Assembly: GCA_937863865.1 (NCBI GenBank)
Contig: CALMHE010000189.1
Location: 1-35,186, forward strand
Direction of reading: 5' to 3'
From: an uncultured Anaerolineaceae bacterium
GTDB lineage: Bacteria; Chloroflexota; Anaerolineae; Anaerolineales; Anaerolineaceae
DNA length: 35,186 nt
The notes under the pieces were generated by a model that was given only the letters and a program-made list of their open reading frames with translations, was not told the DNA's origin and searched no databases. How positions within the stretch are numbered: position 1 is the stretch's first letter; each line of letters opens with the position of its first letter. A program made the translations under genes and the position numbers. This document shows, piece by piece, positions 1 to 35,186 of the stretch.

Positions 1-771
1 GTGTTCCCCCTGAAGGTTTTTTTTCATCGCCTCACGCATCAGGCGGCAGGTTTCCTCCAGGGCTTCCGGAAAGGTGATGGACTGGTTTTCGGCAGGAATC
101 CGGTCATAATCCCAATAGGATTCCACACGCAGGGAATTCTGCTCCGGTTCATGGATAATCAGACTGCCATGCCGCAGCCAGTTGATTCCTTCAAAAAAAG
201 TGTTACCGCCCATCAGACGCTGGAAGCGGAAAAACTGGGCTGTGGCAGTCAGGTTCAGATGTTTTTTAAAACCAGGCTGCTGGGATATCGCTTTTACCTG
301 GGTTGAAAAGGTAAAACAATCCCCATAATGGGCATAAAACAGTGGAACCAAACCCAGGCGGTCGTTGGCTGCCAGCAACCGCCTGCGGTCACCATCCCAG
401 AGAGCCAGCGCGAAAAAACCCTCCAGCATTCCCACAAACTCCCTGTCAAATGCCTGGTAAAGCAGCAGAAGAAGATCCGCGGTTTGAGTAAAATCACAGC
501 GGCTGCCGATACTTCTCAAGCGTTGCTGGAGATCAACCAGGTTGGTAATTTCACCATAAAAGACTATCGCATGCCTGCCATCCAGGCTCCGAACGGGCTG
601 AGGCAGGCTGCAAAACACCCCGATATTAATTTGACCCAGTCCCACCGTGGTTTCCACAGCTCGACTCTGGATGCGATACCAGGGTTTAAGCGCCATTGCT
701 TTCCCCATCTGATCCAAAACCGGCTGAACAGGCTTTCCGACCCGGTTCAGAATGCCAAAAATTCCACTCAT
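1..771 (-). CDS. Asparagine synthetase-like protein with glutaminase-like domain, Cys2 replaced (partial)
   Basis: The gene starts at the ATG complementary to 769-771 and runs off the left edge without a stop, so only 257 N-terminal residues are visible. The protein opens MSGIFGI. Class II glutamine amidotransferases open MCGI(A/F)GI, where Cys2 is the nucleophile; here it is Ser. The rest fits the AsnB N-terminal domain: a stretch close to GFFALALWD, then NDRLGLVPLFYAHYGD and FSTQVKAI (family pattern ARDRLG-KPLYY, FASE-KAL), then FFEGINWLRHGS and a SYWDY element that leads into the synthetase domain. The start has GGAG about 8 nt upstream, only 12 nt after the stop of the acyltransferase, so the two are probably one operon. 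Without Cys2 it should not hydrolyse glutamine; it may use ammonia or modify another acceptor. The synthetase domain lies outside the window, so its state is unknown. Confidence 0.85.
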   Translation of the reverse strand, partial: MSGIFGILNRVGKPVQPVLDQMGKAMALKPWYRIQSRAVETTVGLGQINIGVFCSLPQPVRSLDGRHAIVFYGEITNLVDLQQRLRSIGSRCDFTQTADLLLLLYQAFDREFVGMLEGFFALALWDGDRRRLLAANDRLGLVPLFYAHYGDCFTFSTQVKAISQQPGFKKHLNLTATAQFFRFQRLMGGNTFFEGINWLRHGSLIIHEPEQNSLRVESYWDYDRIPAENQSITFPEALEETCRLMREAMKKNLQGEH

Positions 772-783
772 TCAAGCTCCAGG

Positions 784-1893
784 TCAGCCGATCAGAGTCC
801 GCTGCACCTTGCGCAAAGGGGTGCGGCGGATTATTTCGATGAGGAGCAACGGAATTCCCAACCCGACAACAAATAAAATCGGCACCAGGAGCCAGATGTT
901 GGCAAGCAGCTGGGGAACATAACGGTAAATCAGCTTGGCGGTGATTTCCATCGCAGTGTAATGGATCAGGTAAATTCCGTAGGTCCGGCTGCCCAGTTCG
1001 TAGAAAAATCGCGAGATGCCGGGTGGAATTTCAGCAAAATTTACAAACAAGAGGATCACCGCCAGGGTGTAGATCAGGGTTGTAGCCAGGATTGGAATGG
1101 CAAACATGTTGATGTGCGTGATGCGAAAAATTAAATCAGCGTCCAGAACGGATAAAAACAGGCTGATGGGAAGTGCCACCACCAGCAGCTTCTTGTGCCG
1201 GTTCACCCAATCCTTGAATTCCTCCAGATGAAATCCCTTCACCATTCCCAGGGTGAAAAAAACAATCCACTGCAGAAAGAGCCAGGAGGGAGTGATCCTG
1301 GAAAGGATATCCACGGTGGGGCTTGCAGGCAGGTATGCCTTGAGGTACCGGATTGTTATCAGGATGAACTGTATCCCGAAGGCAAGCGTTATTAATAGCC
1401 GGGGGCGGTTTTTTGCCAGCGGAATCAGCAGGGGAGCCAGGATGGACAGATAAATCAACAGCGGGATGTAGTAATACGGTCCCGTGGCGCCCCAGGTGAG
1501 GAACCGCCAGAGATAATCCAACGGAGCCAGTCGATTGCCAATGATGAATTGATAAATGAAGACCAACACACTCCAGATGGTGTAGGGGATGAGCAGCGCC
1601 ACAACCCGGTTGCGCACGCTTTTCCAGAGGGATTTCGGATCAGCCGTGCGGGCTGAAAATGCGCTGAAAAAACCTCCCACGAACAGGAAAGCCGCCACCG
1701 CAAAACTGCCCGCCTGGCGCAGGAATGCCAGGGTATAGTACGCAGGGGTGCCGATCAGGTCGTAGTTGGGTGAGGCAACCGGAAGGTATTTGTGTGTCCA
1801 GTTGAACATTGCCACCTGTCCCCAACCTGCGGCATGTCCAACCACCACCATTAGAATTGAAAAACCCATGAGGAGTGAAAGCCGTTTTGCCAT
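784..1893 (-). CDS. Acyltransferase 3 family membrane protein
   Basis: This 369-residue protein is strongly hydrophobic, with about ten predicted membrane segments. An early VVVGHA segment near residue 17 matches the conserved His of the acyltransferase-3 family (OafA/NodX type), and the C-terminal YGIYLIHY motif is also typical. Members move acyl groups, often acetyl, onto exported sugars or lipids at the cytoplasmic membrane; the substrate here cannot be read from sequence. An AAGGCGG stretch sits about 8 nt before the ATG. It is the first gene of a minus-strand pair with the asparagine-synthetase-like gene, which suggests modification of a surface glycan or small molecule. Confidence 0.85.
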   Translation of the reverse strand: MAKRLSLLMGFSILMVVVGHAAGWGQVAMFNWTHKYLPVASPNYDLIGTPAYYTLAFLRQAGSFAVAAFLFVGGFFSAFSARTADPKSLWKSVRNRVVALLIPYTIWSVLVFIYQFIIGNRLAPLDYLWRFLTWGATGPYYYIPLLIYLSILAPLLIPLAKNRPRLLITLAFGIQFILITIRYLKAYLPASPTVDILSRITPSWLFLQWIVFFTLGMVKGFHLEEFKDWVNRHKKLLVVALPISLFLSVLDADLIFRITHINMFAIPILATTLIYTLAVILLFVNFAEIPPGISRFFYELGSRTYGIYLIHYTAMEITAKLIYRYVPQLLANIWLLVPILFVVGLGIPLLLIEIIRRTPLRKVQRTLIG

Positions 1894-1937
1894 ACTGCAC
1901 CGCCTTTTCTGATCCTCAAACGCTGATTTGTGGATTC

Positions 1938-1965
1938 ATTATACACTTGTAACCCTGATTTTCAA
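1938..1965 (-). promoter_or_regulatory. Putative sigma-70-type promoter of the acyltransferase operon
   Basis: On the minus strand a TTGAAA (-35, complement of 1960-1965) and a TATAAT (-10, complement of 1938-1943) are separated by 16 nt. The ATG of the acyltransferase is about 45 nt downstream. Both hexamers are close to consensus. Confidence 0.6.
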
Positions 1966-2042
1966 ACACCCAGGGCGGTGATTTCCTCCATTTCACCTTA
2001 AATTAATCCAAACTGGGTGGTTTTTATTTGTAAAATATTGAG

Positions 2043-2048
2043 TATAAT
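2043..2048 (+). promoter_or_regulatory. Putative -10 box upstream of small basic protein
   Basis: A perfect TATAAT lies 57 nt before the ATG at 2106 in an AT-rich stretch. No good -35 hexamer is visible at 16-18 nt; the nearest candidate is T-rich sequence around 2021. Confidence 0.45.
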
Positions 2049-2105
2049 GATTGATATAGGTTGAAATTGGCGACCTAAACAATCCGTTTTCCAGAGGAGG
2101 AAACC

Positions 2106-2300
2106 ATGGCTTTTACCTATAAAAATAAAAAGGGCGTCACCTATATTTTGCACGGAAAGGTGCGCACAACCAGTACGGGCAAGAAAACCACGCTTTATTT
2201 CTTCTCCAAGGAGAAGAAAGCCGGCGCTTTGGATGCCCTTCCGGCGGGATACATGGTCAGCGAGACTGCCAATGGTCTGCCGGTATTGAAGAAAAAGTAA
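2106..2300 (+). CDS. Small conserved basic protein, function unknown
   Basis: A 64-residue Lys-rich protein with an AGAGGAGG Shine-Dalgarno 7 nt before the ATG, its own -10 box and a strong terminator directly after it, so it is a monocistronic and well-expressed-looking gene. The pattern MAFTYKN-KGVTY-LH, GKKTTLYFFSKE and GALDALPAGY followed by GLPVLKK resembles a family of short hypothetical proteins that I recall from Chloroflexota and other bacteria. No catalytic motif, no membrane segment. I do not know its function; the alternating basic beta-like pattern could bind nucleic acid, but that is only a guess. Confidence 0.85.
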   Translation: MAFTYKNKKGVTYILHGKVRTTSTGKKTTLYFFSKEKKAGALDALPAGYMVSETANGLPVLKKK

Positions 2301-2320
2301 AGCCCGGTTTAGAAAATTTC

Positions 2321-2356
2321 AAAAAGCCCCACATGGATTCGTGGGGCTCTTTTTTA
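2321..2356 (+). terminator. Rho-independent terminator after small basic protein
   Basis: AGCCCCAC (2325-2332) pairs with GTGGGGCT (2341-2348) around an 8-nt loop, followed by CTTTTTT. The A-run before the stem would also give a U-run on the other strand. Confidence 0.9.
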
Positions 2357-2450
2357 AATGATTGCCGGTGCCACCGGCGATGGGACCTGTTGTTCTGGTC
2401 GCATCATTAGGGAAAGGTATTGATCAACCCGTAACACGATGGAGACAATC

Positions 2451-2510
2451 ATGCTCGTTCTGTTTGGTGAAAAAAAGAAGAAGAAGAAAAAGAAAAAAGA
2501 CAAGAAGTAA
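2451..2510 (+). CDS. Possible poly-lysine micro-ORF (19 codons)
   Basis: After a terminator and before a convergent gene there is an ATG at 2451 with GGAG 6 nt upstream. It encodes 19 residues and stops at TAA: a short hydrophobic start MLVLFGE, nine consecutive lysines, then DKK. Eleven of 19 residues are Lys, written with both AAA and AAG codons. It could be a regulatory or attenuating peptide, because poly-Lys on A-rich codons can stall ribosomes, or just a chance purine run. No homologue is recognised. Confidence 0.35.
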   Translation: MLVLFGEKKKKKKKKKDKK

Positions 2511-2525
2511 ATGGCAGGCTGGTTT

Positions 2526-2951
2526 CTACATCCGCTTTAAGGGATGGATTCCCGCAGCGCGGATGCCGTCCAACCGCTGCTTGTTTTCATACGGCAGGAT
2601 GAAGCGTTCATAATCCTCCCGGGGTATCTCCACGCGCAAACGCTGGCGCACCTCCTCCAGGGTGACAATCCGCTCAATCAACTTTTCACAAATATAATCC
2701 TTGCAGGCGGCGCAGTTCGCCAGTCCATGTTCGATGACACAGGGGCGCACCTGACAGGAGGTATCCACCAGGCGGGGATTTTCCTCCAGGCAGCCATCGC
2801 AAATGATTTCCTCCGGGGGAATTCGAAAACCAAAATATTTAAACCAGCCGTCACTCAGCACCTGCTGATTTTCAGGGTGGAGTTCCAGGTTGGGGCGGTA
2901 TGCCAGGCACAGGTCACAGCGGTAGCCGCAGCGGGTTAATACAGGTTCCAT
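2526..2951 (-). CDS. DUF3795-type cysteine-rich protein
   Basis: The start is set at the second ATG (2951), because AAGGAG lies 7 nt before it but only about 1 nt before the upstream in-frame ATG at 2957. The 141-residue product starts MEPVLTRCGYRCDLC, then ICDGCLEE, a C-x5-C spacing, and CAACKDYICEKL. About ten Cys are arranged as in DUF3795 proteins, which open with CG-x-C-x-x-C. The family is presumed to bind metal, probably zinc, and has no assigned activity. It is divergent from the MFS gene across a 20-bp dyad, so both may answer to the same repressor. Confidence 0.8.
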   Translation of the reverse strand: MEPVLTRCGYRCDLCLAYRPNLELHPENQQVLSDGWFKYFGFRIPPEEIICDGCLEENPRLVDTSCQVRPCVIEHGLANCAACKDYICEKLIERIVTLEEVRQRLRVEIPREDYERFILPYENKQRLDGIRAAGIHPLKRM

Positions 2952-2971
2952 TTTCATTCTCCTTGCTCATC

Positions 2972-2991
2972 AATCCATCCGGGGATGGATT
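2972..2991. promoter_or_regulatory. Perfect dyad between DUF3795 gene and MFS gene, candidate operator
   Basis: AATCCATCC and GGATGGATT are perfect inverted 9-bp arms with 2 bp between them. The dyad lies in the 69-bp divergent gap and covers the expected -35 zone of the MFS promoter whose TATAAT is at 3010-3015, which is where a repressor would bind. It has no U-run, so it is not a terminator. Confidence 0.5.
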
Positions 2992-3009
2992 CTCCGGGTT
3001 CATATCCAT

Positions 3010-3015
3010 TATAAT
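3010..3015 (+). promoter_or_regulatory. Putative -10 box of MFS gene, possibly leaderless
   Basis: A perfect TATAAT ends 5 nt before the first ATG (3021), and no Shine-Dalgarno is seen there. Transcription would begin at or next to the start codon. A further in-frame ATG lies at 3027. Confidence 0.5.
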
Positions 3016-3020
3016 CATGA

Positions 3021-4235
3021 ATGCCAATGAGAAAAGCCCCGCCTTCACAGATGGTTAACCCTGAAAAAGTCACCCCCCCGAACCGGACAATTGCCCGCAG
3101 CCGGTTCACCTGGCTGGCATACATCCTTCTGGCGGTCTATGGATATTTATTGAATATCCTCGGACCCATCACCCCTTACCTGCATAACGAATTCAAGCTG
3201 AGTTACGCGGTCAGCAGCCTGCATTTCTCCGCCTTCGCCGCCGGCATCCTGGTGGTTGGTCTGGCGGGGCACCTGGCAATCCGGCAGGTCGGACGGCGGC
3301 AGGCGCTGGCAATTGGCGCCATCGGTCAGGCATTGGGTGCGCTGCTGCTGGCGGTGGGGCGTGTGCCGGTTGTAACGGTGGGAGCCTCCTTCCTGATGGG
3401 CTGCATCGGATCATTGATCCTGGCGGTGGTGCCGCCGGTGCTTTCGGAGGAGCATGGCGAACTACGGGCGGTTGCCATTTCGGAGGCGAATGTGCTGGCA
3501 TCGCTGACATCCGCCACGGCACCGTTGCTGGTGGGCTGGCTGGCAGGTGCGGCAGCCGGCTGGCGGCTGGCGTTGATCCCCGCTGCGGGCATTTCCCTGT
3601 TGATAGGCATCCTGCTGCTCCGGTCCGGGCAGACCCGTTCATCCAATCACCCGGTGGCTGTGGGAACCAGGCTGCCGCTGCAGTTCTGGTTTTACTGGTT
3701 CACCCTGGTCCTGGCTGTGGCAGTTGAATTTTGCATGATTTTCTGGTGCGCCGATTACCTTGAAATCGAATTGAACATCCCGCGCTCCGATGCTGTGAAG
3801 GCGGTGAGCCTGTTTTTGGGGGGCATGATCATCGGGCGCTGGATTGGAAGCCGCATCCTGCAGGCTCAGCCAGCCCGGCGGGTGATTCTTGTTTCCAACC
3901 TGCTGGCAATGGGGGGGTTCCTGCTCTTCTGGACCGCCCGGCAGCCCATTGCCGGTTTGACCGGACTGGCATTGACAGGTTTGGGTGTTGCCAGCCTGTA
4001 CCCGGCAATCCTCGCCACGGCGATTGGAGCCGCTCCCATGGATGAGAGCCGGGCGGGAGCGCGCACAACGCTTGCCTCCGGCACAGCCATCCTGCTCCTG
4101 CCGCTGGTGCTGGGCAGGTTTGCCGACCTGGCGGGTCTGCGAATTGCCTACATTGTGGTGGCGGTTTTATTGGTCCTGCTGTTTGTGTTGATGCTCATTT
4201 CGGCGGGGTTTTCAAAAGCCGGCAGCGGTCGCTAG
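3021..4235 (+). CDS. Major facilitator superfamily transporter
   Basis: 404 residues with a hydrophilic N-terminal tail of about 30 residues and about twelve hydrophobic segments. The loop after the second helix (HLAIRQVGRRQALAIG) fits the MFS motif A position, and a long cytoplasmic loop divides the two halves near residue 205. It should be a cytoplasmic-membrane permease or drug/metabolite exporter; the substrate is not readable. The start is uncertain: 3021, 3027 and 3051 are all possible and none has a good ribosome site, while the -10 box sits right at 3021. It is transcribed alone. Confidence 0.85.
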   Translation: MPMRKAPPSQMVNPEKVTPPNRTIARSRFTWLAYILLAVYGYLLNILGPITPYLHNEFKLSYAVSSLHFSAFAAGILVVGLAGHLAIRQVGRRQALAIGAIGQALGALLLAVGRVPVVTVGASFLMGCIGSLILAVVPPVLSEEHGELRAVAISEANVLASLTSATAPLLVGWLAGAAAGWRLALIPAAGISLLIGILLLRSGQTRSSNHPVAVGTRLPLQFWFYWFTLVLAVAVEFCMIFWCADYLEIELNIPRSDAVKAVSLFLGGMIIGRWIGSRILQAQPARRVILVSNLLAMGGFLLFWTARQPIAGLTGLALTGLGVASLYPAILATAIGAAPMDESRAGARTTLASGTAILLLPLVLGRFADLAGLRIAYIVVAVLLVLLFVLMLISAGFSKAGSGR

Positions 4236-4270
4236 CAGCCGACTTTCATCAACCGGTATTCAAAAGCGGA

Positions 4271-4708
4271 TCAAGCTTCCCACCCCAGGAACGCAGGAAT
4301 GGACAGGGAGGGGTGGCATTCTCCTGCCAGCAGGTGCTGCAAGGGCAGGAACAACGGTCCGGGAAGATCCGCCCAGTCAAACCAGCCGATTGCGTCACTT
4401 TCATAGGGGGCGCTGAGAACCGGTTCCCCACCCCGGTGGCAGGCTTCCATCCAGATGGTGATGTAATGCCTGCCTTCCGCTTCAAAGATGTCATTCGTCA
4501 AGGCAAGGAAGCGTACGGAGGTGATTTCCAGCCCGGTTTCCTCCCGGGTTTCGCGAATGGCACAGGCTTCCGGGTTCTCACCAAACTCGAGATGCCCGCC
4601 GGGTGTGGACCAGCTCCCCGCTCCGTGGACCCCCTTGCGCCGCAGCAGCAGGATTTGCCGGTCCCTGTGAATGAGGATTCCTACTCCAATGGCGGGAAAT
4701 GGCGGCAT
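4271..4708 (-). CDS. NUDIX hydrolase, NUDT15/MutT-like
   Basis: 145 residues, close to a single NUDIX domain. The NUDIX box is complete: GGHLEFGENPEACAIRETRE followed by ETGLEI matches G-x5-E-x7-RE-U-x-EE-x-G-U, so the metal-binding glutamates are present. The lead-in GVGILIHRDRQILLLRRKG with GAGSWSTPGGHLEFGE is most like NUDT15-type enzymes, which cleave modified nucleoside triphosphates. A GGAG site lies 7 nt before the ATG. It converges with the MFS gene and is divergent from the next gene; the exact nucleotide substrate is unknown. Confidence 0.9.
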   Translation of the reverse strand: MPPFPAIGVGILIHRDRQILLLRRKGVHGAGSWSTPGGHLEFGENPEACAIRETREETGLEITSVRFLALTNDIFEAEGRHYITIWMEACHRGGEPVLSAPYESDAIGWFDWADLPGPLFLPLQHLLAGECHPSLSIPAFLGWEA

Positions 4709-4801
4709 GATCTTTCTCCGGTTTCAAATTGAATGCATGGATTGTACCCCATCCGCAGCCGGGATGCAGCCGGAATTGCCCACCCGGGGTGATGGATATC
4801 G

Positions 4802-4807
4802 TATAAT
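4802..4807 (+). promoter_or_regulatory. Putative -10 box of the unknown-protein/GNAT pair
   Basis: TATAAT at 4802-4807; this box overlaps an ATG at 4806 and therefore argues for the downstream start at 4842. The best -35 (TTGCCC, 4776-4781) is 20 nt away, which is long. Confidence 0.45.
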
Positions 4808-4841
4808 GACTTTGTCCCCCAATTACCAAGGAAATATCTGG

Positions 4842-5582
4842 ATGCCCTACTCCCGGGAATATTTCCGCCTCAACTTCCTGTTTGCCGAACGGGCGGCGGA
4901 GCTTGCCCGCATATCCCGACCGGAAGCGCTGTTCCTGTACACCCACCTGTACCGCAGCTTCAGGTTGGGAAATTCCTTCGACCCCAATCACCCGATCTGG
5001 CTGGAGTATTTGGCTGGGCTGGCGGGTGTGGCTGATCCGCCGGGCTGGACGCATGCGTTCTGTAAGCTACGGCATGCCAGCCTGCCGCCAAGAATCCCGG
5101 AAAATGCCTTTGGTTGTTTTTCGTGTGACCTCTGGGAGGATGGACGCGTCCGGCTCCATTTTCGCAATGCCGAGCCGCCCGGGGTCAGCCCGCTCTGCCA
5201 GGCGCGGTATCCAGTCCGCCGGGCTGAACTGGCGGATCTGTTTGCCCACATCCGCCGCACCCTGCCGGAAAATGCCCGGGTGATGGGAGGTTCCTGGATG
5301 TACAATATTGAGGCATACCGGCGCCTGTTCCCGCTGCAGTTTCTGCAAACCGCCCGCCCGGTATGGACTGACTTCCAGTATATTGCCCTGTGGGGGCAGT
5401 TCCTGGATCGCGATGGCGGGGTGCGCTCCCTCCCGGCAGCTGAATTTGAACAACGGGTACAACAGGCAGTCCGGTTGGAGGATTTGCCCGGCTGTTTTCC
5501 ACTCCCGGTGCTGTACCTGGAGGAGTCCATCCAGGTCTTTTACCGGCATTTTGAAATCCCACCCTCCGGAGGTGACCCATGA
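4842..5582 (+). CDS. Hypothetical protein, coupled to a double GNAT protein
   Basis: The start ATG at 4842 has AAGGA 9 nt upstream; upstream in-frame ATGs lie in or before the -10 box. The product has 246 residues, no signal peptide and no membrane segment, and is rich in Trp, Tyr, Arg and Pro. I recognise no domain. A CFSCDLW segment and a PPCLPPR-like stretch give no clear motif. Its stop overlaps the start of the GNAT gene by ATGA, so the two are translationally coupled and probably act together, perhaps as modifier and target or as two steps on one substrate; that is inference. Confidence 0.75.
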   Translation: MPYSREYFRLNFLFAERAAELARISRPEALFLYTHLYRSFRLGNSFDPNHPIWLEYLAGLAGVADPPGWTHAFCKLRHASLPPRIPENAFGCFSCDLWEDGRVRLHFRNAEPPGVSPLCQARYPVRRAELADLFAHIRRTLPENARVMGGSWMYNIEAYRRLFPLQFLQTARPVWTDFQYIALWGQFLDRDGGVRSLPAAEFEQRVQQAVRLEDLPGCFPLPVLYLEESIQVFYRHFEIPPSGGDP

Positions 5583-6517
5583 ACCCCATTTTTCGATCCT
5601 ACCAATCCGAAGAGGATTACTGGCGGATGCGTGAATTTTTGCGCCGGGTTTTCCTGCTGAATGAACGCCGCGAGCGGAGCTGGCATGTTGCCCGGCTGGA
5701 ATACGCCCGCTGGCATACCTGCCTGAACTGCGCCAACGTCCGCCTGGAGGATGTGGCAACCCTGTGGGAGGCGGACGGCGAGATCATCGCCTTCCTGATG
5801 CCTGATGGCGGACCGGGCGAGGCGCATTTCAACGTGCATCCCGGTTTGTGCACCCCGGCGCTGGAGGAGGAGATGCTGGCTGTGGCGGAGGAACGCCTGG
5901 CGGAATCCCTGCCGGATGGCTCCCGCTCGCTGTGCGTCTGGACGCCGGGGCAGGACACCCGGCGCCGGGAGATGTTCGTCCGGCACGGCTACACCGCCGG
6001 TGAGTGGGTGGAGACGCAGTGGCGCCGCGGCCTGGATGTCCCCATCCCGGATTGCCCGCTGCCGCCCGGCTACATCATTCGCCCCCTGGGTGACGGGTTG
6101 GAACTGCTGGAGCGCTGCTATGCCTCCGGTCTGGGATTTCACGAAGGGGACATTAAAATCGCTGTGGAAAACCGGGATGACCCTGCCTGGTACCGCAACA
6201 TCCAGACCGCCCCGCTTTACCGCCGCGACCTCGATCTGGTGGCGGTGGCACCGGATGGAGCCATTGCCTCCTTTTGCACCATCTGGTTTGATGATGTCTC
6301 CCGCAGCGCGTATTTTGAGCCGGTGGCGACCGTACCCGCCCATCAACGGCGCGGATTAAGCCGGGCACTGTTGACGGCGGGCTTGCAGAGGTTGAAGCAG
6401 ATGGGCGCCAACCTTGCCCTGGTGGGCGGGTACAGCCCGGCTGCCAATGCCCTGTACGGCTCCATCTTCGGTCCGGATCACGAATTTTACGAATCCTGGT
6501 TAAAAAATGGGTTTTAA
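5579..6517 (+). CDS. Tandem GNAT acetyltransferase-like protein
   Basis: 312 residues made of two GNAT-like halves. The C-terminal half is well conserved: FEPVATVPAHQRRGLSRALL contains the acetyl-CoA loop (Q/R-x-x-G-x-G/S), followed by GYSPAANALYGSIFG, typical of the last GNAT strand and helix. The N-terminal half (to about residue 150) has the fold pattern but a weaker cofactor loop. Double GNATs include mycothiol synthase, but nothing ties this one to that substrate. It overlaps the previous gene by ATGA and is followed by a terminator. Confidence 0.85.
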   Translation: MNPIFRSYQSEEDYWRMREFLRRVFLLNERRERSWHVARLEYARWHTCLNCANVRLEDVATLWEADGEIIAFLMPDGGPGEAHFNVHPGLCTPALEEEMLAVAEERLAESLPDGSRSLCVWTPGQDTRRREMFVRHGYTAGEWVETQWRRGLDVPIPDCPLPPGYIIRPLGDGLELLERCYASGLGFHEGDIKIAVENRDDPAWYRNIQTAPLYRRDLDLVAVAPDGAIASFCTIWFDDVSRSAYFEPVATVPAHQRRGLSRALLTAGLQRLKQMGANLALVGGYSPAANALYGSIFGPDHEFYESWLKNGF

Positions 6518-6557
6518 ACCTCTTGCATTAATGTGAAAACCTGATATAATACTTTTT

Positions 6558-6602
6558 GCAGATCGTCTGGGTGTCCCCCTCACCCCGGCGATCTGCCTTT
6601 TT
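6558..6602 (+). terminator. Rho-independent terminator after GNAT gene
   Basis: GCAGATCG (6558-6565) pairs with CGATCTGC (6589-6596), with an inner GGGTG/CACCC stem, followed by CTTTTTTA. The U-run is on the plus strand only, although a minus-strand gene ends at 6601. Confidence 0.8.
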
Positions 6603-7275
6603 AATACTCATTAACCGGAACAAGCGGTCGGCGGATGATCTCGATGGCTTCCGGGCTGATTGCGCCGTTGTGGATCAACTCCAGCCCCGCCCGGTGCGCC
6701 CCCTGCAGGACCATTTTGCCGGCATGGGTGATTTTTCCCTGGCTTTTCATGGCGTTTACATGCGGTCTCAGGAGTGCACCGGCGAACTCCACGTTCATGG
6801 TTGCGCATAAATCCTGGATGATGGACATTGTCCGCCCAAAATTTTCCAATTCCCACCAGCCGCTGACCCCCACCAGCACAACCTGGCGGATGTTGACATC
6901 CTTGTAAAGCCGGATGCGGGTCCGACCGGCGCGCAGCTCCAGTTCAGGATCCATCAACGGTACCAGGCGGTTGATGAAATTTTGCATGTCGCCGGGGAAG
7001 GGAATGTAGACTGGCATTGCCAGCACCAGGATATCCGCAGATTTCATGCGGGGGTACAGGTCCTGCATGTCGTCCTGGATGCAGCATTGTGCGGGAGTGT
7101 CATTCCAGCAATGCATCTCGTTGCAGGAACAGGGCTTGATGCGCAGGCGGCTGGCATAAAAAAGCTCCACCCGGGCGCCGGCTTCCTGCATGCCTTCCAT
7201 AAACGGCGCCAGCAGCAAGGCTGTATAGCCTTTTTCCTTGCTGGGGCTTCCATTCATAGCAAATACCGTTTTCAT
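6601..7275 (-). CDS. Flavodoxin-fold NAD(P)H oxidoreductase, iron-sulfur flavoprotein-like
   Basis: 224 residues. The N-terminal MKTVFAMNGSPSKEKGYTA is the FMN phosphate loop of the NADPH-dependent FMN reductase family. A Cys-rich loop follows (residues about 49-66: CSCNEMHCW then CC and QDDM), placed where iron-sulfur flavoproteins carry their cluster cysteines, so an Fe-S cluster is possible though the spacing differs from the classical C-x2-C-x2-C. AMPVYIPFPGDMQNFINR fits the second FMN loop. AAAGGAG lies 6 nt before the ATG. It is a likely cytoplasmic quinone, nitro-compound or electron-carrier reductase. A Fur-family-like box lies about 180 bp upstream. Confidence 0.85.
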   Translation of the reverse strand: MKTVFAMNGSPSKEKGYTALLLAPFMEGMQEAGARVELFYASRLRIKPCSCNEMHCWNDTPAQCCIQDDMQDLYPRMKSADILVLAMPVYIPFPGDMQNFINRLVPLMDPELELRAGRTRIRLYKDVNIRQVVLVGVSGWWELENFGRTMSIIQDLCATMNVEFAGALLRPHVNAMKSQGKITHAGKMVLQGAHRAGLELIHNGAISPEAIEIIRRPLVPVNEY

Positions 7276-7327
7276 GGGATGCTCCTTTCCCCTAATTAAA
7301 CCGATTGATCAGGGGGTGCAAAAATTC

Positions 7328-7358
7328 ATTCCAGTGGAAAGGATTTCCACGGTGGAAT
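7328..7358. repeat. Inverted repeat upstream of flavodoxin-fold gene
   Basis: GTGGAAA and TTTCCAC are perfect arms around GGA, flanked by an outer ATTCCA/TGGAAT pair with a 2-nt bulge. It lies 53-83 nt before the minus-strand ATG at 7275 and could be an operator or a hairpin in the leader RNA. Confidence 0.4.
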
Positions 7359-7453
7359 GTCCTCCTGGGGGATGATGCTGGCAGCAGCCGGAAGGAATTG
7401 TGTATCTTTGGATATTTGAACTGATGGGAACGGCGGGACGGCAAACTCAGCCC

Positions 7454-7470
7454 ATTATGATTATCATAAT
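7454..7470. promoter_or_regulatory. Fur-family-like palindrome
   Basis: ATTATGAT-T-ATCATAAT is a perfect 8-1-8 palindrome. Its core TTATGAT-N-ATCATAA has the 7-1-7 layout of boxes bound by Fur, PerR and Zur and is close to the Fur box TGATAAT-N-ATTATCA. It lies 46 bp before the -35 of the HEAT-repeat gene and about 180 bp from the flavodoxin-fold gene. Confidence 0.5.
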
Positions 7471-7515
7471 ACGGAGCAAATCCGGTTTCAAGCAGGAATA
7501 TTGTTGGGAAGGGGG

Positions 7516-7543
7516 TTGGTTATTTTCTATTATTGAATACAAT
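7516..7543 (+). promoter_or_regulatory. Putative promoter of HEAT-repeat gene
   Basis: TTGGTT (7516-7521) and TACAAT (7538-7543) are 16 nt apart; the start codon at 7581 follows 37 nt later. Confidence 0.5.
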
Positions 7544-7580
7544 AGGTATGACATCAATCATCAGATTTAAGGAGGGTTCC

Positions 7581-8213
7581 ATGACCATTCTGAAACAGGT
7601 CTCTTCAGCCCTGGGGGAGCGTTCCGGGGAGGCGAACCGCCGGGTGGCGGAACTTTGCCTGGCTCAACCCGACCTGCTGGCGGAGGTGGCGGTGGGACTG
7701 ACCTCCAAAAATGCCGCCCTGGCGGGGGACTGCGCCGAAGTGATGACCATGACCGCCGGGGTAAAGCCGGAACGGGTGGCTCCATTTGCCGCCGCTTTGC
7801 TGGATGTCCTGGCGCATAAAACCACCCGCGTTCGCTGGGAAGCCATGCATGCCCTGGCATATTCCGCAGCCTGCGCTCCAGCATTGATGGCGGCATCCCT
7901 GCCGCGCCTGGCTGAAATATTCCGGACGGACAACAGCATCATCGTCCGGGATTACGCTGTGGATGCAATCGGTAATTATGCCGGAACCGGGCAGGAAGCT
8001 GCCGAAAAGGCGTATCCGCTGTTGAAGGAAGCGCTGACCCTGTGGGAAGGCAGGCAGGCGGGGCATGCCCTGCAAGGTTTGATCCATGTGGCTGCCGCGG
8101 CGCCCCGCCTGGGGGCTGAAATTCGCGAAGCCGCAATCCCATTTCTGGAAAATCCCAAGGGCGTTGTCCGGAAAACCGCCCGGGCATTAATCAAGTCCAT
8201 CGATGCTGGATGA
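7581..8213 (+). CDS. HEAT-repeat protein
   Basis: The start at 7581 is chosen because AAGGAGGG stands 4-11 nt before it; upstream in-frame starts lie inside the promoter. The 210-residue product is nearly all alpha-helical and Ala/Leu rich, with repeated pairs such as RVRWEAMHALAY and IIVRDYAVDAIGNYA and a final VVRKTARALIKSI, the signature of HEAT repeats (about five to six). Such proteins are binding scaffolds and have no activity of their own. No signal peptide. It precedes the ADP-ribosylglycohydrolase gene by 78 nt on the same strand, so it may share its transcript. Confidence 0.8.
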   Translation: MTILKQVSSALGERSGEANRRVAELCLAQPDLLAEVAVGLTSKNAALAGDCAEVMTMTAGVKPERVAPFAAALLDVLAHKTTRVRWEAMHALAYSAACAPALMAASLPRLAEIFRTDNSIIVRDYAVDAIGNYAGTGQEAAEKAYPLLKEALTLWEGRQAGHALQGLIHVAAAAPRLGAEIREAAIPFLENPKGVVRKTARALIKSIDAG

Positions 8214-8291
8214 GAAATTAGTTTACCGGTCTCAATCACCATCAACGTTTCATCGTGCCAATCAGTTTTTGGTCATAGGAGGACTGCAGAT

Positions 8292-9071
8292 ATGCTCGGA
8301 GCCATAGCCGGTGATATTATTGGTTCGATTTATGAGTGGAATCCCAATAAGACGAAGGATTTTCCACTGTTCCAGGAGGACAGCCAGTTTACGGATGACA
8401 GCGTGCTGACGGTGGCGGTTGCAAATGCCATTTTGAAGGGTGATTCCTACGAGGAATCCGTGCGGCGGTTTGGTCTGAAACATTCCTACGCCGGGTTTGG
8501 CGGGTCGTTTAAAAATTGGCTGCATTCCGTCAACCCGCAGCCGTACAACAGTTGGGGCAACGGCTCGGCAATGCGCGTCAGCCCGGTGGGATTTGCATTC
8601 TCCACTGAGGAGGAAGTGTTGAAACAGGCGGAAATGAGCGCCGCTTTCACCCACAACCATCCCGAGGGCATCAAGGGCGCCCAGTCAACTGCGCTGGCTG
8701 TCTTCCTGGCGCGCACGGGGCACACCAAAGAGGAGATCCGTGCCCGGATTACCGCTGAATTTGGCTACAACCTGGAACGAACCCTGGATGAAATCCGCCC
8801 GGGTTACTCATTTGATGTCTCTTGCCAGGGTACGGTGCCGGAGGCGGTCATTGCCTTCCTGGAATCCATATCCTATGAGGATGCGGTGCGCAATGCCATT
8901 TCGCTGGGAGGCGACAGCGATACGCTGGCGTGCATCACCGGCGGCATTGCCGAGGCGTTTTACGGCGGGGTGCCGCTGGAGATCCGGCAGGAAGCCCTGC
9001 AGCGCCTGACTTATGACCTGCGCCAGGTTGTGGAGGATTTTTATCAAAAAATCATGCCGGGAATGGGGTGA
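8292..9071 (+). CDS. ADP-ribosylglycohydrolase family protein
   Basis: 259 residues, normal length for the DraG/ARH family. The metal-binding motifs are present: GAIAGDIIGS at the N-terminus, FTDDSVLT (the T-D-D triad) near residue 33, and GGDSDTLACITGGIAEA near residue 207 (the D-S-D-T metal motif). The family removes ADP-ribose from proteins or small molecules in the cytoplasm, using two Mg or Mn ions. AGGAGG lies 9 nt before the ATG. No ADP-ribosyltransferase or nitrogenase gene is in the window, so the partner is unknown; the HEAT-repeat gene immediately before it could encode a scaffold. Confidence 0.92.
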   Translation: MLGAIAGDIIGSIYEWNPNKTKDFPLFQEDSQFTDDSVLTVAVANAILKGDSYEESVRRFGLKHSYAGFGGSFKNWLHSVNPQPYNSWGNGSAMRVSPVGFAFSTEEEVLKQAEMSAAFTHNHPEGIKGAQSTALAVFLARTGHTKEEIRARITAEFGYNLERTLDEIRPGYSFDVSCQGTVPEAVIAFLESISYEDAVRNAISLGGDSDTLACITGGIAEAFYGGVPLEIRQEALQRLTYDLRQVVEDFYQKIMPGMG

Positions 9072-9159
9072 TCAGCCACCAGACATGAGGCGGCGGCATG
9101 CCCGTCCCGGCAGCGGCATCAGGACCGTGCAGGCTGATATTCCCCCCGCATCCAACTCA

Positions 9160-10515
9160 TTACGGCTTGCGGCGGATGATGCGATTTTTGCTGGCTGATT
9201 GGGGCGCCGGACGATACGATGGCGCCAGGATGGCATGAATCGTACACAGCCGCGTATCGTGCATGCGGCTGCGGATGCGCGGATCAATTTCCTCCAGAGT
9301 TGCCGCTGTGGTGATCACCAGCGGCAGGCGGGCATTGTAGCGGTAATTGAAAATCTGATAGAGCTTTTCACGCGCCCAGGGTGTGGCGGACTGCGTCCCG
9401 AGGTCATCGAGGATGAGGAGTGGTGTGCCGCGCACTTCATCAAACAGCCGGTCGTAGGTTGTCCGGCTGGCGGGGCTGAAGGTGGAGCGTAAATGATCCA
9501 GCAGGTCGGGGACAACCACAAAGAGGGGTTCCTCGCCCAAACCGGCGCGGTAATTGCCAACCGCCGCCGCCAAATGGGTCTTGCCGCAGCCGTAACCGCC
9601 CATCAGGACCAGCCAACCGGCGGGGTTTTCAGCATACGCCTGCGCCGCCCGGAATGCCCTGACCAGGCTGATCTGCTCGTCCTCGGGGAGTTTTTCACGC
9701 TCCCGCAGGCTGAAGTTGCCAAACGTGCGGTCATTCAACAGATGCAACGCCGACAACCCGCCGATTGATTCCTCTGCGGCTGCCGGCGCCCGGTAATCCG
9801 GTGCATGGATGGCAACCAGCTGCACCAGGTCGGGATTTTGAATGCGTGAAGCAATCCTGCCGTCCATTTCATCCAGGCTGCTGTTGGAGGTCACCACGGT
9901 GGGCAGCCGGTGCAGGGAGCGGTAGTCAATGATCTGAAAGAGCTTTTCCTGCGCCCAGGGAGTGGCATTCTGGGTGCCCAGGTCATCCAGCACCAGCAGT
10001 TGAATGCTGCGAATCTCCTCGAAACGCTCCTCGAAAGTCACCTCGGGATCCTGGTAGGCATAGCGCAGCCAGTCCAGCAGGTCGGGGACGGTGAGGAAGA
10101 TGGTGGGGGTGCCGGCGGCGACCACCTCATGTGCCACGGCGGCTGCCAGGTGCGTCTTGCCGCAGCCGTAACCGCCCATCAGAACCAGCCAGCCTTGCGG
10201 TGCCCGGGCGTAGGCTTGCGCCAGGTTAAGCGCCTGCTTGAGGGATTCAACCTGTCTGTCGCCCAAACCGCCGCGCCCTTCCACGCGGAAGGTATCGAAT
10301 CGAAACTGCTCAAAGGCTTCCAGGTTGCTCAGGTTGTAAAGACGCCGGCTGGCTGCCTGCTCATATTCCTCCTGTCGGCAGGTGCAGACCTGCAATTTGC
10401 CAAAGCGCGGGTCATCCAGGGGAACATCCAGCCGCACAAACCCAACATCATTGCAGATGGGGCATCTGGGCTGGCTGGCGGCGGCTGACGACTCAGTGTT
10501 CGATGATTTCACCAT
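9160..10515 (-). CDS. Double-module DnaC/DnaI-type AAA+ helicase loader
   Basis: The start is set at 10515 (GAGGGAG just upstream), which overlaps the DnaD-like gene by 23 bp; the longer frame to 10695 would run deep into that gene. The 451-residue product has an N-terminal zinc-finger pattern (C18, C21, C44, C46) as in DnaC/DnaI-like proteins. Two complete AAA+ modules follow. Module 1 has Walker A GGYGCGKT (114-121), Walker B LLVLDDLG (173-180) and R220/R224. Module 2 has the identical Walker A (306-313), LLILDDLG (366-373) and R413/R417 in matching positions. Ordinary loaders are about 250-330 residues with one module. It should load DnaB, encoded two genes upstream in the same operon, and may act as a built-in dimer. 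Confidence 0.88.
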   Translation of the reverse strand: MVKSSNTESSAAASQPRCPICNDVGFVRLDVPLDDPRFGKLQVCTCRQEEYEQAASRRLYNLSNLEAFEQFRFDTFRVEGRGGLGDRQVESLKQALNLAQAYARAPQGWLVLMGGYGCGKTHLAAAVAHEVVAAGTPTIFLTVPDLLDWLRYAYQDPEVTFEERFEEIRSIQLLVLDDLGTQNATPWAQEKLFQIIDYRSLHRLPTVVTSNSSLDEMDGRIASRIQNPDLVQLVAIHAPDYRAPAAAEESIGGLSALHLLNDRTFGNFSLREREKLPEDEQISLVRAFRAAQAYAENPAGWLVLMGGYGCGKTHLAAAVGNYRAGLGEEPLFVVVPDLLDHLRSTFSPASRTTYDRLFDEVRGTPLLILDDLGTQSATPWAREKLYQIFNYRYNARLPLVITTAATLEEIDPRIRSRMHDTRLCTIHAILAPSYRPAPQSASKNRIIRRKP

Positions 10516-11182
10516 ATTCTCCCTCGACATAGCGGCGCCGATTTTTTTCAGACTGTCCTGGATATCCATCCTGGCTGCCTCTCTCCATCCGTCTCCGCAG
10601 GATGGCTTCCACGTAACGCCACGAACGGGCGTTGGCTTGAACCGCCTGACGGATCGCATCCTCAATCCAGGCGGGGGGGTAGGTCTGCTCGGCATCCCGC
10701 AGGATGTCAGCCATCAGGGGAGTGAGCGGACCGATATTTTCCTCATACAGGCGGAAGATGTTGGGGCGCTCCAGTTCCAGCCGGATTTCGGGGTGGTTCT
10801 GATCCTCCGGCTGCCAGACGCCTTTGAGCAGCCCCTGGTATGCCGCCCTGCCGCGGGGGGTGTTAATGAAATAAATTATATCCCCGTCTTCGCCTGCGGC
10901 TGGTTTTGCATAAAGCAGGGTTCCCCGCTTTACCGCCCGTTCCAGCGCATCCGCCAGTTGACCGGCTCCGCCCGGGAGGCTGTCAACCAGGTGGGGATCT
11001 TCCGCAAAGTCCCGCCCCACCAGGTAGCGCAGCCTGCCTTCCTGGCGGCTGAGGTGCCAGAAGGCGTACAGGGTGACCTTCAACTCACCCAGGTCATCCA
11101 CCTGGGGCAGCAATTCAGCAAAGAATGCCTCAGGCAGGGGAGTGGTTTTGGTTTTGGAGGAGCTGAACCCGGCAAATGACAT
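10493..11182 (-). CDS. DnaD-like replication initiation protein
   Basis: 229 residues. The C-terminal part (about 145-200), with FRLYEENIGPLTPLMADIL and then WIEDAIRQAV and SWRYVEAILRR, is the DnaD/DnaB2 domain found in Firmicute primosome proteins and phage replication proteins. The N-terminal half looks like a winged helix (LKVTLYAFWHLSRQEGRLRYL). The tail is basic and then acidic. Its AGGAGG ribosome site overlaps the dnaB stop codon, and its 3' end overlaps the AAA+ loader gene, so it sits in a tight DnaB-DnaD-DnaC set. It probably bridges the origin and the loader. Confidence 0.85.
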   Translation of the reverse strand: MSFAGFSSSKTKTTPLPEAFFAELLPQVDDLGELKVTLYAFWHLSRQEGRLRYLVGRDFAEDPHLVDSLPGGAGQLADALERAVKRGTLLYAKPAAGEDGDIIYFINTPRGRAAYQGLLKGVWQPEDQNHPEIRLELERPNIFRLYEENIGPLTPLMADILRDAEQTYPPAWIEDAIRQAVQANARSWRYVEAILRRRMERGSQDGYPGQSEKNRRRYVEGEYGEIIEH

Positions 11183-11190
11183 CCCGCCTC

Positions 11191-12585
11191 CTAGCGCCGT
11201 CGTTTTTTGGCTGGGGGTTCCGGCTGGACTGAATGGATCTCGGCATTGTCGAACCGCGCCAGGTTGTTGCGGAATACCACCTCAATCCCGGGGTGGGTTG
11301 GACCATTGCGGTGTTTGGCTACGATGAGTTCTGCCAGATTATGGCGCGGGCTGGTCGGATCCATGGCATCGGGGCGGTGAATGAACATCACAATGTCAGC
11401 ATCCTGCTCGAGGCTTCCGCTTTCCCGCAGATCGGAAAGGACGGGTTTCTTGTCGGTGCGCTGTTCCACTGCACGCGACAGCTGGGCGGCAGCCAGGACC
11501 GGCACCTTCAATTCACGCGCCAGGGTTTTCAGGTTGCGGGAGATGTACGAGACTTCCTGGACACGGTTTTCATTGCGCACATCCCCCGACATGAGCTGCA
11601 GGTAATCGACAATCACCAGGTCCAGGCTGTGTTCCAGGTCCAGCCGGCGGCACTTGGTGCGCAGCTGCATGGGGGTCAGGGCGGGGGTGTCATCCAGCCA
11701 GATTTTGGTATCCCCCAGCACCTCGATGGCGTGCACGAAGAGCGGCCATTCATCCTCTTTCAACTTGCCGGTGCGCATGCGCTGGGTATCGATGCCGGTT
11801 TCCTGGGCAATCAGACGCTGGACAAGCTGCTCGTTGGACATTTCCAGCGAGAAGATTGCCACATGTTTTTTATGGATTTGAGCGGCATTCTTTGCCACTG
11901 AAAGCAAAAAACCGGTCTTTCCCATGCCCGGGCGACCCGCCACGATCAGCAGGTCGGATTTTTGCAGACCGCCCAGCACCTTGTCCAGATCCAACAAGCC
12001 GGTTGGGACGCCGAAAATTTCTTCATCGCGCTGCGAAAGCTGGTCAACCTGGTCGTAATAGGCGCTGATTACAGCATCAATGGGCTTGATGTCGCGCTGC
12101 ATCTGGTCTTCCTTGAGGCTGAAGATGGATTTCTCCGGCTCGCCGATGCTCGTATCCAGCGACTGATCGCGGGTGTGTGCCAGGCGCGCCAGATTGTTGG
12201 CTGCGGTGAGCATGCGGCGCCGAACTGACATTTCCTTGACCACCCGCCCGTACGAAACCGCGTACATGGCGGAGGGGGTCTGGTTGATGAGCGAGAGCAG
12301 GTATGCCCCGCCGCCAATCTCATCCAGCTGGCTTTGCTGGTCCAGCTCCTGGACCACCAGCACAAAGTCAGGCGGCTGACGTTTTTCCTGCAGCCGGACA
12401 ATTGCCTCCCAGATCCAGCGGTTGCGGATGATGTAAAAATCATCCCCGTTCAGAAATTCCGCCAGGTCGTAATACACCTCGCGGTTGATCAGAACCGAGC
12501 CCAGCACTGCCTCTTCAGCCTCGCGGCTGTGGGGGAGCTGCTGAATTTCACCAGGGGTATCGTCGTAGGGGGGGAGATCACTCAT
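11191..12585 (-). CDS. dnaB: Replicative DNA helicase DnaB
   Basis: 464 residues, standard length. The N-terminal domain starts LPHSREAEEAVLGSVL, the usual DnaB opening. The linker ends at FGVPTGLLDLDKVLGGL, then come Walker A GRPGMGKT (217-224), a Walker B region ending LVIVDYLQLM, SRNLKTLARELKVPVLAAAQLSR, and SDLRESGSLEQDADIVMFIHR, all family signatures. The helicase is a hexamer that unwinds DNA at the fork. It overlaps the DUF151 gene upstream by ATGA and its stop overlaps the next gene's ribosome site. The Gly at position 220 replaces the more common Ser of GRPSMGKT; this is not expected to matter. Confidence 0.97.
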   Translation of the reverse strand: MSDLPPYDDTPGEIQQLPHSREAEEAVLGSVLINREVYYDLAEFLNGDDFYIIRNRWIWEAIVRLQEKRQPPDFVLVVQELDQQSQLDEIGGGAYLLSLINQTPSAMYAVSYGRVVKEMSVRRRMLTAANNLARLAHTRDQSLDTSIGEPEKSIFSLKEDQMQRDIKPIDAVISAYYDQVDQLSQRDEEIFGVPTGLLDLDKVLGGLQKSDLLIVAGRPGMGKTGFLLSVAKNAAQIHKKHVAIFSLEMSNEQLVQRLIAQETGIDTQRMRTGKLKEDEWPLFVHAIEVLGDTKIWLDDTPALTPMQLRTKCRRLDLEHSLDLVIVDYLQLMSGDVRNENRVQEVSYISRNLKTLARELKVPVLAAAQLSRAVEQRTDKKPVLSDLRESGSLEQDADIVMFIHRPDAMDPTSPRHNLAELIVAKHRNGPTHPGIEVVFRNNLARFDNAEIHSVQPEPPAKKRRR

Positions 12586-13157
12586 TGTTTTTGATCGGGT
12601 TCTTCAGGCGGTTCTTCATCATCCCCGGATTGATCATCCGGGAGGTTAAAATCCAGGTCCTTGAGGAAATCCTCGAATACGGAGAGCCGGCTACTGGTAT
12701 CGTCGGGTTCCTCACCCTGTAGGGGTGCCAGAAGCGCCCCTTCCTGCTGGACTTCCTCCTCGGGGATGAGACCGGCGGTATTCATCACATCATCAGCCAC
12801 CAGGATGGGGATATGGACGCGGGCGGCAAGCGCCAGTGCATCGGACGGGCGGGAATCAATGCGCACCTCGTGGCCATTCACCTCCAGCACCAGCACGCCG
12901 AAGAAGACATCCTCCTGCAGCGCCACCACCTCCACCCGTACCAGCCGGGCATCGAGCTGTTTGATGATGTTTTTCACCAGGTCGTGGGTCTGCGGGCGGG
13001 CTACTTCAATTTCCTGCATGGCAATTGTGATCGCTTCCGCCTCGAATGGTCCAATCCAGATGGGCAGATAGCGCTCCTTGTTCACCTCGCGCAGCACAAC
13101 AATCCGCTGCTGGTTGGTCAGACTCACGCGAATGCTGTCAATCACAACTTCGATCAT
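12582..13157 (-). CDS. DUF151 (bifunctional nuclease domain) protein with acidic tail
   Basis: 191 residues. Residues 1-130 form the DUF151/BFN domain: LPIWIGPFEAEAI, ARPQTHDL, RIDSRPSDALALAARVHIPI are its conserved parts. Members have been linked to nuclease activity in plants, but bacterial roles are poorly known. From about 130 the protein turns highly acidic (many Asp and Glu, ending DQKQ), possibly a protein-interaction tail. GGAGG lies 8 nt before the ATG. The stop overlaps dnaB by ATGA, so the protein is made together with the helicase. A small upstream ORF overlaps its start in the same way. Confidence 0.9.
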   Translation of the reverse strand: MIEVVIDSIRVSLTNQQRIVVLREVNKERYLPIWIGPFEAEAITIAMQEIEVARPQTHDLVKNIIKQLDARLVRVEVVALQEDVFFGVLVLEVNGHEVRIDSRPSDALALAARVHIPILVADDVMNTAGLIPEEEVQQEGALLAPLQGEEPDDTSSRLSVFEDFLKDLDFNLPDDQSGDDEEPPEEPDQKQ

Positions 13158-13264
13158 GTTCGCATCCTCCGCAGGCGTGATTGCGCCTGTGAAAACATTC
13201 TAACACGCCCAGGGATGGGATGCAACCGAACCAACCGCCGGGCTGTGATTTTTAATATTAACAT
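13154..13264 (-). CDS. Small basic ORF (36 aa) leading the dnaB operon
   Basis: The ATG at 13264 has a perfect AGGAGG 8 nt upstream, one of the best ribosome sites in the window, and the stop TGA overlaps the DUF151 start by ATGA. The peptide starts MLILKITARRLVRLHPIPGR and ends RRMRT; about a quarter of the residues are Arg, with a hydrophobic first few residues. I know no homologue. Translation of it would feed ribosomes into the DUF151 gene, so it may act as a leader peptide or be a real small protein. The two signals together are unlikely by chance, though composition alone does not prove it. Confidence 0.5.
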   Translation of the reverse strand: MLILKITARRLVRLHPIPGRVRMFSQAQSRLRRMRT

Positions 13265-13313
13265 ATATTTTTCCTCCTGTTTATCAATCTTAACAAAAGC
13301 CCTGGATTTGCCC

Positions 13314-13340
13314 TTGCATTTTTTAAGTTTAAGGTATAAT
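13314..13340 (+). promoter_or_regulatory. Putative promoter of response-regulator gene
   Basis: TTGCAT (13314-13319) and a perfect TATAAT (13335-13340) are 15 nt apart. It implies a leader RNA of about 135 nt, which includes a 10-codon ORF starting at ATG 13380. Confidence 0.5.
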
Positions 13341-13482
13341 GAGTGCACTTTGAATGTCCGGATGAATGGACTGAATACTATGTTGCAGGCATTGACAGGT
13401 CGGTCCCTTTGACGACTTCTCAAAAAAGGGGCAACGAGTGAGATCGAGTGCCCTGCAAAGATAATTACAGGAAAAGATTAAC

Positions 13483-14151
13483 GTGACACCATCAAGGGCG
13501 AAAATTCTTCTCATCGAAGGAAAGCGATCGGAGAGACCTTCATTGCTGGCGCCATTGACAAAAAAAGGCTTTTTGGTTGAATCAGTTCCCAACGGCAGCG
13601 CGGCACTGGCCCGGCTGGGCGAAACCCACCCCGACTTGATTGTGGTGGATGCTGCCTCCATGCGGACCAGCAGCAAGCGCATCTGCCAGTCGCTGCGCGC
13701 CAATGCCCCGCGCACCCCCCTGGTGCTGATCCTGGATGAGGGCGGCAATATGGACGAAAAGGTCAATGTCAATGTCGTCTTGCACCTGCCGTTCACCCCG
13801 CAGAAATTGATCAACCGGATCAAGCATTTGCTGCCTGCCGAGCACAAGGACATCCTGCAGGTGGGTCCGCTTCAACTGAATGTCCAGCAGCGCTGGGTGA
13901 AATGCGGCGAGCGCCAGTCCCGGCTGACACCCCGGCTGGTGATTTTGCTGAAGATGTTAATGGAACACCCCGGAGAGATGATCCAGCGGGAGACGATCTT
14001 TAAACAAGTCTGGGAGACGAATTATGCCGGGGACATGCGCACTCTGGATGTGCACATCAGCTGGCTGCGCCGGGCAATTGAGGAGGATCCATCCCATCCG
14101 CGCTATATCAAGACCCTGCGCGGAATGGGCTACCGGCTGGATGTGCAATAA
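13483..14151 (+). CDS. Atypical response regulator, OmpR-type winged helix
   Basis: A GTG start with AGGA about 10 nt before it gives 222 residues. The C-terminal half (about 128-222) is a complete OmpR/PhoB winged helix: LTPRLVILLKMLMEHPGEMI, then VWETNY, TLDVHISWLRRAIEEDP and the wing RYIKTLRGMGYRL. The N-terminal receiver is degenerate. KILLIEGK replaces the usual V-D-D acidic pocket (only E12 is left), D56 occupies the phospho-acceptor position, and the conserved Lys of KPF is Leu (LPF, 102-104). It is therefore probably regulated without normal phosphorylation. No histidine kinase is adjacent. It is divergent from the dnaB operon. Confidence 0.88.
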   Translation: MTPSRAKILLIEGKRSERPSLLAPLTKKGFLVESVPNGSAALARLGETHPDLIVVDAASMRTSSKRICQSLRANAPRTPLVLILDEGGNMDEKVNVNVVLHLPFTPQKLINRIKHLLPAEHKDILQVGPLQLNVQQRWVKCGERQSRLTPRLVILLKMLMEHPGEMIQRETIFKQVWETNYAGDMRTLDVHISWLRRAIEEDPSHPRYIKTLRGMGYRLDVQ

Positions 14152-14210
14152 AAAGGGTGGACACACCGGTCCGTCGCTGGGATATTACAAAGATATCGAA
14201 ATCAACCCTG

Positions 14211-14241
14211 CAGGGGCGCACACCAGGCGCCCCTGATTTAT
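14211..14241 (+). terminator. Terminator after response-regulator gene
   Basis: CAGGGGCGC (14211-14219) and GCGCCCCTG (14227-14235) form a 9-bp stem with a 7-nt loop, followed by ATTTATTTA. Confidence 0.75.
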
Positions 14242-14253
14242 TTACATAAACAA

Positions 14254-14283
14254 AACAGGACGGAAGATTTCTTCCGTCCTGTT
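14254..14283 (-). terminator. Terminator of the decarboxylase operon
   Basis: A perfect 14-bp inverted repeat (AACAGGACGGAAGA at 14254-14267 and its complement at 14270-14283) with a 2-nt centre. On the minus strand it is followed by TTTGTTTATG, so it serves the gene ending at 14302. Confidence 0.8.
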
Positions 14284-14301
14284 GCTGTTCTAAATCATGA
14301 A

Positions 14302-15453
14302 TTAACCCCAGCCCAAACCACGCACCAGCGCCAACAGCAGACCGCCGGCAATCACACTGCCCAACTGACCCGCCGTGTTGGAGCCCATGGCGTGCATCAG
14401 GATGAAATTCTCAAAATCCTCGTCCTGTGCCATTTTGGCGGACAGCCTGCCTGCCATCGGGAAGGCGCTGATGCCGCATGCCCCGATCAGCGGGTTGATC
14501 TTCCAGCCCGAGAGGACGCACATCAGCTTGCCAAACAGCAGTCCGGCGATGGTATCAATCACGAACGCCAGCAAACCCAGACCCAAAATCATCAGCGTCT
14601 GGAACTGGAAGCCGGTCTCGGGGCTGTAGAGGAAGCTTGCCGCCGTCATGGTCGAGCCGATTGCCAGCCCGAGGAAGAGGGTTGAGATGTTGATGATCTC
14701 ATTCTGCACCGCCTTGTTCAGCCGGTCCACCACACCCGATTCCTTGATCAGGTTGCCAAGCATCAACGAAGCGATGAGGGGGGCGGCATCCGGGGCAATC
14801 AGGCTGATCAACACCGTCACCAGGATGGGGAAGAGCACCACACCCAGCCGGGAGACTTCCCGCGGGGCGTAATCCATGCGCACCAGGCGTTCCTTGCGGC
14901 TGGTCATCAGCTTCATGATTGGAGGCTGGATGATGGGGATGAGGCTCATGTACGAATACGCCGCCACCGCCACCGGTCCCAGCATGTGGGGCGCCAACTG
15001 CGAGGTGACGAAGATGGCGGTCGGTCCGTCAATGGCACCGATGATGCCGATGGAAGCGGCTTCCTTCATTTCAAAGCCCAGCAGAACCGCCAGGAGGAGG
15101 GTGCCGTAAATGCCAAACTGACCCGCCGCGCCCAGCAGCACCAGCTTGGGCTGTGCCAGCAGCGGTCGGAAATCAATCATGGCGCCCACGCCCACGAAGA
15201 TCAACAGCGGGAAGAGTTCGGTTTTAATACCCGCCTCATAAATCCAGTACATCCAGCCGCCTTCCACGTAAGCCGACATGCCAAGGTTGGCAAAGATGCA
15301 GCCCACGCCAATCGGCAGGAGCAGGACGGGTTCAATTTCCTTTGCCACCGCCAGGTACACCAGCACGCAGCCCAGCGCAATCATCACGCCGTTTGCCCAC
15401 GTGAACTCGGTGATACCCTTGGTGAGATATACAATTACCTGGGAGAGGTCCAT
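14302..15453 (-). CDS. Sodium-pumping decarboxylase beta subunit
   Basis: 383 residues, normal length for OadB/MmdB/GcdB. About ten membrane segments and the family signatures are present: FPLLIFVGVGAMIDFRPLLA, ASIGIIGAIDGPTAIFVTS, YSYMSLIPIIQPPIMKL and a C-terminal NFILMHAMGSNTAGQLGSVIAGG. The beta subunit removes CO2 from carboxybiotin and pumps Na+ out of the cell. The biotin carrier gene precedes it by 12 nt. Which acyl substrate (oxaloacetate, methylmalonyl-CoA, glutaconyl-CoA) cannot be told, because the carboxyltransferase gene is missing beyond the chimeric junction. The ATG has CGGAG 7 nt upstream. Confidence 0.95.
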   Translation of the reverse strand: MDLSQVIVYLTKGITEFTWANGVMIALGCVLVYLAVAKEIEPVLLLPIGVGCIFANLGMSAYVEGGWMYWIYEAGIKTELFPLLIFVGVGAMIDFRPLLAQPKLVLLGAAGQFGIYGTLLLAVLLGFEMKEAASIGIIGAIDGPTAIFVTSQLAPHMLGPVAVAAYSYMSLIPIIQPPIMKLMTSRKERLVRMDYAPREVSRLGVVLFPILVTVLISLIAPDAAPLIASLMLGNLIKESGVVDRLNKAVQNEIINISTLFLGLAIGSTMTAASFLYSPETGFQFQTLMILGLGLLAFVIDTIAGLLFGKLMCVLSGWKINPLIGACGISAFPMAGRLSAKMAQDEDFENFILMHAMGSNTAGQLGSVIAGGLLLALVRGLGWG

Positions 15454-15465
15454 ATGCCCGCTCCG

Positions 15466-15755
15466 TTATTCCGTGAACTCAACCAACGCCTGACCATGTT
15501 TGACGTGATCGCCCACCGCCACCAGGACGGCAGCCACCACGCCATCGCGGTTGGCGCGGATGGCATTTTTCATCTTCATGGCTTCCAGGGTCAGCAACTC
15601 CTGACCGGGTTTGACGGCATCGCCGGGCTTGACGGCAATGGCAACAATCACGCCAGGGATGGGTGCGGGCACCGCTTTGGCGGAGCTGACCGGTGCAGCT
15701 GCCGGAGCCTGGACTTTGAGCGCCGCGGGTGCTGCAGGTGCAGCCGGCGCAGCTG
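15466..15755 (-). CDS. Biotin carrier subunit of decarboxylase (N-terminus cut at chimeric junction)
   Basis: The frame ending in TAA at 15466 encodes an Ala/Pro-rich linker and then a biotinyl domain of about 68 residues: PAPIPGVIVAIAVKPGDAV, LLTLEAMKMKNAIRA (the biotinylated Lys is in the EAMKM motif) and GQALVEFTE. It is the gamma/biotin carrier protein of the decarboxylase whose beta subunit follows. Upstream of about 15755 the same frame continues only as an out-of-frame reading of unrelated glycosyltransferase DNA, so the true start lies on the lost Chloroflexota DNA. Confidence 0.9.
15741..15755. other. Probable chimeric junction between two genomes
   Basis: To the left, the minus strand reads as biotin carrier linker (PAAPAAP); to the right, in another frame, as a DUF2064 glycosyltransferase (SHTGLSQLRRL). 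Both readings pass through the same 15 bases and both genes are cut there. Gene style changes at this point: strong SD sites and AT-rich spacers on the left, G/C third positions and GTG or leaderless starts on the right. There are no repeats, integrase or target duplication. Confidence 0.85.
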
Positions 15756-16235
15756 GGAAAGCCCGGTGTGCGAGACGCTCATCGGCACGCCGTCGAACAA
15801 GTCGTGTGCCAGATCCACACTGGCGGCACACAGACCGATCATCCAGTAGCCACCATCGGTGGCCAACCCGATGGTGTCGACTCCCCGGTGCGCGGCGGCG
15901 ATGGCATCGGCCAACGCGGCACCCACGTGTGGGGTCTCCATGCCGACGATCACACCTGGGCCGAGATCTTGGAAGCCGTTGCGCAAGCGTTCCTCCAGCC
16001 CATCGCCCCGCTGCGCCACGACGTCGAACGTCGCCGGCATCCACGACTGAGGCTCGCCGTCGAGCAGCAGCACTCGGCGTGCCCCGGTGAGATCCGCCAC
16101 GGCTTCGACCGCCAGCAGCGAGTCGAACAGCGCCGCGCCGGCCACACGCGCTGCTTGCTCCGCGGTGCACGGCGGGCACAACCGAGTCTTCACCTGGCCG
16201 GCAACCGGGGCTTTGGCGATGACGGTGACGTGCAT
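15741..16235 (-). CDS. DUF2064 glycosyltransferase-like protein (C-terminus cut at junction)
   Basis: Starting at ATG 16235, the product begins MHVTVIAKAPVAGQVKTRLCPP, the opening of the DUF2064/TIGR04282 family, a GT-A fold related to nucleotidyl- and glycosyltransferases. A GLATDGGYWMIGL segment and FDGVPMSVSHTG are also family features. The family normally goes on after SHTG...QLRRL with another 25-40 residues; here the reading changes into the carrier-protein linker, so the C-terminus is lost. It starts 3 nt after the stop of a GT2 gene, and the two genes are found together in many actinobacteria (recalled, not checked). Confidence 0.85.
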
Positions 16236-16238
16236 CGG

Positions 16239-16895
16239 TCAGCGATCCTCGTTGGCGCGCAACAGGCTGCCCATGTCGCGCACGGCGCCGATGGTGCCGC
16301 GCACCGTTCCCGTGACCTTCGAGCGGCCCTCGCGCTCGCGGTACTCGACGGGCACGTTGCGCACTCGCCACCCCGCTCCCTGAGCTCGAAGGACCATCTC
16401 CAACGGCCATCCGGAACGACGGTCGCGCAGGCCCAACGCCAGCAACCCTTCGCGGCGAGCCGCGCGCATGGGCCCGATGTCGGACAGGCGCAGGCCGGTA
16501 CGCCGGCGCACCTCCATTGCCAGCACTCGATTCGCCACCCGCGCATGCACCGGCCAGGCGCCGCGGCCGGCGATGCGCGCACCGAGCACGAGATCGGCTT
16601 CGTCGCGCAGCACGTAGCCGGCAACCAGCGGCAGCGCCAATGGGTCGAGCGAGGCATCGCAATCCATGAAGCAGACGATGTCGTCGGTCGCGGCTTGCAG
16701 GCCTGCCCAACAGGCCGAGCCGAAGCCGCGCACCGGTTCGCTGATCACGGTGGCACCCAGCTCGGCGGCGATGGCAGCGGTATGGTCGGTCGACCCGTTG
16801 TCCACCACGATGGCGCGGTAGCCGGCCGGCATCCGTCGCAGCACCCACGCCACGGCGGCCGCCTCGTTGAGCGCTGGAAGGATGACATCAGGCAT
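16239..16895 (-). CDS. Family 2 glycosyltransferase
   Basis: The start is the ATG at 16895, giving MPDVILPALNEAAAVAWVL, the standard GT2 opening; a longer frame would read through a tandem repeat. The 218-residue product has the nucleotide-sugar pocket VVDNGSTDHTAAIA, the metal-binding CFMDCDASLDP, and a RRSGWPLEMVLRA / NVPVEYREREGRSKVTG segment of the GT2 acceptor side. It acts on the inner membrane face and most likely moves a sugar to a lipid carrier. The DUF2064 gene follows 3 nt downstream as a likely partner. Confidence 0.92.
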   Translation of the reverse strand: MPDVILPALNEAAAVAWVLRRMPAGYRAIVVDNGSTDHTAAIAAELGATVISEPVRGFGSACWAGLQAATDDIVCFMDCDASLDPLALPLVAGYVLRDEADLVLGARIAGRGAWPVHARVANRVLAMEVRRRTGLRLSDIGPMRAARREGLLALGLRDRRSGWPLEMVLRAQGAGWRVRNVPVEYREREGRSKVTGTVRGTIGAVRDMGSLLRANEDR

Positions 16896-16927
16896 TGCGA
16901 ACCTCACACATCGACGACGCAACCATT

Positions 16928-16987
16928 GAAGACGACGAACCTGAAGACGACGAACCTGAAGACGACGAACCTGGGGACGACGAACCT
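16928..16987. repeat. 15-bp tandem repeat, four units
   Basis: GAAGACGACGAACCT occurs three times head to tail (16928, 16943, 16958), then once with GGG in place of GAA (16973), and a broken fifth copy follows. In one plus frame it reads EDDEP repeats that stop at a TGA near 17015. It lies between the divergent GT2 and epimerase genes, and no gene start fits it. Confidence 0.9.
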
Positions 16988-17013
16988 GGGGACAGCACCG
17001 TGAGCACCGCACC

Positions 17014-18141
17014 GTGAGCACTACACCGCGCACCGGCACGAGCAAGGTGTTGGTCACCGGCGGCGCCGGCTTCATCGGCTCGCACATCGTGGATGAGCTG
17101 ATCGCGTTGGGCCACGAGGTGGTGGTGGTCGACGACCTCGACCCGGCGGCTCATCAGGGCATGCCGGCGGGGCTGAACCCACTCGCTCACTACGTGTGGC
17201 ACGACGTGCGCGACCAGACGGTGTGGCCCACGCTGCTGCGCGGCGTGGATGCCGTGTGCCACCAGGCCGCCAAGGTGGGCCTGGGTGTCGACTTCGCCGA
17301 CGTCGCCGCCTACGTGAGCCGAAACGACCTGGGCACGGCGGTGCTCCTGCACGCGCTGCACGACATCGCCTTCGCCGGTCGGCTGGTGCTGGCCTCGAGC
17401 ATGGTGGTGTACGGCGAGGGACGGTACCGATGCCCCGAGCACGGCGTGGTGCGGCCCGGGCCGCGCCTGCAAGCCCACCTGGAGGCGGGCCAATACGAGC
17501 CGCCGTGCCCAGCATGCGGCGGACAGCTGATTGCCGAGGCCGTGCCGGAGGACCACTGGCTCGACCCGCGCAACGTGTACGCCACCACCAAGCTGGCGCA
17601 GGAGGGACTGTGCACGGCCTACGAACGCGAGCACCCCGGCAGCACCGTGACTGCACTGCGCTACCACAACGTGTACGGCCCGCGCATGCCACGCGACACC
17701 CCATACGCGGGCGTGGCCAGCCTGTTCCGCAGCTCGTACGAACGCGGTGAAGGCCCGCGCGTGTTCGAGGACGGCGGGCAACGACGCGACTTCGTCCATG
17801 TGTCGGATGTCGCGCACGCGAACGTGTTGGCGCTCACCAACGAGCAACCGGCTGCCGGCGCGTTCAACGTGTGCTCCGGCACCCCGCGCACGATCCTCGA
17901 CATGGCGGGAGCGCTGCGACCCGACGGAGCACCGGCGCCACGCGTCGTGGGCGGCTATCGCCTCGGCGACATCCGCCACGTGTTCGCCAACCCAGAGCGC
18001 GCAGCTGCCCGTCTGGGCTTTCGCGCAGCTGTCACGTTCGAGGACGGCATGCGCCAGTTCGCCACCGGCGCGCTGCGCAGTGTCGCCGGGCCTCGGCCCG
18101 ACGAACTGACCCGCGGCACCATGACCGCACGTGCCGACTGA
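17014..18141 (+). CDS. NAD-dependent sugar epimerase/dehydratase (extended SDR)
   Basis: A GTG start gives 375 residues. VTGGAGFIGSHIVDEL is the NAD-binding Rossmann motif, ASSMVVYGEG carries the active-site Ser, and Y189-x3-K193 (YATTK) is the catalytic pair. RYHNVYGPRM and RRDFVHVSDVA are also typical. An unusual insert between the Ser strand and the YxxxK helix holds CPEH (140-143) and CPACG (165-169), which looks like a small zinc knuckle of CxxH/CxxC type. Substrate is probably a nucleotide sugar for the cell envelope, in line with the glycosyltransferases alongside. Confidence 0.9.
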   Translation: MSTTPRTGTSKVLVTGGAGFIGSHIVDELIALGHEVVVVDDLDPAAHQGMPAGLNPLAHYVWHDVRDQTVWPTLLRGVDAVCHQAAKVGLGVDFADVAAYVSRNDLGTAVLLHALHDIAFAGRLVLASSMVVYGEGRYRCPEHGVVRPGPRLQAHLEAGQYEPPCPACGGQLIAEAVPEDHWLDPRNVYATTKLAQEGLCTAYEREHPGSTVTALRYHNVYGPRMPRDTPYAGVASLFRSSYERGEGPRVFEDGGQRRDFVHVSDVAHANVLALTNEQPAAGAFNVCSGTPRTILDMAGALRPDGAPAPRVVGGYRLGDIRHVFANPERAAARLGFRAAVTFEDGMRQFATGALRSVAGPRPDELTRGTMTARAD

Positions 18142-18166
18142 GAGCCGGTTCACCACGTCGACACCG

Positions 18167-19498
18167 TCACCACTTCGACACCAGGGCGGCCTGCAGCACG
18201 ATTGCACACGTCGCCTGCACGGCGACGGCACCAGCGCCCGACCACCGACGCCGACGGGAGACCAGCGCCGCCCCGGCGAGGGCGAGCCATGGGTAGAAGA
18301 TCAACCAGATTCGCTCGACCTCGCCCTTCGTGTAGGTGGACAGGTGCGATGCGGTGAGCGCAACTGTTGCTCCACCCACCAGCAACCACATCCGCCGACT
18401 GCGCAGCGTGCCCATGCCCAGCACGGTCACCGGGCCCAGCGCGAACAGTGCGGCGCCGAGGTTGCCGATCGCGAAGTAGCTCCACCGACGAAAGCCGGCG
18501 GAGCCCGCGTGGTACTGCTCTCGGGTCGCATCCACGCCATCGAGCCACCAGAAGCCGGCGATCCAGAACGCGGCCACCACCGCAAGACCGGCAGCGACGC
18601 CGGCCATCACCACCAACCAGGCGCCACGCTCGCGTCGCACCAGCGCCGCCAGCAGCAGCACCGCAGGAATCACGAGCAGCATCGCGCCGAGATACGTGAG
18701 GAACAAGAGGCATCCCAGCAGCAGGCCGGCCGCAATGCCGAACCACGCTGCACGCGTCCCATCGCGGTTCGCTCCTTCCGCGACCAGCGCAACGCCGAGC
18801 GCTCCGACCGCCGCGAACACAGCATCGCCCGACGTCACCATCCACACCGCATACGGCGCGACGATCAGCAATGGCGCCGCCCGACGCATCCATTCGTCGC
18901 CTGCGACCGCCCGCACGGTGAGAAGCACCGCGACCGCCGTTGCACCGGTTGCCAGCAACGACAAGCCCACCACCGGCCACACGCCGTGCAGGCCGACTGC
19001 CTCGAGGAACTTGAGCACGAGCACGAACCCCGGCGGATGGCCACGCACGTGAACCGAGTAGCGATCGAGCTGCTCGACGAAGGTGCGTACGAACTCGCCG
19101 GCGGGTGGAGCCGTGCTCAGGTTTGCCCAGTACTCCGTGGGGTGCTCGGCGCCGTAGCGCAAACCGTCGGCCCCGTCGGTCAATGCCAGCAGCGCCGCGA
19201 ACAACGCAGCACCGACGCCTGTCGCGAGCAGCACCCATCGTTGACGCGCCCGCCACCACCACCCGAGCCGGCAGCTGATCGCCAGCGCGGCCGCCAGCAC
19301 GCCGGCACCGACCAGGCCCCAGCCGAAGCGCCACACCCAACCGTCGATCTCATCGCGCCCCACCAGTGGTGCGGCACCGAGGTTGACGCGGGTGTTGGTT
19401 CGCTGCTCGGCCCGACCCTCGACCATGCTCCACCACACCACGGCGGCGCCGGTAGCGAGCAACGCGGCCGGCAGCAGCCGACGACGCCAGCGGGTCAT
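18167..19498 (-). CDS. GT-C-like polytopic membrane glycosyltransferase
   Basis: 443 residues with about ten to twelve membrane segments. After the second or third segment comes a long loop with EHPTEYWANLSTAPP and then VHVRGHPPGFVLVL, the H-P-P-G loop pattern seen in GT39/ArnT/DUF2029-type mannosyl- or arabinosyltransferases. A late loop STYTKGEVERIWLIFYPW is also characteristic of this class in actinobacteria. It would use a polyprenyl-phosphate sugar at the outer membrane face. It overlaps the DoxX-like gene by ATGA, so the two are co-translated, and it converges with the epimerase gene. Confidence 0.75.
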   Translation of the reverse strand: MTRWRRRLLPAALLATGAAVVWWSMVEGRAEQRTNTRVNLGAAPLVGRDEIDGWVWRFGWGLVGAGVLAAALAISCRLGWWWRARQRWVLLATGVGAALFAALLALTDGADGLRYGAEHPTEYWANLSTAPPAGEFVRTFVEQLDRYSVHVRGHPPGFVLVLKFLEAVGLHGVWPVVGLSLLATGATAVAVLLTVRAVAGDEWMRRAAPLLIVAPYAVWMVTSGDAVFAAVGALGVALVAEGANRDGTRAAWFGIAAGLLLGCLLFLTYLGAMLLVIPAVLLLAALVRRERGAWLVVMAGVAAGLAVVAAFWIAGFWWLDGVDATREQYHAGSAGFRRWSYFAIGNLGAALFALGPVTVLGMGTLRSRRMWLLVGGATVALTASHLSTYTKGEVERIWLIFYPWLALAGAALVSRRRRWSGAGAVAVQATCAIVLQAALVSKW

Positions 19499-20472
19499 TC
19501 AGCCAACGTTGCGGCAACCGGCGAGTGGCTCGCCGCTGCTGCGTCGACCTGCACCGAGCCGGCACCCAGCACGCGCCGGGCGAACAACGCCGACGCCACT
19601 GCAAGGCCACCCCAGAACGCCATGTTGGTGCCTGTCGATACCTTCTGCACCGCGCCATCGTCGCGCATGTAGTCGAACGTCTGCTGGAAGAGGACGGCGA
19701 CGGCGAGAGCGGCGAAGCCTGCCGCAGCCACGTATGCCAGCACGGCCTTGCGGCTGCCCGCGATGAGCAGCACCCCGCAGGCGACGGTGAGCAGCGCCCA
19801 CAGCGGGTTGAAGAACAGGAACTTCAGCTCCCACCGTCGGGTGACGCCACCGTCCGCGTTGGCGAACCCGGCATCGCTGCCCAGCAGCGCGGCCGCCTTG
19901 CCGGTGAAGTCGATCGAGCGCGCCACGAACAGCCCGAGCGCCCCGACCACGACGGCCACGATGCCGGTGGAACGCATCGCTCGGCCGGATCGCGCGGGCG
20001 CGCCGGCGAGCACCCCGTCGACGCCGAGATGATCGCCCGACGGCACCGCCCACAACAACAGGTGCAGCCCGATCATGAGCAGGTACGACCAGGCCCACTC
20101 GTCGGCCCTCGGGTAGTAGAGCACCGAGAGACCGATCGGCACCGCCATCGCGGCACCGGCGAGCGCGACGAGGCGCGAGCGGTACCCGATGAGCAGCAGG
20201 GCGGCAACCACCGCCTCGCTGATGAGCGTGAACCAGCCGAAGAGCTGGAAGTTGGGCAGCACCAGCTCGCGCAGCGCCCATCGATACGGCGCGAGTGGAG
20301 CGTTGTCGGCACCTGCCGCAACGTACTTGTAGAGGCCCCCGCCGTTGGCCTCGCCGAAGTCGGTGGGCACCTTCCAGTGCAGGTTGGCCAACCACATCAA
20401 CCCCGCGAGGATGCGCACGCCGCCGATGGTGAAACCCTGCGCCCTCACCACCATCTCTGCACGAGTCGTCAT
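19495..20472 (-). CDS. DoxX-like membrane protein
   Basis: The start is placed at ATG 20472 (MTTRAEMVVRAQG); an ATG 33 nt further out is possible. About 325 residues. The N-terminal part, IGGVRILAGLMWLANLHWKVPTDFG, followed by helices with FGWFTLISEAVVAALLLIGYRSRLVALAGA and SVLYYPRADEWAWSYLLMIGLHLLL, is the DoxX/DoxD four-helix domain linked to thiosulfate:quinone oxidoreductases and to poorly defined membrane redox complexes. A second hydrophobic part (about 170-325) adds three or four helices. The gene start is 103 bp from the divergent rhodanese-fusion gene, so both may serve sulfur or redox metabolism, which is only a suggestion. Confidence 0.75.
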   Translation of the reverse strand: MTTRAEMVVRAQGFTIGGVRILAGLMWLANLHWKVPTDFGEANGGGLYKYVAAGADNAPLAPYRWALRELVLPNFQLFGWFTLISEAVVAALLLIGYRSRLVALAGAAMAVPIGLSVLYYPRADEWAWSYLLMIGLHLLLWAVPSGDHLGVDGVLAGAPARSGRAMRSTGIVAVVVGALGLFVARSIDFTGKAAALLGSDAGFANADGGVTRRWELKFLFFNPLWALLTVACGVLLIAGSRKAVLAYVAAAGFAALAVAVLFQQTFDYMRDDGAVQKVSTGTNMAFWGGLAVASALFARRVLGAGSVQVDAAAASHSPVAATLAE

Positions 20473-20575
20473 GGCGATCAGCATTGCAGCGCGCTTCGCG
20501 TGCACCGCTCAGTTTCGGGAAAGTTTCGTGCTTCCCAATCGCCGCCGACGCGGATGCCACCTACCATCCTGGGCC

Positions 20576-21445
20576 ATGGAAGGACCGGCAACCTGGGGCA
20601 AACGGGATCAGGGCGGGTTGCAGGCGGCGATCGACGAGCTACCCACGTTCCTGAGCGCGACCGTGTTGCACCTCGGGCATGACGACCCATCGCTGCTTGC
20701 CATGCTCACCGGTGAACACAGCTGCGTTGCACACGTGTCGGAGGCGGAGGTCATCAACCTCCAGATGGAGCGTCGGTACGACCTGGTCGTCATCGGCACA
20801 ACCCTCCTCGCGAGCGACGACGGGCATCGGCGCGCGGTCATGCATGCAGCGATGCAGCACGTCGACCGCGGCGGTCACCTGGTCATCATCCACCAGCACA
20901 CCCAACCCGCGCTCGGCGACGGGTTTCGAGCCGACGATCTGCACCTGCTCGGCTGCTATCCGGTCGGCACCATGCACTTGTCGCTGTATCGACGCGGCGA
21001 CCGCCTCACCGTGCACGATCTGCTGTTCGAAGCACGCGCGACGATTCGCCGCCTCACGGCCAACCAACTGCACGACCGAATGCAGTCGGCCGATCCTCCG
21101 CTGGTGCTCGACACGCGCACGCACACCGACCGCGGGCGCTTCGGTGTCATCCCGGGCTCGGTGCACGTGCCGCGCACAGTGGTCGAGTGGCATCTCGATC
21201 CGGCCAACGGCTACTTGCACCCGGAGATGCGATCGTTCGACCAAGCGCTCGTGCTGGTGTGCAACGGTGGGTACAGCTCGTCACTGGCCGCCGCCAACCT
21301 CGTGCGCATCGGGTTCACCGATGTCGCCGACCTGATCGGTGGGCACACCGCCTGGTGCACCACCGGGCTGCCCGTCGTTCGCGCCGACCACTCGCATCTC
21401 GACACGCCTGCGTTCGACGAAATGAGCGTCAAGTACGAGCGATGA
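20576..21445 (+). CDS. Methyltransferase-like / rhodanese fusion protein
   Basis: The start ATG at 20576 (MEGPATWGKRDQGG) gives 289 residues; upstream frame extensions lie inside the divergent promoter region. Residues about 20-150 look like a class I methyltransferase fold: VLHLGHDDPSLLAML stands where the SAM motif I should be but lacks the G-x-G pattern, followed by RRYDLVVIGTTLL and GGHLVIIHQHTQ. From about 170 it is a rhodanese domain: PLVLDTRTHTDRGRFGVIPGSVHVPR, VLVCNGGYSSSLAA with the active-site Cys, and DVADLIGGHTAW. Expected role is persulfide chemistry. Its last 17 bp overlap the end of the MTA phosphorylase gene on the other strand. Confidence 0.8.
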   Translation: MEGPATWGKRDQGGLQAAIDELPTFLSATVLHLGHDDPSLLAMLTGEHSCVAHVSEAEVINLQMERRYDLVVIGTTLLASDDGHRRAVMHAAMQHVDRGGHLVIIHQHTQPALGDGFRADDLHLLGCYPVGTMHLSLYRRGDRLTVHDLLFEARATIRRLTANQLHDRMQSADPPLVLDTRTHTDRGRFGVIPGSVHVPRTVVEWHLDPANGYLHPEMRSFDQALVLVCNGGYSSSLAAANLVRIGFTDVADLIGGHTAWCTTGLPVVRADHSHLDTPAFDEMSVKYER

Positions 21446-22268
21446 GCTCGTCGTACGAGTGCTGCACCGCATGCACGATCAGCTCGCGAACACGAGCGAC
21501 GTTGGCGTGCATCATCGCGAAGACGGCCTCCATCGTGACCGGCTCGTGGCCGTCGACGCCGGCGTCGTAGTCGGTGACCAGCGCCACCGACGCGTAGCGA
21601 ATGCCGAGCTCGGCTGCGAGTACGGCCTCCGGGTAGCCGGTCATGTTCACGACGTGCCACCCCATCGAACGGAACCATTCGCTCTCCGCGCGCGTGGAGA
21701 AGCGGGGGCCGTTGATCACCACCATCGTGCCGCCATCCACCACGTCGGCCCCGGTACGCCGACCGGCCAGCACCAAGTTGGCGCGCAACACTGGGTCGTA
21801 GGGGTCGGCGAAGCTCTGGTGGTGCACGGGGCCGCCGGTGCCGGGTTCGCCGGCCGGGCCGCCCACGTCGTGAAAGGTGTCGGGACGACCCCAGGTGCGA
21901 TCCACCACCTGATCGATCACCAGCAACTGGCCAGGATGGATGTCGGGCTGCAAGGAGCCCACCGAGCAGGGAGTGACGATCGAACGAACGCCCATCGAGT
22001 GCATCGCCCACAGGTTGGCCCGGTAGGGCACGCGGTGCGCGGCGAACTGGTGCTGGCGGCCGTGCCGCGCCATGAACGCCACGCGATTCCCTGCAACCGA
22101 GCCGACGACGACCGGCCCTGCCGGCCAGCCGTACGGGGTGTCGACCACATGCTCCTCGGCATCGTCGAGGAACTCGTAGAAGCCCGACCCGCCGAACACC
22201 CCCAACGGCACGCCCGGTGCGCCCGTCGCAGTCTCCGTCGGTTGATCTGTCGGTTGCGTTGCGGTCAT
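21429..22268 (-). CDS. mtnP: S-methyl-5'-thioadenosine phosphorylase
   Basis: 279 residues from the ATG at 22268. LGVFGGSGFYEFLDD is the phosphate-loop opening of the PNP/MTAP family, followed by ARHGRQHQFAAHRVPYRANLWAM and INGPRFSTRAESEWFRSMG. The base-specificity loop VALVTDYDAGVDG has Asp where MTAP uses Asp to bind adenine (PNP has Asn), so MTA rather than inosine is the expected substrate. It splits MTA into adenine and methylthioribose-1-phosphate in methionine salvage. The first 20 residues are a Thr/Pro-rich extension. The gene tail overlaps the rhodanese-fusion gene tail by 17 bp, so antisense interference is possible. Confidence 0.93.
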   Translation of the reverse strand: MTATQPTDQPTETATGAPGVPLGVFGGSGFYEFLDDAEEHVVDTPYGWPAGPVVVGSVAGNRVAFMARHGRQHQFAAHRVPYRANLWAMHSMGVRSIVTPCSVGSLQPDIHPGQLLVIDQVVDRTWGRPDTFHDVGGPAGEPGTGGPVHHQSFADPYDPVLRANLVLAGRRTGADVVDGGTMVVINGPRFSTRAESEWFRSMGWHVVNMTGYPEAVLAAELGIRYASVALVTDYDAGVDGHEPVTMEAVFAMMHANVARVRELIVHAVQHSYDELIART

Positions 22269-22296
22269 CGTGCGTTCATAGCACGACGAACGGTCG

Positions 22297-22302
22297 TACA
22301 GT
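22297..22302 (+). promoter_or_regulatory. Putative -10 box before the hexosaminidase leader ORF
   Basis: TACAGT stands 7 nt before the ATG at 22310, so the transcript would be leaderless or nearly so. No clear -35 is visible. Confidence 0.35.
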
Positions 22303-22309
22303 CGCGGCG

Positions 22310-22360
22310 ATGGCAACCGCGGCAGCGAAGGCACCCAGCACGTTCCTGGTGGCTGTGTGA
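22310..22360 (+). CDS. Possible 16-aa leader ORF coupled to the hexosaminidase
   Basis: The ATG at 22310 lies 7 nt after a -10-like box and reads 16 codons (MATAAAKAPSTFLVAV) to a TGA that overlaps the GTG start of the hexosaminidase gene by the sequence GTGA. This is a typical translational-coupling overlap. The hexosaminidase GTG itself has no ribosome site, so ribosomes from the leader could supply it. The peptide may have no function of its own. Confidence 0.35.
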   Translation: MATAAAKAPSTFLVAV

Positions 22361-23808
22361 GCGAGCCTGAGCACCGCGTCGTGCCGCTGCCGTCGTCGTT
22401 CGAGCTGCGCGAAGGGTCGTTGCCGATCACCGCCCTCACCCGCATCGTGATCGCCGACGAGCACGAGCACGACCACCAGCACGACCAGACGGTGAACCAC
22501 CTCATCGGCGACGTGCAGCGAGCCACGGGGATACACCTGGCCCGCACCGCGACGGCTGCGGCCGGCGACATCGAGCTGCGTCTGGACGGCGACCCCGGCC
22601 AGCTCGGGCCGGAGGGCTACGCGCTCGACATCGACGAACAGGGTGCAACCGTGCGCGCCGCCACTCCGCATGGCGTGTGGAACGGCACGCGCACGCTGGT
22701 GCAGTTGCTCCCGCACACGCCCGTCGACACGTCGCTGCCGTTCGCGCACATCCTCGATCGACCGCGCTACGAGTGGCGGGGGGTGATGCTCGATGTGGCA
22801 CGGCACTTCTTCGGTGTCGACCAAGTGCTGCGCTTCATCGAGCTGATCGCTCGCTGCAAGTTGAACCGGCTACATCTGCACCTCACCGACGACCAAGGGT
22901 GGCGCATCGCCATCGACGGGTGGCCAGCGCTCACCGGCGTCGGCGGCAGCTCCGGCGTGAGCGGCAGCGCCGGGGGCTACTTCACCCGCGCCGACTATGC
23001 GGAGATCGTCGCCCATGCCGCTCGTCACTTCATCACGGTGGTTCCCGAGCTCGACATGCCCGGCCACACCAACGCCGCGCTCGCCTCGATACCGGGGCTG
23101 AACCTCGATGGCATCGCACCTCCCGCCTACACCGGCAAGGGCGTCGGCTTCAGCTCGTTGCGCCTGGCGGCACCGGCGACCCGCCGGTTCATCAGCGATG
23201 TGATCGGGCAGTTGGCGGCCGACACACCCGGCCACTACCTGCACATCGGCGGCGACGAAGCGCATGCCACCGACCATGCGGAGTATCGCCAGTTGGTCGA
23301 ACTGCTGCAGCACGAGGTGCGGCGCCACCACAAGCAGATGGTCGGCTGGGAGGAGATCGCCAACGCCGATCTCGCCGCCGGCTCGATCGTGCAGCACTGG
23401 CTGCAGCCCGCCGTGGCACGCCGCGCGCCTCCAGACTCACGATTCGTGATGTCGCCGGCGGCGCACACATACCTCGACATGAAGCACACCCCGCAGTGCA
23501 CGCTCGGGCGCCGATGGGCGGGCTTCATCGACGTGGACACCGCCTACGACTGGGACCCCGCCACCCTGATCGACGGCATCGGCGACGACCGCATCGCCGG
23601 TGTCGAGGCGCCGTTGTGGACGGAGAAGGTGGCCACCTTCGACGACGTGCAGCACCTCTGCTTCCCTCGGCTGGCATGCCTGGGGGAAGTGGGGTGGACC
23701 CCGCAGCACCTGCGCAACTGGTCAGGCTTCCGGCCGCGACTGGCCGTGCACGCGGACAGGCTCGCCGCGATCGGGGTACCCCTGTACCGATCGGCGTTGC
23801 TCGACTGA
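22357..23808 (+). CDS. Beta-N-acetylhexosaminidase, GH20
   Basis: 483 residues from the GTG at 22357. The N-terminal GH20b-type domain (about 1-130) ends in GVWNGTRTLVQLL. The catalytic barrel begins RPRYEWRGVMLDVARHFF and contains LNRLHLHLTDDQGWRI, VVPELDMPGHTNAA and HIGGDEAH with D300-E301, the catalytic pair of GH20 (Glu acts as acid, Asp positions the acetamido group). VGWEEI and GVEAPLWTEKV complete the pocket. No signal peptide is seen, so it should be cytoplasmic and would act on imported amino-sugar oligomers or on recycled wall material, removing terminal N-acetylglucosamine. Confidence 0.95.
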   Translation: MSEPEHRVVPLPSSFELREGSLPITALTRIVIADEHEHDHQHDQTVNHLIGDVQRATGIHLARTATAAAGDIELRLDGDPGQLGPEGYALDIDEQGATVRAATPHGVWNGTRTLVQLLPHTPVDTSLPFAHILDRPRYEWRGVMLDVARHFFGVDQVLRFIELIARCKLNRLHLHLTDDQGWRIAIDGWPALTGVGGSSGVSGSAGGYFTRADYAEIVAHAARHFITVVPELDMPGHTNAALASIPGLNLDGIAPPAYTGKGVGFSSLRLAAPATRRFISDVIGQLAADTPGHYLHIGGDEAHATDHAEYRQLVELLQHEVRRHHKQMVGWEEIANADLAAGSIVQHWLQPAVARRAPPDSRFVMSPAAHTYLDMKHTPQCTLGRRWAGFIDVDTAYDWDPATLIDGIGDDRIAGVEAPLWTEKVATFDDVQHLCFPRLACLGEVGWTPQHLRNWSGFRPRLAVHADRLAAIGVPLYRSALLD

Positions 23809-23870
23809 GCCCGAGTTCGCGTACCGTAGGCAGCTGCGAGCAGCTGGAACGAGCGCCACAGGAGAACGAA

Positions 23871-24695
23871 GTGAACACCCCGCAAGGCTTCCCCACCCCG
23901 CCCTTCCCCCAGGGGCCACCCGGCCGTGGCCCGCAGAGCACCCCGTTGGGCGCACCCGCCTCGACACCCAGCTGGATGCCGCAGGACCAACCGCCCAACA
24001 AGAGCGGCCGCAACACCGCCCTCGCCGTGCTCGCGCTCGTGGTGGTGATCGGCGCCGCCGCGGTGGTCTTCCTGTTCACCCGCGACGACGATGAGGCCTC
24101 GGTCGACTCGCCGAGCCCAGCCACCCAACAGCAGGTCGACGAGGTGCTCGCCACCGTGCCCACGCCCACCGTCACCGTGCCGCCGGTCACCGTCACCAGC
24201 GCGGTCGTCGACCCGCTGCCGCCGCCGACAGCGCTCGCGCCAGCAAACCTGTTCACCGGCACCCGGGCTGCCGAGGTGATCGCCGAGATCGGTGTGGCGC
24301 GAGGGGCTGCACCGCTGCGCATCCTGCAGGCGTTGTTCTACCCGGAGTACGCCTTCGCGCAGGTGCAGGACCCGTCGATCCCCGCGAACGTCGACGAGTA
24401 CCAGTGGCGCGGCGACCTCAGCGGCCCGGCGCCGGTGACGCTGACGGGCGACGGCGACCTGGAGGCGAACCTGTTCTCCGACACCGAGGTGAACTGGGCC
24501 GTCATCCCCACGCTGGTCGAGACCGCGCTCGCGCAGATCCCCATCGAGGGCGCCGAGGTCAGCCACATCTCCGTGCAGCGCAACCTGCCGTTCAGCGATG
24601 CCGTCCAGATCCGGGTCTTCGTCAACGGCACGCGCACCAGCGGCTACCTCGATGCCGATGCGCAGGGCACGGTGATCAACGTCAGCCAAGGCTGA
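23871..24695 (+). CDS. Membrane-anchored protein with proline-rich N-terminus
   Basis: A GTG start with AGGAG 6 nt upstream gives 274 residues. The first about 45 residues are Pro/Gly rich (cytoplasmic), then one membrane helix at about 48-68 ([22 protein letters not shown]) and an external Thr/Pro/Val linker. From about 120 there is a folded external domain: [33 protein letters not shown] and [20 protein letters not shown]. This layout is common among unnamed actinobacterial membrane proteins, and I cannot name the domain. It is followed by a large inverted repeat and then clpB on the same strand. Confidence 0.75.
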
Positions 24696-24715
24696 GCCGT
24701 CGGCGCCGAACACAG

Positions 24716-24758
24716 GACGTAGAAAACTTGATACGACTCGTAGCAAGTTTTCTACGTC
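24716..24758. promoter_or_regulatory. Large inverted repeat upstream of clpB
   Basis: GACGTAGAAAACTTG (24716-24730) and its exact complement (24744-24758) form 15-bp arms. The 13-nt centre holds a further TACGA-c-TCGTA dyad, so a 20-bp nested hairpin is possible. It ends 16 nt before the clpB ATG. It is neither CIRCE nor a clear HAIR (HspR) site; CTTG...CAAG at the inner edge recalls HAIR only weakly. It could be an operator, a leader hairpin, or the terminator of the preceding gene. Confidence 0.6.
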
Positions 24759-24774
24759 GAGATACGCTGTGAAC

Positions 24775-27261
<2,487 letters not shown>

Positions 27262-27414
27262 TCGCCGCCTGGCCTGCACTGCGCCGCCCTGGCGCGCGGA
27301 ACGATGCTTCGCAGCTCAAGGAACGACCAAGGTCCCCACTCACCGTGACCAAAGCCCACTCGCGGACTCACTTGGTACCCGTACCGTGTCGCCAGGCAAG
27401 AGAAAGGAACGGTC

Positions 27415-28056
27415 ATGACCATCATGTCGCACCGGTTCCTAGCGAATGGGCTCACGGTCCTCGGTTTGGGCCTGGCAGCCACGGGATTCCTCGGGGCCAC
27501 CAACATCAGCGCCGATCAGGGCGCAGAGAGGGTCGCCACTGTCAACCGGTGCGGCGGCCCGGTGCTCGACATCGTCGACGAGGCGATGCTGCGGGTGGAG
27601 TGCGAGGAGACAACCACCACGGAGGCAGCGACCACCACCACCGAGGTAGCCACCACCACCACCGAGGCGGCCACCACCACCACGGCGGCAGCCACCACGA
27701 CCACCGAGGCGGCCACCACCACCACGGCGGCGGCCACCACGACCACCATCGCGGCCACCACCACCACGGTGGCACCCACCACCACGCTGGTCACGACCAC
27801 GACAGTGGTACCCACCACGACGCTGGTCACGACCACCACAGTGGTACCCACCACCACGGTGGTACCCACCACCGTCGCGCCGACGACCCTGGCCGCAACG
27901 ACGACTCAGGTTGCCAGTGAGGGGCCGGTGACGACCACGCAGCTCTCCAGCGCGCTGCCCACAACGGGCGGCGATCCGACGAGCCGGCTGGTTGCCGGCA
28001 TGGCACTGGCAGCGTTGGGTGTGAGCCTGCGGCTCGTCGCACGGCGCACCGCCTGA
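27415..28056 (+). CDS. Thr-rich LPxTG-type surface protein
   Basis: AAAGGA lies upstream of the ATG. The 213-residue product has an N-terminal signal-like hydrophobic segment (GLTVLGLGLAATGFLGATNISA), a short domain with two Cys (RCGG, VECEE), a long Thr-rich stalk (about 65-165) made of TTTTEAATTTT and TTTTVV repeats, and a C-terminal LPTTG (181-185), hydrophobic helix and RR tail. LPxTG plus tail is the sortase signal of wall-anchored Gram-positive proteins. The gene lies 153 nt after clpB. The repeats are prone to slippage, so the length may vary. No sortase gene is in the window. Confidence 0.82.
   Translation: MTIMSHRFLANGLTVLGLGLAATGFLGATNISADQGAERVATVNRCGGPVLDIVDEAMLRVECEETTTTEAATTTTEVATTTTEAATTTTAAATTTTEAATTTTAAATTTTIAATTTTVAPTTTLVTTTTVVPTTTLVTTTTVVPTTTVVPTTVAPTTLAATTTQVASEGPVTTTQLSSALPTTGGDPTSRLVAGMALAALGVSLRLVARRTA
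27606..27890 (+). repeat. Low-complexity ACC/ACG repeats coding for the Thr stalk
   Basis: Imperfect repeats of ACCACC with GAGGCGGCC or GCGGCAGCC spacers make up the Thr stalk. The opposite strand reads as Trp/Val-rich pseudo-ORFs that should be ignored. Confidence 0.85.
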
Positions 28057-28079
28057 CAGGTACGTCGCTGTCCAGCAGC

Positions 28080-29228
28080 TCAGCGCAGGTCGGCCACCAC
28101 TGAGCTGCTGCGGCCGACGCACGCCTCGAGCTGCGAGCGCAGGCCCGGTGCTGTGCTCGGTTCGGCCAGCGTGGTGAGGCCCGGATAGACCACCCTGCTG
28201 CCGACCACGTTGCACAGCAGCACTGTCCAGGGCTCGGTGAGCCACGAGCCATCGGCCTGCTGGGTGAAGCGGACGCTGGCCAGCAGCCCATCGAGCGTGC
28301 GAGGGTCGGAGTACTTGTCGCGGCCGCTCACACCCATGCCGGAGATGAAGTTGCCCAGGCTCCAGTAGACGAGCGTGCCGTTCACTCTCTCCACCGGCTG
28401 CACCACGTGTGGGCCGTGGATGATGACGAGGTCGGGGTGCGCCTGCGAGGTGATCTGCTGCACCAGCGCCCGGTCGTCTCCGGTCGGTGCGTTCTGCATC
28501 TCCACGTACACGTGCAACGACACGATCACCACCTCGGCACCCGCGGCGCGAGCGACGGCCACGTCGTCGATCACGTTGGCGGCTGTCACGCCCTGGCGCA
28601 ACCGCCACCAGTCGGCCGGGAAGCCGGTGTTCGAGTTGCGGGCGAACGCGAGGTGGCTCACCTGCACGCCGCTCACGGAGATCAGTTGCGGCGCCGCCTC
28701 CGCCGGGCTGCGGGCGGTGCCGGCGTGGCCCAGCCCGGCCCCGTCGAGCGCCTCCAGGGTGGTGCGGATGCCGTCGACCCCGGCATCGTTGGCGTGGTTG
28801 GAGGCTGTGCTGCACCGGTCGAACCCGAGCCGCACCAGATCGGCAGGCAGCTCAGCGGCCGCCAGGATCAGGTTCGTGCCGTAGTTGCTCTTGCCGGCAA
28901 AGCCCACCGTTGCGCCGGGCGCGCCGATCGGTGTCTCCATGTGGCAGATCGCCAGGTCGGCAGCGCGCAGGATGGGCCCCACCGGGCGCAGCAGTGGCTC
29001 GTAGTCGTACCTGGTGCCCGCAGGTGCCCAGCCCGCAGCAGCGTTGTTGACGAGGCCCTCGGACAGGAAGTCGCCGACGGCGGCGACAGTGAACGTGCGG
29101 CTCGGCGGCTGCAGCCGAACGGCGCCTGTGGAGACCTCGCCCGGGTCGGTGGGCTGAGCAGATGCCACGGCCGCGGCGAGCGCGACGAGAGCGGCCGTTG
29201 TCACCACCAGCACACGCGTCGTACGCAT
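28080..29228 (-). CDS. CapA-family (poly-gamma-glutamate synthesis type) secreted protein
   Basis: The ATG at 29228 gives 382 residues. Signal peptide: RTTRVLVVTTAALVALAAAVASA. The mature protein has the CapA/calcineurin-like metallophosphatase features: TVAAVGDFLSEG (the GD metal motif), ADLAICHMETPIG, STASNHANDAGVDGI (N-H metal motif), VVIVSLHVYVE and DLVIIHGPHVVQPVER. This fold is known from PgsA/CapA proteins, whose substrates remain uncertain. It is probably an exported hydrolase acting on envelope polymers. It is divergent from the pentapeptide/DinB gene. Confidence 0.88.
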   Translation of the reverse strand: MRTTRVLVVTTAALVALAAAVASAQPTDPGEVSTGAVRLQPPSRTFTVAAVGDFLSEGLVNNAAAGWAPAGTRYDYEPLLRPVGPILRAADLAICHMETPIGAPGATVGFAGKSNYGTNLILAAAELPADLVRLGFDRCSTASNHANDAGVDGIRTTLEALDGAGLGHAGTARSPAEAAPQLISVSGVQVSHLAFARNSNTGFPADWWRLRQGVTAANVIDDVAVARAAGAEVVIVSLHVYVEMQNAPTGDDRALVQQITSQAHPDLVIIHGPHVVQPVERVNGTLVYWSLGNFISGMGVSGRDKYSDPRTLDGLLASVRFTQQADGSWLTEPWTVLLCNVVGSRVVYPGLTTLAEPSTAPGLRSQLEACVGRSSSVVADLR

Positions 29229-29315
29229 CGCGCCAGCGTAGGTTGCGCGGCACCAGCCACGCCGCCCACAGCGTCGGTCGCCTACGCTGAGCGGCCGCGA
29301 CGCAGAGGAGGAAGC

Positions 29316-30032
29316 ATGCCCGAGGAGTTCGAAGGTGATCTTGCGGGGGCGGTGTTCTGGGGTGCCGATCTCAGCGGCGCCCGGTTCCGCGACGTCGATC
29401 TCAGCGGCGCGACGATCAGTCATGCCTCGCTGGTCAACGTCGACATCGACGCACTCATCGAGCACGTCGTCATCAACGGCGTCGACGTGACGGCATACGT
29501 GAACGAGCGCGATCCGTGGTACCCGCTGAGAGCGATGCTCCGTCCTTCCGACCCCGACGGCATGCGCGCCGCGTGGGCGGCCCTGGAGAGCGAGTGGGCG
29601 AAGACGATCACCCGGGCGACGGCCCTCGGCGACGACGCGCTGCACGAGTCGGTCAACGACGAGTGGTCCTTCGTCCAGACCCTCAGACACCTCATCTTCG
29701 CGATCGACAAGTGGTTCACGGCGCCGATCCTCGCCGAGCCCTTCCACCCGATCGGGCTGCCCAACTCCGGTTCCATCGACTACCCCTGGCCGGGTCTCGA
29801 CTACGCCCTCACGCCCACGGCCGCCGAAGCGCTCGCCGTGCGTGCGGATCGTTCGCAACGAGTTCGCGACCATCTCGCGGTGGTTGCGACGACCGACCTG
29901 ATCCGCCCCGTCGAGGTGCTGGAGAACGGCACGAACTCGGTGCAGGACTGCGTCTTCACCGTGTTCGAGGAAGAGTTCTGGCACAACCGCTACGCACAAC
30001 GCGACCTCGCACTGCTGGAAGCGACCGCCTGA
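29316..30032 (+). CDS. Pentapeptide-repeat plus DinB-like domain protein
   Basis: ATG 29316 with AGAGGAGG 4-11 nt upstream; 238 residues. Residues about 8-45 are pentapeptide repeats (LAGAVFWGADLSGARF, LSGATISHASL). From about 80 a DinB-like four-helix domain follows: VNDEWSFVQTLRHLIFAIDKWF carries the His typical of the first metal site, and FEEEFWHNRYAQRDLALL the second part. DinB-like proteins are often metal-dependent thiol transferases or hydrolases using mycothiol or bacillithiol; I recall similar fusions from actinobacteria. It has no clear operon partner. Confidence 0.85.
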   Translation: MPEEFEGDLAGAVFWGADLSGARFRDVDLSGATISHASLVNVDIDALIEHVVINGVDVTAYVNERDPWYPLRAMLRPSDPDGMRAAWAALESEWAKTITRATALGDDALHESVNDEWSFVQTLRHLIFAIDKWFTAPILAEPFHPIGLPNSGSIDYPWPGLDYALTPTAAEALAVRADRSQRVRDHLAVVATTDLIRPVEVLENGTNSVQDCVFTVFEEEFWHNRYAQRDLALLEATA

Positions 30033-30078
30033 GCCCACTGTCGAAGTGCGGGCTGCCGGGGCCCTCAGTTGCGGGGAT

Positions 30079-30903
30079 CTAGCTGTTGCGGAAGCGGCGC
30101 ACGGCCAGCGGCGCGAGCACTGCGGTGATGGCCAGCGACCAGGCGATGGAGCCCCACACGTAGTCCATCGGCTCGGTGCCCAGCATGAGCGCACGCACCC
30201 CGCGCACGGTGATGCTCAACGGCTGACGCTCGGCCCACCAGCGCAGCCAGTCGGGCATGGTGTCGGGCGGCACGAAGGCGTTGGAGGCAAACGTGAGCGG
30301 AGCCAGGAGCGGGAATGCCGCCGCCTGCGCGGCCTCGCCGTTGGTGACCGAAAGGCCGATGAGGGCGAAGATCCAGCAGATGGCGAACCCGAACAGCACC
30401 ATCAGGCCGACGCCCGCCGCCACCTTCAACGCGTTGGTGTGCGTGTTGAAACCGACGAGGAAACCGACGAACAGCATCATGGTGACGACGAAGACGTTGC
30501 GCGTGGTATCGGCAAGCACCCGGCCCCCGAGTACCGCCGATCGACTCATCGGGAGCGACTTCAGCCGCTCGAGCAAGCCCTTGTTCTTGTCTTCTGCGAG
30601 GCCGACGGCAGTGTTGATGGCGCCGAACGTGACCGTCTGCACGAAGATGCCCGGCATCAGGTAGTCGACGTACGGCAGGCCGGCTGCGCCGCTGGGGATC
30701 GCACCGCCGAACACGTAGCGGAACATGAACACGAAGATGAGTGGCTGCACCAGTGCGAACACCAGCAGTTGCGGCACACGGCGCACCACGGTGAGGTTGC
30801 GCCACACCATGGCCATGGTGTCGCGCGCAGCCCACATGAAGCCGCTGCCGGCATGAGTGGAGATGGCGACGTGAGTGGGGAGGGCGGCGTTGGGGGTGTT
30901 CAT
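30079..30903 (-). CDS. ABC-2 type transporter permease, DrrB-like
   Basis: 274 residues with a hydrophilic N-terminal arm and about six membrane helices. Features of the DrrB/NodJ type: QPLIFVFMFRYVFGGAI, the YVDYLMPGIFVQTVTFGAI loop, EDKNKGLLERLKSLPMSRSAVLGGRVLAD, FPLLAPLTFASNAFVPPDTMPDWLR and RALMLG. It forms the membrane channel of a drug or lipid exporter with the ATPase encoded directly upstream (ATGA overlap at 30900-30903). Confidence 0.93.
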   Translation of the reverse strand: MNTPNAALPTHVAISTHAGSGFMWAARDTMAMVWRNLTVVRRVPQLLVFALVQPLIFVFMFRYVFGGAIPSGAAGLPYVDYLMPGIFVQTVTFGAINTAVGLAEDKNKGLLERLKSLPMSRSAVLGGRVLADTTRNVFVVTMMLFVGFLVGFNTHTNALKVAAGVGLMVLFGFAICWIFALIGLSVTNGEAAQAAAFPLLAPLTFASNAFVPPDTMPDWLRWWAERQPLSITVRGVRALMLGTEPMDYVWGSIAWSLAITAVLAPLAVRRFRNS

Positions 30904-31829
30904 GAGTTGGCTCCGCTGTTGCCGGTGAGGGTGAGGAAGACGTCGTCGAGCGTTGGTTCGCGCAGCGCAACGTGCGCAGGAACGACGTCGGCGCTGCTGA
31001 GCCGGTTGAGCGCATCGCGCAGCGTGCTGGGGCCGTTGCTCATGACGAGCCGCACGATGGTGCCGGCGGCAACGGTGCCGCCCAGCAGCTCGGCAGCCAC
31101 GACGGCGATCTGCGGGGAGGCCAGCTCGAACTCGATGACCGTGTCGCCCAGGCGCGACTTCAGCTGCTTGGCCGTGCCTTCGGCGGCAATGAGACCTTTG
31201 TCGATGACGACGATGTTGTCGGCCAGGCGATCCGCTTCCTCGAGGTACTGGGTGGTGAGCAGCACCGTGGTGCCGTCGGCGACGAGCGTCTCGATGACCT
31301 CCCAGAGGTCGAGGCGGCTGGCCGGGTCGAGACCGGTGGTCGGTTCGTCGAGGAACAGCACGGGTGGGTGCGTGACGAGCGCGGCACCGAGGTCGAGCCG
31401 GCGGCGCATGCCGCCTGAGTAGGTACGCACCGGGCGGTTGCCGGCATCGGTGAGGTGGAACTGGTCGAGCAGCTCGTCGGCGCGTTGCCGTGCGGCGGCC
31501 TTGCCGATGTGCGTGAGCCTGCCGACCAGGACGAGGTTCTCGCGACCGGTGAGGTTCTCGTCGACGGCTGCGTACTGGCCGGCGAGGCCGATGCTGCGCC
31601 GCACCGCTTGCTGCTGATGCTGCACATCGAACCCGTTGACCGTGCCCTTGCCGCTATCGGGCTTGAGCACCGTGGTGAGCATGCGCACCATCGTGGTCTT
31701 ACCGGCGCCATTGGCACCGAGCAGCCCCAGCACGGTGGCACGAGGTACCGCCAGCGAGATGCGGTCGACCGCCACCACGTCGCCGTAGGTCTTGCGCAGG
31801 TCTTCCGCGAGAATTGCCGTTTCCGTCAT
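30900..31829 (-). CDS. ABC transporter ATP-binding protein, DrrA-like
   Basis: The start is set at ATG 31829 (MTETAILAEDLRKTYG); the longer frame would include the operator. 309 residues with Walker A LLGANGAGKTTMVRML, the Q-loop region, signature YSGGMRRRLDLGAAL, Walker B VLFLDEPTTGLDP and the DrrA-type C-terminal extension ending LREPTLDDVFLTLTG. It drives export of hydrophobic compounds with the permease that follows. A -10 box about 9 nt before the ATG suggests a leaderless mRNA. The promoter is covered by the palindrome of the divergent MarR gene, so repression by MarR is very likely. Confidence 0.95.
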   Translation of the reverse strand: MTETAILAEDLRKTYGDVVAVDRISLAVPRATVLGLLGANGAGKTTMVRMLTTVLKPDSGKGTVNGFDVQHQQQAVRRSIGLAGQYAAVDENLTGRENLVLVGRLTHIGKAAARQRADELLDQFHLTDAGNRPVRTYSGGMRRRLDLGAALVTHPPVLFLDEPTTGLDPASRLDLWEVIETLVADGTTVLLTTQYLEEADRLADNIVVIDKGLIAAEGTAKQLKSRLGDTVIEFELASPQIAVVAAELLGGTVAAGTIVRLVMSNGPSTLRDALNRLSSADVVPAHVALREPTLDDVFLTLTGNSGANS

Positions 31830-31837
31830 GACGGTTG

Positions 31838-31865
31838 ACTCTACACAATGATTGACTTGCATCAA
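31838..31865 (-). promoter_or_regulatory. Putative promoter of the drrAB-type operon
   Basis: On the minus strand, TTGATG (-35, complement of 31860-31865) and TAGAGT (-10, complement of 31838-31843) are 16 nt apart. The -10 ends 8 nt before the ATG. Confidence 0.5.
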
Positions 31866-31870
31866 TCATT
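31847..31870. promoter_or_regulatory. MarR-type operator
   Basis: AATGATTGA and TCAATCATT are perfect 9-bp inverted arms around CTTGCA, 24 bp in all, typical of MarR sites. It overlaps the -35 and spacer of the exporter promoter and lies 34 bp before the marR start. Confidence 0.75.
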
Positions 31871-31890
31871 TATTGAAGTCATGTATTCGC

Positions 31891-31896
31891 TACACT
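31891..31896 (+). promoter_or_regulatory. Putative -10 box of the MarR gene
   Basis: TACACT ends 7 nt before the GTG start at 31904; no ribosome site is seen, so a leaderless mRNA is likely. The nearest TTGAAG (31873) is too close for a good -35. Confidence 0.4.
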
Positions 31897-31903
31897 CCCT
31901 GGC

Positions 31904-32365
31904 GTGGCAGAGCCGGCGGCAGACCCGCAGATGAGCGAAACGTGGCAGCGCATGATGTCGTTGTTCTTCTCCCGCCGCGATGCGTTGTTCGCCGAGCTCT
32001 CCAAGCTGGCCCTCACGCCCCCGCACGGGCACGCGCTGATGTCGCTGCGGCATGGGCCCATCCGCATGCGCGACCTGGCCGATGCGATGGCTTGCGATGC
32101 GTCGTACGTCACCGCCGTGGCCGACCGGCTGGAGGAACTGAGCCTGGCGGTTCGGCGCAACGCCAGCGATGATCGCCGCGTCCGCGAGCTGGTGCTCACT
32201 GCCAAGGGCGAGCGCGTTGCGGCACGGCTGGATGCCATCTTCAGCTCCCCGCCAGCGGCATTGGCAGCGCTGCCCGCTGCCGACCGCGCGGCACTGACGC
32301 GCATCTTGCGCAAGGTGGGTGAGCCCACCGATGGCGAGTGGCTGCCCCGCCGCTCGCTGCGCTGA
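31904..32365 (+). CDS. MarR-family transcriptional regulator
   Basis: A GTG start gives 153 residues, normal MarR size. The winged helix is at about 45-105: PPHGHALMSLRHGPIRMRDLADAM, then CDASYVTAVADRLEELSLAVRR and a wing with DDRRVRELVLTAKG, which matches the family DxR motif. Dimerisation helices lie at both ends. It is divergent from a DrrAB-type exporter across a perfect palindrome, a classic arrangement in which the regulator represses both genes and is released by the exported compound. The inducer is unknown. Confidence 0.93.
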   Translation: MAEPAADPQMSETWQRMMSLFFSRRDALFAELSKLALTPPHGHALMSLRHGPIRMRDLADAMACDASYVTAVADRLEELSLAVRRNASDDRRVRELVLTAKGERVAARLDAIFSSPPAALAALPAADRAALTRILRKVGEPTDGEWLPRRSLR

Positions 32366-32443
32366 GACGCGTCGGCGCACCTCGCGACGTAGAGCCGAAG
32401 GTCCATAGCCGACGCACGAGAAGGCACGTACGTTCGCGAGCGG

Positions 32444-35186
32444 ATGTTTCGCATCGTTCGCCATCAGGCTCTGACGCCCTCGACCTTCCTGTGGGAGGTG
32501 GAGGCTCCCGACGTGGCCGCCTCTGCGCAGCCCGGCCAGTTCGTGATGGTGCGCCTTCACGACGGCGCCGAGCGCATTCCGCTCACCATCGCCGACTTCG
32601 ACGCGGACCGCGGCACGGTCACCGTCGTGGTGCAGGCCCTGGGTCGATCGACCGGCGAGATGCGCGATCACTACCACGAGGGCGACACCTTCGCCGACTT
32701 CGTCGGGCCGCTGGGCATGCCCACCCACATCGAGCCCGCCGACCCCGCCGGCAGCCGCCACGTGGTGCTGGTCGGCGGCGGCCTCGGTGTTGCCCCGGTC
32801 TTCCCTCAGTTGCGGGCGTTCAAGCAGGCAGGTCACCGAACCACCTGCATCGTGGGCTTCCGCACCGCCGAGCACAGGTTCTGGGAGGACAGGTTAGCCC
32901 AGTGGGCAGACGAGCTGATCGTGTGCACCGACGATGGCAGCGCCGGCCGCGCCGGTCTGGTCACCGCCGCACTCGCAACGGTTGTCGACGCCGCGCGACC
33001 AGAACAGCTACCAGACCTGGTCGTGGCCATCGGCCCGATGGTGATGATGCGCGCGTGTGCCGAGGTCACCCGCGCCGCGGGCGTGCACACGGTTGCCTCG
33101 CTGAACACGATCATGGTCGACGGCACCGGCATGTGCGGTTCGTGTCGCGTCACTGTTGACGGCCAGACACGCTTCGCCTGCGTCGACGGCCCCGACTTCG
33201 ACGCGCATGCGGTCGACTTCGACGAACTGCTGCTGCGCAACCGTCGCTTCGACAGCGAGGAACGCGCTGCCGCGGCCGACTACGAGCACCGCTGCCAGGT
33301 GGAGGAGACCCTCTTCGTGCAGGGCAGGCGCACCTACAAGAAGCTGCGCGAGATCGAACCCACGAAGGTGCCGATGCCCGAACGCGACCCGGAGGTGCGG
33401 TCACGCACGTTCGACGAAGTGACGCTGGGTTACTCGTTGTCCGAGGCGCTACGCGAGGCCGAACGTTGCCTGCAGTGCAGCCGCCCGACCTGCATCAGCG
33501 GTTGCCCGGTCGCCATCGACATCCCGCGGTTCATCCGCCACCTGCTGGTGAAGGACATCGATGGCGCGTTGAGTGTGATTCGCGAGGCGAACATCCTGCC
33601 GTCGGTGTGCGGCCGCGTCTGCCCGCAGGAGACCCAGTGCGAGAGCCAGTGCGTGATCGCCCGCAAGATGGAGCCGGTTGCCATCGGCCGGCTCGAACGC
33701 TTCGTCGGCGACCACGGCACCGTGGCCACCCCCGCGATCGCTGCGTCGCACGGCACGCGCGCGGCGGTGGTCGGTTCCGGCCCCGCCGGTCTGGCGTGCG
33801 CGGCAGACCTTGCGCGGGCTGGCGTCGACGTGACGATCATCGAGGCGCTGCACGTGGCCGGCGGCGTGCTGCGCTACGGCATTCCGTCGTTCCGCCTGCC
33901 ACGCGACATCATCGATCGCGAGGTCGCGGGCTTGGTCGACCTCGGCGTGCACATCGAGACCGACAAGGTGGTGGGCCGCACGTTCACCGTGCACGACCTG
34001 CTCACCAGCCGCGGCTTCGATGCCGTCTTCCTCGGGGTGGGTGCGGGCGCGCCGTCCTTCCTTGGCATTCCGGGTGAGAACGCGGGCAGGGTGATCAGTG
34101 CCAACGAGTTCCTCACACGCGTGAACCTGATGGGCGGCGATCGCTTCCCCGACATCGACACGCCGGTGGGCATCGGCACCGACGTGGTGGTCATCGGCGC
34201 CGGCAACACCGCGATGGATTGCATGCGCGTCGCTCGACGCCTTGGCGCCGACGTTCGCTGCGTGTACCGCCGCAGCCGTGCAGAGGCCCCCGCACGGGCC
34301 GAGGAGCTGCGCCACGCCGAGGAGGAAGGCGTGCAGTTCCTCTTCCTGCACAACCCGGTGGAGGTGCTCACCGACGAGGCCGGCCTTGTGAGGGGGCTCC
34401 GCGTGGAACGCATGGAGCTGGGCGAGCCTGACGAGCGCGGCAGGCGCCGGCCCACGTCGACCGGCGAGATCAGCGACATCGTCTGCGACACGGTCGTGGT
34501 CGCGCTGGGCACCAATCCCAACCCGATCCTCACCCGCAACACTGCCGGTTTGGCACTCGACGATCGCGGCTACGTGGCGGCCGACCCGGTGAGCCAGGCG
34601 ACGAACCTGCCCGGGGTGTTCGCCGGTGGCGACATCGTCACCGGCGGTGCGACGGTGATCCTCGCGATGGGCGCGGGGCGACGAGCCGCCGCCGCGATGC
34701 TGGAGTACCTCGACTCCGGCACTGCCGCGCACTCCACCGTCGCCGAGCCGGCCGGGGGTCGGTTGTGCCCTCGTTGCCGTCGGCCCACCGAGAGCGACGG
34801 CGATGGCGACGAGGGTGTGTGCTGCGCGGGCAGCACCCTGTCGTGGCGTTGCACCGGTTGCTCGAAGCGCAGCGAGGGGTTCGCGTTCCCGTACGGCCGC
34901 TGCCCCGCTTGTGGCGGTGTGCTCGAGGTCATCGACGAGGCAATGCCAAGCGACACGGCACTCGACGACAGCGCAGTCGACGACACGGCACTCGACGGGG
35001 CCGCCCTCGAAGCCGTACGGCACGCATTCGAGATCGAGCTGGGTGGGCGCGACTTCTACACCGCCGCCGCCGCTCACACCACCGACGCGGCACTGCACGA
35101 CATGTTCGGCCGCCTGGCGAAGATGGAGCACGAGCGTGTCGATGTGCTCGTGCTCCATCTTCGCCAGGCGGCCGAACATGTCGTGC
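32444..35186 (+). CDS. NfnA-NfnB-zinc ribbon-rubrerythrin fusion (partial)
   Basis: One open frame from ATG 32444 to the window end, without a stop (at least 900 residues). Residues 1-about 220: ferredoxin-NADP reductase-like FAD/NAD domain (PGQFVMVRL, RIPLTIADFD, GGGLGVAPVFPQL). Residues 224-246: IMVDGTGMCGSCRV with C231, C234, C246 and D226, like the NfnA [2Fe-2S] site. From about 340: NfnB, with C342/C345/C350/C354 and a second Cys set CGRVCPQETQCESQC, FAD motif GSGPAG (444-449) and NADPH motif GAGNTAM near 585. Then a ribbon from C775 (CPRC, WRCTGC, CPACG) and a rubrerythrin-like helix pair (FEIELGGRDFY, KMEHE). Separate NfnA and NfnB bifurcate electrons between NADH, ferredoxin and NADPH. 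The added rubrerythrin module suggests peroxide reduction. Residues after about 898 come from the fold-back. Confidence 0.88.
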   Translation, partial: MFRIVRHQALTPSTFLWEVEAPDVAASAQPGQFVMVRLHDGAERIPLTIADFDADRGTVTVVVQALGRSTGEMRDHYHEGDTFADFVGPLGMPTHIEPADPAGSRHVVLVGGGLGVAPVFPQLRAFKQAGHRTTCIVGFRTAEHRFWEDRLAQWADELIVCTDDGSAGRAGLVTAALATVVDAARPEQLPDLVVAIGPMVMMRACAEVTRAAGVHTVASLNTIMVDGTGMCGSCRVTVDGQTRFACVDGPDFDAHAVDFDELLLRNRRFDSEERAAAADYEHRCQVEETLFVQGRRTYKKLREIEPTKVPMPERDPEVRSRTFDEVTLGYSLSEALREAERCLQCSRPTCISGCPVAIDIPRFIRHLLVKDIDGALSVIREANILPSVCGRVCPQETQCESQCVIARKMEPVAIGRLERFVGDHGTVATPAIAASHGTRAAVVGSGPAGLACAADLARAGVDVTIIEALHVAGGVLRYGIPSFRLPRDIIDREVAGLVDLGVHIETDKVVGRTFTVHDLLTSRGFDAVFLGVGAGAPSFLGIPGENAGRVISANEFLTRVNLMGGDRFPDIDTPVGIGTDVVVIGAGNTAMDCMRVARRLGADVRCVYRRSRAEAPARAEELRHAEEEGVQFLFLHNPVEVLTDEAGLVRGLRVERMELGEPDERGRRRPTSTGEISDIVCDTVVVALGTNPNPILTRNTAGLALDDRGYVAADPVSQATNLPGVFAGGDIVTGGATVILAMGAGRRAAAAMLEYLDSGTAAHSTVAEPAGGRLCPRCRRPTESDGDGDEGVCCAGSTLSWRCTGCSKRSEGFAFPYGRCPACGGVLEVIDEAMPSDTALDDSAVDDTALDGAALEAVRHAFEIELGGRDFYTAAAAHTTDAALHDMFGRLAKMEHERVDVLVLHLRQAAEHVV
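35095..35186. repeat. Perfect 41-bp terminal inverted repeat (fold-back)
   Basis: Bases 35095-35135 and 35146-35186 are exact reverse complements around a 10-nt centre, and the second arm ends at the last base of the window. The first arm codes for the rubrerythrin helix (DMFGRLAKMEHE); the second repeats it antisense. A contig-end artefact is much more likely than a natural hairpin in coding DNA. Confidence 0.85.

Follow-up and report, generated by a model that had tools for sequence, protein, structure and literature searches.

The window, that is, the whole stretch of DNA analysed here, is a complete contig of 35,186 bases from a MAG of 2.54 Mb, which consists of 537 contigs and is 86.9% complete and 7.2% contaminated. 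Two truncated genes meet near its middle, and the features on which the analysis is based are as follows.

1-35186, contig C189, 35,186 bases, identical to the window
1-15737, no strand assigned, DNA of the bin's own lineage (family f1), with genus and family matches, GC 0.57
14302-15453, minus strand, Na+-transporting oxaloacetate decarboxylase beta subunit (OAD-beta; PF03977, E=1e-143), native to the bin's family
15466-15756, minus strand, biotin carrier protein (BCCP; PF00364), C-terminal part only, N-terminal part missing
15738-15756 (at most 15735-15757), no strand assigned, the join, bases compatible with both genomes, minus-strand sequence CCAGCTGCGCCGGCTGCAC
15738-16235, minus strand, DUF2064 protein, start at 16235, C-terminus missing
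16239-16895, minus strand, acidimicrobial family 2 glycosyltransferase (GT2; PF00535), adjoining DUF2064
24769-27261, full gene for ClpC, 93% amino acid identity to one MAG (G041)
15738-35186 (contig end), no strand assigned, DNA of an Acidimicrobiia-type actinobacterium, with matches to loci L019, L020 and L022 and to genome G041, GC 0.68

The left part finds its relatives in the bin's own genus and family. Over 5500-15684, the same-genus genome (G001) gave long matches at 77-83% nucleotide identity and other genomes of the family mostly 64-79%, and the best matches of 1-5500 were also in G001, at 67-78% and in pieces. Acidimicrobiia genomes matched 5500-15684 only once and briefly (227 bases, in G047). 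OAD-beta was matched in 26 of 40 relatives (27 of 41 genomes when its own is included), with up to 80% amino acid identity in the family, and it is absent from the same-genus genome, the only one of the genus that was compared.

The right part has its relatives among acidimicrobial genomes. By blastn, 15738-22211 matches L019 in the same order, and L020 and L022 match in pieces; 22498-35133 matches two other contigs (C67 and C96) of G041, the genome of L019, at 75-92% and in pieces. GT2 has 87% amino acid identity to this MAG at L019 and 70-82% to further MAGs, and its top matches are all actinobacterial MAGs, many of which are labelled Acidimicrobiia or Ilumatobacteraceae. The same protein reaches 45-47% at best against the bin's order and 35-37% against the bin's family, and ClpC has 45-67% identity to the bin's own Clp proteins in the main matches. 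Because the matches to L019 and G041 continue up to the contig end and ClpC is so closely related, this part of at least 19.4 kb is ordinary actinobacterial chromosome.

When matches to 11 genomes are laid along the window, they partition at 15.70-15.74 kb, and none of the genomes searched matches both sides, apart from brief hits that conserved genes such as ClpC give on the other side. A preliminary description of this DNA, made from the sequence alone, had proposed that two unrelated genomes are joined here inside two truncated genes and that gene style and family content change at the join, and had suggested searching with each half separately and comparing tetranucleotide profiles. The separate searches bear out the proposal, with the left half leading to the bin's genus and family and the right half to acidimicrobial genomes, and so does composition. 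A single GC change point fits best at 15,650, where GC rises from 0.569 to 0.684 with a log-likelihood gain of 249. Within either half, tetranucleotide profiles correlate at 0.76, and across the two halves at 0.46; the left half correlates at 0.73 with the bin's relatives versus 0.43 with Acidimicrobiia, and the right half at 0.86 with Acidimicrobiia versus 0.58 with the bin's relatives. A gene order native to the bin's lineage but divergent, with two genes degraded in place, gains some room from the fact that just one same-genus genome was available for comparison and that it lacks OAD-beta. This reading is contradicted by the partition of matches between the halves, and the right-half proteins, 87-93% identical to an actinobacterial MAG, are far from those of the bin's relatives; we regard it as next to impossible.

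Both genes at the join are truncated relative to every close relative read. On the actinobacterial side, nucleotide similarity ends at 15737, 15738 or 15739 in seven genomes, and ungapped identity per block of 20 bases is 13-18 over 15800-15741 and then 5-8 in 15740-15721. The DUF2064 protein is aligned over 166 aa, at 76% identity to L019, and reads to SHTGLSQLRRLH (the alignment ends in SQLRRLH), after which homology is lost. Its relatives have 210-211 aa (228 in L021) and continue for 44-45 residues past this motif (62 in one of them), and the window switches there to LQHPRRSKSR. On the other side, the biotin/lipoyl domain, with its stop at 15466 on the minus strand and 77% identity to L005 over the domain, is preceded by its Ala/Pro linker (RAF|PAAPAAPAAP), within which the carrier gene breaks off. 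The carrier frame from 15756 downward gives PAAPAAPAAP, and the preceding RAF is DUF2064 sequence in the other frame. About 46 N-terminal residues are missing when counted against L005, which extends to its ATG. Each of the seven relatives read has, upstream of the biotin carrier, the end of a gene for carboxyltransferase (...HGNMPV or near it).

The join stretch itself gives PAAPAA when read in one frame and QLRRLH when read in the other. The preliminary description was right that these bases can be read in both frames, and its length of 15 bases has to be revised, since homology gives 19 bases (15738-15756) and the widest reading extends to 15735-15757. A 45-mer across the join was absent from the genome collection, from which the contig's own genome was possibly left out, and a 37-mer was absent from IMG/VR. 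A search of the bin for a second copy of the join 21-mer with up to two mismatches returned only the join itself.

An ORF of 460 aa (15466-16848, minus strand) remains open across the join by chance, and its Pfam matches are of the biotin/lipoyl type only, at the C-terminus. A real fusion gene was considered for it and rejected, since GT2 and DUF2064, read out of frame, account for its first ~360 residues. The ORF could be mistaken for a new biotin-domain fusion protein.

A rival reading is that at least 19.4 kb of acidimicrobial chromosome entered the bin's bacterium by recent horizontal transfer and inserted into its biotin carrier gene. This reading is favored by the assembly of the contig as one piece and by the bin's own continuation not being found elsewhere in the bin. 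The preliminary description had reported no integrase, repeat or target duplication at the join, and this holds: no integrase is present among the scanned proteins, no boundary repeat was detected within 15200-16300, no duplication was found, and the window contains neither a tRNA nor an Rfam element. Acidimicrobial similarity runs to position 35133 of 35186, and neither a second boundary nor a resumption of the first genome appears before the contig ends, which is as far as this observation reaches. Transfer is further opposed by a cargo of ordinary chromosome, including the full clpC gene, by a single point that cuts both genes, by a right-half composition that has not been ameliorated, and by the observation that no relative carries the right half. 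The abrupt shift of composition and phylogenetic affinity resembles that of a genomic island acquired by horizontal transfer. Unlike such an island, the contig has no integration machinery, target site or second boundary, two genes are cut at one point, and the cargo is chromosomal and of housekeeping type. We therefore hold recent transfer to be very improbable, and the same low probability is given to a genuine transfer of ~19 kb or more by illegitimate recombination at the ~20 shared bases.

Because two source lineages meet in two truncated genes, no mobile element is present and the first genome does not resume, the contig is very probably a chimera of the bin's own bacterium and an unrelated Acidimicrobiia-type actinobacterium, whether it originated in the assembly graph or in the library. 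The preference of the preliminary description for a chimera over gene transfer is thus upheld. In so fragmented a bin, with 7% contamination, chimeric contigs are to be expected. Two observations count against this reading. The missing continuations of both genes, and with them the sequences that rightly belong to the two ends, were not found in the bin: the N-terminus of the BCCP was not found elsewhere in the bin, nor were the carboxyltransferase and the acidimicrobial stretch beyond DUF2064, the latter two in searches run without a positive control. In addition, WhiB, used as a marker for further actinobacterial contigs, was not found in the bin and so gives no sign of broad mixing with the same actinobacterium or of another contig of it.

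Under the chimera reading, the bin's bacterium and an actinobacterium from the same sample would have had reads or graph paths joined at a GC-rich stretch of ~20 bases, which reads as the Ala/Pro linker of the one and as the conserved QLRRLH motif of the other and would be identical in both genomes. The 19-23 bases of the join come close to the word size or overlap in an assembler graph built with k=21, and we infer that the join arose at a short-k de Bruijn node and not in a chimeric molecule of the library. The two kinds of genome, sampled at 80 kb and 154 kb, have 64 15-mers, 7 17-mers and 2 19-mers in common. Because samples of this size already share such words, scaling suggests that many words near k=21 would be common to the whole genomes, and collisions of ~20 bases would be expected many times. 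Short microhomology is compatible with template switching as well, and a chimera made during library preparation or amplification, in which one molecule switched template at the shared bases and was then assembled, would fit the join in this respect. This sub-case is unlikely, though it deserves some weight: positive evidence for it is lacking, chimeric molecules with exactly this junction would have to be numerous enough to yield a contig, and ~20 bases suit the overlap in a k=21 graph no less well.

Chimeric nodes in metagenome graphs are well described (PMC8171044), and chimeric nodes and contigs are described as a frequent product of metagenome assembly, the more so where a species has low to intermediate coverage (PMC8171044, PMC7881036). 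As in the interspecies chimeric contigs and de Bruijn chimeric nodes of these reports, of which PMC7881036 is a spike-in study, different species are matched by non-overlapping parts of the present contig, and these parts meet at a short stretch that would be common to both sources. The difference is that the sources here are unrelated and would share only ~20 bases, with no long conserved gene. The join is almost certainly an ordinary assembly artefact and not a real biological feature, and it serves as a quality warning. Gene neighbourhoods, operons and transfers should not be inferred across 15,735-15,757, as the preliminary description had advised for this point, and the right part of 19.4 kb should be removed from the bin.

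Gene order changes also within each part. In the right part, order departs from that of G041 at 22211-22500, with 15738-22211 matching its contig C7 and 22498-25845 its contig C67. Both sides are acidimicrobial, and the species probably differ here in how their genes are arranged, or possibly there is a second join. In the left part, order departs from the relatives at 14151-14302; the counterpart of the DnaB/bifunctional-nuclease block (9.2-14.15 kb) in G022 and G011 lies ~96 kb away from the block of OAD-beta and biotin carrier, or on a different contig. Since both flanking genes look whole, this may be an ordinary rearrangement; it may also be a second join. In the same part, 9160-10695 (minus strand) encodes a protein of 511 aa with two AAA+ regions, the first IstB/DnaC-like and the second DnaA-like, adjoining the replicative helicase DnaB and a protein with a DnaB_2 domain, and it looks like a tandem helicase loader.
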